Shown piece after piece: positions 1 through 64,000 of a stretch of DNA of 64,000 nt (positions within the stretch are counted from its first letter, which is position 1; each line of letters starts with the position of its first letter). Under the pieces are notes generated by a model. That model did no database searches. It saw only the letters and a program-made list of their open reading frames with translations, and was not told the DNA's origin. Both the position numbers and the translations under genes were made by a program. Origin of the DNA: Paenalkalicoccus suaedae (lineage in GTDB: Bacteria; Bacillota; Bacilli; Bacillales; Salisediminibacteriaceae); NCBI RefSeq assembly GCF_006965545.2, contig NZ_CP041372.2, positions 3,348,001 to 3,412,000 on the forward strand, in the 5' to 3' direction.

Positions 1-3000
1 CGGTGCGAACGTGTTGTTCTCGTAGCCGTTGATCACGTGGCGCGCGGAGAGGCGCTTGATCGTGTCGTGTGCCCAATAGTCGCTCGGCACGTCGCTGTAG
101 CTCTTATCGTAGCTGAGCACCGCATACGTGCTGAAGCTTGTGAGCTGTGTCGTGATCATGCCGTTTGCGACGCGGCCGCCAACGTAGGTGATCGTGCCGT
201 CATCGTTGATGCGATAGATGCCGAGTAGGTTCGGATCGGCGTTATCTGCGATGCGAAGGCTAAGTTGCACGGGCTCGTCGAAGTTGCTGAGCACTCGCTT
301 TTCGCCGTCTGCAGTTACGACGGAGAGGGTGAACGTGTACATCTCACCTGCTGCGGATGCAGCGTTATCTCCGATCGTTCTGTCTGACGGATCGACCGCT
401 TCAAACTCGATCGAGATTTGTGCGGATTCGTCGCCTTGTGCTAGCGCTTTGAGTGCTGCGAGAACTGCTCCTGGAAGCTCGAGTGTCATCTCCTGACTCT
501 CTACTCTCACACGATTATTACGATTAATCGCCTGTGCGTTTGCTGGTAATAATACCTGCTTATCACCGCGTCCGACTGTAACAGGGATTTTACCCTCTGC
601 GTCCACCTGCGGATCGTTTACGATGATTGGCTGACCAGGTGTCACCGGCTCTTCTGGATCTACCGGATCGACTGGGTCAACAGGATCTACCGGGTTTACC
701 GGAGGCGTCGTGCCGCCGTTACCGCTTTGACCAGGCGTCTTAATGACTACCGCCGTCAGTGGCTCGATCTCGATTTGCGTCGCGTTTAGCGTAAAGCCGG
801 TTGGGTTCGCGATGCGCGTTGTGCCCGCCTGCTTGCCATCCACTAGTACGTCGCCACGACGCAGGTTGACTCCTGTTGATACTGTGCGTTTCTCATCATC
901 CGCGTTCACAAACACGTGATACGTCGCGCCTTTTGAATCCTTTGCGCGGTAGCCGATCACGAGATCCGTGTCGTTAATTTCTGGAGCGTCAATGAGAGAA
1001 ACGTTGTCCGCGATCTCCTCCATCGTGCCACGCGTGAAGGCATCTGTGGAGCGACGAAGCTCAATTAATCCCTTCGTGTAAGCACGTGTTGTCGTGTTGA
1101 TTGGGAATGCTTCTTTATCCGTCGCGCGCTCCCAGTCAATACGGTTAATGATGTCCGAAGAGTCATACGAATCATGGATAAAGTACGGATACGTAAACGG
1201 CTCGCCTGTCGCATCTTCCATGTACGTAGACTTATACGGCTCTTCCCCTTCTGGAACTTCACGATCAAAATCTGGATGACGGAACTGCTTCATACGTCCA
1301 AACTCTTGACCAGCGTGTAAAAACGCGGTTCCTTGTGCGGTTAACACCATCGTGTTTCCTAAACGAATGCGCTTATGGATTTCCTCCTGATGGAACTCAG
1401 GGTCCTTTTTAATCGACTGCGCGATAACGTCGTGAAGCGTTAAGTTATCGTGGGCTGCGATATATGGAACAACGTCGCCTGGATTCGTCGCCTTAAAGTT
1501 GCCTGGATTTGCCGTCAGGTTATTATAGATCGTTTGAATGTTACGAGCGCCGTTTGTGAGGAAACGAGGCTGACCCTCACTACCAAAACCAGACTTAAGC
1601 TCGTTACGGAATTCGTCAGAGAAGGATCCAACGCTTTCTGTATCCTGCATCCACTGCTGGTCAGCTGGTTGTACGTCCGGATCGTTTTCGTCCCCAGCAT
1701 ACGTGACCCAGCCTTCTCCGATCATAACGATATTTGGATTTAACGCCTTCGCTTCGTTATACGCAAGCTGAATCGACTTTGCGTCGTGGTCTCCCATCAT
1801 ATCAAAACGGAAGCCGTCCACTTTAAACTCGTCGACCCAATACGTAATGGAATCTACTAAAATACGTCGTGCCATGTCGTGTGTTGTGCCAAGACGTCCA
1901 CCGCCAAAGCTTGTGCGTGGTGTGCCATCAGCGTTCATAAAGTGATAATAGTTTGGCTCTAGGTCTTCAAAAATGTGCACGCGTGCCGTGTGGTTGTAAA
2001 CCACATCTAACACAACGCCCATGCCGCGCTCGTGAATCTCATCAATCAGATTCTTAAACTCCTCAATACGCTTTGCGGCATCGTCCGGATTTTCCGAATA
2101 CATGCCAGACAGCGAGAAGTAGCTGTGCGGATCATAGCCCCAGTTGTAGTTAGTGTTTGTCGACTCGTAGTCGAGCATGCGCACGTCGCTGTTGAACTCG
2201 TCGGCGAAATAATAGCTCATCACCGGCAGAAGTTGCACGTGCGTAACGCCTAAGTCCTCGATATAATCAAGGCGCTCCACGAACGAGGCAAATGTACCGA
2301 ACTGCGCTTCTAAATCCTCCGCGATATTCGGATCAGACGTGAAGTCGCGAACGTGTACCTCATAAATAATCGCGTCCTCTCGCTTCTCAAATCCATCAAT
2401 ATCGGCAAAGTCTAGCTCAGGCCCAATTGCGGATGGATCCACAATCGCCGCCTTCCCAACGCTCGTCTCATCTTCGCGCTCTCCAAGCCACGTCGCCATC
2501 GACTTCGCGTACGGATCGAGCGCTAATACCGTCTCATCGCCACGCTCAATCGCGTAGTGATAATAGTAGCCCGTATGGTCAGAAACATTCGTGTTTCCTT
2601 CCTCCAACGTGACCTGCCACACACCTTTATCGCCACGTGTCATCTCTACGGTAGCAACCTCTGTATCCTGATTGTCTTTATCGTAAAGCACGACCGACAC
2701 ATTGTCGGCGCTAGGCGACCAAAGCTTTAATGTCGCCGTGCCGTCACCGTGAAGACTTGCACCAAGCTCGCCATCATAGCTGTAAAGCGCATCTTTATAG
2801 CGCCAGCTAGCAGATGCTGTCACTGTGCGACTATCATACGTAATCGTATACGGTGCCGCTTCGACATCTAAATCATTAATTGTGATTGCCACAAGCTTAT
2901 CGTCTTTTATCGTAGCACTCGCCACGTCGACTTCCTGCTCATTGCGATCAATCACTTCAATCTCATCAACAAGACGTTCAACGTCTACGCCACCTGTTGC

Positions 3001-6000
3001 AGAAAAACGAAGATCAATCGTATCCTCTGCCACAATTTCCGCAGAACGCATGCCTTCTTGTGTGACGAAGTAAGGGTTCGTAAATGCAATATCTACTCCC
3101 TCTTTTACGAAGATTTGTCGGTGCTGATCTAGCTGGTTAAATACCATATTACCTGTTTGCGCTCCGCCTTGCTGGCGCTCAACAAGTAAAAATCCAACTT
3201 CCTCCGGATTCTCGGCAAGCTCTAGATCGACATAGCCTCCGTAGCGTCCAACCTGTTCATTAGAGAACGGCAGCGCGTCGTTTGGCCAGTCAGCGCTCGG
3301 ACTTACAACATCTCCCCAGTTCCACACGCCCCATGGCTCATAGTCATTAGCCGCGCGCGTGTAGTGAATGCGTAGCACGTTATCTGGTAGATCAACTGGC
3401 TCATAGAAGAAAAGCTCGTCTTCTGCAGTAATCCAGACTTCGTTCATCTCTGGAGCGAGTAGGTCGAAGACAATGTCTCCCGATACGTTATTTCCGTTGC
3501 GGTGATTGACAAGCATACCGATGCGTTGTGCGTTATCAGTGATTGGAATATCCACGTAACGACCGAAGTCTGTTTCGTTTTCAAATAAGACGGAACCATT
3601 TGGCCATCCTGTAGAAGGACTTACAACATCCTCCCAAGTCCATAGTCCAAGCTGGTCAAACACGTTGTCCGATCGCTCTAAGTGAACGCGAAGCGTGTTA
3701 TCTGGAATTTCTTCTGTTACTGGTGGTTCAGATGTATCGCCAGATAGGATTTCTCCACCTTCTGCTGTCAGTAACACCGTTCCGCCGTCTTCTTTAGCAG
3801 GAATGGTGAGTGTGACTGTTTGTTCTTCTGTTGCTTCGAATACGCTACCTGTGTAGGCGTCTGTGACGACCACATCAGCGGAATCGACGTCTAATGTAAC
3901 TGTCGTCTGCTCGTTTGCTGTGCTTAGTCCGATGTAGACGGAGTTGTCGCCGTATGCGCGTTCCACGAGTAGGTACTTATCTGCGTTTGATCCTGCTACT
4001 TTTACGCGGTTTCCTCGCGCAAAGGTAGTGGAATGGTCGCTTCTAAAATTCAATACTTTTTGGTAGTGCTCGAGCATGTCGTTATTCTCTACGTCGTCCC
4101 ACGCTAGGTCGTAGCGGTTGTCGTAGAGTGGATAGTTGTTGTCGCCGCTCTGTCCGAGCTCCTCGCCGTAGTAGATCACGGGCTGGCCTTTGGCTGTGAG
4201 CTGGAGAGATGCTGCGACTTTAAACTTCCCTTCATCACCACCGAGAGTATGGAGGAAACCAGCTTCATCATGGCTTGATAGGAATTGTCCGAGTGTTGCC
4301 GTATTGTCGATCGTTGCGTTGCGGTTTGTGAGCGTTTGGTTCGCCGCTTCTAGGTTGCCGTCGACGAACTGACGCGCGATGCCTTTAAAGCTAAAGTCTA
4401 GAAGGGAATCCATCATACCTGTGGATAGATGGCCGGCAAAGTTGCCTGTACCTGCTCCAAACCATTCGCCGATCATTTTAAATTCTGGCATTTCGTTGGT
4501 GAGTTCGTTTTTAAATACTTGCCACGTTGCGTCTTCGACGTGCTTGACGGTATCCACGCGGAAGTAGTCGATGCTGTTGCCTTTCGCTGTCGTGGATTTT
4601 TCAATCCAGTCTACCTGCCAGTCAACGATTTGCTGGCGCACGTCCGGATCTTCTGTAATGAAGTCTGGTAGTCCAGCTAGCTCACCGCGGATGTCTCCGC
4701 CTGAGCCACCGTCGTGACGGAGCATGGAGTCAAAGACTGCGCGCTCTTCTGGTGTTGGATACTGCGCTGGTGGGTTTGAAACGTTCGCGTCACCGCGCTT
4801 CAGTCCGTAGCCTGAGTGGTTAAGGACCACGTCGACCATGATTTTAATGCCGTTTTCTGCTGCTGTATCAATCATTTCGTGATAGTCGGTCATGTCTCCA
4901 AGGTGTGGGTTGAGGTCGGTGAAATCATTGGCCCAGTAGCCATGGTAACCGAAGTATGGATGCTCTTGTAATGTTGCATGCGTTTCGAGCGCTCGTGCAT
5001 CGTGACGAATGTTGTCCACCACTGGCGTGATCCAAATCGTGTTAATACCGAGCTCTTTTAAGTAATCAATGTTCTCTGTAATCCCTTTAAAGTCTCCGCC
5101 TTGCGGTGTGCCTCGCTGGTATTCTGCAGGGACTTCATCATAATTTAATCCGTGCGGATCATCGTTTGATGGGTCTCCGTTGGCGAATCTGTCTGTCAGC
5201 ATGAAGTAAATGACAGCCTCATCCCAGTCGAAATCATCTGGTGCGTTCGTCTTCTCGCGTGCAAGCACCGTTAACGTTGTTTCTCCCAGATGATCCTTGC
5301 CATAGGCGTCTGTGAGTGTGAGCGGGATCGTCTTCTCGCCTGGCGTGACGTTGCTTGCAACGGCTACGGTGATGGCGCCGATCTCGGGATCAATCTCGAG
5401 GTCCGCGGGGCCGCCGAGCGCTGTCGTGTCTGCCGTGATGCTGCGAATTGCGCCGTTTTCGGGATTGGTGATATCGACTGTGAGCACAGCGTTTTGGTTA
5501 TAGTCGATCGCGTTTGGCGCTGTCGTGCCGGTGATTTGCATGTCATAGTCTGCGAATGTGATCGTGGACTCCGTGTGGTACGGATCTGCAATCACTGTTG
5601 TCTCGCCGTTTTGCGTAACGCGGAATTCGTAGTCGTACGTACCGTTCGGTAGCGCGTCAAATGTCGCGTTGAAACGCTCGTTTTTCGTCTCATACGTCAT
5701 CGGAATCTCTTCGCCGTTGATGAGTAGCGAGGCGCTCTCGATCGTGTGCATCTCATCGGTTAGATAAAGATCTTTGTCGCGGTAGAAAATAGTAGCGGAG
5801 TCTCCGTTTAAAGCTGGAGCAGGAATGCTCGGCACGACGAAGGTGTCCGTGCTACCTTGGGTGACGCTGATTTTTGTGAGCGGGTCTTGGGTGTTAAGTG
5901 TGATGTTACGGTCTGGACCGTCTTTTTGTGTGTCATCAGTCCACTCTAACGTATCTCGGAGTAGGAATCCAAAACCTGCGGCATTTGCACCCATAGGAAT

Positions 6001-6282
6001 ATAGGCTGTTGCCGTTGTAGATGTGTACTCAGTAAATTGAGCCGGTCCGTCTTGGACAATTCCATTACCCCAATACCAAATGTTCCATTCGCCGAAGTCT
6101 CCTTCAGGGCGTTCGTATGTGATGCGCGCCTGGCGCTCTACTGTTTGCTGGGCTAGTAGCTCGTCTTCTTCTGCAAATGCTTGCAGTGGTGACAGAAACC
6201 CGGTAAGGATGCTTAATAGCATGACGATTGCCATAGTTAGGCTTGAGCGCCGCGTCGCTTTTTTGGTGTGCACGTTCAGCAT
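1..6282 (-). CDS. Cell-surface amylopullulanase with SLH anchor (3' end beyond window)
   Basis: At least 2094 residues, open to the window edge without a stop. Order: signal peptide (about 1-33, ending LSPLQAFA), a CBM41-like starch-binding module (about 50-150), accessory beta and Ig-like domains (to about 345), a GH13 alpha-amylase domain (about 347-775), two CBM41-like modules (starting near 864 and 968), a GH13 type I pullulanase domain with YNWGYDP near 1378, a proline/aspartate linker, a beta domain and the start of an SLH domain (from about 2061). Candidate catalytic residues are D577, E606 and D672 (amylase) and D1494 (in DGFRFDMM), E1523 (in MIGEGW) and D1612 (in AAHDN) (pullulanase), so both sites look intact. 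It should cut alpha-1,4 and alpha-1,6 bonds outside the cell while bound to the wall. ATG 6282 follows an AGGGGG ribosome site. Alkaline amylopullulanases of alkaliphilic Bacillus have the same amylase-then-pullulanase order. Its second half is closely related to the gene at 41094-44750. Confidence 0.93.
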   Translation of the reverse strand, partial: MLNVHTKKATRRSSLTMAIVMLLSILTGFLSPLQAFAEEDELLAQQTVERQARITYERPEGDFGEWNIWYWGNGIVQDGPAQFTEYTSTTATAYIPMGANAAGFGFLLRDTLEWTDDTQKDGPDRNITLNTQDPLTKISVTQGSTDTFVVPSIPAPALNGDSATIFYRDKDLYLTDEMHTIESASLLINGEEIPMTYETKNERFNATFDALPNGTYDYEFRVTQNGETTVIADPYHTESTITFADYDMQITGTTAPNAIDYNQNAVLTVDITNPENGAIRSITADTTALGGPADLEIDPEIGAITVAVASNVTPGEKTIPLTLTDAYGKDHLGETTLTVLAREKTNAPDDFDWDEAVIYFMLTDRFANGDPSNDDPHGLNYDEVPAEYQRGTPQGGDFKGITENIDYLKELGINTIWITPVVDNIRHDARALETHATLQEHPYFGYHGYWANDFTDLNPHLGDMTDYHEMIDTAAENGIKIMVDVVLNHSGYGLKRGDANVSNPPAQYPTPEERAVFDSMLRHDGGSGGDIRGELAGLPDFITEDPDVRQQIVDWQVDWIEKSTTAKGNSIDYFRVDTVKHVEDATWQVFKNELTNEMPEFKMIGEWFGAGTGNFAGHLSTGMMDSLLDFSFKGIARQFVDGNLEAANQTLTNRNATIDNTATLGQFLSSHDEAGFLHTLGGDEGKFKVAASLQLTAKGQPVIYYGEELGQSGDNNYPLYDNRYDLAWDDVENNDMLEHYQKVLNFRSDHSTTFARGNRVKVAGSNADKYLLVERAYGDNSVYIGLSTANEQTTVTLDVDSADVVVTDAYTGSVFEATEEQTVTLTIPAKEDGGTVLLTAEGGEILSGDTSEPPVTEEIPDNTLRVHLERSDNVFDQLGLWTWEDVVSPSTGWPNGSVLFENETDFGRYVDIPITDNAQRIGMLVNHRNGNNVSGDIVFDLLAPEMNEVWITAEDELFFYEPVDLPDNVLRIHYTRAANDYEPWGVWNWGDVVSPSADWPNDALPFSNEQVGRYGGYVDLELAENPEEVGFLLVERQQGGAQTGNMVFNQLDQHRQIFVKEGVDIAFTNPYFVTQEGMRSAEIVAEDTIDLRFSATGGVDVERLVDEIEVIDRNEQEVDVASATIKDDKLVAITINDLDVEAAPYTITYDSRTVTASASWRYKDALYSYDGELGASLHGDGTATLKLWSPSADNVSVVLYDKDNQDTEVATVEMTRGDKGVWQVTLEEGNTNVSDHTGYYYHYAIERGDETVLALDPYAKSMATWLGEREDETSVGKAAIVDPSAIGPELDFADIDGFEKREDAIIYEVHVRDFTSDPNIAEDLEAQFGTFASFVERLDYIEDLGVTHVQLLPVMSYYFADEFNSDVRMLDYESTNTNYNWGYDPHSYFSLSGMYSENPDDAAKRIEEFKNLIDEIHERGMGVVLDVVYNHTARVHIFEDLEPNYYHFMNADGTPRTSFGGGRLGTTHDMARRILVDSITYWVDEFKVDGFRFDMMGDHDAKSIQLAYNEAKALNPNIVMIGEGWVTYAGDENDPDVQPADQQWMQDTESVGSFSDEFRNELKSGFGSEGQPRFLTNGARNIQTIYNNLTANPGNFKATNPGDVVPYIAAHDNLTLHDVIAQSIKKDPEFHQEEIHKRIRLGNTMVLTAQGTAFLHAGQEFGRMKQFRHPDFDREVPEGEEPYKSTYMEDATGEPFTYPYFIHDSYDSSDIINRIDWERATDKEAFPINTTTRAYTKGLIELRRSTDAFTRGTMEEIADNVSLIDAPEINDTDLVIGYRAKDSKGATYHVFVNADDEKRTVSTGVNLRRGDVLVDGKQAGTTRIANPTGFTLNATQIEIEPLTAVVIKTPGQSGNGGTTPPVNPVDPVDPVDPVDPEEPVTPGQPIIVNDPQVDAEGKIPVTVGRGDKQVLLPANAQAINRNNRVRVESQEMTLELPGAVLAALKALAQGDESAQISIEFEAVDPSDRTIGDNAASAAGEMYTFTLSVVTADGEKRVLSNFDEPVQLSLRIADNADPNLLGIYRINDDGTITYVGGRVANGMITTQLTSFSTYAVLSYDKSYSDVPSDYWAHDTIKRLSARHVINGYENNTFAP

Positions 6283-6640
6283 AATTGTCCCCCTATCAGT
6301 TTTTGGTGAGGTTGTTACTTTCGAGATTAAGATCCAAGATTAAGGTCAAGGTCAAGTGCAAGGTCAAGGGCGGAACCTCCGGTTCCCCTGCGCTCTGGGA
6401 GTGTCTTTCCTGAGGCGCTAGTTCAACTATGTCAGCCGCCCGTGGGTCGTCTGACAGGATTTTCACCTACGCGAGTTCCCCTCTAGGAGACCACTCCCGC
6501 CGCTTCGGGTCTCCTTCGGTTACGCTGTAAACCTTTCTCTTTTTAGTTTCAGGGCACGAGGCGGAATGGCGTTGCCTCGCACTTTACTTTTGTTAAAGGT
6601 GATGCAGATTGATACACTCCTTTCCTGGTTTTAAGTTTTT

Positions 6641-6656
6641 TGCGAAACCGTTTGCA
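6641..6656 (-). promoter_or_regulatory. LacI-family operator-like site upstream of the amylopullulanase
   Basis: The + strand reads TGCGAAACCGTTTGCA, an imperfect palindrome with a central CG as in LacI/MalR/CcpA-type operators. A related site sits upstream of the second pullulanase (44826-44841), also about 50 bp from a second conserved site. The regulator is not in this window; its identity as a maltose-type repressor is inference. Confidence 0.5.
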
Positions 6657-6706
6657 TTTTCAATTATAAAAAGAGGCTTCGTCATTTTCAGTCAGATCGA
6701 CATGAA

Positions 6707-6720
6707 TGCAAGCGCTTTCT
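6707..6720 (-). promoter_or_regulatory. cre-like site (catabolite control)
   Basis: TGCAAGCGCTTTCT matches 12 of 14 positions of the CcpA cre consensus (mismatches at positions 3 and 14). The identical 14-mer occurs upstream of the other pullulanase at 44894-44907, 68 bp beyond its partner site, compared with 66 bp here. Confidence 0.5.
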
Positions 6721-7360
6721 AGAAACGAGCATAATTGTTTTCTGAAAATTGCGCAAGAAGTATTTTTCGGAGTTTTATGTATATACAAGATAGATAAAAC
6801 GTGATGAATAGGTAATTTGAGGGTGGTTAGATTATGTGAAAGTCTCTAATTTTACATTTAAAGGGTATTATATGTGTTGGATAGCATGGAGAAGGCTTTG
6901 CTAAAATTAGTACAATTGTTGGCAGTCGATAGTGTATTGGCTAATTGTGAAGGTGTGTACGAAGTCGTGCAATTCGCGCAATTTGTGCGCACGTTTGCGC
7001 AATATTGTCGAATGTAAAGAGGTGGATTTGTCGAGGTCTGTAAGCTCTCATTAGGAATGAGAGATGTAACGTATAGTCCAAATTGGCAAACTGCCATTGT
7101 GTAAAGACCACCTTGTGGAGGTAGCATAGAGTTTGGTTCACTTGAGGTTGTTCGTTTAGCGGTCTTTTACAGACAGATCACATTGCCCAAATTCCGTGTT
7201 GTAAGACCCAGCGTGGTGGTGTGTATAGGATGAGTTAGCTACTCGTGATAACTGCAACGGATTTTGTGATAACTGAACCTCATTCTGTTATAACTGCAAC
7301 GGATTTTGTGATAACCGCCCACCATTTTGTCATAACCGCCCACATTGCCTTACCACCACC

Positions 7361-7385
7361 AAAAAACCCCGCCGTAGCGGGGTTT
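7361..7385 (-). terminator. Intrinsic terminator of the SLH gene at 7396-9192
   Basis: On the minus strand AACCCCGC, loop TAC, GGCGGGGTT, then a run of T. It lies 10 bp after the stop codon. Confidence 0.85.
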
Positions 7386-7395
7386 AGCGTGTAGT

Positions 7396-9192
7396 CTATC
7401 TAAAAATACCACCTAACAGTCCATCTAACAGTCCTCCAAGCAGACCTCCTAGTAAGTCATCGACAATATCTAACAGCCCTCGTGAGAGCACGAACGACGA
7501 GGTTTCTCCAGTCGTAGTCGTGCCATCTTTATCGAGCACTGGCGTGATCTCGACGGTGCTACCAACAGTCAGGTCAGCGAGCAGATTCGTCAGGAAGCTC
7601 TGATTAATGCGATACTCCGCGAAGCCGCGGTCAATGTCCGCTTGCGTCAGCGTGATCGTTGCCGATGCGCCGCCCGTGAAGTTAAGGAAGATGCGGTCGC
7701 CAACGTCTGCGTCTGCAATTCCGTTTGCATTAAGATCAATCTGAATCGCGCGGTCACCGCTCAAAATACGGCTAAGCACATTGTTTGAACCGTCACCCAG
7801 ATTCAACGAAATCAGCTGATTTGGGAACGTTGGCAGGAGAATATTCTTCCCGTCAGTCTGGTCAATCACGTTGTTTCCTCTCAAAAGATCGAGATTTAAG
7901 AGATGACTCGAGCCACTGCCGAGGCGCTCAAGAATGCTGACGTTGAGCGAAATATCGCGGAAGCCACGATCGATATCCTCTTGCGTAAGCGTCACAGACA
8001 GCAGATTGCTGTTGCCCGTCTTCACGCGCACAATATCGCCGCTACGCAGGTCCGTCGTCTCTAAAAGATCCACGCGAATCAGCGCATTATTGCCAAGCAA
8101 GAAGCTAAGATCAATCGTCCCATCTAATAAACCAGGATTTAGAATATCAAGGTCAATCAACGGACGATCAGGGTTTACAGGATCAGTTGGGTCGCCTGGG
8201 TCCGTCGGATCGCCAGGGTTAGCTGGGTCTTCCGGGTCGACTGGGTCCGTCGGGTCTTCTGGGTCGATCGGATCCATCGGATCATCAATCTCCCCATCGT
8301 CGATAATCGGATCGCCATTTTCGATCATAAAGCGACTTTGACCCATGATTGCGCCAATTCTATTGGTAAAAATCGCGGTATACGTCCCATCCACAAGTCC
8401 ATCAAGCGTGAGTTGGAAGTTACCTTGTGCATTGATCTGCACGTTGCGATCTGCAACACGTGTACCGCTATCGTTTACAACAATCACGTCAAGCTGCGTA
8501 AGAACGGCACCGTCCATCATACCAGTAAGCAGCGTATCGCCATTTGCATTCACTTGCGCGTCACGCAAATCGACATCAAGCGACTCTAGGAAATCAAACG
8601 TGCGTTTAATAAGAGTAATAAATTCCGCTCTCTGTACGTCGCCGTTAGGTACAAACATCGTTGGCGTGCGTCCATTTGTAATATTATGAGTAAATAGCGT
8701 GCGAATCTCCGACTGGAAGAAGGAGTTGTTTACGTCTGAGAAAGGCGTCTGTGTTTGAAGTGGTCGGAAGAAAAAGGAGCGATTAATTGTCGCTGCCATT
8801 TGTCCACGCGTCATCGTTGACATCGGCATGAAGGTATTATCCTGGAAGCCACCTAGAATCCCTGCGTTTTTCGTTGCGGCAATGTTGCGCCACGATCTGA
8901 ATGACGTTGGAATATCATTAAATGGTGCTCCAGATACGTTTTGAGTGTCGAGGTTTAATATACGGCTGAATAAAATCGCAGCCTGTTCACGAGTTAATGG
9001 GTTCTTCGGACGGAATGTACCGTCTTCAAAGCCGGAAATCCAGTTTCTTTCATCAAAGAACACGAGTGAATCGAAGTAATAATCACGAGCATCAATATCC
9101 GAGTATTTGTTGGTCACGGCTAGTGTCGACAGTGGGAAAATCGTTGTTGCCAAACATAAAATAGCAAAGATTGCGAAAATTTGTCTTTTCAT
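7396..9192 (-). CDS. SLH-domain surface protein with beta-domain repeats
   Basis: 598 residues. A signal peptide (about 1-26) is followed by three SLH domains (about 29-205; NPLTREQAA, STMTRGQMA and GDVQRAEF are the typical motifs), an Ig-like domain, a low-complexity acidic linker of repeated DP dipeptides (about 290-345) and a C-terminal region. That region contains modules like TVGSTVEITP and SRGLLDIVDDLL, which recur in the 2092-residue protein at 23005-29283. It ends in a Gly/Leu-rich tail (LLGGLLGG). SLH domains bind pyruvylated secondary wall polymer, so the protein is probably displayed on the cell surface; the function of the repeat modules is unknown. ATG 9192 has AAAGGGAG eight bases upstream and the gene has its own terminator. 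Confidence 0.9.
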   Translation of the reverse strand: MKRQIFAIFAILCLATTIFPLSTLAVTNKYSDIDARDYYFDSLVFFDERNWISGFEDGTFRPKNPLTREQAAILFSRILNLDTQNVSGAPFNDIPTSFRSWRNIAATKNAGILGGFQDNTFMPMSTMTRGQMAATINRSFFFRPLQTQTPFSDVNNSFFQSEIRTLFTHNITNGRTPTMFVPNGDVQRAEFITLIKRTFDFLESLDVDLRDAQVNANGDTLLTGMMDGAVLTQLDVIVVNDSGTRVADRNVQINAQGNFQLTLDGLVDGTYTAIFTNRIGAIMGQSRFMIENGDPIIDDGEIDDPMDPIDPEDPTDPVDPEDPANPGDPTDPGDPTDPVNPDRPLIDLDILNPGLLDGTIDLSFLLGNNALIRVDLLETTDLRSGDIVRVKTGNSNLLSVTLTQEDIDRGFRDISLNVSILERLGSGSSHLLNLDLLRGNNVIDQTDGKNILLPTFPNQLISLNLGDGSNNVLSRILSGDRAIQIDLNANGIADADVGDRIFLNFTGGASATITLTQADIDRGFAEYRINQSFLTNLLADLTVGSTVEITPVLDKDGTTTTGETSSFVLSRGLLDIVDDLLGGLLGGLLDGLLGGIFR

Positions 9193-10082
9193 ATGGTTTG
9201 CTCCCTTTTTGATATTTTTTGTTTGCTGAATGATTTGTGTAACTGCCTTTGTTGTTGGCCTGCCCTTGTTTGAGAGAATGAGAGATTATGATGATGCGCG
9301 CCATGTTAGCTTCTTGAAAAGGTTGCGGATCATGGCATATTGTCTGGGCAGATGGCGCCTTACTTGTTGCGTAAAATGTTGCGCTTTTTTTGTTGCTGAT
9401 TTTGGTGTTGCTAGATTGGTTCGTTTGAATTCGGTTTTGGTGAATTTGGTTTAGTAGAATTCGTTTTAGTGAAATTCTATTTTGGCAAATTCAGTCCTTT
9501 TGAATTCATTCCATGTAAAAAATCCTAGCCGCGACTATCTGCACTCATCCTTGAGTCCTTGTTTTTACTCCTATGCCCTCCTTTAAAGTCATGTAATAGA
9601 TTGCATGGTGCCTACGCTGTTAATATACCACCACTGGCACTTATTTTTACATTCTTTAACTAATTTTGACAAAAGTATAGAATGCTTACGTAGGATTATC
9701 CAGATTAATTGTCGGAAAATACTGAATACTGTTGTCAAATGTCGAGCCAATAGGTAAATCATAGTAGAAATTGTAGATAATTGTGGAGCAGTGATCCATT
9801 TTGTATTTCCATTCGTTGTATTTATAGAAGGAGTTTGTGTCTAATTTCAGGACTTATCTCGACATGGAGAAAACCTTTTTATACAGGCGTTTATAGGCCT
9901 TTTATAAATTCAATTGGAATGATGAGCAGTGTGGGGAGTGTGAGAATGCGGCAATAATATGGATTAATATGGATTTTTTATAGGTTTGTAATTCGGTTCG
10001 TATGTGGATTGATTAGATTTGTAGAGAAGTTTTACTGTATCGGTTGAGGTAGTTGAGTAGGTTAGATGGGGATGGGGTTGCG
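9193..10082. other. AT-rich gap, no supported gene; 15-bp tandem repeat
   Basis: Upstream region of the SLH gene at 9192. I see no convincing gene. The one clear structure is a 15-bp tandem repeat of a GAATTC-like core starting at 9427, 9442, 9457, 9472, 9487 and 9502 (units GAATTCGGTTTTGGT, GAATTTGGTTTAGTA and so on). The open frame 9230-9454 (+) lacks a ribosome site and a recognisable product. Confidence 0.6.
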
Positions 10083-10240
10083 ATTATCCGAAAACGGTAC
10101 TTCATTATCCGTTTGTGTAGCTTGATTATCCGAAAACACTGCTTCATTATCCGTTTTCGTAGCAACATTATCCGAAAATGGTACTTCATTATCCGTTTTC
10201 GTAACTTGATTATCCGAAAACGCTACTCAATTATCTGCAC
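10083..10240 (+). repeat. ATTATCCG array, 8 units, exact 21-bp period
   Basis: Core ATTATCCG starts at 10083, 10104, 10125, 10146, 10167, 10188, 10209 and 10230 (last unit degenerate). Spacers mostly alternate between a GAAAAC and a GTTTTCGTA type, so neighbouring spacers can pair as RNA or single-stranded DNA. It lies just beyond the terminator of the gene at 10360. Confidence 0.9.
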
Positions 10241-10308
10241 ATCCCCTCTAATTAACTACTCAACTCGAATTCACCAGTTTAATAGAAGTGCCACCTATCA
10301 AAACCTCG

Positions 10309-10346
10309 AAAAAAGGCCGCTCCACTAAATGCGGAGCGACCTTTCT
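10309..10346 (-). terminator. Intrinsic terminator of the SLH/YusW-like gene
   Basis: On the minus strand AGGTCGCTCCGC, a short loop, GTGGAGCGGCCT, then a T run. It starts 14 bp after the stop codon. Confidence 0.85.
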
Positions 10347-10359
10347 CTATTATATGAGC

Positions 10360-11658
10360 TTAATCATCATCGTCGTCATCGTCATCATCGTCGTCATCGT
10401 CGTCATCGTCGTCGTTTCCTCCATTACGATCGCGCTCGAAATCAATCTCTGAGCCGTTAGCAAAGTCGATCTCGATATCAAACTCGTCCCATGTGCCGAA
10501 CTCGGCAAAGGTGGCTGTTACTCGGGCTAACACCTCATCATTGGAAAGGTTCGGCGATAGTTGCCACTGCGTTAAATAGGTTTCCATTTGACGGATAGCG
10601 GCATCTCCTGTGATGGTCGTATCACGGTCGTTCCGCTCAAACTCAATCTTGGCATAGGCGCCGCCGCGACGGAGCTTGTACTCGAGGTCGACCTCATTGC
10701 CATTCGTGTATTCGATGTCGATATCGAGCTCGCGAATCGTCGTTTGAGTTGGTGCATTCGGTGCGGTCGACGAGCGAATCTCGATCTCCGCGACCGTGCC
10801 GTTAGCAACCAGCGCGGTGATCGGATCGCCCGTGCGTAGCTGATCTGGCGTGATGTAGCGACCATTAAATAGAACGAGCGTCGAATCACGGAGCGTCAAC
10901 GTTTGCGACGTCCCCTCAAGCGTGGTCACCGATAGCTGTCGGTTCGCTGCGTTAACATTTGTGACCGTGCCGCGCACATATTGACTTACCTCTTGGTCCA
11001 AAATCTCCCCGTACGTGCGGTCGAGTAGCGTCGCTGTCTCTGCGCGCGTGACGTTATTGTTTGGCGCAAAGCGTCCATCAGGTAACCCTTCGACAATGCC
11101 ATATTCCGAAGCGACGTTTACATAGCCGATCGCCCCTGACGGAATTTGCGATGCGTCCGTAAATCGCGGCGTCACATTCATTTGCGCGAGCGCCTGCTGC
11201 TCTAGACCGAGTGCGCGGACGAGCATGCTCGCGATCCACACGCGCGAAGCCGGCTCGTTTGCTCGGAGCGTCGACTCGGACGTATCAAATAGGCCCTGTT
11301 CCCGCGCTATCGCTACATATCCATGCCACCATTTTTCCCCATCAGCAGCACTTGTATCGCTGAAGAATAGTGGCGTTGATGCTGGCACGGCCTGTGCCTC
11401 CGCCTCGAGACCCAAGATGCGCACGGCCGTTGCGATCGTCTCGGCCCGCGACACATTCGCCTGCGGCTTAAACGTGTTGTCCGGGTAGCCTTGGAATACC
11501 TCCTTGGCCGCCATCCGCTGCACAAACAGCTCGTACCACGCACCCTGGACCGTATCGCGGAATGACGTCTGGACCGGCGTGCGATCCTCATTCGCAAACA
11601 CCTGCGTCGCAGGAACTAACAATAATATGGTGAGAAACAAGAGTAACACCCTTCGCAT
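10360..11658 (-). CDS. SLH surface protein with YusW-like domain and poly-Asp tail
   Basis: 432 residues from ATG 11658, which has AAGGAGG upstream and begins a clear signal peptide (MRRVLLLFLTILLLVPA). The frame is open upstream to 12150, but that part is only the ATTATCCG array read as codons. Three SLH domains (about 30-220) are followed by a beta domain (VRGTVTNVNAANRQLSV) and a domain resembling the YusW-like family (IELDIEY-type strands, then a helix and TWDEFDIEIDF). The protein ends in 17 consecutive aspartates (10363-10413, mixed GAT/GAC codons). Such a tail could bind divalent cations or the wall, but this is inference. Its own terminator follows. Confidence 0.85.
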   Translation of the reverse strand: MRRVLLLFLTILLLVPATQVFANEDRTPVQTSFRDTVQGAWYELFVQRMAAKEVFQGYPDNTFKPQANVSRAETIATAVRILGLEAEAQAVPASTPLFFSDTSAADGEKWWHGYVAIAREQGLFDTSESTLRANEPASRVWIASMLVRALGLEQQALAQMNVTPRFTDASQIPSGAIGYVNVASEYGIVEGLPDGRFAPNNNVTRAETATLLDRTYGEILDQEVSQYVRGTVTNVNAANRQLSVTTLEGTSQTLTLRDSTLVLFNGRYITPDQLRTGDPITALVANGTVAEIEIRSSTAPNAPTQTTIRELDIDIEYTNGNEVDLEYKLRRGGAYAKIEFERNDRDTTITGDAAIRQMETYLTQWQLSPNLSNDEVLARVTATFAEFGTWDEFDIEIDFANGSEIDFERDRNGGNDDDDDDDDDDDDDDDDD

Positions 11659-11833
11659 GCTATACTTCCTCCTTGTAAGTAAAATACCCAAGTGCCGACG
11701 AAGCGCACGCAGGTTACAGGTATTATACTCCCATCTAGATCGGACGGCGTATGCCATTAGGGGTATTTGTAAGACTGCTAATGTTACTAACATTTTGGGA
11801 ATTGGAGGGGGAATTTTCCTGAAGTAGTGCTTC

Positions 11834-12160
11834 ATTATCCGCTTTCGTGGCTCTATTATCCGAAAACAGCGCTTCATTATCCATTTTCGTGGCTCCATTA
11901 TCCGGAAACAGTGCTTCATTATCCGCTTTCGTGGCTTCATTATCCGAAAACAGCGCTTCATTATCCATTTTCGCGGCTTCATTATTCGAAAACGCTGCTT
12001 CATTATCCGCTTTCGTGGCTCCATTATCCGAAAACAGCGCTTCATTATCCGTTTTCGTGGCTTCATTATCCGAAAACGCTGCTTCATTATCCGCTTTCGT
12101 GGCTCCATTATCCGAAAACGCTGCTTGATTATCCGTTTATGAGGCTCCATTATCCGCTTT
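11834..12160 (+). repeat. ATTATCCG array, 16 units, exact 21-bp period
   Basis: Longest of its type: cores start at 11834 and every 21 bp to 12149 without slippage (one core is ATTATTCG at 11981). Spacers alternate between GAAAACAGCGCTTC-like and GCTTTCGTGGCTCC-like sequences, giving a 42-bp super-period. It occupies the divergent gap between the SLH gene (start 11658) and the NERD gene (start 12294). Open frames across it in several frames arise because 21 is a multiple of three. Confidence 0.95.
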
Positions 12161-12293
12161 TGACCTTAGATTGCTGGCACTTTATTCTCCTGCAGTTAGG
12201 TTTTAAAGCTTTCAAAGACTAGTAATAATTTGTCGAAGGCTTTCTATTTACAGGTGTAAATTGCTAGGCTATTGTAAATGTGGGAGGTGTTAT

Positions 12294-13244
12294 ATGATCA
12301 TTAAACATAGAAAGACACCTGCGTTTTTCCCTCAATATGAATCTCTCCTTCGAAGGTTGCAGACGAATCATCCGATGTATCAAAGAATTGAGGAGCAATT
12401 TTCTCAGTACAAAGCTGGCTTCGCTGGCGAAAAATCGGTTGATTACCCACTATCCTTTTTATCTGCCTCCACTTACCACATATTCCATCAAGTTAGATTA
12501 CACTCACAGGACCATTACTTTGAGGTAGACACGCTACTTCTATGCCAGCAGTTTGCCCTAGTGCTAGAAATTAAAAACTATAAGGGTGCTCTGCGATTTG
12601 ATGTTGATCGTGCCGTGTTGCACAAGACAACACCAGAAAAAGAAGAGGTATTTGACTGTCCCATTTTGCAAGCGGAGCGACAGGCAATCCGCTTCAAACT
12701 ATGGTTAGCTGAGCAGTCTGTTACAAATCTGCCGGTCTATCACCATGTGCTGCTCGCTCATAAGGAATCGACAGTACTGAATGATGAGAGTCTTCCTCAC
12801 GTTTCTCGCGTAGAGCATGCGACGCGTGTCGTTGATCAGATCCATGCGCATACGCCGAATGATGCGATTACGACGGCGGTGATGAAGAGGATTGGACGTA
12901 GCATTTTGCAACGCTCGGTGCCCAAGCATGAGTATGTGTTGCAAAAGTTTATGATCCGGGCGGATGAACTTATCCACGGTGTGCACTGTACGAGTTGCAA
13001 TTCGTTTGCCGTGCTGCGTGTGTCGGGCAAGTGGACGTGTATGGATTGTAGCTTTGCAAGTAAGCAGATGCATCTTGCGACTATTGCCGATTTTAAAAAC
13101 TTGTTTGGGATGCACTTTGCAACACGAGCTTTGAAGCAATGGATGGGGATCGAGAGTACGCAACTGGCACTTAGACTCGTCGGGAGGTTAGCGATAAAAT
13201 CTAGTGGCTCCACGCAAAAAGCTCGATATACGTTTAAGACTTAG
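12294..13244 (+). CDS. NERD (nuclease-related) domain protein with zinc-finger-like C-terminus
   Basis: 316 residues. ATG 12294 is preceded by GGGAGGTG; an upstream in-frame TTG at 12261 has no such site. The N-terminal half resembles the NERD domain (VDTLLL, then LVLEIKNYKG; the E-x-K pair is typical of the nuclease-like core). The C-terminus carries two CxxC pairs (CTSCN and CMDCS), likely a zinc ribbon. NERD proteins are thought to act on nucleic acids; the substrate here is unknown. The gene stands alone and ends at a shared terminator. Confidence 0.85.
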   Translation: MIIKHRKTPAFFPQYESLLRRLQTNHPMYQRIEEQFSQYKAGFAGEKSVDYPLSFLSASTYHIFHQVRLHSQDHYFEVDTLLLCQQFALVLEIKNYKGALRFDVDRAVLHKTTPEKEEVFDCPILQAERQAIRFKLWLAEQSVTNLPVYHHVLLAHKESTVLNDESLPHVSRVEHATRVVDQIHAHTPNDAITTAVMKRIGRSILQRSVPKHEYVLQKFMIRADELIHGVHCTSCNSFAVLRVSGKWTCMDCSFASKQMHLATIADFKNLFGMHFATRALKQWMGIESTQLALRLVGRLAIKSSGSTQKARYTFKT

Positions 13245-13246
13245 CA

Positions 13247-13283
13247 AAAGAGGATCGTAGCTAATTTGGCTACGATCCTCTTT
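13247..13283. terminator. Bidirectional terminator between convergent genes
   Basis: AAAGAGGATCGTAGC, a 7-nt loop, GCTACGATCCTCTTT: a 15-bp perfect stem with A and T runs on both sides. It serves the NERD gene (+) and the sigma factor gene (-). Confidence 0.9.
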
Positions 13284-13312
13284 ATTTGGATAAATGAGTT
13301 TAAGAGATTGAG

Positions 13313-14167
13313 TTAATGAAGTGCCAGATTATCAACACCACCTACTTCGCGACGGAGTTTTATCAGCGCGCATTTGCGCCAGCTTTTGACGGTTTCGGTG
13401 CTTACTCCACATTGACTCGCGATTTCTCGCTGTTTAAGTCCTTCTATGATGGCGAGCTGGAACCACTGTTGCTCTCGCTTTGAGAGTGTGTGGCGGTGTT
13501 TGTTTAAAAAGTCCTCTAGTAATTCGTTGTCTTCGATGTTGCTGTCGTTTGTACCAGCGAGTTCGTGCATGATGGTTGGCTCGACGCTGACTTGGCGTTG
13601 CTGATGGCGATCGCGTCGCTCGAGCTCCTGCTGGATGCGGCCGCGGACATAGCTTTTTGCATAGGCCGGGAAGTAGCCGCGCCCGGAGTCAAATTTTGTC
13701 CATGCTTCGTGTAATGCGATTCGTCCGATTTGTTCGTATTCGTCGCGGTCGCCGCCTAGATTCCATTTGTTGATAAGTTTGTGGATAAGCGGCATGTAGC
13801 TTTGGCATAGGTCTGTGAATTCGTCGTCTTGATTATCTGCTTGAAGCGTGTCATTTGTGTTGATTGAAAACTGTGAACTGTTTTTGGATAATCGGGTGGC
13901 ATTTTCGGATAATGGTTCGACGTTTTTGGATAATCGTAGCTCCTTTCTGGATAATGTTCCTCTGTTTTCGGATAATCGCAGCTCCTTTCTGGATAATGAT
14001 CCACCATTTCCGGATAATCCACCTTCCTTTCCGGATAATGTTCCATCATTTTCGGATAATGAAGCCCCCTTTCCGGATAACTGCCCTGCCTCACCCTCCA
14101 ACAACCTTACAATCCCATCTAAGTAACTCGAAATATGCGTTAATTCGCCTTGCTTTCCCTCGTGCAT
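13313..14167 (-). CDS. Sigma-70 family RNA polymerase sigma factor with in-frame repeat array
   Basis: 284 residues from ATG 14167 (AGAAGGA upstream). The frame extends to 14314 but the extension lacks a comparable ribosome site. Residues about 110-284 are a compact sigma factor: region 2 (SYMPLIHKLINKWN, DEYEQIGRIALHEAW, FPAYAKSYVRGRIQQEL) and region 4 (LSKREQQWFQ, GLKQREIASQCGVSTETVKS). Residues about 25-94 are ten 7-residue repeats (LSENxxx/LSGKxxx) encoded by an exact 21-bp ATTATCC array. There is no in-frame ATG between the array and region 2 except one inside region 2, so the array appears to be translated. It is divergent from a ComK-like gene; an unusual role in competence or stress control is inference. 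Confidence 0.85.
   Translation of the reverse strand: MHEGKQGELTHISSYLDGIVRLLEGEAGQLSGKGASLSENDGTLSGKEGGLSGNGGSLSRKELRLSENRGTLSRKELRLSKNVEPLSENATRLSKNSSQFSINTNDTLQADNQDDEFTDLCQSYMPLIHKLINKWNLGGDRDEYEQIGRIALHEAWTKFDSGRGYFPAYAKSYVRGRIQQELERRDRHQQRQVSVEPTIMHELAGTNDSNIEDNELLEDFLNKHRHTLSKREQQWFQLAIIEGLKQREIASQCGVSTETVKSWRKCALIKLRREVGGVDNLALH
13886..14095 (-). repeat. ATTATCC array inside the sigma factor gene, 10 units, exact 21-bp
   Basis: Core GGATAAT (+ strand) starts at 13886, 13907, 13928, 13949, 13970, 13991, 14012, 14033, 14054 and 14075. In the gene's reading frame each unit encodes seven residues. It is the same family as the intergenic arrays, read here in the sense direction of the host gene. 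Confidence 0.95.
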
Positions 14168-14485
14168 TGGTCGATCCTTCTCAGAGCGCGCTCTGCTTGT
14201 ATTCCGCGGTAGAGCAAGCATAGCGCGCGATCTCGTCACCTTGCCAACGCCTAAACAACACGTTTCCTCTAAGCAAACGCACGTAATCTCCTGGCGATCG
14301 CATGCAATCAGCACGACCTTTTTACATAAATACTAATATTTTTACAAATTTTATGACTCAAACGAAAGAATCCGTGGTAATATATAGAATATATGAGTGA
14401 CTTAGTAACCCCAATAGGTTACATCCTCATCATTTCTATGCATCTGACAGCACATCATTTGCATAACAAAGGAGGCGCGATCATC
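14168..14485. other. Divergent control region between sigma factor and ComK-like gene
   Basis: Contains the inverted repeat at 14186-14228 and, near 14380-14392, TAATATATAGAAT, a plausible -10 region for the rightward transcript. AT-rich tracts around 14320-14355 could hold further sites, but I cannot assign them. Confidence 0.4.
14186..14228 (-). promoter_or_regulatory. Inverted repeat in the 5' leader of the sigma factor gene
   Basis: GCGCGCT-C-TGCTTG pairs with CAAGCA-T-AGCGCGC around a 15-nt centre (13 paired positions, one mismatch). It lies 18 bp upstream of the sigma start codon, so it could be an operator or an mRNA hairpin near the ribosome site. Confidence 0.5.
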
Positions 14486-14614
14486 GTGCTCGGTACATAC
14501 ATATTCCACCCGACGCAACAACTTATCCAGCAACCCCTTCAGCGCAAATTAGTGAAGGGAGCATCCAGCACATGCACGTACTCGATCACTACACCATCAA
14601 CGCCGACACGATGA
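14486..14614 (+). CDS. Possible leader peptide overlapping the ComK-like gene
   Basis: The strong ribosome site AAAGGAGG (about 14468-14475) has no start codon in the ComK frame behind it, but GTG 14486 starts a 42-residue frame that overlaps the ComK start at 14572 and ends at 14614. This arrangement could couple translation of the two frames. No similarity is recognised; it may be chance. Confidence 0.3.
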   Translation: MLGTYIFHPTQQLIQQPLQRKLVKGASSTCTYSITTPSTPTR

Positions 14615-15036
14615 TTCTGATGCCTGCTTATGACATCAATTACGAATCCATTGTCTATGAAAAACATTCGTGTTACTACGTCAGACAACCAGCCTTTTCG
14701 CTTATAGATGCGGCTTGCCGGATGGCATTCGCGACGTATGAAGGGCGGGTCCAAGCTGTAAAGTCAATGCTACCTTACGAAAAAAAGACGCCAGTTTTGA
14801 TTAGCGAGATCGAACAACTAGCAGTCTTCCCTACGCATTCGCCGCAGAATATGGAGTGTCATTGGGTCTTTCCCCAGCACGTTTTGCAAACGTTGTCACG
14901 CCATGACGGTCAAGCTGATGTTGTCTTCCGCGATGGCTTGACGCTAACGGTGCCCGTATCAAAACGAACCATCGACAATCAGATTTTACGAACAAGCCAC
15001 ATGATGCAGCTCTATGCCCACTACCAGCGGGCATAG
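14572..15036 (+). CDS. comK: ComK-like competence transcription factor
   Basis: 154 residues. It shows the ComK pattern: an early TINADTMILMPAYD, then SLIDAACR, YEGRVQAVK, KKTPVLISE, LAVFPTHSP, and near the end LPVSKRTIDNQILRTS, matching the family's conserved segments in order. ComK binds AT-rich boxes and switches on DNA-uptake genes in Bacillus. It is shorter than B. subtilis ComK, mainly at the ends. ATG 14572 has AAGGGAG ten bases upstream. The divergent neighbour is a sigma factor, so the pair may form a regulatory unit; that is inference. Confidence 0.85.
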   Translation: MHVLDHYTINADTMILMPAYDINYESIVYEKHSCYYVRQPAFSLIDAACRMAFATYEGRVQAVKSMLPYEKKTPVLISEIEQLAVFPTHSPQNMECHWVFPQHVLQTLSRHDGQADVVFRDGLTLTVPVSKRTIDNQILRTSHMMQLYAHYQRA

Positions 15037-15047
15037 AGCTTGTTTTT
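15008..15047 (+). terminator. Terminator overlapping the end of the ComK-like gene
   Basis: AGCTCTATGCCC, a 9-nt loop, GGGCATAGAGCT (12-bp perfect stem), then TGTTTTTT. The stem starts inside the last codons of the gene. Confidence 0.9.
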
Positions 15048-15068
15048 TAGGGTCGGTGCAACGTCACA

Positions 15069-15085
15069 TTGTGACATTGTCACAA
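15069..15085. promoter_or_regulatory. Palindrome upstream of the YolD-like gene
   Basis: TTGTGACATTGTCACAA has perfect 7-bp arms with a 3-bp centre, 148 bp before the next start codon. It does not match the Bacillus LexA box. It may be an operator. Confidence 0.4.
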
Positions 15086-15232
15086 CATAGGACCTTTATT
15101 GATCTAGTTGTACATCTACATATATTATCCTTTATTTGGTTTAACCTAGAGGGAAGTTGGGTATTTGTAAGCATACTAGTCGTTCACTATATAGTAATGA
15201 ATGCGCTTATCTCCAACTTAGGGAGGGTTTTT

Positions 15233-15466
15233 ATGAATCCGATTATTTTGAACACCGAACAGGAAAGTGCGTTTTCTTTAATGGGCGCCAGAGCCATCGA
15301 GGCTTATGTACGAAACGAAACTGTGATGATCATGTTTTGGGAGAATCGTTCTTTTTCGCAGGCTATTGGAATGATTGAATCCATTAACTTGCAGGCTCAA
15401 CAGATTTTGATCGATAACATGTGGATTAGCATGGAACTACTGTTACGCGTAGAGAAAGTACGTTAA
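15233..15466 (+). CDS. YolD-like family protein
   Basis: 77 residues from ATG 15233 with GGGAGGG upstream. The central and C-terminal part (MIMFWENRSFSQAIGMIE, then LQAQQILIDNMWISMELLLR) fits the YolD-like fold, in which a WENG-type strand is followed by a segment on which residues are replaced or recombined. In B. subtilis yolD-type genes are found next to UV-repair polymerase genes, but here the neighbours are comK-like and a small membrane protein. Function unknown. A terminator follows. Confidence 0.75.
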   Translation: MNPIILNTEQESAFSLMGARAIEAYVRNETVMIMFWENRSFSQAIGMIESINLQAQQILIDNMWISMELLLRVEKVR

Positions 15467-15496
15467 ACCACTCAACTTGACCTACATACTCTTACC

Positions 15497-15527
15497 AAAA
15501 ACTGCTTACTCTATGAAGCAGTTTTTT
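15497..15527 (+). terminator. Terminator after the YolD-like gene
   Basis: AAAAACTGCTT, 8-nt loop, AAGCAGTTTTTT. Confidence 0.85.
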
Positions 15528-15620
15528 CTTTTGATTCATCCGCTGTCTTGCTCCCACCTCTTTTACAACTATGTTAAAATGGAGGAAATGCGAACGATGT
15601 TTCTTAAGGAGGAAAAAGCC

Positions 15621-15824
15621 GTGAAGCCAGCAAAAATCCACCCTCTTATCCTGATCTCGCTCCTGATTAGCGCAATCTCGATGGGGCAATTCGCGTATCG
15701 AAACGTGGCCAGCGAGCAGTTCGGCTACGCGATATTCTTTATCGTAATGACGGGACTCTTAATCGGAATGATTATATTTGGGCTCGTGGTAAACCGAGGC
15801 ATCTCGAAGGTGGATGTGGAGTAA
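15621..15824 (+). CDS. Small two-helix membrane protein, unknown function
   Basis: 67 residues from GTG 15621, chosen because AAGGAGG stands eight bases upstream; the frame is open further upstream but without such a site. Two hydrophobic segments (about residues 7-22 and 31-55) predict a hairpin in the membrane with a short charged tail (NRGISKVDVE). No family recognised. It lies in its own unit between two terminators. Confidence 0.7.
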   Translation: MKPAKIHPLILISLLISAISMGQFAYRNVASEQFGYAIFFIVMTGLLIGMIIFGLVVNRGISKVDVE

Positions 15825-15836
15825 ATAGCAGAGGGG

Positions 15837-15863
15837 CACAGCGACGAGGTTGCTGTGTTTTTT
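15837..15863 (+). terminator. Terminator after the two-helix membrane protein
   Basis: CACAGC, 9-nt loop, GCTGTG, TTTTTT, just downstream of the stop codon. Confidence 0.8.
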
Positions 15864-15921
15864 AATTACACGTTTACCTTTCTCTCTTCGGAGAAAATAG
15901 ACAGTAAAGGAGGCTGATCGT

Positions 15922-16011
15922 GTGGACTGGTCGGTGTATCTGTTTTCGTTTGTCATTATTTTTTCGGTGACGATGCTGTTGCTTTATTTGAGAGGGAGAA
16001 GGTCGGGTTGA
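15922..16011 (+). CDS. 29-residue single-helix membrane peptide
   Basis: GTG 15922 reads VDWSVYLFSFVIIFSVTMLL and continues LYLRGRRSG. One membrane helix is followed by a positive tail, as in small membrane proteins. AAAGGAGG (15906-15913) is at proper distance and a strong terminator (16024-16060) begins 12 bp after the stop, so it looks like a complete gene. No family recognised. Confidence 0.6.
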   Translation: MDWSVYLFSFVIIFSVTMLLLYLRGRRSG

Positions 16012-16023
16012 TATTTGATAGAG

Positions 16024-16060
16024 GCTGGGACAGGAGCGATTTACCTGTCCCAGCTTTTTT
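16024..16060 (+). terminator. Terminator after the 29-residue peptide
   Basis: GCTGGGACAGG, loop, CCTGTCCCAGC, TTTTTT; an 11-bp perfect stem. Confidence 0.9.
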
Positions 16061-16089
16061 ATGTGGGTGACTTCGACGGGGATGGCTCG

Positions 16090-16185
16090 ATTAACCGGAA
16101 AGGCAGTCTAATTAACCGAAACCGTGCTCCGATTAACCGGAAAAGCAGTCTAATTAACCGAAAGCGTTACTTCACTATCCACTTG
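16090..16185 (+). repeat. ATTAACCG array, 5 units, exact 21-bp period
   Basis: Cores start at 16090, 16111, 16132, 16153 and 16174 (last ACTATCC). Only the core differs from the ATTATCCG arrays; spacing and spacer style are the same. It sits between a + terminator and the 3' end of a - gene. Confidence 0.9.
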
Positions 16186-16225
16186 CGGCTTTTGGTTAGC
16201 TTATCTCTTTAAACTTTCTTCCGCT

Positions 16226-17317
16226 TTAGCGGAGGTTTTGTGGGATGTCGGTCATTGCGCGTTCCTCTACAAAGAATTCTGTCTCGATGCCACTGTTATT
16301 GAGCTCGGTTATGCGTTGCTGTGCCGCTTCGGCCGACTCATAGTAGCCTTCTTCGACAAAGAATGTGTCGTCTGCGCTATGCAGGGTGCGCACGTGATTA
16401 GCATCTACTTCCATTAACTCGACGCTTATCTGCTCTAAGCTTTGCAGGTCTTCTTCTTGCGAAACGGAGGCCGATCGTACGGAATGCACAGGTGCAAACG
16501 TTGTTTCGCCCAGAGAAGTAACGTCTGTGACGATTGCAGCAGAGTCGTGCACCTCGAACACCTCGAACAGCGCGGGCTCGTTGAGATAGGCGGCGAGCAT
16601 GATCGTCGCATCGTCGAAGAGTGGAATGCTGGTGACGTTCCGGAACATGGTGTCGCTTGGCTCGTCGTCCGTCCTACTTGTCTCGTACGCGGCTTGCGAT
16701 GCGCTCTCTTCTCTCGGAAATGTCGGCAGCTCCTCCGGCAGGCCGCGAATGCCGCTTATCGTGTAGACGATCCGCGCTGGGTAGGCTTCGAGCGTTGCCT
16801 CGAAGTACGCTGGTGTCGCCGATGGCCCCGTAAGCTCGCCGTAAGCCCCGTCGAATATGTCGATCACGAGCCGCTCGTAGGTCTCGTGGATGCCGTGATC
16901 AATGTACCCGATACTCTTCCCGTCGGTGATTTCGCCACCTGTAAACGTGCCTGCGTCCATATAGTTTTCCTCTTTTGCTTGTGCCGCGGTTCGTTCTTCG
17001 TCGGCATTTTCGGGGTTATAGATGGTCGCTTCTGATGCTGGGTCGTTGTCTGCGCTGGTTTCGGCATTGTCGTTTTCTTCGTTCGTCGGTTCAGTGGCGC
17101 CGTTGTTTGCTTCGCCATTCGGTTCGTTTGCTTCAGTTGGCTCATCATCGTCCGGCTCGTTCTGTGCTGAGTCTTCGTTTTGGCCCGGTTCGTCGGCTGA
17201 TTCAGCAGTGTTACCGAGCTCGTTCAGTTCCTGCTGCGCCTCGTCCTGATCACTGGTGCATGCCATTAATAAGCCCGCGCTTGCTATGGTGAGAAACGTG
17301 AGTCGAGCTCTTTTCAT
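16226..17317 (-). CDS. Acidic lipoprotein with C-terminal SPOR-like region
   Basis: 363 residues. A lipoprotein signal ends in LLMAC (Cys20). A long Asp/Glu/Asn/Pro-rich segment (about 21-105) probably extends the protein through the wall. The middle region (about 115-300, with SIGYIDHGIHETYERLVIDI) looks like a beta-rich domain. The last 50 residues (VEEGYYESAEAAQQRITELN, then IETEFFVEE) resemble a SPOR-type peptidoglycan-binding repeat. Function unknown. AAGGAGGAGATCCT precedes ATG 17317. Confidence 0.7.
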   Translation of the reverse strand: MKRARLTFLTIASAGLLMACTSDQDEAQQELNELGNTAESADEPGQNEDSAQNEPDDDEPTEANEPNGEANNGATEPTNEENDNAETSADNDPASEATIYNPENADEERTAAQAKEENYMDAGTFTGGEITDGKSIGYIDHGIHETYERLVIDIFDGAYGELTGPSATPAYFEATLEAYPARIVYTISGIRGLPEELPTFPREESASQAAYETSRTDDEPSDTMFRNVTSIPLFDDATIMLAAYLNEPALFEVFEVHDSAAIVTDVTSLGETTFAPVHSVRSASVSQEEDLQSLEQISVELMEVDANHVRTLHSADDTFFVEEGYYESAEAAQQRITELNNSGIETEFFVEERAMTDIPQNLR

Positions 17318-17456
17318 AGGATCTCCTCCTTGTTTTCCTTTGTCGGGTAAGTGGCTTCATTCCTGGCTAACTTGTCCGCTATTATACCTAGTTAGTCGGT
17401 TTATATAGAGGTTGTGTTACGCTTTTTCCTACGCTGTATAGTGTGGATCTTGGTTA

Positions 17457-17760
17457 ATTGCGCGATCTGAGGGCATGATCGCGCGGATTTTTTGCTGAAT
17501 TGCGTGAGGTTGAGCGTTCATTGCGTAAAACTTTGGCTTGATTGCGTGGGGTTATATTAATCGCGCAAGTTGAAGACCCGACTGCGCAGAATTCTACCTC
17601 CATTGCGTGAGTTTGTGCTTCAACCGCGTGAATCTCCAGCATAATTGCGTAAACCATAATTAATCGCGCAAGTTGAAGACCCGACTGCGCAGATTTTCAC
17701 CTCAACCGCGTGAGTTTTACCTTCCATCGCGCGAATCTCCGGCACAATTGCGTAACCCCC
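17457..17760 (+). repeat. TGCG/CGCG array, about 21-bp period (103-bp super-repeat)
   Basis: Cores such as ATTGCGTGA, ACCGCGTGA, ATTGCGTAA, ATCGCGCAA and ACTGCGCAG follow at 21-bp steps from 17457, with some 19-22 bp steps. It is the divergent gap between two lipoprotein genes. The array ends in a C-rich tract (about 17755-17768). The frame 17454-17657 (-) is array read-through, not a gene. Confidence 0.9.
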
Positions 17761-17820
17761 CCCACCCACTTTGTAACATCTATCCATCTCACAACGACTG
17801 ATTATGTAAGGAGGGATCTG

Positions 17821-18345
17821 ATGATGAAATATCTGCTTATGCTAATCGGGTTAATCGTTTTAGTGGGTTGCACAAATGACAACGACTCAACTAACAACAC
17901 GTCCATCGAGGAGCCTTACGAATCTGGATATATCACGGCTCAAGATGGCGACCGACTGCTGTTTGTTAGTTCGGAAGCCCAGGACTTCAGTGATACCGGT
18001 GGAATTGAGGAGTTTTACTCTGCCATTTGGTTCACACCAGACGATCAAGACGTACAAGTTGGGGACTTTATTCACGTGTCCTTTTCTGTCGTAGAAACCT
18101 CTTATCCTGGCCAAGGCACGCTCGATCAACTTGAAGTCGTACCGCGCGATCAGCCTGAAGGCGCCAACTTGACAGAGGCTGAGGCCATTCGTTCCGCTCT
18201 ATCCGAGCTAAGTGATGACGATCATTGGTTCTATGCGGTGGCAGAAACATCGTTTGATCCGCAAAGCGCATCTTGGTCAATCACATTAAAACAAACGGAT
18301 TCTTTAGAGGAAACTACCATTGAAGTAAGCGACGAGGAAAGCTAA
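17821..18345 (+). CDS. DUF3221-like lipoprotein
   Basis: 174 residues. ATG 17821 follows AAGGAGG. A lipoprotein signal ends in LVGC (Cys17). The mature part fits DUF3221 (GYITAQDGDRLLFVS, FYSAIWFTPDD, VGDFIHVSF, ETSYPGQ), an OB-like beta barrel family of Bacillus lipoproteins of unknown function. The C-terminal 60 residues are an additional acidic domain. A terminator follows directly. Confidence 0.8.
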   Translation: MMKYLLMLIGLIVLVGCTNDNDSTNNTSIEEPYESGYITAQDGDRLLFVSSEAQDFSDTGGIEEFYSAIWFTPDDQDVQVGDFIHVSFSVVETSYPGQGTLDQLEVVPRDQPEGANLTEAEAIRSALSELSDDDHWFYAVAETSFDPQSASWSITLKQTDSLEETTIEVSDEES

Positions 18346-18364
18346 CATTCTAAATTAAATTAGA

Positions 18365-18402
18365 GAAAGCACCCGGTTCAGCATAGAATCGGGTGCTTTT
18401 TC
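18365..18402 (+). terminator. Terminator after the DUF3221-like lipoprotein gene
   Basis: AAAGCACCCG, loop, CGGGTGCTTTTT. Confidence 0.85.
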
Positions 18403-18499
18403 CTGTATACGTGCGCGTGGGGTTACTATAAATTGCATGTAATTACCTCCTCGCGCTAGTTGAGGCATTCAACTAACGGTTTTGAATGAGGGCTGGTTG

Positions 18500-18692
18500 G
18501 GTTTATGTGCCTTAATTGGGTTTAATGTTCCGCTTTTGAGTTTTATGTGCCTTACTTTGAAGTTATGTTCCTAACTTAGTTTTTATGTTCCGCGTTCCAA
18601 AGTTATGTTCCTTACTCAGGTTTTATGTTCCGCGTTCCAAAATTATGTTCCTTACTCAGGTTTTATGTTCCGCATTCCCGTTTTATGTTCCC
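18500..18692 (+). repeat. ATGTTCC array, 10 units, exact 20-bp period
   Basis: Core ATGTTCC/ATGTGCC starts at 18505, 18525, 18545 and so on to 18685, without slippage. Spacers mostly alternate between CTTACTCAGGTTTT-like and GCGTTCCAAAATT-like sequences. It lies between the 3' ends of two convergent genes. Confidence 0.95.
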
Positions 18693-18791
18693 AGACCTAA
18701 ACTTATAAAGCACTCCCAACACAGCACTTAGTCAAGTCCACGCCCTTCACGCACTTTACGCCCTCCAGCTCGCAAGGTCTTACTTACTTGC

Positions 18792-21077
18792 TTACTTCGC
18801 CACAACCGCCCCGTTCAGCTCGGCAATCAACTGTTCCATATGCGTCTCTGTCATCTTCTGCGAGTTGAATGCCACGAGCGCTCGCAGTGGCATGTAGCGC
18901 ATCATCGCCTGAAACATTTCGTAGGATTCATCGTCTTCGGACATGTTTGCAAACGGGCTATCTTGATTCATCTCCGCCATCCATTTTTCAAAAATAGGCG
19001 CTAGGGTTGGATTGGCTAAAATGTCGCCGGCCGGCGTGTTGCGCGTCACGGTCATCGGGAGTGCAACCGTTGACGTCACGTGCACCGTGCCCTCCTGCAC
19101 AATCTCCGCGGACGATTTGCCGATCAGGATATCAAACTCTCCAGACTCCACATGCCAGTCGCCGAGCACCGTGCTGTAGTAGGCAAACGAACGCTTATCG
19201 AGCGTAAACGTCACACGCTTCGACTCGCCAGGCTCAAGTGCCACCTTATCAAAGCCTTTCAGCTCTTTATCCGGCCGCACGACCGAGCTCGCCGTAACGC
19301 GCACGTATAGTTGCACAACTTCCTTACCAAACACGTCGCCCACATTCGTCACCGTAACCGACACATCTACCGTGCCCGTGTCCTCGATTTCTTTTTGTGA
19401 AACCACGAGGTCGCTATAAGCAAAATCCGTATAGCTTAAGCCATAGCCAAACGGGAAGAGCGGTGCAATTTTCTTTGCATCATAGTAGCGATAGCCAATA
19501 AAGATACCCTCCTTGTACTCGACCTGATCGCCTTCTCCTGGGAAGTTCAAGTAAGACGGATTATGACTAAGTACTTCCGGGAATGTTTCCGCGAGCCTTC
19601 CGCTCGGGTTTGCTTCGCCATAGAGGACATCGGCGATCGCTCCGCCAACCGCTTGTCCACCAAGGTAGGCTTCGACCACTCCTTTTACTTCGTCGAGCCA
19701 CGGCATCACGATTGGCGAACCGTTACTCAGTACAACGACAACATTTGGCTGAACGGCACTGACTGCATGGATCAGCTCAAGATGGCTTCTCGGGATATTT
19801 AAATGCTCGCGGTCATAGCCTTCGGATTCGAAGTGATCTGGTAGACCGACAAATAAAATAGCAGCGTCCGCATCTTGCGCATTTGTCACCGCCTCTTGTA
19901 CGAGAGCGTCATTCGGTTCATCCTGCTTAACCTCATAGCCTTCTGCAAATGTAATTGTGGCACCGTTTGACAGCTTTTGAAGCTCTTCTACCGCATCGTC
20001 AAGCTTCGTTGGATTAATGTGCGAGCTACCGCCACCTTGGAAGCGTGGCTTCTTGGCGAACTGACCAATAACAGCAAGGTTTGCAGATTTAGAGAGAGGA
20101 AGAATACTGTCCTCATTTTTAAGGAGCACCGTACCCTCTGCCGCTACTTTACGTGCAAGCTTGTGGTGATCTTCTTTATCGTAGTGGGCATTCTCTACGT
20201 TATTTTCCTCCGCTAAAAGAATGATCGCAAGCACGCGCTCGACGGCTGTATTTAGCGTCTCCTCTGACAGTGTGCCGTCCTTTACGGCGGCGATAATTTT
20301 GTTGTCGCCAAGACCATTGCTCGCCGGCATCTCCAACTCAAGACCAGCTTTAAGGGCATCCACGCGCTCATTCACCGCGCCCCAGTCAGACACGACAAAG
20401 CCGTCAAAGCCCCACTCGTCGCGCAGAATCGTGGTAAGTAGTCGCTCGTTTTCAGACGCATACGTACCATTTACTTTGTTGTACGCACACATAACGGTCC
20501 ACGGCTTCGCTTCTTTAACCGCGTCCTCAAAGCTCGCAAGGTAAATCTCACGGAGCGTGCGCTCGTCGATGATGGCGTCCGTTGACATGCGGCGATGCTC
20601 CTGATTGTTTGCTGCAAAGTGCTTGAGAGACGTACCGACGCCTTGGCTCTGCACACCCTTCATATGGCTAGTCGCGAGTCTGCTCGAGAGGAATGGATCC
20701 TCGGAGAAGTACTCAAAGTTACGACCGCATAGTGGTGATCGCTTCATATTTGCGCCGGGTCCGAGTAACACCGCCACATTCTCCGCCTGACACTCTTTAC
20801 CGAGTGCCACGCCGACCTCCTGAATCAGCTCAAGGTCCCACGTACTCGCAAGTCCAACCGCCGATGGGAAGCACGTCGCTGGTACACTATCATTGATTCC
20901 GAGGTGGTCCGCTCCCTCACTTTGCTTACGCAATCCGTGTGGTCCGTCCGTCACCATGATCGATGGGATCCCTAGTCGTTCGATCCCTTTGAGATGCCAA
21001 AAATCTAGCCCGGAGCATAGCCCAGCCTTCTCCTCCACTGTCATCTCTGCCACTAGCTCTTTCACACGATTTGTCAT
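18792..21077 (-). CDS. GH3 family beta-glucosidase
   Basis: 761 residues, no signal peptide, so cytoplasmic. N-terminal (alpha/beta)8 domain with [13 protein letters not shown] and the nucleophile motif VVSDWG (D231 in my count), then the alpha/beta sandwich domain and a fibronectin III-like domain ([23 protein letters not shown]) up to about residue 655. The last 100 residues ([20 protein letters not shown]) are the extra helical domain found in some Firmicutes GH3 enzymes. It should release glucose from the non-reducing end of beta-glucosides. ATG 21077 follows AAGGAGGAATTT. The divergent AraC-type gene at 21221 is the likely regulator. Confidence 0.92.
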
Positions 21078-21220
21078 GTAAATTCCTCCTTGTATTGGTG
21101 AAACTAGAATGGTTGTTTAAGCAAATAGTAAACGATTACACGAGATAATTATTGTGTTATGATTGTTTTTTTAGTAGTTTCTTTATGTATTTGGGACTTT
21201 TAAGGAAGAGGTGGCGATAC

Positions 21221-22438
21221 GTGATCAAGAAAGTTCGTGACGTAGCAGAGTTAATCAGTACAACTTTTTCGTTGGACGTTAGGGTGGTGGACGGGAATGG
21301 GGCGACAGTGTTGGAGCATGGTAAGGATCGGGTTGCAAATCCTGTTTACCCAACCAAACAAGCCCTTTTATCAGGCTGTGGCTTCGAATTCGTTGAGCAA
21401 AAAACAATGCCTTTCGTGCACCTATCCCCTTTTGCCGAATCCTACCTTCTTCAAAACATAGAGGATGTTGGCGTTATGATCGTCGGTCCAAGCGTCTCGC
21501 AACGTTTAACTCCTGCCGAGCTCACCGGCATTGTCCGCGACCAAAAGCTTCTCGTAAATAGATACGTGATGCAGGATTTTTATGATTCTCTCCCGGTTCA
21601 TTCTAAGTCCGAGCTCCGTCACATTGCTCGGATGCTTCACTATCTTCTTTTCGAAAAAAGAATCGAAGAGTCAGAGATTTTGAGCTCTGATCAGATGAAG
21701 GCTGGAGATTTAAATTCGACTGCCACAACGCTTCATCCAACGATGATGCTCGCAAAGCAAAAGCAAGAGCTGATCTTCCATCAGGATCCTTTGCTTGAGA
21801 AGAAGTTCTCCGATCTCCTGCAAAAGGGACAGCCAGAGAAGCTTGAAGCATATATGAAGAGTCTGCCAAAAATGCAGCTTGGTGTGCTCGCAACGACGAG
21901 TTTTTTACGGAATAAAAAGAACCTCGGAATCGCAGGCATCACGATCGCGACGCGCTCTGCCATGGCAGGCGGCGTAAACTCCGAGGAAGCCTACACACTA
22001 AGTGACCACTACATCCAGCGTATTGAAGAGATCACCGACTACGCGCGGATTGATGCTCTATTAAGCGAGGCCTATCTTACCTTTGCACGTCTCGTCGAGA
22101 AGCGACGTTATAGCAGGCATAAACGCGAAATTATTCTCGCGCAAAACTATGTATTAAATCATGTTTACGAAAAGCTGACGCTCAAAAAAGTCGCCACCGC
22201 TGTAAGTTTAAACCCATCTTATTTATCCTCTTTATTCAGCCGCGAGTCTGGTCAGTCACTTAGTGCCTATATCCTAGAGGCACGCATTAACGAAGCGAAG
22301 AGCCTATTAACGATGACGGACTCCCCTATTTCGGAAATATGCGCCTGGCTCCAATTCAACGATCAAAGCTACTTTACGAAGGTATTTAAGCAGGCTGTTG
22401 GCGTGACGCCGAAGAAGTATCGGGATGGGGTTGGGTGA
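21221..22438 (+). CDS. AraC-family transcriptional regulator
   Basis: 405 residues from GTG 21221 (AAGGAAGAGG upstream; an in-frame ATG at 21152 lacks a ribosome site). The N-terminal part (IKKVRDVAELISTTFSLDVR, with a small sensor-like domain) may bind an effector; the C-terminal 100 residues are the two helix-turn-helix AraC domain (LTLKKVATAVSLNPSYLSSL and ISEICAWLQFNDQSYFTKVF, VTPKKYR). It shares a 143-bp divergent region with the GH3 beta-glucosidase and probably activates it in response to a sugar; that is inference from position. Confidence 0.88.
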   Translation: MIKKVRDVAELISTTFSLDVRVVDGNGATVLEHGKDRVANPVYPTKQALLSGCGFEFVEQKTMPFVHLSPFAESYLLQNIEDVGVMIVGPSVSQRLTPAELTGIVRDQKLLVNRYVMQDFYDSLPVHSKSELRHIARMLHYLLFEKRIEESEILSSDQMKAGDLNSTATTLHPTMMLAKQKQELIFHQDPLLEKKFSDLLQKGQPEKLEAYMKSLPKMQLGVLATTSFLRNKKNLGIAGITIATRSAMAGGVNSEEAYTLSDHYIQRIEEITDYARIDALLSEAYLTFARLVEKRRYSRHKREIILAQNYVLNHVYEKLTLKKVATAVSLNPSYLSSLFSRESGQSLSAYILEARINEAKSLLTMTDSPISEICAWLQFNDQSYFTKVFKQAVGVTPKKYRDGVG

Positions 22439-22454
22439 GGTGGGGTAGCTCGGG

Positions 22455-22885
22455 AGCTAATTGCGCAATCATAGGGCGTGATTGCGCGGGTTTCACCCTC
22501 AACCGCGTGAATCTTCGGCATGATTGCGTACGCTCAATTTAATCGCGCAAGTTGAAGACCCGACTGCGCAGATTTCCACCTCCATTGCGTGAGTTTGACC
22601 TTCAACCACGCGAATCTCCGCCTTGATTGCGTAAACCTAATTTAATCGCGCAAGTTGAAGACCCGACTGCGCAGATTTCCACCTCCATCGCGCGAGTTTG
22701 ACCCTCAACCGCGCGAATCTTCGGCATGATTGCGTAAACCTAATTTAATCGCGCAAGGTGAAGACCCGACTGCGCAGATTTCTACCTCCATCGCGCGAGT
22801 TTGACCTTCAACCGCGCGAATCTCCGCCATGATTGCGTAAACCAAAATTAATCGCGCATATCTAACACTGATTTGCGCGAAGTGC
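22455..22885 (+). repeat. TGCG/CGCG array with 103-bp super-repeat, about 20 units
   Basis: Core positions step 21, 21, 21, 19, 21, 21, 21, 21, 19 and so on from 22460; a 19-bp step follows each TGCGTAAAC-type unit. This makes a 103-bp block of five distinct cores (ACTGCGCAG, ATTGCGTGA, ACCGCGCGA, ATTGCGTAA, ATCGCGCAA), about four blocks in all. A C-run of about ten bases at 22906-22916 follows. It fills the convergent gap between the AraC-type gene and the large SLH gene. Confidence 0.92.
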
Positions 22886-22954
22886 CACTGTATCTTAAAC
22901 ACAATCCCCCCCCCCCTCGCGCTAGTTGAGCTCTTCATTCAACTTTCCCTACGA

Positions 22955-22995
22955 GAAAAAGGCACGTGTCCACTAAAGAGACACGAGCCCTTCTT
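22955..22995 (-). terminator. Terminator of the 2092-residue SLH gene
   Basis: Minus strand AAGGGCTCGTGTC, loop, GACACGTGCCTTTTT-like stem with T run. Confidence 0.85.
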
Positions 22996-23004
22996 CCCTT
23001 ACCT

Positions 23005-26000
23005 TTATTTATACGTAACGCTTGTACTAATTGGTAGAAGCGCCACTTTTGTTCTACTTACAACTAAGCTCACCCCTGTACCTTGCTGCGTAACGCCACC
23101 TGCACCTACTAGGTCCACATTCACAACAACGTCTTGCGATCTGGTTCCAATCAAAGAACCGAGCAACCCATCAAGCGTACTAACAATCCCACTTAGTAGC
23201 CCTGTTGTCTGCCTGATTCTTACCTCTCCGCTTGCGATATCCTCGGCTGTTACAACATGGGTGAACGCTGTTCCGTTTACCGTTAATCGTACCGTATCCC
23301 CGACGTTAAGCTGGTCGAGTGGGCTCAGCGACTGAAGCGAGATGCGCCAGTCGGCTGTGGCGTTTAGGAGGCCAGCGAGGAGGTTCTCGCTCACTCGCAC
23401 GACTTCCGGAGTCCTCAGCGGAAAGCGCGGGAGCGCGCCCGCTAGAACGGAGGAGCGAGCGACTGCGTCTCCGTTACGCAAAACTACAACCTCTACCTGT
23501 AAATCAGCGCCGCTACCGATCGTGAGCAGCTCCTCGGCAGACACCCTTACTGATTGATCCAGTCCGTCACCAGATGCTACTACGTCAAAGGAGCGTAGCA
23601 CCGCTCCATTTACCAACAGCTGCACGCGGTCTCCCGCGAGCAGTCTGCCGTCTTGTAGGGTGACGCGAAGCGCATCCCTGTCCACTAAGGCGAGCGGATC
23701 TGCCGAAGCGTTCCCGAACGACTCAACAAAACTTACACCGACTACCGGAAGTGGACAGATGAGTTCAAATCGCTCACACAAAATGGTAGGAAGTGTCCCG
23801 ACTGTTTCCCCCAAATCAACTAGCACCTCACGGGTAAACACGAGTGGCGTTGCGACCGTCTCGGTCGACTCGCTCCCTCTCGTAAGGACTGCCCGGATTG
23901 GCACAGTCGCCTCCGCTCCACTTAACGCTTCCACTACACCCTCGAGGTCTAGCTGCTCTAGCGACACGGCGAGCTCTCCGGCGTCCAAGTTGGCCTGCGT
24001 GAGCGTCCGAGTGATTGTTTGTCCGGCGACCTCTAAAACAATCTCATCGCCCACAAGCGGCACGCCGTCGACGGAGTCTGTGAGCGCGATCCGCACGAGC
24101 TCCTCGCCTGTCAATGCATCCACGGTGCTCGCGACCGGCCCTAGCACCGGCGTGAATAGCGGTAGCTCGGGTAGCGTGACGTCGACCGTAAACTCGCGCG
24201 TCACGTCAGCGTTTGTGAGTCGCACGGTGAGCGTGTGTGTCTCGCCGCCCTCAAGGCGTTTGAGCGACGCAAGTGTTATTGCAACGCCCTCTTCTCCAAC
24301 TACCTCTGCAGAAACAAGGGTGACGCTGCCTGCCATCACGGTAATGGACGTTCCGGGATCCACGTCCGTGAGCTGTAGCACGTCATCACCTGCGAGTAGC
24401 GATGCTAAGGTGAGCTCGTTTGCGGTGATGGTCGTGCATACGAGCGGGATGCTACACACGATGTCTCCAACTGCGTCGCGCAGGCTTTGGAGGAGATTCT
24501 GTGTGATTGGGACGGTAAGCTCCGTTCCTATTGCATCTAGGTTTTTATAGATCACACTTGGTACGATAGTGAGCGTGTCGCCTGTTCGTAGCGTACCGAC
24601 GAGCTCGGTTACTTGTTCGTCCGTTAGTTTGACGGTGGCGATTTCTGCTTCGATCATGGCGTCTGTGATTAGGATGGTTTGCGCGTCTATTTTGCCACCA
24701 AAGTCGAGCTGTAACTCTGCGCCTGCCCCGATGTGGAGGAGGTCGCTTGCTGTGTTACCTAGGCGAATGTCGATGCTACGATTCGCGCTGAGTAACTGCG
24801 TTAGCAGTGTCTCCCCATTTTCTGTGACGAAAAGAGGTTGGAGCTGCTCATAGAGTGGTAATGTGAGTGTTGTTTGCTGTGATTCGTCACTGCGTCCGTC
24901 TTGCTTGAGTGTTGCAACTAGGTTAGTCGTTGCTTGGCTACCTAGTTGTCGTGCGATATTTTTCGGTAATGTGATAGGCACTTGTCCGTCGTCTAGCATG
25001 GCTTGTGTAAGTGCGATTGTAGCGATTGTTGTGTTGCCTATGGATAAGGTAATCTCATCGCCGATATTTAGGAACTCGGGCTCACTTAGCTGTATCATGG
25101 CGATTGCGCCTTCGTTATTGAGTAGGTCTAGAGTGAGTGTGTCGACGGCGTTTAGCGAGATCAGTGAATCAGGTATTGCGGGCGGGTCTGGGTCTGGATT
25201 CGGTTCTGGGTCGGTCACCGGCGGACATAGGATTGGTAATGGTAACGAGCAGACAATGTCTCCAATCGTGTTGCCAAGTTGCGCCAAGAGATCCTCTGTT
25301 ACTTCGACGGCGAACGTTTCGCCGATTGTTTCTTCCCCTTCGTAAGTGACTGTCGGGATGATAGAAATGCTTGAACCAACTGTTAGGGATTCTAATAACT
25401 GTGTCACTACATTCTGCGGAAGTGTCACTTCAACGAAGCCTTCCTCCAAAATCTCTTCCGTTATATCAAATGTTTGTGTTGGGATTACATCATTAAAATC
25501 GAGCTCTAACTGCGCACCTGGTCCAAAGTGGAGAAGGTCGTTTAAGTCAGCGTCTAAATCAATTCGAATCGTGCGATCCTCTCCTAATAGACGTTGTAAA
25601 ATAGCTAGTTCGGTCGCTCCGTTTATAACAGATTCAACTGTTTCAAACAGTGGGAACGAAACAAGCTCTGTTTCAATCTCCTCATCTCGGTTTTCTAAAT
25701 TCAACGACACCGCAAGCGTTTCAGATGCTCGACTACCTAGTTGTCGCACGATGCTTAGCGGTAAGGAGATATCTACTTCGCCATTATCTAGCATGCTTTG
25801 AGTGAGAACGATAGTATCAACAGTAATACTCCCTACCGTCACCTCAAACTCGTCTCCCACGTTTAAAAAGTCGGTATCTAATAAGGTCACCGTCGCGATT
25901 GTCTCTTCATTTCGAAGGAGGTTCAGCGAGATGAGATCAACCACGTTTAACGAAATCAACGAGTCTGGTACTACTGGATCTGGATCCGTCACCGGTGGAC

Positions 26001-29000
26001 ATAGAATTGGTAACGGCACCGAGCAGACGATGTCACCAATCGTGTTGCCAAGTTCCACTAAGAGGCCCTCTGTTATCACGACGGTGAAAGCTTCACCGAC
26101 TGTTTCTTCCCCGTCATAACTCACTGTTGGTGTAATCGAAACGCTCGAACCAACTGTTAGCGATTCTAATAGCTCCGTCACTAAATTCTGCGGTAGCGTT
26201 ACCTCGACGAAGCCTTCCTCCAAAATCTCTTCCGTTATATCAATTGTTTGTGCATCAATAACACCATTAAAATCAAGCTCCAGCTGAGCGCCTGGACCGA
26301 CGTGCAATAGGTCCTCTAAGTCTGCTTCCACATCAATTCGAACTGTACGATCCTCTCCTAATAAACGCTGTAAGATATCTAGACTCGACGCTCCGTTTAT
26401 AACAGACCCGATCGTTTCAAAAAGCGGAAACGTTACTTCGCGCACTAATGTCTCGACGGATTGACCGTCCTGCTCGAGCGTCACTTCTAACTCTGCGACA
26501 GCGCGACTGCCCAGCTGGCGCACGAGGAAAATGGGTAGCGTGACATCAACCATACCTGCATCTAGCATGGATTCTGTCACCTCAATCACACGAACCTCGG
26601 TCCCACCGAGCGTGACGGTAAGATCGTCTCCGACGTTTACGAGCTCTCGATTCAGTAAATCAATGCGCGCAATGACCCCATTGTTTCTCAACAAATCAAG
26701 GGTGATTATGTCCGCAATCTCAAGCCCGATCAAGGACTCAGGGTCAGACGGATCCGATTGATCCGGTGGGCACAGGAGCGGGATCGTGCAGACGATATCG
26801 CCGATCACATCGCGGAGGTCGTCAAGAAGACCACGCGTGATCTCCACTTCGTAAGGCTGGCCAACTGTCACCACCTCCTCAAACTCGATGGACGGTGTGA
26901 TTTCAAGCGTCGTGCCAACCGTCAAGGAGCCAAGAAGTGTCTGTGCGAGCGGCTCTTCAATCTTCACATCCACAAAACCATCGTCAATCATGCCAAGCGT
27001 CAGCTCGATTTGCTGAGCCGGAACCCCTTGGCTAAATGCGATGAAAAGCTCTGCGCCCGGGCCGATATGATTGAGTTCATCAAGCTGCAGATCAACACGA
27101 ATCGTGCGCGTGGTCCCAAAAAGATTCTCCAGAAGCGCAGCCGGATTTAGCGCGCGAATTACCGTTGCGACCTCCTGGAAGATCGGGAATGTTAGCGATT
27201 CGACAACCGTCTCGTCCTCCCTGTCTTCGCGAGACAGCTTCACAGCAAGATCGGTCGTTGCCCGGCTACCTAACTCGCGCACGAGCGTAATCGGAAGCGT
27301 CACGTCTACCTTCTCAGCTACGAGCATCTCTTCCGTGAGCTCCACGACGCTCACCTCGCGTCCAGCAAGCGTCACAGTAAGCTCATCGCCAACCGATAAA
27401 AATTCACTCGCGAGTAAATCAATTTGAGCAATCACACCGCCCGATTGGAGCAACGAGAGCGACAGCAAGTCTCTAAATATCGTAAGTCCGATCAAGGACG
27501 CCGGCTCCTCGGGGTCTACTGGGTCAACGGGCTCCTCCGGCGTTTCCGGGTCCACCGGCGGAGGCTCGGGTCCAACTGGCACGCAAGACACGAGCTCACA
27601 AATCCGCGCGTCCACCGCCGCCGACACTCGACCTCGCAAGCCGCGCAGCACCGCCTCCGTGAGCGTAATTCGCACTTCCCCACCGCGCATCTGCTCGACC
27701 TCGTCCGCCAGCACAGGCGTAAGGATCACGACATCATTGACTCTGGTGAGAAACCGCATAAGCGCCGCCTCATTAAGACGAACCCCAACCTGCTCCCGAG
27801 CCACTTCGTCGGCAGTCAACACCGTGCGGATCGGCACACTGCGATTGTTTTCCAAACGGAAGGTATTGCCTACCGCAATTTGCTCTAACCCATCTGGCGC
27901 TACGCGCACTTGCACCGTGCGAGAGCCCGCCAAAAAGTCGATTTGCTGCTCTAAGCTTGTAAAGCTCGCCATGCTTGGCGTAGCGAGTGGGAAACGCGGA
28001 ACTTGAATCACCTCGTCCTCTGTCGTAAAGCGGTCGCCGTCCACAACCGTGCTCGCGTTAACCGTAAGACGGTTCTCACTTTGCGACCGCCACGCACGCT
28101 CGGGTAGCGTAAACAATAGAGGTTCTCCTGCCGTGAGCATACGCTCCACCGTAAACCCGTTGCTGAGCGCAAGCGTCACCTGCGCGTCTTGATCGCCTTC
28201 GACGCGGAAGGTTGGCGTTGTTGTTAACCTGTCGACAGCAATTGTTCCGTCAGTTAGTCCGGGCTCTTCCACAAACAGCGTGATCGGCTCGTCCTGTTCG
28301 CTTGAGAGGACGATCGCTTCCTCGAAAACGATAGTGCCGACGCTGTTGGTGAGCCTGATGGTGAAGGATTCCCACTTTGGTAGCGTGAGCGTTGCCTGTT
28401 CCATGTCCGAGGCTCCGCGCGTGAAGCGGACTCCGCCCGTTTCCGTTTCTCTGCCGTTCGTCGCAGCGAACGTCAGCTCATTTATATCCGTTCCCGTTTG
28501 AGAAAACAGGATGCGGACGCTGTCCTCTTCTTCTATGACGTCATCGATCGCTATTTGAAGGGTGTGTACTGATTCGACACCGCGTTGTAAGAGCGTGACA
28601 AACTCTGCGCGGCTTACGTCTTCATTTGGCGCGAACGTTGCGTTAGCGCGGCCGTTCGTCAACCCGGTGTGAAAGAGTGTGACGATGTTTCTCGCCAAAG
28701 CATGTGAACCTATATCTGTGAAAGGTGTCGGTGCATCGACGTGCTCGAGTTTGAAGGCGCGTGTTAGGATGGTGGCCATTTCAGCTCGGGTGAGTGTGCT
28801 TGTGCCTCGAAAATTACCGTCGGGATACCCTGTTAGAACGCCTGCGCGTTGCATGCGTGTGATTTCGGTAAAATAGGGATGCGTGTTTGGTATGTCGGTA
28901 AAGGGCTGTGTCTCAGCCGGTAGTGGTAGCCCGGGATCGAGCAAACGATGTAGGATGGCGGCTGCTTGCTCGCGTGTAAGACTTGCGCGTGGCAGGAAGC

Positions 29001-29283
29001 GGCCTGTTTCGGCACCTCTGATCCAGCCTTGTTCGGTGGCGTAGAGGAGCGGTCCATAGTAGTAGTCGCGTGCGCTGACGTCTGAGTACGGTTTTGGTAT
29101 ATGGCTGATGGGGTTAACTTGTTGGGCAGGTTTGTAGATTGTTGTGCTCTGGATGGTTTGCGTGCTCTGGCCCTGCGCTGCGTATTGCTGCGGATCGAGG
29201 CTCGCATGCGCGCTTGGCACAAGTGGGGATACGATGTACATACTAAACAGGCTTACAGCAATAATAACAAGTTTGATGATCAT
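23005..29283 (-). CDS. Giant SLH surface protein with four tandem ~250-residue repeats
   Basis: 2092 residues from ATG 29283, chosen because the signal peptide (MIIKLVIIAVSLFSMYIVSP) starts there with GAAGGAAG upstream; the frame is open to 29376. Three SLH domains (about 65-240) anchor it to the wall. After Ig-like modules come four tandem repeats beginning near 27490, 26745, 25965 and 25170, each opening with SLIGL/SLISL, then LLRNNGVIARIDLL, LGSRA, LLGEDRTVRID, DLLHVGPGAQLELDF and SLTVGSS, and ending with a Cys pair (DIVCSVPLPILCPP) and a Pro/Asp linker. The pairs may form a disulfide per repeat, odd for a Firmicutes surface protein. Two further related modules complete the C-terminus. Likely a stalk or adhesin-type surface protein; no enzyme domain seen. 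Confidence 0.88.
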   Translation of the reverse strand: MIIKLVIIAVSLFSMYIVSPLVPSAHASLDPQQYAAQGQSTQTIQSTTIYKPAQQVNPISHIPKPYSDVSARDYYYGPLLYATEQGWIRGAETGRFLPRASLTREQAAAILHRLLDPGLPLPAETQPFTDIPNTHPYFTEITRMQRAGVLTGYPDGNFRGTSTLTRAEMATILTRAFKLEHVDAPTPFTDIGSHALARNIVTLFHTGLTNGRANATFAPNEDVSRAEFVTLLQRGVESVHTLQIAIDDVIEEEDSVRILFSQTGTDINELTFAATNGRETETGGVRFTRGASDMEQATLTLPKWESFTIRLTNSVGTIVFEEAIVLSSEQDEPITLFVEEPGLTDGTIAVDRLTTTPTFRVEGDQDAQVTLALSNGFTVERMLTAGEPLLFTLPERAWRSQSENRLTVNASTVVDGDRFTTEDEVIQVPRFPLATPSMASFTSLEQQIDFLAGSRTVQVRVAPDGLEQIAVGNTFRLENNRSVPIRTVLTADEVAREQVGVRLNEAALMRFLTRVNDVVILTPVLADEVEQMRGGEVRITLTEAVLRGLRGRVSAAVDARICELVSCVPVGPEPPPVDPETPEEPVDPVDPEEPASLIGLTIFRDLLSLSLLQSGGVIAQIDLLASEFLSVGDELTVTLAGREVSVVELTEEMLVAEKVDVTLPITLVRELGSRATTDLAVKLSREDREDETVVESLTFPIFQEVATVIRALNPAALLENLFGTTRTIRVDLQLDELNHIGPGAELFIAFSQGVPAQQIELTLGMIDDGFVDVKIEEPLAQTLLGSLTVGTTLEITPSIEFEEVVTVGQPYEVEITRGLLDDLRDVIGDIVCTIPLLCPPDQSDPSDPESLIGLEIADIITLDLLRNNGVIARIDLLNRELVNVGDDLTVTLGGTEVRVIEVTESMLDAGMVDVTLPIFLVRQLGSRAVAELEVTLEQDGQSVETLVREVTFPLFETIGSVINGASSLDILQRLLGEDRTVRIDVEADLEDLLHVGPGAQLELDFNGVIDAQTIDITEEILEEGFVEVTLPQNLVTELLESLTVGSSVSITPTVSYDGEETVGEAFTVVITEGLLVELGNTIGDIVCSVPLPILCPPVTDPDPVVPDSLISLNVVDLISLNLLRNEETIATVTLLDTDFLNVGDEFEVTVGSITVDTIVLTQSMLDNGEVDISLPLSIVRQLGSRASETLAVSLNLENRDEEIETELVSFPLFETVESVINGATELAILQRLLGEDRTIRIDLDADLNDLLHFGPGAQLELDFNDVIPTQTFDITEEILEEGFVEVTLPQNVVTQLLESLTVGSSISIIPTVTYEGEETIGETFAVEVTEDLLAQLGNTIGDIVCSLPLPILCPPVTDPEPNPDPDPPAIPDSLISLNAVDTLTLDLLNNEGAIAMIQLSEPEFLNIGDEITLSIGNTTIATIALTQAMLDDGQVPITLPKNIARQLGSQATTNLVATLKQDGRSDESQQTTLTLPLYEQLQPLFVTENGETLLTQLLSANRSIDIRLGNTASDLLHIGAGAELQLDFGGKIDAQTILITDAMIEAEIATVKLTDEQVTELVGTLRTGDTLTIVPSVIYKNLDAIGTELTVPITQNLLQSLRDAVGDIVCSIPLVCTTITANELTLASLLAGDDVLQLTDVDPGTSITVMAGSVTLVSAEVVGEEGVAITLASLKRLEGGETHTLTVRLTNADVTREFTVDVTLPELPLFTPVLGPVASTVDALTGEELVRIALTDSVDGVPLVGDEIVLEVAGQTITRTLTQANLDAGELAVSLEQLDLEGVVEALSGAEATVPIRAVLTRGSESTETVATPLVFTREVLVDLGETVGTLPTILCERFELICPLPVVGVSFVESFGNASADPLALVDRDALRVTLQDGRLLAGDRVQLLVNGAVLRSFDVVASGDGLDQSVRVSAEELLTIGSGADLQVEVVVLRNGDAVARSSVLAGALPRFPLRTPEVVRVSENLLAGLLNATADWRISLQSLSPLDQLNVGDTVRLTVNGTAFTHVVTAEDIASGEVRIRQTTGLLSGIVSTLDGLLGSLIGTRSQDVVVNVDLVGAGGVTQQGTGVSLVVSRTKVALLPISTSVTYK

Positions 29284-29524
29284 GACCTTGTCACTTCCTT
29301 CTCTCTGAGATACGTGGTATTTGCTACTTCCTACGCGATTGTGCAACAGAGACATCGAGGCTGCTTTCATATACATTTTTTATGAAAAAACTATAACACA
29401 GAATTTTATGATTTTTTGAATTTTTTGTGATAAAGTGTGTGTTTTTGACAATTTACCAAGATACTTGTATCTTTGTGCACGGTGAGTTTTGTCGAAGTTA
29501 GTAGAAATATGGAAGAGAAAGGGT

Positions 29525-30112
29525 GGGGATGATTCAACTGCGCAGATTTTCTCTTTCACTGCGCGAGTTTGTGCTTCAACCGCGCGAATCTTCGGCGTGA
29601 TTGCGTAAGTTCAATCTAATCGCGTATATCGAAGGCCTAACTGCGCAGGTTTCCACTTCCATTGCGTGAGTTGGACCTTCAACCGCGTGAATCTCCGCCT
29701 TGATTGCGTAAACCTAATTTAATCGCGCATATCGAAGGCCTAACTGCGCAGATTTCCACCTCCATCGCGCGAGTTTGACCTTCAACCGCGCGAATCTCCG
29801 CCTTGATTGCGTAAACCTAATTTAATCGCGCAAGTTGAAGACCCGACTGCGCAGATTTCTACCTCCATTGCGTGAGTTTGACCTTCAACCGCGCGAATCT
29901 CCGGCTTGATTGCGTAAACCAAAATTAATCGCGTATATCGAAGGCCTAACTGCGCAGGTTTCCACTTCCATTGCGCGAGTTTGACCTTCAACCGCGCGAA
30001 TCTTCGGCTTGATTGCGTACGCTCAATTTAATCGCGCACATCTAAGGCCTAACTGCGCGGAATTAAACCTCCATCGCGCGAGTTTGACCTTCAACCACGC
30101 GAATAACCCGAT
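29525..30112 (+). repeat. TGCG/CGCG array with 103-bp super-repeat, about 27 units
   Basis: Longest of the three arrays of this type, with the same five cores in the same order. The unit TCGCGTATATCGAAGGCC alternates here with TCGCGCAAGTTGAAGACC in the fifth position. It occupies the gap between two - strand genes, upstream of the giant SLH gene. Confidence 0.92.
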
Positions 30113-30160
30113 CTGCCTCGCACTTAACAGCTGGCTCTTCATTCACAAGCACTCCAACAG

Positions 30161-30193
30161 AAAAAAACCGCCCCATCCTATGGATGGAGCGGC
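30161..30193 (-). terminator. Terminator of the first serine hydrolase gene
   Basis: Minus strand GCCGCTCCATCC, ATA, GGATGGGGCGG, then TTTTTTT. Confidence 0.9.
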
Positions 30194-30198
30194 CTACG

Positions 30199-31539
30199 TT
30201 ATCTGATGATGCTTTCAATTGTTGTTCCGATGAACGATGTGTTCACTGTTTCGTCGTTTGCTAGCAGGATGACGGTGTAATTCATGCCGTCGTTGCGCTT
30301 GATGAAGGAGCGGTAGCCTGTTGTTGAGCCTTCCAGCTGGCTCACTCGTCCGTTGGCAGAGTTGTACACCTGCCAACCGTAGCCCCAGCTACCTGCGTGG
30401 CGCGTTAGCATATGGTTATATGCCCATGTTGTGAGTAACCTATTGTTCTTCATTGCTGTATCAAGCTTTAATAGATCCTCTGCTGATGCATATAAGGAGC
30501 CTGATGCTCCACGTGCTGCGAAATCACGGTTGCGTGGCGCGTAAGAACCGTTTACAAACGCGTAGCCGTTTGCGCGCTCTCTGGCAGAGAGAGTGTTGAT
30601 ATCAAATCCTGCTCTCGTCATGCCCGCAGGCTTCATAATCTTTTCTGTCACATACTCGCCGTAAGACATGCCTGACGCAGCCTCAATGACCTCGCCTAAA
30701 AGCTGGTACCCGATGTTGCTGTATCGCTGGTCCGTGCCTGGCTCATATAGGAGCGCGCGCACGCTTTGTGGCTCCCACGGGTAGCCTGCCGTGTGCGTTA
30801 ACAGGTGCGACAGGCGAATGCGGTCCGCAAACGGTGCGTTTGGCACATAGTCTGATAGGAAGTCGGATAGCATTAACTTACCATCAGCCTGCAGTTGCAT
30901 CATCGCAATGCCCGTGAAGCCCTTCGTGATCGACGCAATCGCAAATGGCGTATCAGCCGTATTGCGGATGCCTGCGCCAACATTTGCCATTCCATAACCG
31001 TTGGACACGATCTTTTGTCCTTGCTTCTGGACTGCTAACGAGCCACTAAATTTATTTTGACGCGCCAAATTTGTCAAAAACGCGTCTACCAATTTCCCTC
31101 TCGACGCATCTGAGATCCCAGGCTCTAGGAGGAAAATATCGCCGGTCTGCTGCACCCAGTGCACACGGAATCCGAATACTTGAGAAACCTCGCGGAGGGA
31201 TATCATCGAGCGCCCCTGAATGTTACGTGGGTTATTCGCGAAGTTGACTCGATTCCCATTAAATACGTAATAATTGTCTAAAAAAGAGAAGCTAAAGGTG
31301 CCTGTTGGTCCATTACAAGACGCTGTACGAGTGCTTTGGTCCCAACCAATTTGGTAACCGATTGCATGACACAATCCGCGTAATTCAATAAAGTTTGTGT
31401 TGTTTTGTAGAATTGGGTCAATATCAAAGGTTGCTTGTCCATCATTTACGAAGACGCCTTTTGCGTCAGCTTGTGTTGGCAACTGAAATGCCACTAGTAG
31501 GGCAAGTAGTGCTGTAAGTAGTATGTACTTCCGTTTCAT
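30199..31539 (-). CDS. Secreted beta-lactamase-family serine hydrolase with stalk-like N-domain
   Basis: 446 residues from ATG 31539 (GAGGG upstream). Signal peptide (about 1-26), a copper-amine-oxidase-N-like domain (about 30-130: FIELRGLCHAIGYQIGWDQ, MISLREVSQVFGF), then a class C beta-lactamase/PBP-like domain with SITK (nucleophile Ser), YSN, and HTAG motifs. Members of this family include esterases and D-aminopeptidase-like enzymes; substrate unknown. It has a close paralog at 34520-35887. Confidence 0.88.
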   Translation of the reverse strand: MKRKYILLTALLALLVAFQLPTQADAKGVFVNDGQATFDIDPILQNNTNFIELRGLCHAIGYQIGWDQSTRTASCNGPTGTFSFSFLDNYYVFNGNRVNFANNPRNIQGRSMISLREVSQVFGFRVHWVQQTGDIFLLEPGISDASRGKLVDAFLTNLARQNKFSGSLAVQKQGQKIVSNGYGMANVGAGIRNTADTPFAIASITKGFTGIAMMQLQADGKLMLSDFLSDYVPNAPFADRIRLSHLLTHTAGYPWEPQSVRALLYEPGTDQRYSNIGYQLLGEVIEAASGMSYGEYVTEKIMKPAGMTRAGFDINTLSARERANGYAFVNGSYAPRNRDFAARGASGSLYASAEDLLKLDTAMKNNRLLTTWAYNHMLTRHAGSWGYGWQVYNSANGRVSQLEGSTTGYRSFIKRNDGMNYTVILLANDETVNTSFIGTTIESIIR

Positions 31540-31689
31540 TCTTTCCCTCATTTCTAACCACATTCTTTTAAGGTTTATTCCAGATTTTTGAACACGGTTT
31601 TTATTATAGTCTCATTTTCTGTCTAACACTAGGGACTTTTGAACAAGTAATGGGAATGTAACCAAACTGTAACGAAGCGGGACTTTTTG

Positions 31690-32450
31690 AGGAGAGTTAA
31701 GGTCAAGTGATGAAGTGCAAGGGCAAGGTCAAGAACGGACCTTCGGTCCTCCTACGCTCTCGGCTGGCACTTTCCTGAGGGGCTAGCTCAACTATTTCGA
31801 TCGGCCAAACCAATGGCCGTTCGAAAGGATTTTCGCTGCGCGGAAGTGCCCCTCTAGGAGACGCCAGCCTTCGCTTCGGAGGACCGAAGGCGGTTTTAAT
31901 TGATAGTATGTAACACTTCCACTTTTTTATTTAGAGTAGCAGGCCCTTCGCTGCCTTCCTTTGCTTTCGTAACGGATTGGCTATAGGAGCAACTAACTTT
32001 TAAGATAAACCATATTAGAGCAAGGTTAATGAAGGGCTTTGCTGTGATTGCCCTTGGTTCCATAGAGGTTTGGGATCAGGTCCATAACTTATAAATGGGG
32101 AGCATAACTCTGGAATTAGGAACATAAAAAGCAAATAAGGCACATAACTCAGTGAAATTAGAGAACGAAGCCCATAACTCTGAAATGCGGAACATGAAAG
32201 TTAGTTAAGGAACATATTCACGAGATCCGGAACATTACTTTCAAATCAGCAATATATGATGAGGGAATTTAAGTATTTAACTTTATAAACACTCCCTCTT
32301 CGAGCTGGCAGACCCGGAGAACATTCGGAGACAATCCATAGGACTAGGAGGTGGCTGAGACCACGCAGGAAGGCTGCCTTTGCCTGACGAGTAGGCTTAG
32401 ACGGCGACCCTATGGATGTCGCAGAATGTTCGGAGGGCTGACAGCTCGAA
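31690..32450. repeat. Composite intergenic repeat 2 (tail, A, 20-bp CATAAC array, B)
   Basis: AAGGTC-type tail (31698-31735), element A (31737-31890, apical stem TTTCGATCGGCCA with TGGCCGTTCGAAA), a degenerate small hairpin region (about 31940-31975), then a 20-bp array of CATAAC/GGAACATA units (at 32083, 32103, 32123, 32143, 32173, 32193, 32213, 32233; one 30-bp step), and element B (32301-32448, outer arms CGAGCTGGCAGACCC and GGGCTGACAGCTCG). This is the inverted-complement sense of the ATGTTCC array at 18500. The A end faces the serine hydrolase gene. Confidence 0.8.
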
Positions 32451-32563
32451 GAGCTGATTTAAATTAGCTAGCACTTTCTGCCTTTATTTCTGTACATAGC
32501 ACGTCGTTTTGCATGTCTACGTAACTCATGAAGTAGGTACTTGTGTCTTTCTTCTTTAGTGAT

Positions 32564-32589
32564 GTTTAGAGGTGGAAGCTATTGGCTAT
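32564..32589 (+). promoter_or_regulatory. Candidate SigB-type promoter of the short-chain dehydrogenase
   Basis: GTTTAG, 14 bp, GGCTAT resembles the general-stress sigma B consensus (GTTTAA / GGGTAT). It lies 52 bp before the start codon. The downstream gene resembles B. subtilis stress proteins of the YdaD/YhdF type, which are SigB-dependent. Confidence 0.5.
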
Positions 32590-32641
32590 ACCCACAGTAC
32601 GTGACAAATCACAATAAACTATTCTGAAGGAGCGATATATC

Positions 32642-33520
32642 ATGAGTCAATCTGATTTCAACGAACGTCAAACAGATGGTCAGCCAGGTCAAGAGCAAAG
32701 TCGTCAACCAGGTGACGAGCATAAAATGGATCCGCAGCCTATTTATGATGATCCCGACTATAAAGGTAGTGGGAAGCTCCAGGATAAGGTGGCTTTAATT
32801 ACTGGGGGCGACAGTGGTATTGGTCGAGCCGCTGCGATAGCCTTTGCAAAAGAAGGCGCCAAGCTTTCCATCGTCTATCTTGAGGAGCATGAGGATGCGC
32901 AGGAAACGAAGAAGGCAGTTGAACAATACGGTTCACGTTGTTTACTCATAGCAGGAGATATTGGCGACGAGTCGTTCTGCCAGGACGCTGTCAGGCAGAC
33001 GGTGGACGAGCTTGGCGGGTTGGACTGTCTCGTCAACAACGCGGCTGAGCAGCACTACCAGGAGAAGATTGAGGATATTTCGAAGGAGCAGATGGAGCGG
33101 ACGTTCCAGACGAATGTGTTCTCGTTCTTCCACTTGACGAAGGCCGCGATGCCGCACTTCGGCGAGGGTAGCACGGTGATCAATACGGCGTCGGTGACGG
33201 CCTACAAGGGTATGCCGGTGCTGATGGACTATGCGGCGACGAATGGTGCGATTGTGTCATTCACGCGTTCGCTGTCAGAAAATATTATTTCCCAGGGAAT
33301 AAGAGTGAACGCGGTCGCACCAGGTCCGATTTGGACGCCGCTGATTCCGGCTTCTTTCCCAGAGGATAAAGTAAAAGAGTTCGGTACGGATAACCCAAGT
33401 GGTCGTCCAGCACAGCCGGCGGAGCTAGCGCCGACGTACGTGTACTTGGCGTCGAAGGATTCGTCTTATGTGTCGGGTCAGGTGTTGCATGTTAACGGTG
33501 GTACGATTGTGAATGGGTAA
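32642..33520 (+). CDS. Short-chain dehydrogenase/reductase, general stress protein type
   Basis: 292 residues. A Gln/Pro-rich N-terminus with DDPDYKGSGKLQDKVALITG fits the YdaD/YhdF/YhxC type. NAD(P)-binding TGGDSGIGRA, NNAA and PGPIWTPL motifs are present. Of the catalytic Ser-Tyr-Lys triad, S184 and Y197 are present but the position of the lysine (YxxxK) reads N201 (AAT, 33242-33244; YAATNGA where relatives have YSATKGA). If real, catalysis should be crippled. ATG 32642 follows GAAGGAG. No intrinsic terminator other than repeat element A follows. Confidence 0.9.
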   Translation: MSQSDFNERQTDGQPGQEQSRQPGDEHKMDPQPIYDDPDYKGSGKLQDKVALITGGDSGIGRAAAIAFAKEGAKLSIVYLEEHEDAQETKKAVEQYGSRCLLIAGDIGDESFCQDAVRQTVDELGGLDCLVNNAAEQHYQEKIEDISKEQMERTFQTNVFSFFHLTKAAMPHFGEGSTVINTASVTAYKGMPVLMDYAATNGAIVSFTRSLSENIISQGIRVNAVAPGPIWTPLIPASFPEDKVKEFGTDNPSGRPAQPAELAPTYVYLASKDSSYVSGQVLHVNGGTIVNG

Positions 33521-33533
33521 CAGTTTGAGATAA

Positions 33534-34505
33534 TGGAGTTCAAGTACGGACCTTCGGTCCTCCTGCGCTCCCGGCTGGCGCTTTCCTGAGGGGCTTGTTC
33601 AACTATTTCAGCCGTCCAGCGGCCGGCTGAAAGAATTTTCACTTCGCGTAAGGGTCCTCTAGGAGACGCCAGCCTCCGCTCCGGAGAACCAAAGGGTAAC
33701 GGTGTTTATATGACGCCGTTACCCTTTTTTATGGGTGTTACTAGGCGAAAGTTCCTTGCCTAGCTTCTTCTTTTCAGACCTTTAATAAGCAGATAAACGT
33801 GCTCCATCTGCTCACGGTACATAAAATTTGTATACGGTACATAAAAGCTTAGTACCGTACATTTATTTCTCACACGGTACATTCTTTCTAAATACGGTAC
33901 ATAAATCTTCTATACGGTACATAAACCCGAAATTACTAAAGATCCAGCCATCAAAGGTCTTAAAAACCACAAGAAAAGAGCCTCTTCCACGAAGAAAGAA
34001 GGCTCTTACCTTATGCACTTTTTAAATCAAACGCAGAGCTGGCAGACCCGTAGGACATTCGGAGACAATCCATAGGGGAAAGAGGTTTTTGAGATCCCAC
34101 AGGAGGCGTTTAGGGTAAGGCGGCAGCCGCACCCTGCCGACGAGGAAGCTCAAAGACCGGCCCTATGGATGTCGTAGAGTGTCCGCAGGGCTGACGGCTT
34201 GGAGTAAGTCACGTTCCTTTAACGTTAAGCATCAACCGTTAGCCTGAAATCAACGGGAAAATCACCCACTGCTTTCTAACTTCAAGGCTAACTCAAAAAG
34301 CTCGCAAAGAACGCAATCTTTTTGTGATGCTTTTCTGACCGTGAAGACCACACGGTCTATGGATGTCGTAGAGTGTCCGCAGGGCTGACAGCTCGAAGTG
34401 CAGATTTAAACTATTTGGCATTTAAGCAATTGAAGCTCGAAGAGCTTACGCACTTGAACTAAACTAGTTAGCTCTTTATTAATCAGCCCGAAGGGCTGCT
34501 CTTGA
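33534..34505. repeat. Composite intergenic repeat 3 (A, hairpin, TACGGTACAT array, B, D/B fragment, C)
   Basis: Element A (33548-33695, apical stem TTTCAGCCG with CGGCTGAAA), terminator-like CTAGGCG/TGCCTAG hairpin (33741-33763), TACGGTACAT array of six units 20 bp apart (ACGG at 33814, 33834, 33854, 33874, 33894, 33914), element B (34035-34202), a second B 3' half preceded by module D (34222-34396; D begins near GCATCAACCG), and module C (about 34400-34505) with GCCCGAAGGGC. The D module also occurs at 40803 and 63717, each time next to or inside a B element. Confidence 0.8.
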
Positions 34506-34519
34506 CCTAAGGGTCTATG

Positions 34520-35887
34520 TTAGAGACGAATAATACTCTCAATCAGACTCCCCACCACAGCAGGCTTCGACCGCTCGTCGTTCGCCAGAACGATGATCGC
34601 AAAGGTACGTCCCTCATGGCGGCGAATGTAAGTACGATAGCCATCAGTAGAACCTTCTAGCTGTGTTACTCGCCCGTCTGGCGCATGGTATGCCTGCCAG
34701 CCGAAGCCCCAATCACCTGCGTGACGACCGACCATCGTGTTATACGTGCTCCTAGACAAAAGCGTATCGTCACGAAGCGCCTGATCTAGTCGTGCTAGGT
34801 CGATAACCGTCGCGTAGATACTGCCTGACGCACCACGTGCGGCATAGTTACGAGTTTTTCTCACATAACGACCATTGGTGTATTCGTAGCCGAACGCTCG
34901 GATCGACGGGTTGACGATATTAATGTCAAAGCCGGCACCGGACATCTTAGCGGGCTCAAAAATATTCTCGCGCACATACTGACCGTAGGACATGCCAGAC
35001 GCCTGCGCGATGATATCGCCTAGGAGCTGATAGCCGACGTTGCTGTAGCGCTGGCTGTTGCCCGGGGTGTAAATGAGACTTGAGACCGCGCGATAGTTCG
35101 GCGCCTCCCATGGAAGCCCAGCCGTGTGCGTAAGTAGCTGACGCACAGTCATCCGACCAGCGTTTGGAACACTCAGCAAGTACTTGCTGACCTTGTCGTT
35201 CAAATTAATCTTGCCATCCTCCACGAGCTGCATCACCGCAATCCCCGTGATCCCCTTCGTAATCGACGCAATCGCAAACGGCGTATGCGTTTTGTTCCCG
35301 ATCGAGTGGTATGCGTTCGCGATGCCGTAGCCACCAGACATCAGCAGATCACCGCGCCGCTGCACAGCGACCGAACCATTAAATTTGCGCGCATCCGCAA
35401 GCTTCTTCACCTGACTATCGATGAGCGACGCCTTCTGATTGTCCGTCAGACCATCTTTGTAAAGGATAATATCACCCGTTTCAGAGAGGTAGTGCACATC
35501 TCTTCCGAATACGCGAGAAACCTCACGAAGCCCAAGCATCGTGCGGCCGTTTATCACGCGCGGCCGTGTGGAGAAAGAAACCGTTTGTTTATTTAATTCG
35601 TATGTAGTCGCGCCTGAGATATAGCTAAACGAGCTTCCCTCGGCCTCGCAGGTCGTTTTTTTCGTTGAGGAATCCCATGAGACACTGCGTCCGAGCGCTG
35701 TACAAAGTCCTCTTAATTCGACGAAGGTTGTGCTGTTTTGTACGACTGGCTGGACGTCAAATTTGAGGGCTTTTTCTTGCAGGTAGACGGTTTTTGCTGA
35801 TGCGGTCGGTGTGATGAGTAGTAGGGTTAGAATAAAGCTAAGGCAGATTGTTGCTATAGTAAGCCGTTTTTGGCGGTGGTTGGTCAA
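34520..35887 (-). CDS. Secreted beta-lactamase-family serine hydrolase, paralog
   Basis: 455 residues if TTG 35887 is the start (AGGAGAGGG five bases upstream); ATG 35917 has no ribosome site. Signal peptide (about 1-32, IATICLSFILTLLLITPTAS), copper-amine-oxidase-N-like domain, then the serine hydrolase domain with SITK, YSN and HTAG motifs. Residue pattern and length parallel the gene at 30199-31539, so the pair probably arose by duplication; the SDR gene lies between them. Substrate unknown. Confidence 0.87.
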   Translation of the reverse strand: MTNHRQKRLTIATICLSFILTLLLITPTASAKTVYLQEKALKFDVQPVVQNSTTFVELRGLCTALGRSVSWDSSTKKTTCEAEGSSFSYISGATTYELNKQTVSFSTRPRVINGRTMLGLREVSRVFGRDVHYLSETGDIILYKDGLTDNQKASLIDSQVKKLADARKFNGSVAVQRRGDLLMSGGYGIANAYHSIGNKTHTPFAIASITKGITGIAVMQLVEDGKINLNDKVSKYLLSVPNAGRMTVRQLLTHTAGLPWEAPNYRAVSSLIYTPGNSQRYSNVGYQLLGDIIAQASGMSYGQYVRENIFEPAKMSGAGFDINIVNPSIRAFGYEYTNGRYVRKTRNYAARGASGSIYATVIDLARLDQALRDDTLLSRSTYNTMVGRHAGDWGFGWQAYHAPDGRVTQLEGSTDGYRTYIRRHEGRTFAIIVLANDERSKPAVVGSLIESIIRL

Positions 35888-35941
35888 ATTGTCCCTCTCC
35901 TGTCGGTTGACGTTCATTTAACAAATTATGACATTGTTTTG

Positions 35942-36608
<667 letters not shown>

Positions 36609-36975
36609 GGAGAGTTGCTTAAAACTAATTGGCAATTGGTTAACCTAACCTAGCAAGTAGAGCTACTCTAAAATAGATAGAATGTAAGAAGTCACTTACT
36701 AGGTATATTTGTAAGTAGATCGCTAAAAATGTCGAACTTTATTCTTAATAATATCTTTTTTAAGGAATTTAATGATAATAAATACTAATAAACTAGTCTT
36801 ATCATTCTTTCAAATAGGTGGAAAGTCTATATTTAATCAATATTTTACATGGTATGATTTTGCAAAATATTGTGAGTTTTGGAGGGGGTGTTTTGTTCAT
36901 TTTAGCGAACGAAGTATCCATATTTTCTGTCCAATGCAGTAGATGATGAGACTATTATTGATAGGAGATGGTGTT
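36609..36975. other. AT-rich upstream region of the beta-helix/SLH gene
   Basis: No gene seen. The strongly AT-rich composition continues into the first two thirds of the downstream gene. AGGAGATGG (about 36963-36971) is the ribosome site. Confidence 0.5.
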
Positions 36976-39900
36976 ATGCAAGGGAAGAGTACAGCTCGAT
37001 TACTCTTAGTAATGATGGTAGGCTTGCTGGCAGTTTTAGTTTTAGGTACGACGGTTAGTGCGAATGGAGGCCCGACGAATATTCCGAAGGTGACAGACAT
37101 TGAATTACAATTTAATAATGACTTAGAATTCTTTATTGAAACAAGTGCTGATCCAACTGATACGGACTTAAATTTCTTAGTGAATGTGAGCCAAGGATCA
37201 TTCGCTCAGCCGCTTGATAAAGATGATATTACACCAAGATTAACAAGTGATCATGAAGATTACATTGACTTAGTTGGAACTAGTCACTTTGAAGATTATA
37301 ATTATTCCACTAGTGACGATAATACTTATTACTTAACTATCTACGCATATAAACCTTATGCGGAGGATAAATACATTTCTGATGAACCAGCTCGATTCAT
37401 TATTAGAACTTCAAATGGGATGGAAAATGACTCTCCATTCATAGTCACTATTCCTAACGAACCTGCTGACCAGTTTTTCTATTCACAAGGTGCTACTTCG
37501 ATCGTTAAAGTCTCTAAAGAAGAAATTAATAAGCTAGAAGGTAACACACTTGCTATTAAACGTAACCTAAAGTATCCAACACTTATCAAACCTATTAGCA
37601 ATCTAAACGGTGTTTTTCCTTACACATTTAATATAGAAACGAATTCAGAGGAAACATTTGAATTCAGCGCACGCGTAAAAGTCGATAGTATCTCAGACAT
37701 TGCACTTTCTCCGCCTGATTCAGAAAACAGAACTGTGCGATTATTTAAAGACAATGGACCTGACTACCAGTGGCAAGAAATCATAGGAGAAGCTCCTTAT
37801 AAAGTAGTGAACGAAATACTAGATATTCCTTCATTAACAGGCTCAGACAAAATTATTGCTGGCTATGAAGTAGCATCTGTCAATCATACTGTTGCGAATG
37901 GAAATGATCATGGACCCGATTCACTTCGCGCCGCAATTGATAATGCTAAAAATGGAGACAGAATTACGTTTGCTAATGATGTCAACACAGTTAATCTAAC
38001 TGCACCTTTAGAAATCAATAAAAATGTGCACATAGATGGGAAAGGTGCAACTATTAATGGAAATTCCATTGTTTATGATTATGACTATAATAATAACTAC
38101 AATTGGAATGCTCCTCTTACAGTAAGAAATGGTGCACAAATTCGTTTAGAGAACTTAAAGCTAATGGAGTTTGGTATGGATTATTTCCACCTTACTGACG
38201 TTTTCACATCTGCTCCGCTACCAAATAAAGCAATAGACAACAACGGATTTTTAACATTTTCGAATGTTGTAATTAAAGCCAAGAAATCTTATTACTGGGC
38301 TAGCTCTTTAGATAATAACGAAATTACCATAAGCGATATCTATCTTCCATCAAAAACTGTGTTTTTAAATACAACCGTTGCTAGTTCTTTCTATGACACG
38401 ATAGATTTGTATGGTCATTACTCTGAAACGGATGTAGAAGCCTTCAACTCAATTTTTAACGATTACGCTTCCTACAACACTTTTGATCGTGCAGAAAACA
38501 ACATATTTTTATATGGTCATCATGTTTATTCTTTGGGAATAAATGATACGAATACTTATGTAGCCACTATTCCTTTTGAGAACACAGGTTTAGAACCTCA
38601 TAGAACAATCTCTACATTTGCTCAAGCAAGAGATACTGGGAACAACATATTTGCACCAAATAAAAGAGATATACTTAATAACGACCGCATCCGCAATAAC
38701 ACGATCGATCGCGGAGCATACGAGCTTGCGCCAATTAGCAACCCTACACCACCAGCGCCTCCAGTAGGCCCAACGGTTCCGGCTGACGGTGGTGCGGATG
38801 GAACGCCTTCTGTGCAGATTCCAATTAATCGCGTCGCAAACGGCAATGGGACGTTTAGTGACACGGTTACGATGACGAATCAACAAGCGACTCAGTTGAT
38901 CCAACGTTTACGAGAAGCCGACCGTACGACGGTGCGTATTGTGCTCCCGGATGCTGATGATGAAGTAGCAAATGCACGTGTCAACATCTCTCGAGCGATC
39001 CTTGCGCAATTTGCAGACGCTGACTTTAGCTTAGAAATCGCAACAAACGACGGACGCGTCATTGTCTCAAATAGCTCCCTACTTGATTTCGACGAAGATC
39101 TCTTCTTCCTTTTCCGTCCCGTGAAGGATGATGAAGGCAAGCTCACAGTCGAGAATCGCGCTAAATCCGATGATCTTGTGACAGAAAACGTGGGGTCTCC
39201 TGATAGTTTATTCGTTGTCGGTCGTCCAATGACGATTGAGACGAACATGCAGGAACGCCTCGTCGAGCTTGAATTCCCTGTCCCAACAGGCGATGTGCCA
39301 ACTGACGGAACTCGCACACTTAAAATGTTTATTGAGCACAGTGACGGCACGAAGGAATTAAAGGATGTCGAAGTGTTTGATCGAGATGGTCAAACTTACA
39401 TCCGCTTTACAACAGAAAAATTCTCCACGTTCACTGTTTTAAATGTGGAACTGTTAGAGGATCCTGTCACGCCAGTTGAACCTGGTTTCCACGAGAGCTA
39501 TATCCGAGGCTTTGACGACGGCTCCTTCCGTCCGAGCGCAAACATCACGCGTGTGCAGGTTGCGGCGATGCTCGCTCGTAATCTTGGATTTGAGGATGCA
39601 CCAGGCACAAGCGGTTTCACCGACGTCCCTGCGACGCATTGGGCGTCTGGATCAGTCGGATTCCTTAAGGCTGAAGGCATTTTTGGAGGCTACAGCGACG
39701 ACACCTTCCGCCCAAATGAGCCGATCACTCGAGGCGAGCTAGCGGCCGTGATTGCTCGCTATAAAGGCGTAGGTGGAGGAAAATCGAGTTTCACTGATGT
39801 ATCTGGTTATTGGGGCGCTGGCGATATTGCGGCGATTCAAGAACTAGGCATCATCCAAGGATACAGTGATGGAACGTTCCGACCACGCGCGAACATTACT

Positions 39901-40083
39901 CGCGCCGAGGCTGTTACCATGCTAAATCGCACCTTTGAACGCGGACCACTTTACGGTGTAACTACACCAAGCTGGCCAGACGTCCCAGCGACGCACTGGG
40001 CGTTCGAAGAGGTAGAAGAAGCATCACGTGACCACTCTTTCCTTCCTCGTGAAGGTGGCGGAGAAACGATTGTTGTTGAGTAG
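36976..40083 (+). CDS. Beta-helix/SLH surface protein, chimeric composition
   Basis: 1035 residues from ATG 36976 (AGGAGATGG upstream; ATG 36943 lacks one). Signal peptide (about 1-30). A region with DSLRAAIDNAKNGDRITF and IDGKGATING (about 310-370) is the typical start of a right-handed parallel beta-helix as in pectate-lyase-like surface proteins. A beta domain (about 610-830) is followed by three SLH-type repeats (about 840-1020). The passenger half is AT-rich (33% G+C in 37081-37200 by hand count) while the C-terminal half is GC-rich (52% in 38941-39000, 63% in 39601-39660), so it looks like a foreign passenger joined to a resident anchor near 38700. A terminator follows at once. Confidence 0.85.
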   Translation: MQGKSTARLLLVMMVGLLAVLVLGTTVSANGGPTNIPKVTDIELQFNNDLEFFIETSADPTDTDLNFLVNVSQGSFAQPLDKDDITPRLTSDHEDYIDLVGTSHFEDYNYSTSDDNTYYLTIYAYKPYAEDKYISDEPARFIIRTSNGMENDSPFIVTIPNEPADQFFYSQGATSIVKVSKEEINKLEGNTLAIKRNLKYPTLIKPISNLNGVFPYTFNIETNSEETFEFSARVKVDSISDIALSPPDSENRTVRLFKDNGPDYQWQEIIGEAPYKVVNEILDIPSLTGSDKIIAGYEVASVNHTVANGNDHGPDSLRAAIDNAKNGDRITFANDVNTVNLTAPLEINKNVHIDGKGATINGNSIVYDYDYNNNYNWNAPLTVRNGAQIRLENLKLMEFGMDYFHLTDVFTSAPLPNKAIDNNGFLTFSNVVIKAKKSYYWASSLDNNEITISDIYLPSKTVFLNTTVASSFYDTIDLYGHYSETDVEAFNSIFNDYASYNTFDRAENNIFLYGHHVYSLGINDTNTYVATIPFENTGLEPHRTISTFAQARDTGNNIFAPNKRDILNNDRIRNNTIDRGAYELAPISNPTPPAPPVGPTVPADGGADGTPSVQIPINRVANGNGTFSDTVTMTNQQATQLIQRLREADRTTVRIVLPDADDEVANARVNISRAILAQFADADFSLEIATNDGRVIVSNSSLLDFDEDLFFLFRPVKDDEGKLTVENRAKSDDLVTENVGSPDSLFVVGRPMTIETNMQERLVELEFPVPTGDVPTDGTRTLKMFIEHSDGTKELKDVEVFDRDGQTYIRFTTEKFSTFTVLNVELLEDPVTPVEPGFHESYIRGFDDGSFRPSANITRVQVAAMLARNLGFEDAPGTSGFTDVPATHWASGSVGFLKAEGIFGGYSDDTFRPNEPITRGELAAVIARYKGVGGGKSSFTDVSGYWGAGDIAAIQELGIIQGYSDGTFRPRANITRAEAVTMLNRTFERGPLYGVTTPSWPDVPATHWAFEEVEEASRDHSFLPREGGGETIVVE

Positions 40084-40087
40084 TATG

Positions 40088-40115
40088 AAGAGGTCCCTAG
40101 TGGGCCTCTTTTTTT
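40088..40115 (+). terminator. Terminator of the beta-helix/SLH gene
   Basis: AGAGGTCCC, TAG, TGGGCCTCT, then TTTTTT. Confidence 0.85.
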
Positions 40116-40126
40116 GGGTTGGGTTT

Positions 40127-41050
40127 TGAAGATTGAAGGTCAAGGTCAAGTGCGGACCTTCGGTCCTCCTGCGCTCCCGGCTGGCACTTTCCTGAGGGGC
40201 TTGCTCAACTATTTCGATCGGCCAAACAAATGGCCGTTCGAAAGGATTTTCGCTGCACGTAAGTTCCCCTCTAGGAGACGCCAGCCTTCGCTTCGGAGGA
40301 CCGAAGGGTAACAGTTCTTAACTTCTACTCACCCTTTCTAATTTATTTACTAGGCGAAAGAGCCTTGCCTAGTTTTTAAAGATGAAACAGGTCTATTGAA
40401 TGCTTCGACGTTCATTTTAGTTGCATACGGTTCATAAATCTTGTGTGCGGTACGTTCTCTCTTCATACGGTACATAAATCTCGTATACGGTTCATTCTCT
40501 CTCCATACGGTACATAAATCTCATATACGGTTCATAAAATCCAATTGCTCAACTGCCGTGCTATAAAAACCTAATTCTATTTGGTGGACGCCCCTCTTTC
40601 ACCTGCTCACAGAGCTGGCAGACCCGGAGGACATTCGGAGACAATCCATAGGGGAAAGAGGTCTTTGAGATCCCACAGGAGGCGCTTAGGGTAAGGCGGC
40701 AGCCGCACCCTGCCGACGAGGAAGCTCAAAGACCGGCCCTATGGATGTCGTAGAGTGTCCGCAGGGCTGACAGCTCGGAGTGTGAACACCTTCCTTTATA
40801 GCTAAGCATCAACCGCTAGCCTGAAACCAGCGGGAAAAACACCCACTGTTTTCTAAGAGCAAGGCTAGCTCAAAAAGCTTGCTACAAACCGCAACCTTTT
40901 TGTAATGCTTTTTAGACCGCGAAGCCCACACGGTCAATGGATGTCGTAGAGTGTCCGCAGGGCTGACAGCTCGGAGAGCAGCGTGAAACAAGTTAGCACT
41001 TCATCAACCTAGCCCGAAGGGCTGCACGTAAAGATAGTTGGCACTTAAGC
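40127..41050. repeat. Composite intergenic repeat 5 (tail, A, hairpin, array, B, D/B fragment, C)
   Basis: Tail (about 40135-40150), element A 40154-40307, CTAGGCG hairpin 40350-40372, six-unit array 20 bp apart (cores at 40425, 40445, 40465, 40485, 40505, 40525; alternating GGTTCAT and GGTACAT), element B 40611-40778, module D plus second B 3' half (40803-40978), module C (about 40980-41050). Same order as repeats 3 and 6. Confidence 0.85.
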
Positions 41051-41054
41051 AACC

Positions 41055-41086
41055 AAAAAGCCCCTCCAGCGCTAGCTGAAGGGGCC
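41055..41086 (-). terminator. Terminator of the SLH pullulanase gene
   Basis: Minus strand GGCCCCTTCAGC, TAGC, GCTGGAGGGGC, then TTTTT. Confidence 0.88.
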
Positions 41087-41093
41087 CGAAATA

Positions 41094-44000
41094 TTACTGA
41101 AGTAAACGATGCAACATGAGCGTAAGCTCCAGACGCGTTAGCGTCGCATCTGGTGCAAACGTCGTTTCTGTTGCACCGATCGTGATTTCTTCTCCGTACA
41201 AAATACCAATCTCCTCTTCAAACTGATGACCCGCGATGTCTGTGAAAGGCACAGACGGTGCCGACTCACTCAGTCCAAAACCACGAACAAGAATAGCCGC
41301 AGCCTCCCCACGTGTTAACCCATTAGAAGGAAGGAAACGCTGATGCTCATCCCCTAAAAAGACATCCGCATCCGCTAGAGCAGCAAGCTCAGACGCATAC
41401 TTGAAGTCATCCGCAATATCAGAGAACGGTACCTCCACATTTTCGTCCAAAGCAAGCTCTAACTGACGAGCCAGCAGCAAGCCAGCCTCCAGACGCGTCA
41501 CATCTTGGTACGGACGGAACGTGCCATTCGGATAGCCCTGAAGCACACCAGCCTGCACAAGATCGCGCATCTCGCCGTAGTAGCGCTCAGTCGAATCGTA
41601 GTCGCTAAACGACGGTGCCGCCTCGCCCGCCGGCCAGTCAAACGCATCCGTACGCACAATCACAAATGTGAGTGGATCAATCGTGATGTCCGTAGCCGTA
41701 AGCTCAAACCCATTCTCTTGGCTAACCGCGTTTACGCCCGCTTCATCTGCGTCCGCAATAACATCGCCACCTGTAAGATCAACAGGCAAAGAGAGCGTGC
41801 GCGCATCACTGTCGGCATTGATAAAGACATGGTACGCCTCCGAACCACTAGAATCAACCGCGCGGTAGCCGATCACAAGATCCTCGTCCTGGATCTCTGG
41901 TGCATCAATCATCATCACGTTCTCGTCGATATCGTCCATCGTCGCGTGACGGAACGCATCGGTTGAGCGACGAAGCTCGATCATACCGGCTGTCATCTCA
42001 CGAGTAAGTCCGTTAATTGGGTTAGCTTCTGCATTTGTTGCTTTGTCCCAATCGAATTTGTTAACGGCGTCCGAGGAATCATACGAGTCGTGAATAAAGT
42101 ATGGATACTCAAATGGATTGCCGTCTTCATCTGTCATAAATGTTGATTTGTAAGGCTCCATTCCTTCCGCAACTGGTCCTTGGAAGTCTGGATGACGGAA
42201 CTGCTTGGTGCGTCCAAATTCCTGACCTGCATGCAAGAAGGCTGTTCCTTGAGACGTTAACACCATCGCGTTCCCTAATCGGATACGCTGATGGATCTCT
42301 TCTTGGTGATCCTTTGGATCCTTTTGAATCGATTGTGCAATGACATCGTGTAGCGTTAAGTTATCATGTGCTGCGATGTATGGCACGACGTCTCCTGGAT
42401 TTGTTGCTGTAAAGTTGTCTGGATTTGCTGTTACGTTGTTGTAAATGCGTTCAATACTACGAGCGCCACCTGTAATAAAGCGTGGCTCGCCTTCACTACC
42501 GAAGCCTGATTTTAGTTCGTTACGGAAATCGTCTGAGAAGGATCCGACGCTTTCTGTATCCTGCATCCACTGCTGGTCTGCTGGTTGCACGTCTGGGTAG
42601 TTTTCATCCCCAACGTACGTGACCCAGCCTTCGCCAATCATGACGATGTTTGGATTTGCTGCTTTTGCTGTGTCATACGCAATTTGAATCGACTCTGCAT
42701 CATGATCGCCCATCATGTCAAAACGGAAGCCGTCGACTTTATATTCTTCGACCCAATGCATAATGGAGTCTACTAAAATACGTCGTGACATCTCGTGTGT
42801 CGTACCTAATCGTCCACCACCAAAGCTGATGCGTGACGTGCCATCTGCGTCCATAAAGTGGTAGTAGTTTGGCTCTAAATCTTCGAAAATATGTTCACGA
42901 GCTGTGTGGTTATAGACTACGTCTAAGATGACGCCCATCCCACGTTCATGAATCTCATCAATTAATTGCTTAAACTCTTCAATCCGCTTTTCCGCATCAT
43001 CAGGATCTGTTGTGTACATTCCTGATAGGGAGAAATAGCTGTGTGGGTCATAGCCCCAGTTATAGTTTGTCTGCGTTGATGCATACTCGAGCATGCGCTC
43101 ACGTGCGTTGTACTCATCTGCGAAGAAATAGCTCATCACAGGTAGAAGCTGCACGTGCGTCACACCGAGGTCCTCGATATAATCTAGGCGCTCTGCGAAC
43201 GCGTTGAACGTGCCGAACTCGCTCTCAAGCTCATCCTCAATTGATGGATCTGATGTGAAATCGCGAACGTGCAGCTCATAAATAATCGCGTCCTCCCGCT
43301 TCTCAAATCCGTCAATCTCTGCAAAATCAAGCTCTGGTCCGATTGAAGAGATATCGACGATTGCTGCTTTCCCAACGTGCTCATCGCCATTCACACTATC
43401 CCACGTCGCCATCGATGGCGCATATGGATCAAGTCCTTCGACAATCTCGCCATCGCGCTCAATCATGTAGTGGTAGTAATAGCCAGTGTGATCCGCAACG
43501 TCAGTCGTTGCCGCTGTAAGCGTCGTTTCCCACACGCCTCGATCGGAGCGCGTCATCTCGACGTCTTCTGCGACGATATCGTACTGATCGTCTTTATTGT
43601 AAAGCGTCACAGTAACATTGTCCGCGCTCGGTGACCATAGCTTTAACGTCGCGGTACCGTCTGCGTGTAGCTCTGGTCCAAGCTCTCCATCATAGCTAAA
43701 TAGCTCATCCTTTAAACGCCAGCCGACAAGTGCTTGAACGGTGCGTCCATTATATTCAATCGTAAATGGCGCTGCGTCAAGGTCAAAGCCACCGTAAAGC
43801 GTGACCGCTGAATCGCTGTCGATCGTGACATTTGTTAACGCGACCTCATTCCCTTCGCGATCCGTTACCGTAATTTCTTCTTGGAGCGTCTCCGCGTCTA
43901 GCGAATCCGTGCCGGTAAAGCTTACTTCGATCTTTTCCGTCGAGAGAACTTCTGCATGACTCATGCCTTCGAGCGACGCAAAGTATGGATTGTTGTAAGC

Positions 44001-44750
44001 CATATCCTCTGTGTCACGTGTGAAAATTTGGTTGGAGTTTTGTAGCTCCGAGAAGCTCATATCCCCTGACTGATCGCCTGTTGCTTTGTTTAGAAATAGG
44101 AAGTTGATTTCTTCCGCATCCTCTTGTAGTTCAATATCTACGTACGCACCATATCGACCTACTTCTTCAAAATCAGTCGCTCCATCTGGCCATCCATTAA
44201 CATCTTCAGACGGTGTCGCCACGTCTCCCCAGCTCCACACTGCCCAATTATCGTAGTTGGCATCCTCACGGCTATAGTGAATTCGTACGGTATTATCGTC
44301 TAACTCTACTGGTTCTGCCAGCGTGTATGTACCATCTGCACTCATCCAAATTTCGTTCATTTCCGGGGAAATAATGTTGACTGCGACATCACCCGTCAAA
44401 TTATCGCCTCGATTATTGTTGACGAGCATATCAAGTCGCTCTGCGCCATCGGCTAGTTCAATGTCATAATACGGTCCAAAGGATGTCATCCGATCAGTAG
44501 AGAATCGCGCCTCCCCTGGCCAATCAAATAGCTGATCCGTTGGCGTCTTCGCGCCATTCCAATACCAAACGCCAAGCGTCGATACCGTCGTATCTCCTGC
44601 ATCGTAGTGGACGCGTAAATGTCCGTCCTCCGGTGCCTCCGTGTCCTGCGTGTTCACGTCACTTTGTCCAATTGCCGCCGCTGGGAACAAACTAAGCCCC
44701 ATGACTCCGGCTAGAAACATCGACGAACGCCTCTTCCAAGTAGATTTCAT
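41094..44750 (-). CDS. Cell-surface type I pullulanase with SLH anchor
   Basis: 1218 residues. Signal peptide (about 1-28), two CBM41-like modules (near 46 and 152), an N-terminal beta domain, and a GH13 type I pullulanase domain with YNWGYDP. Candidate catalytic residues: D678 (DGFRFDMM), E707 (MIGEGW), D796 (AAHDN). Three SLH-type repeats close the protein (about 1040-1218). It debranches alpha-1,6 links in pullulan and starch at the wall. Residue for residue it parallels the second half of the amylopullulanase at 1-6282, so one arose from the other by duplication or domain gain. The upstream region carries a GCTT repeat and two operator-like sites. Confidence 0.94.
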   Translation of the reverse strand: MKSTWKRRSSMFLAGVMGLSLFPAAAIGQSDVNTQDTEAPEDGHLRVHYDAGDTTVSTLGVWYWNGAKTPTDQLFDWPGEARFSTDRMTSFGPYYDIELADGAERLDMLVNNNRGDNLTGDVAVNIISPEMNEIWMSADGTYTLAEPVELDDNTVRIHYSREDANYDNWAVWSWGDVATPSEDVNGWPDGATDFEEVGRYGAYVDIELQEDAEEINFLFLNKATGDQSGDMSFSELQNSNQIFTRDTEDMAYNNPYFASLEGMSHAEVLSTEKIEVSFTGTDSLDAETLQEEITVTDREGNEVALTNVTIDSDSAVTLYGGFDLDAAPFTIEYNGRTVQALVGWRLKDELFSYDGELGPELHADGTATLKLWSPSADNVTVTLYNKDDQYDIVAEDVEMTRSDRGVWETTLTAATTDVADHTGYYYHYMIERDGEIVEGLDPYAPSMATWDSVNGDEHVGKAAIVDISSIGPELDFAEIDGFEKREDAIIYELHVRDFTSDPSIEDELESEFGTFNAFAERLDYIEDLGVTHVQLLPVMSYFFADEYNARERMLEYASTQTNYNWGYDPHSYFSLSGMYTTDPDDAEKRIEEFKQLIDEIHERGMGVILDVVYNHTAREHIFEDLEPNYYHFMDADGTSRISFGGGRLGTTHEMSRRILVDSIMHWVEEYKVDGFRFDMMGDHDAESIQIAYDTAKAANPNIVMIGEGWVTYVGDENYPDVQPADQQWMQDTESVGSFSDDFRNELKSGFGSEGEPRFITGGARSIERIYNNVTANPDNFTATNPGDVVPYIAAHDNLTLHDVIAQSIQKDPKDHQEEIHQRIRLGNAMVLTSQGTAFLHAGQEFGRTKQFRHPDFQGPVAEGMEPYKSTFMTDEDGNPFEYPYFIHDSYDSSDAVNKFDWDKATNAEANPINGLTREMTAGMIELRRSTDAFRHATMDDIDENVMMIDAPEIQDEDLVIGYRAVDSSGSEAYHVFINADSDARTLSLPVDLTGGDVIADADEAGVNAVSQENGFELTATDITIDPLTFVIVRTDAFDWPAGEAAPSFSDYDSTERYYGEMRDLVQAGVLQGYPNGTFRPYQDVTRLEAGLLLARQLELALDENVEVPFSDIADDFKYASELAALADADVFLGDEHQRFLPSNGLTRGEAAAILVRGFGLSESAPSVPFTDIAGHQFEEEIGILYGEEITIGATETTFAPDATLTRLELTLMLHRLLQ

Positions 44751-44782
44751 ACGTATAAACCCTCCCTGTTGTAGTAGTCAGC

Positions 44783-44841
<59 letters not shown>

Positions 44842-44893
44842 TTAATAGGTATAAAAAATGCAATTTGTATGAAGTGCTGATAGAATATTAATA

Positions 44894-44907
44894 TGCAAGC
44901 GCTTTCT
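44894..44907 (-). promoter_or_regulatory. cre-like site, identical to that of the amylopullulanase
   Basis: TGCAAGCGCTTTCT, exactly as at 6707-6720; candidate CcpA site linking both pullulanase genes to carbon status. Confidence 0.5.
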
Positions 44908-44999
44908 TATAGTTAATGGTAAAAGAATACTGATTAGAAAGCAAGAGGTAATTGGTCACTTATGGTATTGGACCTAATGGGAGAAGTTTTTACATAATG

Positions 45000-45790
45000 A
45001 AGATCAAGATCAGACCTTCGGTCCTCCTGCGCTTCCGGCTGCCGCTTTCCTGAGGGGCTTGCTCAACTATTTCTGTCGGCCAAACCAATGGCCAACAGAA
45101 AGGATTTTCGCTGCGCGAAAGGGCCCCTCTAGGAGACGTCAGCCTTCGCTTCGGAGGACCGAAGGGTAACGGTTCTTAAATTCTATTAACCCTTTTTTAA
45201 TTTATTTACTAGGCTAAAGATCGTTGCCTAGCTTTTAAAGATGAAACAGTTCCATTAAATGCTTCGAAGTTCATTTATTTTGCGTACGGTTCATTCTTTC
45301 TTTATACGGTACATAAATCTCGTATACGGTTCATTCTTTTCTCATACGGTTCATTAAATCCAATTGCTCAACTGCCGTGCTATAAAAACCTAAACCTATT
45401 TGGTAAACGCCCCTCTTTTCACCTGCACGTAGAGGTGGCAGACCCGGAGGACATTCGGAGACAATCCATAGGGGGAAGAGGTTTTTGAGATCCCACAGGA
45501 GGCGCTTAGGAGGAGACGACAGTCGACTCCTGCCGACGAGGAAGCTCAAAGACCGGCCCTATGGATGTCGTAGAGTGTCCGCAGGGCTGACAGCTCGGAG
45601 AGCAGTGTGAAACTAGTTGGCACTTCATCAATTTAGCTCGAAGAGCTAATGCTCTTGCACGTAATACTAGTTAGTACTTTATCAATCTAGCCCGAAGGGC
45701 TGCTCTTAAAACTAGTTGGCACTTAAGTAATATAGCTCGGAGAGCTAAGGTAGGTGTATTTGAACTAAACTAGTTGGCACTTAGCAACAC
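45000..45790. repeat. Composite intergenic repeat 6 (tail, A, hairpin, array, B, C)
   Basis: Short tail AAGATCAAGATC, element A 45012-45164, CTAGGCT hairpin 45209-45231, four-unit array with ACGG at 45286, 45306, 45326 and 45346, element B 45431-45599, then three copies of module C (TAGTTGGCACTT with small hairpins AGCTCGGAGAGCT or GCCCGAAGGGC) to about 45785. Confidence 0.85.
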
Positions 45791-45848
45791 AAAAATATGG
45801 TATGCTAAAAGCAGACAAATTTGCACGTTTTTGAAAGGAGTCCGCAAG

Positions 45849-47378
45849 ATGAAAACTCGCATTCTTATTTTACTCGGCGCTGCCATGAGCATGCTCGCAA
45901 CGCCCACACTTGCGAACGAAAACAACGAAACGAATGAAACACCATATATGATCGAGCCCCAGTATGACAGCGTTCAGCCCTTCTATGAGGACGTCGCAGC
46001 CGTTGAATTAAACGGCAACTGGCAGCTCATCGACCGCAACAACCAGATTTTAGCCGAGCTACCATATGACGAGGTCGAGCCGTTTTCTGAAGGGCTTGCT
46101 TTGGTGGAAACCTCATCGGGGTTCGGGTATATAGATACTGCCGGAAATGAGGTCGTACCGCCGACGTTTGAAACAGCGAGTACGTTTTTCCGAGGCCTTG
46201 CGGCTGTTGATGAGGAAGGCGACGGATTGCTTACTTTTATCGACGAAGTCGGCGAGCCGGTGCTGCTGGCGCCAAGCGAAGACGGCGCGGCACTACATCA
46301 GGGGTACAGTCGCGTCTTTTCGAAGGAAGAGTATGATGTATTGAACAGAAGTGGGCAGTTTGCTGCTTTTAATGAGGAGTTTTTTGCGGTTTCTGAAGAA
46401 GAATCATGGGGAGCAATAGACAGAGAAGGCAACGAGCTGATTCCATTTGAGTATGCGATGCTTTACGGCGAGTGGAGCGGATTTGCGGTTGGCTTTGAGG
46501 AGGATGGCGCAGCGGATGTGTTTGTAGAGCGGGAGCTTGTGATGGACGACGTATCGCTAGCGGGGATCCCTCGGAACGGCGTGATTCCGGTGTTTGAGGA
46601 TGATGTGATTGTGGCCTACAACACGGAGGGGCAACGGTTGCTAGAGGTAAATGTGGATGGTCGCTGCGATCAGGTGACGGTAGAGGACGAGGTGATGGTT
46701 GTCTACTGTGGCTCTGAGCAGTGGTTAATTGATGGTTCTGGCGAGCCTGTGCATGATGCGGCTTACGATCGTATTGTGAGTACTGGTGGTGCCTCGACGT
46801 TCCAGCGTGGATTATTAGGCGTTGTGCAAGGCGAGGAGTTTTTACTTGTGAATGCGCAGGGTGAGCTTGTCATGAATGTGACGGAGCTTGAGCCTGAGCT
46901 TGATGCTTCGTATATTATGGAGGTTCGTATCACAGAGGACGGGGCTATTTTTATTGTGGAGCCTAGTCGCGTGTGGATGTATAGTCCTGAATCTGATTCG
47001 GTCGAGCTGCTTCCGTTTATGTCGCTATCTGGCTTCTCGGACGGTGTTTCTGTCGCTTTGGATATGGAGCAGCGGATTGGTCTGATTAACGAGTTTGGCG
47101 AGGTGGTTTTCCCATTCGAGGTGGAGGCTATTGCGCGCTCGAGTGAGGCTACTGCGGCTGATGCGCGTATGCCGTTCTCTGAGGATATCGCGGCTGTGAT
47201 GATCGAGGATCGTTGGGGCTATATCGAGAATCCTCTTTTAGAAACATTGTTGCCGATTGCGGCAACGTCTTCTGAGGAGGGAGCGAAGCGGACGGTGATT
47301 GACGTGGCGTTGCCGCTTTTAGTGTCAGTTGGGCTTATTGTGTTTGTGGCGTGGCGTGTGAATAGGCGGAGACGGTAA
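45849..47378 (+). CDS. WG-repeat protein with signal peptide and C-terminal membrane anchor
   Basis: 509 residues from ATG 45849, with AAAGGAG upstream. Signal peptide (about 1-22), then repeated beta units such as WQLIDRNNQILAELPYDEV, FSEGLALVETSSGFGYIDTA and WGAIDREGNELIPFEY that fit the WG-repeat family (KWR-type propeller-like repeats of unknown role), and one helix near the C-terminus (VALPLLVSVGLIVFVAW) with an Arg-rich end. So it is an extracellular repeat domain tied to the membrane. Strongly acidic. Confidence 0.8.
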   Translation: MKTRILILLGAAMSMLATPTLANENNETNETPYMIEPQYDSVQPFYEDVAAVELNGNWQLIDRNNQILAELPYDEVEPFSEGLALVETSSGFGYIDTAGNEVVPPTFETASTFFRGLAAVDEEGDGLLTFIDEVGEPVLLAPSEDGAALHQGYSRVFSKEEYDVLNRSGQFAAFNEEFFAVSEEESWGAIDREGNELIPFEYAMLYGEWSGFAVGFEEDGAADVFVERELVMDDVSLAGIPRNGVIPVFEDDVIVAYNTEGQRLLEVNVDGRCDQVTVEDEVMVVYCGSEQWLIDGSGEPVHDAAYDRIVSTGGASTFQRGLLGVVQGEEFLLVNAQGELVMNVTELEPELDASYIMEVRITEDGAIFIVEPSRVWMYSPESDSVELLPFMSLSGFSDGVSVALDMEQRIGLINEFGEVVFPFEVEAIARSSEATAADARMPFSEDIAAVMIEDRWGYIENPLLETLLPIAATSSEEGAKRTVIDVALPLLVSVGLIVFVAWRVNRRRR

Positions 47379-47387
47379 AGTGATTAG

Positions 47388-48300
47388 GGATTAAGGTCAA
47401 GTGCGGAACCTCCGGTTCCCCTTCGCGGCGTTTGCTACTATCTGTGGTTGCTTACTCAACTATTTTGTCCGGCCAAACCAATGGCCGGTCAAAAGGATTT
47501 TCGTTGCGCGGAAGGGCTACCACGGATCGTTACGCAAACGCCGCTTCGGGTCACCTGCGGTAACGGTCATATAAGTGAGGTTAGCTCTCCCCCATTTGTT
47601 TGATGACGGACGAGGCGTGAGGGCGTGCCTCGCTTTTTTTAATTGAAAAATCATGGTGAATAAGACCATAGATTTGCTGTTAAATCAGTAATGCGGATGA
47701 ATCTGTTTGAAATGCACACTGTGTAACCTCAAATGCACATCTTCATCATGTAAATGCACGTCCACAGGTGTGAAATGCACGCGTTCATAATTAATGCATA
47801 CCTACGAAGCTGAAATGCATACCACGATACCTTAATTGCACGTCTACACCGTGTAAATGCACGTACACGGGTCAGGAATGCACACGCTCATAATTAATGG
47901 CATACCTACAAAGGTGAAATGCACACCACGACACCTTAATTGCACGTCTACACCATGTAAATGCACGCCCATGAGTAAGAAATGCACACGCTCCTATTTA
48001 GTGCATGTCATCAGGCACTTTTGCTTTTACAGCAAGCACTTCGGCAACTTATCCCTTTATTAAAGCCTTTTCGACCTAGTGTCTACACTTCCCCAATCGA
48101 ACAAAACAACTTTCCTTTCCAACCTACAAAGAAGCTACCTCCAAAGATTCGATGGAGGTTTTGACCATGCTCTTGATCTTGACCTTATCCTTCCCCATAA
48201 AAAAAGGTTGCCAATCACCTCAACCACCGTAACCGCAGGGGCGCCGGAGGTGACCGCACTTGACCTTGATCTTGACCTCCCCCACCACAAAGCCAACCGC
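47388..48300. repeat. Composite repeat 7, left flank of ktrAB (0.9-kb direct repeat copy 1)
   Basis: Element A 47404-47563 of a different sequence subtype, basal stem GCGGCGTTTGC with GCAAACGCCGC; terminator-like CGAGGCG hairpin with T run (47610-47640); array of AAATGCAC cores (about 21 bp apart: 47711, 47732, 47753, 47774 and on to about 48000); then a reversed A remnant (about 48225-48265) with tail facing ktrA. Copy 2 is at 50401-51325. Relative to copy 2, about 124 bp of the reversed A are missing here, between G(C/T)AGG short repeats. Confidence 0.85.
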
Positions 48301-48368
48301 CTATTGACACTCCCTCCCAACAGGAGTATGTTCATTTCAGCAACATTATTTGAAATGAGGACCTCAAT

Positions 48369-49061
48369 ATGAAACTTACGATGAAACCAAAAATGAAAAA
48401 CTCCAAAAAGAAACAGTTCGCCGTGATCGGCCTTGGCCGCTTCGGCGGCAGTATCTGCAAAGAGTTGCATGCGCTTGGGCACGAAGTGCTCGCAATCGAT
48501 AAAGAGGAAGAAAAGGTGCAAGAGTTTGCCCCATATTGTACGCACGCCGTGCAGGCGGACAGTACCGACGAAGGCGTACTACGAAACAGTGGGATCAACA
48601 ACTTTGACCACGTCGTTGTGGCAATCGGCGACAATATTCAGGCGAGTATCTTAACCACGCTTGTTCTAAAGGATCTCGGCATTGAGAAAGTATGGGCGAA
48701 GGCCCAGAATGCGTATCACCAAAAGGTGCTTGATAAAATTGGCGCCGACCTTGTTGTGCATCCCGAGTTTGATATGGGGATTCGTATTGCGCACAACATG
48801 TCGTCAGAGAGAATCGTTGACTTCATCGACCTATCCGATGAATACAGTATTATTGAACTGCTTGCTTCTGACAAGTTACATGGGAAGTCTTTAGCCGAGC
48901 TCGATCTTCGAGCCGCTTATAGCATTACCGTTCTAGCGTACCGTAACGAGAAAGGGATGAACATTTCACCAGCACCTGAAGACAAAATTAAAGAAGGTGA
49001 GCTGCTTGTTGTGATGGGTCATAAAAAGGACCTAGCTCGCTTCGAAGAAGAAGGTATGTAG
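48369..49061 (+). CDS. ktrA: KtrA-type potassium uptake regulatory subunit
   Basis: 230 residues. An RCK domain with the nucleotide-binding Rossmann motif (FAVIGLGRFGGSI), DKEEEKVQEF, then the TrkA-C domain (SDEYSIIELLASDKLHGKSL to the end). It forms a cytosolic octameric ring that gates KtrB in response to ATP/ADP, from knowledge of the family. Length and layout match B. subtilis KtrA/KtrC. ATG 48369 follows GAGG. The stop is 1 bp before the ktrB start, so the two are one operon. Whether it is KtrA or KtrC cannot be told. Confidence 0.93.
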   Translation: MKLTMKPKMKNSKKKQFAVIGLGRFGGSICKELHALGHEVLAIDKEEEKVQEFAPYCTHAVQADSTDEGVLRNSGINNFDHVVVAIGDNIQASILTTLVLKDLGIEKVWAKAQNAYHQKVLDKIGADLVVHPEFDMGIRIAHNMSSERIVDFIDLSDEYSIIELLASDKLHGKSLAELDLRAAYSITVLAYRNEKGMNISPAPEDKIKEGELLVVMGHKKDLARFEEEGM

Positions 49062-49062
49062 C

Positions 49063-50391
49063 GTGTACAATATTTTTGCTCGTTTTGATAAGCTCAATCC
49101 ACCCCAGTTTCTCGCCGTCGTATTTGGCTTGGCGATCTTGGTCGGCTCGGTGCTCCTGTGGCTGCCGATCGCGAGCACGGAGCCGGTGCGCTATATCGAC
49201 GCGTTGTTTACGGCGACGTCGGCTACGACTGTGACGGGACTTGTGGTCGTGGACACGGGGACGGTGTTTACGCGCTTCGGGCAGGTGGTGATCATGGCGC
49301 TGATCAAGCTCGGGGGGCTTGGCTTGATGTCGTTTGCGGTGCTGATCGTCCTGGCGCTCGGCAAGAGGCTTGGCTTACGCGAAAGACTCTTGATCCAGCA
49401 GTCGTTCAACCAGCCGTCGCTTGGGGGGATCATTCGGCTCGTGAAGGTGCTGCTCATCTTTTCGTTCTCGATGGAGTTGTTCGCGACGTTTATCTTAGCT
49501 CTACGGTGGGTGCCAGAATATGGGCTCGCAGAAGGGTTGTTCCAGAGCCTCTTCCATGCGATCTCGGCGTTTAATAACGCGGGATTTTCGCTCTGGTCGG
49601 ACAGCCTGACGCGTTATATTGGGGATCCTGTCGTGAATTTGATCATCACGATCCTGTTTATCACAGGTGGTCTCGGATTCACGGTTGTGTACGATCTTGT
49701 TAAAACGAAGCACATGAAGCGGCTCGCGCTTCATTCCAAGATTATGCTCGTCGGCACGCTTGCGATCAACGTCGTGGCGATGCTTATGTTCTTCCTGCTT
49801 GAGCGCGGCAATCCAGCGACACTCGGCGCGCTGACTTGGGGGGAGCAGTTTTGGGCAACGTACTTTCAGGCCGTGACGCCACGTACAGCCGGCTTTAACA
49901 CACTCGACTTCGGCGCGATGGAGCCTGCGACGATTACCTTCATGCTCCTTTTGATGTTCATCGGCGCAGGTAGCGCGTCGACCGGTGGCGGGATCAAGGT
50001 GACCACCTTCGTCGTCATCGTCCTTGCCGTCGTAACCTATCTGCGCGGGGCTCGCGAATCCGTCGCCTTCAGCCGCGCCATCAAAGCCGACATTGTCATC
50101 CGCGCGCTCGCAATCGTCGTCATAAGCTTGAGCGTCGTGTTTGTGAGCATCTTCGTGCTGTCTATGGTGGAAACCGCGCCGTATTTGACCATCGTGTTTG
50201 AAGCGTTCTCTGCTTTTGGGACCGTCGGCCTATCGATGGGCATCACGGATTCCTTAACCGATACAGGCAAAATGGTGTTGATGTGGCTGATGTTTTTAGG
50301 GCGCCTCGGTCCAGTAAGTATTGCATTCGCTCTCGCTAAGGCAAGCCATAAAAACGTGCGCTACCCGAAAGAGGATGTGTTTACGGGGTAG
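49063..50391 (+). CDS. ktrB: KtrB-type potassium channel-like transporter
   Basis: 442 residues, GTG start 49063 with AAGAAGG upstream. Multiple membrane segments with the four selectivity-filter-like segments of the TrkH/KtrB family (for example TSATTVTGL, NNAGFS, PRTAGFN, FGTVGLS). It imports K+ with Na+ coupling as a dimer controlled by KtrA. In an alkali- or salt-adapted cell this is a main osmotic and pH-homeostasis system. No T-rich terminator close behind; the composite repeat hairpin follows. Confidence 0.94.
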   Translation: MYNIFARFDKLNPPQFLAVVFGLAILVGSVLLWLPIASTEPVRYIDALFTATSATTVTGLVVVDTGTVFTRFGQVVIMALIKLGGLGLMSFAVLIVLALGKRLGLRERLLIQQSFNQPSLGGIIRLVKVLLIFSFSMELFATFILALRWVPEYGLAEGLFQSLFHAISAFNNAGFSLWSDSLTRYIGDPVVNLIITILFITGGLGFTVVYDLVKTKHMKRLALHSKIMLVGTLAINVVAMLMFFLLERGNPATLGALTWGEQFWATYFQAVTPRTAGFNTLDFGAMEPATITFMLLLMFIGAGSASTGGGIKVTTFVVIVLAVVTYLRGARESVAFSRAIKADIVIRALAIVVISLSVVFVSIFVLSMVETAPYLTIVFEAFSAFGTVGLSMGITDSLTDTGKMVLMWLMFLGRLGPVSIAFALAKASHKNVRYPKEDVFTG

Positions 50392-50400
50392 GTTGAGAGA

Positions 50401-51325
50401 TTTAGGTCAAGGTCAAGTGACTAAGTTCAAGGTAAAGTGCGGAACCTCCGGTTCCCCTTCGCGGCGTTTGCTACTATCTGTGGTTGCTTACTCAACTATT
50501 TCTGTCGGCCAAACCAATGGCCGACAGAAAGGATTTTCGTTGCGCGGAAGGGCTACCACGGATAGTTACGCAAACGCCGCTTCGGGTCACCTGCGGTAAC
50601 GGTCATATAAGTGAGGCTAACTCTCCCCCTCTATTTGTTTCATTACGAGGCGTTAGAGCATGCCTCGCTTTTTTATTGAAAAATCATGATGAATAAAACC
50701 AAAGATTTGCTGTTAAATCAGTAATGCGGATGAATCGGTTTAAAATGCACACTATGTAACCTCAAATGCACATCTTCATCATGGAAATGCACGCCTACGG
50801 TTGCGGAATGCACGCGTTCATAATTAATGCATATCTGCGAAGGTGAAATGCACACCACGCTACCTTAAATGCACGTCTACACCATAGAAATGGACGCCCA
50901 CGGGTCAAGAATGCACACGCTCCTATTTAGTGCATGTCATCAGGCACTTTTGCTTTTACAGCAAGCACTTCGGCAACTCATCTCTTTACTAAAGCCTTCT
51001 CAACCTGAAGTCACCTCTTCCCCAAACGAACAAAACAACTTTCCTTTCCAACTTACAAAGATGCTAGCTTCAGAGATTTAGTTGAGGTTTTGACCTTGCT
51101 CTTGACCTCCCCCAATAAAAAGAGGGTTGCCAGTCACGTTATCCACCGTAACCGTAGGTGCCCCGTAGCGATGGGGCGGACTCCTAGAGGGGAACTCGCG
51201 TAGGTGAAAATCCTGTTAGACGACCCCTGGGCGGCTGACATAGTTGAACTAGCGCCTCAGGAAAGACGCCCCAGAGCGCAGGGGCACCGGAGGTGACCGC
51301 ACTTGACCTTGACTTCAACCTCCAT
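50401..51325. repeat. Composite repeat 8, right flank of ktrAB (0.9-kb direct repeat copy 2)
   Basis: Same order as repeat 7. Tail 50403-50435, element A 50441-50597 (apical stem TTTCTGTCGGCCA with TGGCCGACAGAAA perfect), hairpin CGAGGCG with T run (50645-50675), AAATGCAC array starting at 50743, 50764, 50785 and 50806, then a complete reversed A (51148-51293) whose subtype equals the one at 6371-6524. The reversed tail faces the - strand gene at 51382. The flanks of both arrays share about 60 bp of sequence starting near AAATCATG. Confidence 0.85.
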
Positions 51326-51331
51326 AAAACC

Positions 51332-51368
51332 AAAAAAATCCACGTGCGCAAGGAGCACACGTGGCTTT
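51332..51368 (-). terminator. Terminator of the wall-anchored repeat protein
   Basis: Minus strand GCCACGTGTGC, loop, GCGCACGTGG, then a T run. Confidence 0.85.
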
Positions 51369-51381
51369 TCTACTATTATAC

Positions 51382-52740
51382 TTATTGTTCTTTACGAGTA
51401 CGCGTGATCATGATTGTACCAGCTGCTGCTAGTAGTAGTCCTAGTGCGATCCAAGCGTATGGTAGTGTTTGCGAGCCACCTAAACCAGTACGAGGCATTT
51501 CTTCTGGCATTTCAGCACCAGTGAATAGCTCAGGGAACTGGTCAACGATTGCTGCTGATAGTGCTTCAGCTGGCATTGTCATGTGTGCATAAGCTTCGCG
51601 GATGTTTGTGTACGCTGTTTCGTAGTCGCCTTCCACATAAGCATCAAATGCTGTAACAAGCTGACCAACGTGCGCTGTTAAGCCTTCTTCTAATGCTTCA
51701 GCTGGGACGCGACCTTCTGTTGCTGCGTCTAGGAATGCTGCTTGCTCAACGATATACTCGTCAAGGTCTGCTAGCGCTTGCTCTTGTCCTGCTTCATCAT
51801 CTCCACCAGTTGCAACTACATAATCAACAAAGTAGCCGATGTGAGAGTTCCAAATATCAAGGAATGCATCTCCAGCTTCGTCGCCGTAGACAGATGCTAC
51901 TGCAGCCGTTAAGTCGTCAGAGTTCGCAAATAGTGCGCCTGCTGATGCATCAAAGCTGTCCGCTCCGTCGATTCCATCCTGCATTGCCATAGCTGCTAAG
52001 CCTGCATGCTCGGTGAAAATGTAGTTTAAGTCTGCACGGAGATCAACCGCTGGTGTGTCAGGGTTTGTCCCTTCAAACACGTCTGGGAATTGATCAGCAA
52101 TTGCTACAGAAAGCTGTTCTGCGAACATGCTCATGTGGTGAATTGCTTCTCTTTCTCCTGTATAAGCCGTTTCAAAGTCACCGGCTACGTATGCATCAAA
52201 CACTTCTAAAAGGTCATCGATGTGCATCATTAACCCTTCTTCAAGTGCCGGCTGTGGTAAACGGTCTTCTGTAGCAGTTGCAAAGAACGCTGCCTGTTCA
52301 ACCTTGTACTCTTCTAACTCTGCTAATGCTTGGTCGATACCTTCTTGGTTACCTTCACCAGTAGCTACTACATAATCAACGAAGTACGTAATGTGAGAAT
52401 TCCAGATTTCAAGGAATGCCGCTCCATTTTCCTCCCCATAGACTGAAGATACTGCCGCAGCGATATCATCGGAGTTTGCGAGTAATGCGCCAGCCGCTTG
52501 ATCAAAATCTGCTGCGCCGTCAGCGCCTTTGCGCATGGCTTCGATCGCGAGGAATGCGTGCTCTGTGAGCGCCGTATCAAGTGTGATACGTAGCTCAGCT
52601 GCAGGCGTCGAAACGCTCGACTCTATCGCCCCGCCGTGGTCCCCAGAATCAGTGGAATGATCGTGCGCTAGTGCCGCTGTTGGCATAAGTAATGAAATTC
52701 CTAACAGTACTGCAATCGGACTTTTCTTAGACATTTTCAT
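51382..52740 (-). CDS. Duplicated helical surface protein with sortase-type anchor
   Basis: 452 residues. Signal peptide (about 1-25, His-rich HDHSTDSGDHGG after it), then two tandem copies of a helical domain of about 185 residues (first from TPAAELRITLDTALTEHAFL, second from TPAVDLRADLNYIFTEHAGL; both contain IWNSHIxYFVDYVVATG). The C-terminus has MPRTG followed by a membrane helix (LPYAWIALGLLLAAAGTIM) and ITRTRKEQ, a sortase signal with Met in place of the first Leu. His and acidic residues in the repeats might bind metal; this is inference. ATG 52740 follows AAGGGGAG. Confidence 0.8.
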   Translation of the reverse strand: MKMSKKSPIAVLLGISLLMPTAALAHDHSTDSGDHGGAIESSVSTPAAELRITLDTALTEHAFLAIEAMRKGADGAADFDQAAGALLANSDDIAAAVSSVYGEENGAAFLEIWNSHITYFVDYVVATGEGNQEGIDQALAELEEYKVEQAAFFATATEDRLPQPALEEGLMMHIDDLLEVFDAYVAGDFETAYTGEREAIHHMSMFAEQLSVAIADQFPDVFEGTNPDTPAVDLRADLNYIFTEHAGLAAMAMQDGIDGADSFDASAGALFANSDDLTAAVASVYGDEAGDAFLDIWNSHIGYFVDYVVATGGDDEAGQEQALADLDEYIVEQAAFLDAATEGRVPAEALEEGLTAHVGQLVTAFDAYVEGDYETAYTNIREAYAHMTMPAEALSAAIVDQFPELFTGAEMPEEMPRTGLGGSQTLPYAWIALGLLLAAAGTIMITRTRKEQ

Positions 52741-52911
52741 GTGTAAATCTCCCCTTTTAGGTTAATTAATTGCTTGGTCTTACCCTAGATAACGTTACGA
52801 TCATGAAAGCGGATCACTTTTTTGTAGAAATAAATATTATTTTGTGAAAGTTGAGTTTTTTGGAGGGTGGTCGAGGGGCAATGTGGTGGGGGTTTTGGAG
52901 TAGGAGCTTCG

Positions 52912-53130
52912 ATTATCCGTAAAGATAGCGTCATTTATCCGGATTCTCGCTTTCATTATCCGAAAACTGGCCTTCATTATCCGGATTCGCCCTTCCATTA
53001 TCCGAAAACTGGCCTTCATTATCCGGGTTCGCCCTTTCATTATCCGAAAACTGGCCTTCATTATCCGGATTCGCCCTTCCATTATCCGAAAACGTGGCGT
53101 CATTATCCGGATTCGCCCTTCCATTATCCA
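52912..53130 (+). repeat. ATTATCCG array, 11 units, 21-bp period
   Basis: Cores at 52912, 52933, 52955, 52976, 52997, 53018, 53039, 53060, 53081, 53102 and 53123; only one step is 22. Spacers alternate GAAAACTGGCCTTC and GGATTCGCCCTTCC. It occupies the divergent promoter region between the wall-anchored protein gene (start 52740) and lytS (start 53223). Confidence 0.95.
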
Positions 53131-53222
53131 AAAACCCAGTGACTCCACCACCTTGATCTTCCCACCTCCGTTCGCTATGATAAAAACACAAGTAAACGCT
53201 ATCAAAAAGGAGGCGAGGCCCC

Positions 53223-54980
53223 ATGTGGATGCTGTTGTTGACGATGATTGAGCGTGTTGGGATTATTGTAACGATTGTATTCGTGCTGACGCGACTACCG
53301 TTTTTTCGCGAGATGATGGATCGCCACGAGCTTGATCGTAGGCAACGTTTTACCGCGATCGTGTTTTTTGGATGCTTCGGCATCATCGGCACCTACACCG
53401 GGCTTAGCCTCAGTACGGAAAGCCTCGAGTTTAATCGTTGGGCTTCCGGACTAGCGTCTGATGAGGCGATTGCCAACTCGCGCGTGATTGGTGTCGTGAT
53501 AGCGGGGTTACTCGGGGGCTACAAGGTAGGCCTCGGTGCAGGTCTGATTGCCGGCGTGCACCGGTTTACGCTCGGAGGTTTCACTGGATTCTCGTGTGGA
53601 CTCGCGACGATTATTGCTGGACTTTTCGCTGGTTATTTCTATAAAAAGAAGAAGTTAGTGAGTGTCAAAACGGCGCTCCTTGTTGGGATGATCGCGGAGG
53701 CAATGCAGATGGCAATTATCATTGCTGTCGCGCGCCCGCTTGAGAGCGCGATTGCTCTCGTGCAGATGATCGGCGTGCCGATGATTATCGCCAACGGGCT
53801 CGGTTGCGCGCTCGTTCTCCTCATTATAAAGAGCGTCGCCAACGAGCAGGATCGTGTCGGAGCCCTTCAGGCACAGAAAACGTTGCGGATTGCTGATCAG
53901 ACGTTGCCGTACTTACGCAATGGGCTTGACCGTGTGTCGGCGGCAGCCGTCGCACAGATCATTCACCGTGAGATTAATGCGAGTGCCGTCTCGTTGACAA
54001 ACCGTACCGAAATATTAGCGCACAGTGGACTCGGTGCCGATCATCATTTACCTGGGAGTGACATTCAGACGCAGTCGACGAAAAACGTGATCGCAAAAGG
54101 CGAATTAGCCCTCATAGAGAAAGAGTCGATCTCCTGCAGAGAAGCGAGCTGCCCACTAGAAGCCGTGATTATTGCGCCTCTCACGCAGCGAGGGGGCACG
54201 ATTGGCACACTTAAATTCTATTTTCGCACGGAAAAAGATATAACGGGTGTGATCACGGAGCTGATTCGCGGGCTCAGTCTGATGATGAGCACGCAGCTGG
54301 AGATTGCAGATGCAGATAAGGCGCGCAAGCTTGCGCAGGAGGCGGAGATTAAGGCATTGCAGACGCAAATTAGTCCGCATTTTATGTTTAATACGTTGAA
54401 TACGATTAGTTCGTTGATTCGGATCAAGCCGGCGCTCGCACGGAAGACGTTGATTTCGTTGTCACACTATTTGCGTCAAAATATGTCTGCGGCGACTGCG
54501 CGGACGACGACGCTTGAGCAGGAGCTTCGGCACGTGCAGGCATACTTGTCCATAGAAGAGACGCGGTTTGACGGTCGGCTGGAGGTGCTCTACGAGATTG
54601 ATCCGGCGGCTAACCTGACGCTTCTGCCTCCCCTCTCCCTTCAGCCACTTGTAGAAAATGCGATTAAGCATGGATTTAAAGAGCGTGATGCGAACTGTGT
54701 GATCCGCGTGATGGTGTGGCGCGTTGGGCAGGAGGTCTCGATTCACGTTGCGGATAATGGAACGGGTATGGATTCCGAACGCCTCGCACAAATTGGCTCG
54801 CGTTTAGTAGAGTCGGATTCGGGAGCTGGTCTTGCTTTATATAACGTGAATCGTCGGTTGACGATGATGTTTGGGGAGACAGCTTCGTTGCAGATTAAAA
54901 GTGAGAAAGGCCAGGGCACGGAGATTGCATTTACAGTGCCTGCCGAGGAAGGAGAGCTTGCGCATGAGCACGTCTATTAA
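53223..54980 (+). CDS. lytS: LytS-type sensor histidine kinase
   Basis: 585 residues. An N-terminal membrane domain of the 5TM-LYT type (about 1-175), a GAF-like domain (about 220-350), and a histidine kinase domain of the LytS class with SPHFMFNTLN (phospho-acceptor H386), then an ATP-binding NGTGMD motif. It should sense a small ligand or membrane state. In B. subtilis and E. coli homologous systems respond to pyruvate. AAAGGAGG precedes ATG 53223. It overlaps the next gene by 17 nt, so both are co-translated. Confidence 0.92.
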   Translation: MWMLLLTMIERVGIIVTIVFVLTRLPFFREMMDRHELDRRQRFTAIVFFGCFGIIGTYTGLSLSTESLEFNRWASGLASDEAIANSRVIGVVIAGLLGGYKVGLGAGLIAGVHRFTLGGFTGFSCGLATIIAGLFAGYFYKKKKLVSVKTALLVGMIAEAMQMAIIIAVARPLESAIALVQMIGVPMIIANGLGCALVLLIIKSVANEQDRVGALQAQKTLRIADQTLPYLRNGLDRVSAAAVAQIIHREINASAVSLTNRTEILAHSGLGADHHLPGSDIQTQSTKNVIAKGELALIEKESISCREASCPLEAVIIAPLTQRGGTIGTLKFYFRTEKDITGVITELIRGLSLMMSTQLEIADADKARKLAQEAEIKALQTQISPHFMFNTLNTISSLIRIKPALARKTLISLSHYLRQNMSAATARTTTLEQELRHVQAYLSIEETRFDGRLEVLYEIDPAANLTLLPPLSLQPLVENAIKHGFKERDANCVIRVMVWRVGQEVSIHVADNGTGMDSERLAQIGSRLVESDSGAGLALYNVNRRLTMMFGETASLQIKSEKGQGTEIAFTVPAEEGELAHEHVY

Positions 54981-55728
54981 AGCACTCGTTGTTGACGATG
55001 AGCGCTATAGTCGCGAGGAACTACAACATTTATTAAAGGTACATCCCGTGATTGAGGTGATTGGTGAGGCGGACACTGGTGAATCTGCGCTCATGCAGGC
55101 GCTTCAGCTAACGCCAGACGTCGTGTTTTTAGACGTGGAGATGCCGCGTATGAATGGCCTAGATGCCGCTCGTTCGTTGCGTGAGCTTAAAAAGGTGCCA
55201 CACATCGTCTTTACGACGGCGTATCCGGACTTTGCCGTCGAGGCGTTTCGTCACAACGCGCTTGACTATATCTTGAAGCCGTACGAAGAGGATGCGATTG
55301 CTGAGACGGTGCGTCGGATTACGGTGGCTTTTGGTGTGCAGGAGGCTTCGCCTGAGAGTGAGCTGATTGGAGCCCGCGCCTCTGTTACTCCCGGCGCGCC
55401 CGGTCGTCTCTCGATCGAGTCCGACGGCGAGATCATTTTCCTCGATCCCCGAGAGATTCTTTACCTCTTCCGGGATGAAAAAAGGACGAAGCTTGTCACC
55501 ACAAGCGGCGACTATGAAGCAAAGGCTCCGTTAAAGGAGTTTGAGGAGCGGTTAGCTTCCTTTCATTTCTTCCGTATTCATAAAGGTTATTTGGTGAATC
55601 TGGATTTCGTATCACGGCTGTCGCCTTGGTTTAATGGGGCGTACCAGCTGGAGCTTGTTGGTCGGGAGGAGCAGTTGGCGGTGAGTCGGAATTATGTGAA
55701 GGGCCTTAGGGCTGCGCTGTCGCTTTAG
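54964..55728 (+). CDS. lytT: LytR/AlgR-type response regulator (LytT)
   Basis: 254 residues from ATG 54964 (GGAGAG upstream), inside the last codons of lytS. Receiver domain with DDE near residues 11-13, phospho-acceptor D57 (FLDVEMPRMNG) and KP motif (ILKPYEED), followed by a LytTR DNA-binding domain (ILYLFRDEKRTKLVTT, FFRIHKGYLVNLDFV). Together with LytS it is a two-component pair; the next gene downstream on the strand is a CstA-family transporter and is the likely target. Confidence 0.92.
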   Translation: MSTSIKALVVDDERYSREELQHLLKVHPVIEVIGEADTGESALMQALQLTPDVVFLDVEMPRMNGLDAARSLRELKKVPHIVFTTAYPDFAVEAFRHNALDYILKPYEEDAIAETVRRITVAFGVQEASPESELIGARASVTPGAPGRLSIESDGEIIFLDPREILYLFRDEKRTKLVTTSGDYEAKAPLKEFEERLASFHFFRIHKGYLVNLDFVSRLSPWFNGAYQLELVGREEQLAVSRNYVKGLRAALSL

Positions 55729-55734
55729 TTTATC

Positions 55735-56735
55735 AAGTGCTAACTAGTTTTAAGAGCAGCCCTTCGGGCTTTATTGCTAAAGTGCCAACTAGTTTAAATC
55801 AGCTCTTCGAGCTAATAATTTTATAAGAGGAGTCAGCTCTGCGAACGCCCTACGACATTAGCAGGGTCAGTGCCTGAGCCTACTCGTCAGGCAGGAGTCG
55901 ACGACCGTCTCCTCCTAATCGCCCTTCTGCGTGGTCTCATTCCCTGCCTATTCCTGCTAATTGTCTCCGAGCATTCTCCGAGTCTGCCTCCTCTAGAGCT
56001 TCTTTAAAGGGAAGACTGAAACACTTAAATCAAACTTACCTACAATAATAGATTACTAGGCGCAAGTTCATTGCCTAGCTTTTTGCTATTGAAATCGTGT
56101 TGATACCTGGTTTATGGTTCATTCATGTTGATTACGGTTCATAAATTCTATATTACTAAAGAGACACTTATCAAAAACCTGAAAAACTTGTTAAGAAAAA
56201 CTTTCTTTCCCAAAAAAGGATGCTCTTTTAAATCAATCGTAGAGCTGTCAGCCCTCCAGACACTCTCGGCATAGGGTCCGTAAGCTTGCGTTTGATTTAA
56301 AGAGTGCATTAGAAAAGAGTCTTCCTTTTATTTGGAACGGCTTTTTTTCGTGTGATTTGTGGGTTAAGATAAGTGGCTCTCTAGCAAATCGATGTTTATG
56401 TACCGTATAAGAGCTTTAAGTACCATGCTGAACGTTTATGTACTGTATAGAAGCTTTATGTACCGTAAGCAGAATTTGCTCATTGTAAATGAGCGTAAAA
56501 GCTTTTCCTAAGCTAGGCAACGCCTTTGCGCCTTGTAATTTTTTTATTAAAAATTACAACTGTTACCCTCCGGTCCTCCGGAGCGAAGGCTGGCGTCTCC
56601 TAGAGGAGCACTTCCGCGCACCGAAAATCCTTTCAGACGGCCACTGGACGACTGAAATAGTTGAGGCAGCACCTCAGGAAAGTGCCAGCCGGGAGCGCAG
56701 GAGGACCGGAGGTCTTGCACCTCAACCTGCAAAAA
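55735..56735. repeat. Composite intergenic repeat 9, reversed, nested
   Basis: Reversed C modules (55735-55830), reversed element B (55830-56002), CTAGGCG hairpin (56056-56078), short array remnant (about 56100-56150), partial reversed B (56239-56282), reversed array with GTACCGTA cores at 56401, 56421, 56441 and 56461, reversed small hairpin (56512-56537), and reversed element A (56577-56712) facing the CstA gene. Two layers appear to be nested. It separates lytST from its probable target gene. Confidence 0.75.
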
Positions 56736-56841
56736 TGGCATGTCAGCCTCCATATTAGGCGTGTTGGCCCGATTTTCTCACAAAAAGAGCCTGAGCCGTC
56801 ATAATGAATGTAAACGCATACATTATGAGGAGGTCAGGCAC

Positions 56842-58296
56842 ATGATTACGTTTATGGTTGGGGTTGCCTTGCTAATTGTTGGGTATTTTACGTACGGGAA
56901 GTTTGTGGAGCGCGTGTTTGGTGTGAAGGATGCGCGTCCGACGCCTGCTTATGTGAATCAGGATGGGGTCGACTATGTTCCGATGAATACGAGGAAGAAC
57001 TCGTTGATTCAGCTACTGAATATTGCGGGGACGGGGCCTGTATTTGGTCCGATTCTCGGTGCGCTTTATGGTCCGGTGGCGTTTATTTGGATCGTTGTTG
57101 GGTGTATTTTTGCCGGTGCTGTGCACGATTATCTCACTGGGATGATTTCGATTCGTAATAAGGGTGCTCACCTGCCCGCTTTAGCGAGTAAGTTTTTAGG
57201 TGGGGCGATGAAGCACGTGGTTAACGCGTTTGCGATTCTTCTGTTGCTTCTTGTTGGTACGGTTTTTGTATCGACGCCTGCAAGTCTGATTCACCTGCTT
57301 ATTGATGGTCGTGTCGCAATTGGATTTATTTTAGCTGCTATTTTTATCTACTATATTTTTGCGACGCTCATGCCTGTTGATAAGATTATCGGTCGTTTTT
57401 ATCCGTACTTCGGTGCGATTCTCCTGCTGAGCTCAGCGGGTGTTGGGGCGATGCTTCTCTTTACTGGGGCGCCGATTCCAGAGCTTACGCTATCTAATTT
57501 ACATCCTGATAATGCACCTGTTTTACCGCTTCTCTTCTTTACCATTACATGCGGGGCTTTGTCTGGATTCCATGCGACGCAAACACCTATTATCTCTCGC
57601 ACAACAAAAGCGGAGCCGCAGGGTCGCAAGATTTTCTATGGCATGATGATTGCAGAGGGTATTATTGCGATGATCTGGGCCGCAGCGGCGATGAGCCTGT
57701 TTAACGGGCCGGTCGGACTCAATGAGATCCTTGCTGCCGGTGGACCGGGCGCAGTTGTAACCGAGGTATCGACGCTCTTACTTGGCTCAGTGGCTGGTAC
57801 GCTTGCCGTGATCGGGGTTATCGTGCTGCCGATTACTTCCGGCGACACGGCGTTCCGAAGCGCTCGAATGATCATTGCCGAGTACTTCTCAATTGCACAG
57901 AAAAAAGTGTCGAGCCGTCTATGGATCGCGCTACCGCTGTTTGCAATCTCTGTTGTGTTTACGCAAATCGACTTTAACCTATTGTGGAGATACTTCAGCT
58001 GGGCGAACCAGGCGACCGCTGTGATCGCACTCTTCGTTGGGGCAATGTATCTGTACATTGCGAGGAAAAACTATTTTATCGCGCTGATACCAGGAGCCTT
58101 CATGCTCGTCATGGTTATCACCTACATTTTAAATGCACAAATTGGATTTGGTTTATCGTGGCCAGTTGCGTGGACAGGCGGAATCATTGGAGCAACAGTG
58201 CTCGTTGTGATGTTCTTCCGTCAAGGTAATAAACAACGAGAGCGTAATCTACCGCTCGAGGTCGACGTGTCCGATTACGAGGAGAAGGCGTCGTAG
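56842..58296 (+). CDS. cstA: CstA-family carbon starvation / pyruvate or peptide transporter
   Basis: 484 residues from ATG 56842 (GAGGAGGT upstream). Polytopic membrane protein with the family motifs TPAYVNQDGVDYVPMNT, GTGPVFGPI and SGFHATQTPIIS. Shorter than E. coli CstA, similar to the compact Firmicutes type. E. coli relatives (CstA, BtsT) import pyruvate and peptides; BtsT is controlled by the BtsS/BtsR pair of the LytS/LytT class, which matches the order here. So pyruvate uptake is the best guess. Confidence 0.9.
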   Translation: MITFMVGVALLIVGYFTYGKFVERVFGVKDARPTPAYVNQDGVDYVPMNTRKNSLIQLLNIAGTGPVFGPILGALYGPVAFIWIVVGCIFAGAVHDYLTGMISIRNKGAHLPALASKFLGGAMKHVVNAFAILLLLLVGTVFVSTPASLIHLLIDGRVAIGFILAAIFIYYIFATLMPVDKIIGRFYPYFGAILLLSSAGVGAMLLFTGAPIPELTLSNLHPDNAPVLPLLFFTITCGALSGFHATQTPIISRTTKAEPQGRKIFYGMMIAEGIIAMIWAAAAMSLFNGPVGLNEILAAGGPGAVVTEVSTLLLGSVAGTLAVIGVIVLPITSGDTAFRSARMIIAEYFSIAQKKVSSRLWIALPLFAISVVFTQIDFNLLWRYFSWANQATAVIALFVGAMYLYIARKNYFIALIPGAFMLVMVITYILNAQIGFGLSWPVAWTGGIIGATVLVVMFFRQGNKQRERNLPLEVDVSDYEEKAS

Positions 58297-58303
58297 GGGG
58301 CGG

Positions 58304-58360
58304 TTAACCGGAAATGGGGCTTCGATTATCCGAATTCGCAGCTCCATTATCCAGAAACTC
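58304..58360 (+). repeat. Short array, mixed ATTAACCG and ATTATCCG cores
   Basis: Three 21-bp units at 58304 (GTTAACCG), 58325 (ATTATCCG) and 58346 (ATTATCCA). The following sequence CAGAAACTCTAC ... CAGCACGGCACTTGATTCAC is nearly the same as after the array at 61742-62001, so the arrays have a conserved right end. Confidence 0.85.
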
Positions 58361-58436
58361 TACCGCTCTTCCAGCACGGCACTTGATTCACATGCTCTTC
58401 TTTCTCAAATTGCCATAGCGCCACTTTATGAAAAAC

Positions 58437-58472
58437 AAAAAGCCAGGTGTGCTCTGCACACTTGGCTTTTTA
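58437..58472. terminator. Bidirectional terminator between cstA and doc
   Basis: AAAAAGCCAGGTGTGC, loop, GCACACTTGGCTTTTT, A and T runs on both sides. Confidence 0.9.
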
Positions 58473-58859
58473 TTTGGTGGAACAGTGTGATTCGATATTT
58501 TGTGCAATCTCATGAAAGGTGAATTTGTGATTGACGATGTCGACGATAAAGTCCTCGGCCTGTTGCTGATCCATGTCAAAGGTGAGACCGTTATAGGATA
58601 AAAATTGAAGCATTGCTACGAGTGCTGTGCGTTTATTAGCATTCTCGAAGACATGATTTTTAGACAATGAATCGACGAGTGCCGCTGCTTTACTAAAGAT
58701 CGTCGGATAGGCTGGCTCCCCAAAAGCAGACTGCTTCATCCGATTCAACGCCGAGTCTAGAAGCTCTGGATACCTGACACCTACCGGCTCGCCCGGGCTA
58801 TAGCGCTCAATAACGAGCATATTTATTGCAATGACTTCTTCTTCGGTGAGAAACCTCAT
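58470..58859 (-). CDS. doc: Doc-family toxin (Fic fold)
   Basis: 129 residues. The Fic-type motif HVFENANKRTA matches the Doc form HxFx(D/N)(A/G)NKR. Phage P1 Doc phosphorylates EF-Tu and stops translation; this protein is likely a toxin of a two-gene module. Its ATG overlaps the antitoxin stop codon (TAATG), so both are translated together. Length is typical of the family. Confidence 0.92.
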   Translation of the reverse strand: MRFLTEEEVIAINMLVIERYSPGEPVGVRYPELLDSALNRMKQSAFGEPAYPTIFSKAAALVDSLSKNHVFENANKRTALVAMLQFLSYNGLTFDMDQQQAEDFIVDIVNHKFTFHEIAQNIESHCSTK

Positions 58860-59101
58860 TAGCGCTCTACCAAACCTTTAATTGCTTGATCATATTTTGT
58901 CATATTCGCATCTAACGTATCAAAAAAATCGGGGCTGATCCCTTTAGGTAGCTCCACTTTTTGACTTTTGCGGATTAGAAGTGCACCATCCTGCTCCTCC
59001 ATCACCACAGTATCCCCTTGTCTTACTCCCAAACGCTCTAGCAAGTCCGCTGGAAACGTAACACCTAAACTGTTGCCAATTTTCGTTACTTTTCGCTCCA
59101 T
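58859..59101 (-). CDS. AbrB/MazE-type antitoxin
   Basis: 80 residues. N-terminal swapped-hairpin AbrB fold (VTKIGNSLGVTFPADLLERL, VRQGDTVVMEEQDGALLIRK), C-terminal extension (residues about 50-80) that would wrap the toxin. Doc toxins are often paired with a Phd-type antitoxin; here the antitoxin is AbrB-like. It should repress its own operon through the palindrome at 59143-59162. GGAGGA precedes the ATG. Confidence 0.9.
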   Translation of the reverse strand: MERKVTKIGNSLGVTFPADLLERLGVRQGDTVVMEEQDGALLIRKSQKVELPKGISPDFFDTLDANMTKYDQAIKGLVER

Positions 59102-59142
59102 GTTGAAATCCTCCTTTTTATTTATGATATGTGTTTTATTAT

Positions 59143-59162
59143 ATAATTGTTATAACAATTAT
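59143..59162. promoter_or_regulatory. Perfect 20-bp palindrome, probable antitoxin operator
   Basis: ATAATTGTTATAACAATTAT is its own reverse complement and lies about 40 bp upstream of the antitoxin start, over an AT-rich promoter. Confidence 0.6.
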
Positions 59163-59344
59163 ATTTAATTATCACGTAAATGGCAAGTTAGTAAAAGGAT
59201 ATGTGAATACTTTAAGATACGATTACTTACATAGTCTTTATCGACTAAATACAAGCCTCGAACCAAGTTCGATACTTTTTTTGCATTGTCATCACCTCGT
59301 CTAAGCCCTTACAAACCGGCAGTTAAGCAACCCGCGCTTCCTAG

Positions 59345-59506
59345 GTTAACCGAAAGCGCCGCTCAATTAGCTGGAAACGTGCTGCAATTAATCGGAAACT
59401 CACCTAGATTAACCCGTAACTCACCCCGATTAACCGAAAACTCTCTTCAATTAACCCGTAACCCTCCCCGATTAACCAGAAACCCCACCCAATTAACCAA
59501 AACCCA
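59345..59506 (+). repeat. ATTAACCG array, 8 units, exact 21-bp period
   Basis: Cores at 59345, 59366, 59387, 59408, 59429, 59450, 59471 and 59492, several of them degenerate. It lies in the divergent gap between the antitoxin gene and a membrane protein gene. The frame 59286-59834 (+) is array read-through. Confidence 0.9.
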
Positions 59507-59631
59507 CCATCCACAAACCCACCCACAGCCTCCTCATATCCACCTCCCAATGCGTCACACTGGCGTCACATTCACCTGCTATTCTTCATCTGTGTCCTAC
59601 CTACACACCACATTCGAAAGGAATGATCTAC

Positions 59632-60021
59632 ATGTCCAACACTTTTACGAAGCAACAAACAACTGGTCTCGTCATACTCGGAGTCGTATTCTGGTTCACA
59701 GCAGCACTGATGGTGCAGTTTACAGGAGATTTCTTCTTCAACGGCGAAGCTATAAGAATCACCATGGCCTTTCTTCTTGCCATACCTGTGCTCCTATTTT
59801 TTCTCGCCATTACAATCGCCGCCTTGCGCATTGAACGCAATCAAACCTTTGAGGCCGTAAGCATCATGACCATGGTCGCGCTATTATTAGATGGACTTGC
59901 AATGGCATTCTTCCGCGAGCTCTATCACAGCTCCTATCAAGTCTCCCACTATGGCGCAAGCTGGATCATGTGGGGTGCCGGCATGGGATTACTAATCGCC
60001 TACATTCGCTCAAAAACATAA
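59632..60021 (+). CDS. Four-helix membrane protein, unknown family
   Basis: 129 residues from ATG 59632 (GAAAGGA at proper distance; ATG 59623 is too close to it). Four hydrophobic segments, short loops, a charged FFREL and HYGASW segment before the last. It may resemble DUF5367 but I am not sure. It is 24 bp upstream of a response regulator and histidine kinase, so it may take part in signal input. Confidence 0.65.
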   Translation: MSNTFTKQQTTGLVILGVVFWFTAALMVQFTGDFFFNGEAIRITMAFLLAIPVLLFFLAITIAALRIERNQTFEAVSIMTMVALLLDGLAMAFFRELYHSSYQVSHYGASWIMWGAGMGLLIAYIRSKT

Positions 60022-60045
60022 GCACACAAAGGAGGACGAGCCCGC

Positions 60046-60720
60046 ATGATCACCATCCTACTCGTCGAGGACGACAAGTCTTTACGCCGACTCATACACG
60101 TCTTTTTGAAGAAACAAGGGTACACCGTCCTTGAAGCCACAAACGGACTAGAAGCCCTCGCCCTTTTGGAGGACAACCACGTGGATCTCCTTCTATGCGA
60201 CATCATGATGCCTGAGATGGATGGCATCAGCTTGATGGAAGCTTGGCAGGATGCAAAGATGACAACCCCTGTGCTTGTCGTTACCGCCAAAGAAGATATG
60301 GAGACGATGGAGCGAAGCTTTCGGGCTGGAGGCGACGATTACATCGTGAAGCCGATCAAGCTACAGGAACTGGCGCTCCGAATTCAGGCGTTACTAAGAC
60401 GAGCCCGCATTACAGCCGAAAAACGGATTACGATTGGAACCGTGATCGTCGACTACGAATCGCTATCAATTGAAGCAGGTTCCAACACGATTTTCCTCCC
60501 AAAGAAAGAATTTTATCTACTGTATAAGCTGCTTAGCTATCCGCGGCGGGTCTTCTCGCGCGTGGAGCTGTTGGAGGAGATTTGGGGATTGGATGCGGAT
60601 GTCGATAGTCGGACGGTGGATAGTCATGTGAAGAAGATTCGGCGGCGCACGGAGGAGATCGCGGAGTTTGAGATTGTGACGGTGCGCGGGCTTGGCTACA
60701 AGGCGGAGCTGTGCGTATGA
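60046..60720 (+). CDS. OmpR-family response regulator
   Basis: 224 residues. Receiver domain with phospho-acceptor D52 (LLLCDIMMPEMDG), conserved KPIK, and a C-terminal winged-helix DNA-binding domain (LLSYPRRVFSRVELLEEIW, VDSHVKKIRRR, VRGLGYKAEL). AAAGGAGG precedes the ATG. Its stop overlaps the kinase start by ATGA, so the pair is translationally coupled. Target genes unknown. Confidence 0.93.
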   Translation: MITILLVEDDKSLRRLIHVFLKKQGYTVLEATNGLEALALLEDNHVDLLLCDIMMPEMDGISLMEAWQDAKMTTPVLVVTAKEDMETMERSFRAGGDDYIVKPIKLQELALRIQALLRRARITAEKRITIGTVIVDYESLSIEAGSNTIFLPKKEFYLLYKLLSYPRRVFSRVELLEEIWGLDADVDSRTVDSHVKKIRRRTEEIAEFEIVTVRGLGYKAELCV

Positions 60721-61721
60721 AGCGATTTTTATTCTCGATCCAAGTAAAGCTGACGCTCGCGGTCGTGACGATCCTGTTTGTTGTGGCGATCTTGTCTGTC
60801 GTGCTCGTGATTCCATTTGTGGAAACTGTGCTCTCGCCCGTTGGTATAGGGCTCGTGCTCTTGTTGTCGATTGTGTTGGACGCGATCTTTATCACCTTCG
60901 CGGCGCGATTTATCACGCGTCCGCTCGAAGAGATTCGGCACATGGCCGGTGAAGTGACTGCTGGGCGCTTAGAGGCGCGGACGACGTATACAAGTCGCGA
61001 TGAAATCGGTGCGCTCGCCGCTGACATGAACCGCATGGCCGAGTCGTTGGAAAGCGTGGACCGCCTGCGACAAGAGTTTGTCACCAACGTCTCCCACGAA
61101 TTCAAAACGCCGTTAAGCTCGATTCAAGGCTATGCCGAACTGCTCCAGCAGGAGGACTTTAGCCGCGACGAGCAGCGCGAATTCGCCGGCGTCATCGAGA
61201 GCGAAGCCGCGCGCCTGCACCAGCTCGCATCGCGCCTCCTCCAGCTCTCCCGAATCGAAACCGAAAGCACGCACGAACAAGCCACCACCTTCGATCTAGC
61301 CGAGCAAATCCGCCAAGTCCTGCTCACCTTCGAGCCCTTTTGCCGTCAAAATCCCGTGGAGCTCGATATTGAGCTTGAGCCCGTTACCATCACGAGCCAA
61401 CAGCGTTTACTCGTTCACGTATGGCAAAACCTTGTCGACAATGCGTTCGTGGCTTCGCCTAGTGGCAGCGTGATTACTGTGCGCCTGTGGCACGATGAGA
61501 GAGATGGACGGGCAGTCGTGCGAGTGCACAACGTGGGACACATCCCACTTGAGGCACAGGAGCGCATCTTTGAGCGCTTCTACCAAGTAGACACCTCACG
61601 CACGCGTGATGGCGCCGGCCTCGGCCTCGCCATCGTGCGGGAGATACTCATGCAGGTCGGTGGAGAAATTAAGGTAAGTAGCTCCGTTGAGGCAGGCGTG
61701 ACGTTTGAGGTGAGGGTGTGA
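60717..61721 (+). CDS. Membrane histidine kinase with minimal extracellular loop
   Basis: 334 residues from ATG 60717. Two adjacent membrane helices (about 9-31 and 40-62) with a very short loop, HAMP domain, dimerisation domain with phospho-acceptor H127 (NVSHEFKTPLSSIQGY), and an ATPase domain (QNLVDNAFVASPSG, GAGLGLAIVREI). The small loop suggests sensing within the membrane, perhaps through the preceding four-helix protein, as in Bacillus intramembrane-sensing kinases. Confidence 0.92.
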   Translation: MKRFLFSIQVKLTLAVVTILFVVAILSVVLVIPFVETVLSPVGIGLVLLLSIVLDAIFITFAARFITRPLEEIRHMAGEVTAGRLEARTTYTSRDEIGALAADMNRMAESLESVDRLRQEFVTNVSHEFKTPLSSIQGYAELLQQEDFSRDEQREFAGVIESEAARLHQLASRLLQLSRIETESTHEQATTFDLAEQIRQVLLTFEPFCRQNPVELDIELEPVTITSQQRLLVHVWQNLVDNAFVASPSGSVITVRLWHDERDGRAVVRVHNVGHIPLEAQERIFERFYQVDTSRTRDGAGLGLAIVREILMQVGGEIKVSSSVEAGVTFEVRV

Positions 61722-61741
61722 TTGATTGAGAGTGCGGGTCG

Positions 61742-62001
61742 ATTATCCGGAAGTGAGGTATCATTATCCACTTTTGTGCTTCGATTATCCTTAAAGGGAG
61801 CTTCATTATCCGGTTTCGTGCTTCGATTATCCGGAAACGGGACTTCATTATCCGGTTTCGTGCTTCGATTATCCGAAAACGGAGCTTCATTATCCGGTTT
61901 CGTGCTTCGATTATCCGGAAACGGAGCTTCATTATCCGGATTCGTTCTTCGATTATCCGGAAACGGAGCTTCATTATCCGAAAACAAGGCTACATTATCC
62001 A
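61742..62001 (+). repeat. ATTATCCG array, 13 units, exact 21-bp period
   Basis: Cores start at 61742 and every 21 bp to 61994. Spacers alternate GGTTTCGTGCTTC-like with GGAAACGGAGCTTC-like sequences. It starts 20 bp after the histidine kinase stop codon. The array ends with the conserved flank also seen at 58346. Confidence 0.95.
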
Positions 62002-62066
62002 GAAACTCTACTCCTCTCCGCTCTCCCAGCACGGCACTTGATTCACCTGCACTTGCACTTCAGAAT

Positions 62067-62107
62067 AGAAGCACCTGACCAAACACTTTTGGTCGGTGCT
62101 TCTTTTT
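62067..62107 (+). terminator. Terminator after the histidine kinase and array
   Basis: AGAAGCACCTGACC, loop, GGTCGGTGCTTCTTTTT. Confidence 0.85.
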
Positions 62108-62257
62108 ATTTAGACGAACCCCGCCCCGACTTATATAGCCGGACTAAAGGTGTCCGACTATTCCGGATTTTCCCTTCCATGTAAATCGCACGTTTAACGT
62201 TGTTTCAAAAAGTGAATGGAAAAGATATGTTATATAACTGGAAGGAGACTTACATGT

Positions 62258-63208
62258 ATGAAAAAACATCTTATCCTGTCGCTCGGTGCTGTGCTGACGC
62301 TTGCTGCTTGCGGGAATAACGAGACGAACGGAGATCCTATAAATAATGAGAATGCCGGTCATACGCCTGCTGGTCAAAACGAATCTGGCGCTAACAACTC
62401 GCCCGCCAACGATGAAAGCGATATCAACGAGAATAATAACGAAGACATTATGAATGAAAATGAGAATGAGGAATCCAGCGCCTCTACTCCCTCTGGCTTG
62501 ATTGACGAGAACCGCGATCATGATCCTCAGGAGATTGTCGAAAATGCGATTGCACTCTTTGATGATTTAGAGAGCCTCCATTTTACGCTGGAGAGTGAAA
62601 TTAATCAGCAAATGGACATGGAAGGCATGCCCGAAGGTGAAATTAATATGTACATTACTGAAACACATTGGGAATTCATTCAAGACGGAGAGTATTATAA
62701 CCGTTTAGAAGTGGAAGCATTGTCAGAAGGCACGGAAGACGGCGAAGAGTTTACGGAAGAAGAGCCAATGAATTACTCATTTACGTACCTGGATGATCCA
62801 ACTTATCAAATTACGTATGATGAAGGTGACACCGAGGCCATTCGTTTTGAACAACCTATTGAACAAGAAGAGTCAGTCGACTTTTCACAATGGGCATTCC
62901 AGCTCGAGGATATCTTAATGAACGCCGAGCTTACGTATGAAGGCACGGAGGAAATTAACGGCTACGATACGTATCACGTACGTGCGGAAATGGACGGCGA
63001 AGTGTCCGAGCACTGGTTTGACCAAGACACGTATTATGAAGTCCAAACTGTAACTAGCAGTGAAGCTGGCGAAGAATCGCCAGGAGATCAGACGACGATT
63101 AGTACCGTGACTGACTATGAGCTTGATCCTGATTTTGATGAGAGCTTGTTTGAAGCACCGGAAGATGTGGAAGTTGTGGACGGTTCGTTTGAAGATACGA
63201 TTGGATAA
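62258..63208 (+). CDS. Acidic lipoprotein, LolA/DUF6612-like
   Basis: 316 residues from ATG 62258 (GGAAGGAG upstream). Lipoprotein signal ending LAAC (Cys18), an Asn/Glu/Asp-rich linker (about 20-85), then a domain (EIVENAIALFDDLESLHFTL, YYNRLEVEAL, GYDTYHVRAEMDGEVSEHWF, YYEVQTVTS) resembling the LolA/LppX-like fold of Bacillus lipoproteins of the DUF6612 type. Role unknown; such proteins may bind lipids at the membrane. The composite repeat begins 20 bp after the stop codon. Confidence 0.75.
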   Translation: MKKHLILSLGAVLTLAACGNNETNGDPINNENAGHTPAGQNESGANNSPANDESDINENNNEDIMNENENEESSASTPSGLIDENRDHDPQEIVENAIALFDDLESLHFTLESEINQQMDMEGMPEGEINMYITETHWEFIQDGEYYNRLEVEALSEGTEDGEEFTEEEPMNYSFTYLDDPTYQITYDEGDTEAIRFEQPIEQEESVDFSQWAFQLEDILMNAELTYEGTEEINGYDTYHVRAEMDGEVSEHWFDQDTYYEVQTVTSSEAGEESPGDQTTISTVTDYELDPDFDESLFEAPEDVEVVDGSFEDTIG

Positions 63209-63227
63209 TAAGAGAACCTTAGACTTT

Positions 63228-64000
63228 GAATATTGAAGGTTAAGTGCAGACCTTCGGTCCTCCTGCGCTCCCGGCTGGCGCTTTCCTGAGGTGCTACCTC
63301 AACCAACTATTTCTTGCGGCCAAACCAATGGCCGCAAGAAAGGATTTTCGGTGCGCGGAAGTGCTCCTCTAGGAGACACCAGCCTTCGCTTCGGAGGACC
63401 GAAGGGTAACAGTTCTTTCATTCTACTAACAGCTTTTTTTATTTACTTACTAGGCGAAAGGTCGTTGCCTAGTTTTTTAGAGATGAAAAAGTTCGATTAT
63501 GTGCATCGTGTTTATTTATTTTGCAGACGGTTCATAAACCTCGTATACGGTTCATAAAATCCAATTGCCCAACTGCAGTGCTATAAAACCCAGAACCTTT
63601 ATACCCGAACGCTTCTCTTCACCTGCACGCAGAGCTGGCAGACCCGGAGGACATTCGAAGACAATCCATGGGAGTAGGAGGTTTTTGAGATCCCACAGGA
63701 GGCGCAAATTAATAGAGCATCGACCGCTAGCCTGAAAACAGCGGCAAAATCACCCTCTGTTCTCTAAGTGCAAGGCTAGCTCAGACTGCAAAGAGCGCAT
63801 TCTGCGATGCTAGTTCAGACCGCAAAGTACGCGGTCCTTGCCGACGAGGAAGCTCAAAAGCCGACCCCATGGATGTCGTAGAGTGTCCGTAGGGCTGACA
63901 GCTCGGAGAGCTGTGTGAAACTAGTTGGCACTTGATCAACATAGCTCGGAGAGCTGTGTAAAATTAGTTGGCACTTGATCAAACTATACCTGACACCAAA
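63228..64000. repeat. Composite intergenic repeat 10 (tail, A, hairpin, short array, interrupted B, C)
   Basis: Tail GAAGGTTAAGTGC, element A 63249-63404 (apical stem TTTCTTGCGGCCA with TGGCCGCAAGAAA perfect), CTAGGCG hairpin 63450-63472, two TACGGTTCAT units (ACGG at 63527 and 63547), element B (63631-63907) split near 63710 by about 140 bp of module D (GCATCGACCG ... GCGGTCC), then C modules from about 63908. In repeats 3 and 5 module D stands beside B rather than within it. No gene follows before the window ends. Confidence 0.8.

Follow-up and report, generated by a model that had tools for sequence, protein, structure and literature searches.

A 21-bp ATTATCC repeat array in the reading frame of a predicted, comK-linked sigma factor gene of Paenalkalicoccus suaedae

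A predicted sigma-70-family gene of Paenalkalicoccus suaedae contains, between a conserved start and the sigma domain, an array of ten 21-bp units that is of the same kind as the arrays lying between genes in this genome and is absent from the orthologues of related genomes. Judging from these comparisons, an intergenic-type ATTATCC array has probably become coding in this comK-linked gene and been tolerated in frame. The window analysed is a 64,000-nt stretch of contig NZ_CP041372.2 (assembly GCF_006965545.2, positions 3,348,001 to 3,412,000), and all positions below refer to it.

The sigma factor gene and the array within it

The gene (13313..14167, minus strand) is an intact ORF of 284 aa with its ATG at 14167. 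Its product is a predicted sigma-70-family member by its region 2 and region 4 domains, which match PF04542 (Sigma70_r2; residues 122–187, 30.3 bits) and PF08281 (Sigma70_r4_2; residues 227–270, 31.9 bits) above the Pfam cut-offs of 24 and 25.7, respectively; the NCBIfam model TIGR02937 (sigma70-ECF) also scores above its cut-off. The sigma domain composed of regions 2 and 4 (13316..13837, minus strand) aligns with profile positions 6–154 of 156 of the PRK06759-type sigma-70 factors (NF005248), but the score of 82.6 bits is below the curated cut-off of 133 for this equivalog, and the window protein has ~110 extra N-terminal residues. The gene is single-copy (one sigma domain match in its own genome), and comK (14572..15036, plus strand; Pfam ComK, 1.6e-37) is divergent from it, an arrangement that recurs in many relatives, where a divergent comK precedes the sigma gene. 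A look-up of the full-ORF protein among genome contigs found no relative.

The array occupies 13871..14080 (minus strand) and is read as ten LSxxxxx heptads (LSGKGAS, LSENDGT, LSGKEGG, LSGNGGS, LSRKELR, LSENRGT, LSRKELR, LSKNVEP, LSENATR, and LSKNSSQ). It is preceded by a non-repeat N-terminal segment, MHEGKQGELTHISSYLDGIVRLLEGEAGQ (14081..14167, minus strand), which has no counterpart in the relatives and no second copy in its own genome, and is followed by a non-repeat linker of 11 aa (13838..13870, minus strand; residues 100–110) leading to the sigma domain. A preliminary description of this DNA had reported ten ATTATCC units phased at 21 bp. The core-to-core spacing is indeed exactly 21 bp for all ten, but only nine cores are exact ATTATCC (minus strand; 13886, 13907, 13928, 13949, 13970, 13991, 14012, 14033, and 14054), the tenth being GTTATCC (14075–14081, minus strand). 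The ~70 repeat residues that it described are also present, at residues 30–99 and thus slightly shifted from its residues 25–94.

Start site and conserved leader

In the relatives, the leader consists, in order, of TACCGCGGAATA, a short gap, a palindrome (the palindromes include GGAAGCGCGCTTCC, GGAGGCGCCTCC, GAAAGCCGGCTTTC, and CCGGTGCGCACCGG), an AGGAG-like ribosome site, and the start codon. The window leader follows the same order (TACCGCGGAATACAAG, CAGAGCGCGCTCTG, AGAAGGA, and ATG 14167): TACCGCGGAATA and then the perfect 14-bp palindrome CAGAGCGCGCTCTG lie at 14182..14211 (minus strand), and the Shine-Dalgarno-like AGAAGGA (14175..14181, minus strand), 7 nt before ATG 14167, takes the place of the relatives' AGGAG. 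The leader at 14182–14211 is shared with loci L010–L038, directly before the ribosome site. A candidate -10 box of the sigma gene, TATGCT, is found at 14217..14222 (minus strand), and a TAtAcT-like hexamer matching it occurs at equal distance in most relatives. That AGAAGGA precedes ATG 14167 had been noted before, and the leader comparison with the orthologues identifies this upstream start as the conserved one.

Perfect palindromes of at least 12 bp were found in 23 of 28 leaders, and the longest leader palindrome has a mean length of 12.4 bp, compared with 5.0 bp in shuffles. Because nine different sequences are represented among the 23, self-complementarity appears to be kept while the sequence of the palindrome changes. 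The leader as a whole could function as an operator or as an RNA hairpin; a search of Rfam gave no match above threshold in the sequence, leader included. The leader motif TACCGCGGAA was also considered as a regulon-wide promoter, and this was rejected, since it has only three matches in the genome; of the other two, one is inside an integrase-like ORF and one is in no recognisable promoter of that type.

In 29 family loci, only a few codons separate the start codon from the EFEE-like residues that open the sigma domain. The distance from the leader motif to the region-2 Met ranges from 72 to 111 bp (median, 93) in the relatives but is 415 bp in the window; for one relative (L022) this measurement picked up a false motif position, and its true leader, read directly, is conserved. 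The conserved leader precedes the array, at 415 bp from this Met, which places the array after the ancestral start and before region 2.

Only three in-frame start codons follow the leader before the region-2 Met is reached (ATG 14167 and two TTG codons). All three precede the array, and no in-frame ATG, GTG, or TTG is present between the array and region 2. The earlier statement that this interval holds no usable in-frame ATG is therefore correct, although it passed over region 2's own first ATG, located at its very start (SYMPLI). Translation might begin there or elsewhere after the array, which would then be untranslated and the upstream open frame accidental. The presence of this ATG, the frequent occurrence of the same Met in the relatives, and the non-coding score of the array (see below) are consistent with such a start, but no Shine-Dalgarno-like sequence precedes the ATG, and initiation at this point would remove residues that the orthologues have. 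Furthermore, the array is preceded by the conserved leader and start and by coding-like codons, and we consider an untranslated array very unlikely. The protein would instead be made at full length from ATG 14167.

Absence of the array from related genomes

A search for the sigma domain covered 60 related genomes, 34 of them other members of the family, and gave matches in 49 of the 60 and, at E<=1e-10, in 29 of the 34. The sigma domain shares 33–52% identity with these 29 family orthologues, none of which contains the array. The preliminary description had proposed this comparison as a check, and the outcome agrees with its expectation, i.e. the array is absent and the N-terminus is short in the family relatives. 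In the comparison set, a single species stands for the genus.

ATTATCC arrays were detected in 1 of 35 family genomes, namely that of P. suaedae itself, and an order-wide sample of 199 genomes yielded one other genome, with a single array match. In total, 94 array-pattern loci were found elsewhere. Among the 15 loci that were read, several turned out to be microsatellites of heptamers or repeats within coding sequence, and real look-alikes are few (in Psychrobacillus and Neobacillus); the Natribacillus locus L053 codes for LDNKVEN heptads. Similar arrays with a 21-bp phase, in which an ATTATCC-based core is fixed while the spacers vary, are present in a few distant Bacilli (L044, L058, and L070, Psychrobacillus sp. 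OK032; L069 and L081, Neobacillus; and L080, Bacillus sp. V59.32b).

The ATTATCC array family of the genome

ATTATCC occurs 62 times in the 64-kb window, compared with 7 expected occurrences and a maximum of 13 in 100 shuffles, and three cores in phase are found at 208 places genome-wide. Twenty array stretches from the genome, together with the arrays of the window, were taken for study. The arrays examined lie between genes, frequently convergent ones, and commonly ~70–200 bp from the nearest gene end. The sigma copy does not share this intergenic position and is the only one located well inside a high-scoring gene; we read the other overlaps between ORFs and arrays as weak run-through ORFs or ORFs over-extended at the 5' end. 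At 10360–12150, the ORF of an SLH/YusW-domain protein extends 5' through an array, and translation of this protein probably begins past that array, at the signal-peptide Met (MRRVLLLFL).

Apart from its position, the sigma array has the features of the family, i.e. an ATTATCC core every 21 bp and divergent spacers. Core identity is 0.97 both in this array and in 28 intergenic array segments, and spacer identity is 0.49 and 0.50, respectively. In the sigma array, the Leu codon of the core is TTA in 10 of 10 units and the Ser codon is TCC in 10 of 10, codons that account for 26% of the Leu and 12% of the Ser codons genome-wide. Because all ten Leu-Ser pairs use TTA-TCC, the core appears to be under constraint at the DNA level or to be homogenised. 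The orientation of the arrays relative to co-directional neighbouring genes is about even and thus gives no reason to propose that they act at the RNA level.

The window contains ~20 intergenic arrays (7245, 10083, 11829, 16088, 17556, 18540, 22484, 29536, 33814, 36277, 40424, 45285, 47708, 50743, 52907, 56395, 59387, and 61739) with several core words (ATTATCC, ATTAACC, GTGATAACC, TTATGTTCC, TACGGTACAT, AAATGCAC, and TGCGCGA), nearly all of which have a 20–21-bp phase or 103–104-bp units of about five such steps. In L134–L153 of the same genome, AAA-type units often take turns with TTT-type units within the ATTATCC arrays (a 42-bp super-unit). Some ATTATCC arrays, the sigma array among them, consist of AAA-type units only.

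Coding signal and predicted structure

Coding potential was scored per codon with a hexamer model trained on the long ORFs of the genome. Residues 1–29 score +0.59 in frame and below zero in every other frame; among stop-free intergenic frames 2% score this high, and among the wrong frames of genes none does. The linker (+0.49) and the sigma domain (+0.29) are likewise positive in frame and negative in the other frames, whereas the array scores -0.19 in frame and higher in another frame. With positive in-frame scores on either side and a negative score between them, coding-like flanks in one frame surround an array that looks non-coding. An insertion that inactivated or weakened the gene, now on its way to becoming a pseudogene, would also account for a ~300-bp change in the 5' part of a gene present in one copy. 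However, neither a stop nor a frameshift is present, regions 2 and 4 pass the Pfam thresholds, and the sigma domain retains its coding bias, all of which makes decay of the gene highly improbable.

The LS-frame translation of the sigma array (GRAVY, -1.07) is the most hydrophilic among 26 arrays, the next value being -0.89, and its frame is stop-free, whereas 16 of the 25 other arrays contain at least one stop heptad in that frame. In AlphaFold predictions (a single-sequence model with a mean pLDDT of 50), most of the array has a pLDDT of <50 and no regular structure, and helices are placed at residues 5–29 and in the sigma domain. The repeat peptide is thus probably disordered, a weak call from a model of this kind. 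These properties, together with the predicted helix and coding-like score of the N-terminal segment, could indicate that the repeat was adopted as a part of the protein, serving as a long hydrophilic tether or regulatory arm that connects the new N-terminal helix to region 2 and is adjustable in 7-residue steps. However, the top rank among 26 is marginal and a weak hint of protein-level selection, AAA-type arrays tend to be hydrophilic generally, and others of this type are nearly as hydrophilic. Because 9 of the 25 other arrays also lack a stop, the open LS frame alone is unremarkable. Selection on the protein would moreover leave the invariant synonymous sites of the core unexplained, and adoption as a protein part seems unlikely. 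It is similarly doubtful, and if anything a little more so, that the same stretch serves as both a DNA element, with its invariant core every two helical turns, and a regulatory tether tuned by seven residues at a time. We infer tolerance of the repeat, not selection for its peptide, and place the force that holds the ATTATCC core constant at the level of the DNA.

In the preferred reading, i.e. an intergenic-type array that became coding and is tolerated, the array would have been placed downstream of the ancestral promoter, leader, and start codon of the sigma gene. The reading frame would pass through it, each unit being seven codons and the LS frame being stop-free here, and the array may have been tolerated because 21 bp corresponds to seven codons. 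The product from ATG 14167 would carry ~110 extra residues before region 2, namely a short new N-terminal segment, 70 hydrophilic LSxxxxx residues, and a short linker. Because the 28–29 N-terminal residues and the 11-aa linker are non-repeat sequences, the change exceeded a simple array insertion. The preliminary description had suggested that an intergenic element was turned into a translated repeat domain or that the array acquired a coding function; the sequence comparisons support an intergenic-type element that became coding but do not extend to a functional 'domain'.

Comparison with known systems and significance

In coding variable-number tandem repeats with a unit that is a multiple of 3, changes in unit number keep the frame, so that the length varies and the protein is retained. 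Unit changes in the sigma array would likewise keep the frame, but its repeat belongs to a mainly intergenic family and its core is conserved at synonymous sites. Rickettsia palindromic elements (RPEs) are ~150-bp palindromic elements that are inserted in frame into protein-coding genes, nearly half of them being located in ORFs (PMC10969869). The sigma array resembles RPEs in that a DNA element with many genomic copies is found, in frame, within an unrelated gene, whose product would gain a peptide. Unlike RPEs, the sigma array consists of phased tandem 21-bp direct repeats rather than a ~150-bp palindrome, and only one of the ~25 ATTATCC arrays examined lies in a gene. The literature was searched for repeat-bearing sigma factors and for Bacillaceae with 21-bp intergenic arrays, and nothing relevant was found. 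In-frame repeat insertion as such is known; the literature searched yielded no phased tandem array of this kind in a sigma factor.

ATTATCC arrays are numerous in the genome of P. suaedae and absent from the 34 related family genomes searched. The sigma gene, a regulator gene located beside comK, offers a clean case in which non-coding repeat DNA would have turned into protein sequence while the ancestral start can still be identified ahead of it. It also separates two forces, since the core is fixed at synonymous sites even within a gene. Because these sites stay fixed, the maintenance of the arrays would act on the DNA, or by homogenisation, and not on the peptide.

Follow-up and report, generated by a model that had tools for sequence, protein, structure and literature searches.

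The ktrAB locus

The window, a 64,000-nt stretch of DNA from Paenalkalicoccus suaedae, lies on one chromosome (C3, 3,969,553 bp) and contains the gene pair ktrA-ktrB, bracketed by two composite repeats, R1 and R2, which share order and strand and lie 2.1 kb apart (Table 1). KtrA and KtrB are predicted to be ordinary TrkA_N/TrkA_C and TrkH-family proteins. The best relatives of ktrB in the family were 62-71% identical, and its sequence relatives included Halalkalibacter. KtrB homologues occurred in 39 of the 40 genomes searched (P. suaedae included), some of which had only distant paralogues; no second genome of the same genus appeared among those searched. P. suaedae itself encodes two KtrB genes, the second a paralogue with 32% identity at C3:2534934. 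When 29 ktrB loci of relatives were compared, ktrA was situated beside ktrB in 18, and no homologue of either ORF flanking ktrAB was found within the 1.5-4 kb of flanking sequence. Neither repeat contained an ORF of 120 aa or more, save one frame overlapping ktrA. By ORF list and domain searches, only ktrA and ktrB lay between the repeats and no transposase ORF occurred within or between them, so a composite transposon or IS was rejected.

Table 1. Genes, repeats and repeat modules at the ktrAB locus (window coordinates)
Feature	Position	Strand	Evidence or remarks
WG-repeat protein ORF, upstream neighbour	45774-47378		domain search
R1, left direct repeat (composite)	47389-48282	+	global alignment
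A element of R1	47393-47569 (core 47418-47555)	+	16 nt past upstream ORF stop; P3 tag TGTC/GTCA
Terminator-like hairpin with T run, R1	47610-47640	+	sequence
Tandem array, R1	47708-48006	+	104-nt unit, AAATGCAC-type words, 2.9 units
Tail module, R1	47987-48179	+	genome search; only 2 full copies in genome
Scar of reversed A with flanking hexamers, R1	48227-48280	-	124 bp missing; alignment, pattern search
ktrA	48369-49061	+	230 aa; Pfam TrkA_N and TrkA_C
ktrB	49063-50391	+	442 aa; TrkH/KtrB family; TIGR00933, 387 bits against a cut-off of 331
R2, right direct repeat (composite)	50395-51325	+	global alignment
A element of R2	50429-50605 (core 50454-50591)	+	39 nt past ktrB stop; P3 tag CTGT/ACAG
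Terminator-like hairpin with T run, R2	50645-50674	+	sequence
Tandem array, R2	50743-50935	+	103-nt unit, 1.9 units
Tail module, R2	50916-51110	+	genome search
Intact reversed A, R2	51156-51312	-	69 nt downstream of convergent ORF
Convergent ORF, right neighbour	51382-52740		no family assigned

Two related mosaics flank the operon

The original prediction of two direct repeats of about 0.9 kb, in the same order on either side of ktrA-ktrB, was borne out by global alignment, which was also used to check the identity of the two copies: 715 of 783 ungapped columns (91.3%) were identical. The long identical stretches foreseen in both copies were present, the longest exact runs measuring 69, 67 and 52 nt. 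Two large indels set the copies apart: R2 is missing 104 bp of the internal array, and R1 is missing 124 bp of the reversed A. With the 601-nt middle of R1 as query, R2 was the sole long high-identity match in the whole genome; the other 17 matches were 66-91% identical pieces, mostly of array. Because of this sole match, the likeness of R1 and R2 is, as judged from sequence, far above chance.

Each repeat comprised, in order, an element that we call A, a terminator-like hairpin, a tandem array, a tail and a reversed A, and was bounded by the outer hexamers of its two A elements. The hairpin with a T run was present in both repeats, as anticipated. Long copies of the tail and the rest of the middle module were found only in R1 and R2, and sister arrays without A occupied other intergenic sites (L082-L086), where units consisted by eye of five words of about 20.6 nt. 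The 104 bp of array missing from R2 correspond in length to a single higher-order unit (103/104 bp). The reversed A expected at the right end was intact in R2 and reduced to a deletion scar in R1, where the roughly 124 bp said to be missing between short repeats proved to be a gap between CGTAGG and CGCAGG. A pattern search of the genome for this scar gave five hits, comprising two scars and three intact copies; the second scar, outside R1, adjoins an intact A. Since short CCTNCG repeats flank the A hairpin on both sides, and a second site carries the same scar, the 124-bp loss looks like slippage across the hairpin.

Seven other intergenic regions of the window (0.8-1.1 kb) shared a different composite of A, a TACGGT array and a hairpin B, with 77-90% identity over 595-872 aligned columns and exact runs of up to 86 nt; R1 or R2 were 73-83% identical to these regions. 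Given the identity and exact runs among the seven, ktrAB is bracketed like many neighbouring genes and the arrangement is not special to it. The repeat pair around the potassium operon is only a possible hot spot, and the larger point is that the intergenic space of this genome is built from gene-end hairpins and arrays.

A is a structured repeat at gene ends

A search model built from 27 copies of A identified at least 94 copies in the genome (122 rows minus 28 overlapping, lower-scoring shadows on the opposite strand), a lower bound, as 150 of 933 first-look candidates were scored. Of the 48 copies collected first, 27 belonged to the main type, and 18 of these 27 had GTTTGC at the first stem. 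The GCGGCGTTTGC-like subtype, which had been called rare, was unusual within the window only and common in the genome, where it is this main type. A is a branched hairpin of roughly 170 nt, palindromic overall, with five helices and a three-way junction. Structure was evaluated on 47 copies, retained by a stricter cut-off from 52 matches that included five opposite-strand shadows; this set lacks the reversed A of R2 (51157-51284). Pairing was kept in 90.5% of cells compared to 79.5% in shuffles, and two-sided changes affected 33 of 48 base pairs and 219 cells; shuffles gave 59 such cells, and a slid structure no more than 47. Covariation reached 0.298, where shuffling gave 0.108 and sliding the structure never exceeded 0.076, and none of 500 shuffles matched the structure on any of five measures. 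The stems of A thus covary strongly.

Among the 94 listed copies, 64 started no more than 130 nt past the end of an upstream ORF. The nearest long ORF shared the strand of A in 50 of these and had the opposite orientation in 14, against seven and three, respectively, in a mirror control; for the remaining 30, the upstream ORF was further off or none was found. ORFs were called crudely for this purpose, as the longest open frame. A hairpin with a T run followed within 160 nt in 60 copies, whereas the reversed sequence, used as a control, gave 8 of 94, and AAGNTC-type hexamers preceded A in 57 but stood on its other side in 17. At three convergent gene pairs (L072, L091 and R2), an A lay at the end of each gene, the two pointing at each other. 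As A tends to follow a stop codon and precede a hairpin with a T run, its position and fold are best read as those of a structured 3' end of mRNAs, of the ERIC/REP/bcr kind, which would make it a transcribed element.

A strong strand preference, which would have served as proof of RNA function, was rejected. On the 94 copies, 144 G-U and 111 A-C combinations were counted in 41 mostly Watson-Crick pairs, alongside 515 two-sided changes, and on the 47 copies the ratio was 46:43. The ratio of 80:20 over all pairs of the first 27 copies came mostly from a few columns in which G-U is the rule. Selection acting solely on the transcript should have produced a larger G-U excess than this slight one, so the matching arms may have a cause at the DNA level.

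Comparison with known repeat and RNA families

REP/BIME, RIB, ERIC and NEMIS are palindromic extragenic repeats found at the ends of transcription units and proposed to stabilise mRNA. A, whose sequence we take to be unrelated to theirs, is longer than REP and differs in its three-way junction and hypervariable paired tag. It is likewise palindromic, extragenic and located at gene ends. Some of these families are named in PMC2267715. The bcr1 element of the Bacillus cereus group resembles A in size (Bcr1 measures 167 bp in Table 3 of PMC2267715), in its tens of intergenic copies, in its conserved fold and in its Bacillaceae-type host (PMC6542083 and PMC2267715). bcr1 is said to be restricted to the B. 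cereus group, and PMC6542083 links the mobility of bcr elements to a TTTAT motif; in contrast, TTTAT lay within 70 nt on both sides of only 6 of 94 A copies, so A does not qualify as bcr1 by this motif. Bhal-1 of Bacillus halodurans (74 bp, 36 copies) is similar by description only, as an intergenic stem-loop repeat of an alkaliphilic Bacillus (PMC2267715). When A was compared with MITEs, which are defined by terminal inverted repeats and a target-site duplication, no empty site or duplication was identified for it in the genomes searched, none of which was from a second member of the genus.

With its many copies outside genes and conserved fold, A is an intergenic stem-loop repeat in the broad ERIC/REP/bcr sense. 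Its identification as a known Rfam RNA was rejected: no match reached a gathering score for this family of at least 94 copies, which has relatives in two other genera. Searches of window positions 44000-64000 at E values up to 1 gave only two sub-threshold hits, and R2 alone and 44990-45780 alone gave nothing near a gathering score. A relative of A from genome G179 matched part of tsr24 (RF02577) on the opposite strand, but its 32.1 bits (E = 4e-5) fell short of the gathering score of 50; neither the A of R2 nor the window's other subtype matched tsr24. Literature searches by the A sequence, tsr24 and the intergenic repeats of alkaliphilic Bacillus returned nothing, and one for direct repeats around ktrAB led only to work on Vibrio genomic islands. 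What is new here is one more intergenic stem-loop repeat family of a known kind, plus an unusual swapped paired tag.

A paired tag differs between R1 and R2

The A cores of R1 and R2 differed at 9 of 138 positions, eight of which formed four adjacent pairs in stem P3. Outside this tag the cores were identical at 129 of 130 positions, making them the closest pair among the 94 listed copies, whereas the tag differed at eight of eight (Table 1; the R1 tag includes one T-T mismatch). Among the 94 copies there were 41 distinct tags, and column entropy on 27 copies was 1.36 bits in the tag versus 0.38 elsewhere. In Mantel tests the tag followed neither the phylogeny of A on 27 copies (r = 0.03, reached in 614 of 2000 permutations) nor the rest of the element on 94 copies (r = 0.02, reached in 165 of 1000). 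The swap between R1 and R2 is most plainly explained if another copy of A converted the hairpin tip. More speculatively, P3 might be a dedicated hypervariable 4-bp tag, exchanged on both arms at once and far faster than the rest of A; we consider this doubtful, and, contrary to pure swapping, 6 of the 12 closest A pairs kept an identical tag. Such exchange might arise through short gene-conversion events that take in the entire hairpin tip, or through template switching in replication.

If such exchange is real, the A family would be a natural recorder of concerted two-arm mutation, with R1 and R2 the cleanest example. PMC8794818 raises the question of whether stems are maintained by DNA-replication template switching rather than by stepwise RNA selection. 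The A family, with strong two-arm covariation and little G-U excess over A-C, bears on this question as put there, and because one genome carries many copies, among them pairs as similar as R1 and R2, the question can be tested directly.

Origin of the repeat pair

We favour, at roughly 60% probability, a reading in which R1 and R2 are copies of a single intergenic mosaic, alike on either side of ktrAB through duplication or through homogenisation by gene conversion, and in which A is a transcribed gene-end hairpin. The repeats would then not be the ends of a mobile unit built to carry ktrAB. Because A lies preferentially 16-130 nt past a same-strand stop and ahead of a terminator-like hairpin, transcripts would carry it as a structured 3' end, and its most likely role there is to protect the message or help termination. 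R2 fits the layout of the other convergent gene pairs, L072 and L091. R1 has this A/reversed-A layout too, but it lies upstream of ktrA, at a site where no gene on the minus strand terminates, and so looks like the secondary copy. Later divergence may have involved slippage of the array (104 bp), deletion at the hairpin flanks (124 bp) and the swap of the paired P3 tag.

Recombination by RecA across the two repeats could remove ktrAB or duplicate it, and loss or amplification of the operon by this route is possible and plausible. That the pair is a hot spot, recombining regularly so that cells with zero, one or more ktrAB copies coexist, seems unlikely. Direct orientation, the 2.1-kb spacing and the exact runs would favour recombination, and the second KtrB paralogue might make loss of ktrAB tolerable. 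However, the assembly has one ktrAB copy, the other of its two KtrB genes being only the 32% identical paralogue, mismatches and the two large indels break up the identity of the repeats, and similar repeat pairs around many genes here give no sign of a special role. Exact identity of 50-70 nt can feed RecA-dependent recombination only at a modest rate.

Slightly less likely still is the arrival of ktrAB on a circle or fragment with one R, which recombined into a single R between convergent genes. R2 has the convergent layout expected between the two outer genes, neither of which was found beside ktrAB at the 29 loci of relatives, but the flanks compared there were short, no second R-ktrAB source locus is known, and the ktrB homologues in 39 of 40 genomes mean that no recent gain is needed. 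A transposon carrying ktrAB was rejected, with no transposase and no further copy of R in the genome, and transposition of R itself into a second site, as a composite unit bounded by inverted A elements, is very improbable: the outer hexamers form the boundaries of both copies, and relatives of A in another family sit in an IS-like repeat (12 places, at least 213 nt matched), but there is no other copy of the whole R in the genome, no target-site duplication was identified, and boundaries at A are also expected if each A marks a gene end.

Relatives of A in other genomes

The A model matched 3 of 299 genomes of the order (P. suaedae, G005 and G179) and 2 of 35 of the family (P. suaedae and G005), and the exact core pattern was found in the latter two among 397 genomes; the A of R2, searched as DNA, matched only P. 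suaedae among 40. These relatives represent two other genera, and their model scores were weak (35-38 bits). In linear alignments against dinucleotide shuffles, the window's second A subtype (near 36.0 kb) gave z-scores of 8.3-9.3 with the G005/G179 matches and the A near 45.0 kb gave 5.0-7.6, while the R2 subtype gave 0.0, 1.1 and 4.8. Spread of A by sequenced phages, plasmids or viral contigs was rejected: R2 had no match in plasmids and phages, the intergenic region at 44751-45773 none in plasmids, and the A core pattern none in viral contigs. For the G179-type relative, the pattern occurred in one viral contig and its DNA gave weak matches on two plasmids. G179 had 39 matching places of all sizes listed, and seven copies shared exactly 132-134 nt upstream of the core before diverging, as in a mobile repeat.

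Distribution of hairpin elements A and B

Positions 971,981-2,552,445 of the chromosome (39.8% of its length) had no copy of the branched hairpin element A among the candidates scored (150 of 933), against at least 94 in the rest, giving P ~3e-19 if uniform placement is assumed. This A-free stretch surrounds the expected terminus, as judged from the position of dnaA (C3:339), and contained 4 of the 40 genome copies of the second hairpin repeat, B, that were scored. B was frequently found 3' of A, with both in the same orientation, and it had no Rfam match near a gathering score. The relative of A in genome G179 (L161:538-639; G179:C32:194837-194938) matched a portion of tsr24 (RF02577) of S. 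aureus at 32.1 bits, on the opposite strand and with a score under gathering.

Intergenic architecture and other loci

Between window positions 31564 and 56739, eight intergenic spaces were each ~1 kb long with a narrow spread (990, 990, 999, 1010, 1011, 1023, 1025 and 1078 nt), partly because copies of one composite sit in them. The window's intergenic word arrays differed in sequence, yet all had periods of ~20-21 nt, approximately two DNA turns, or multiples (40, 42, 103); the highest lags in the intergenic self-match table were 21, 42, 103, 84, 63, 20 and 40.

Intergenic word arrays and hairpin repeat B in the window
Feature	Position	Length
Word array	7245-7343	
Word array	10083-10235	
Word array	11723-12251	
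Word array	13857-14087	
Word array	16088-16167	
Word array	18485-18704	
Word array	22380-22988	
Word array	29457-30168	
Word array	33809-33925	
Word array	52865-53183	
Word array	59387-59505	
Word array	61652-62096	
Second hairpin repeat B	45412-45610	~190 nt

In the relative G023, KtrB-like fragments at G023:C1:3945989-3946284 were interrupted by stop codons, which suggests that ktrB has decayed there. Directly 5' of the pullulanase gene, a GCTT tetranucleotide repeat of 11.5 perfect copies (window 44783-44828) is a candidate phase-variable promoter.
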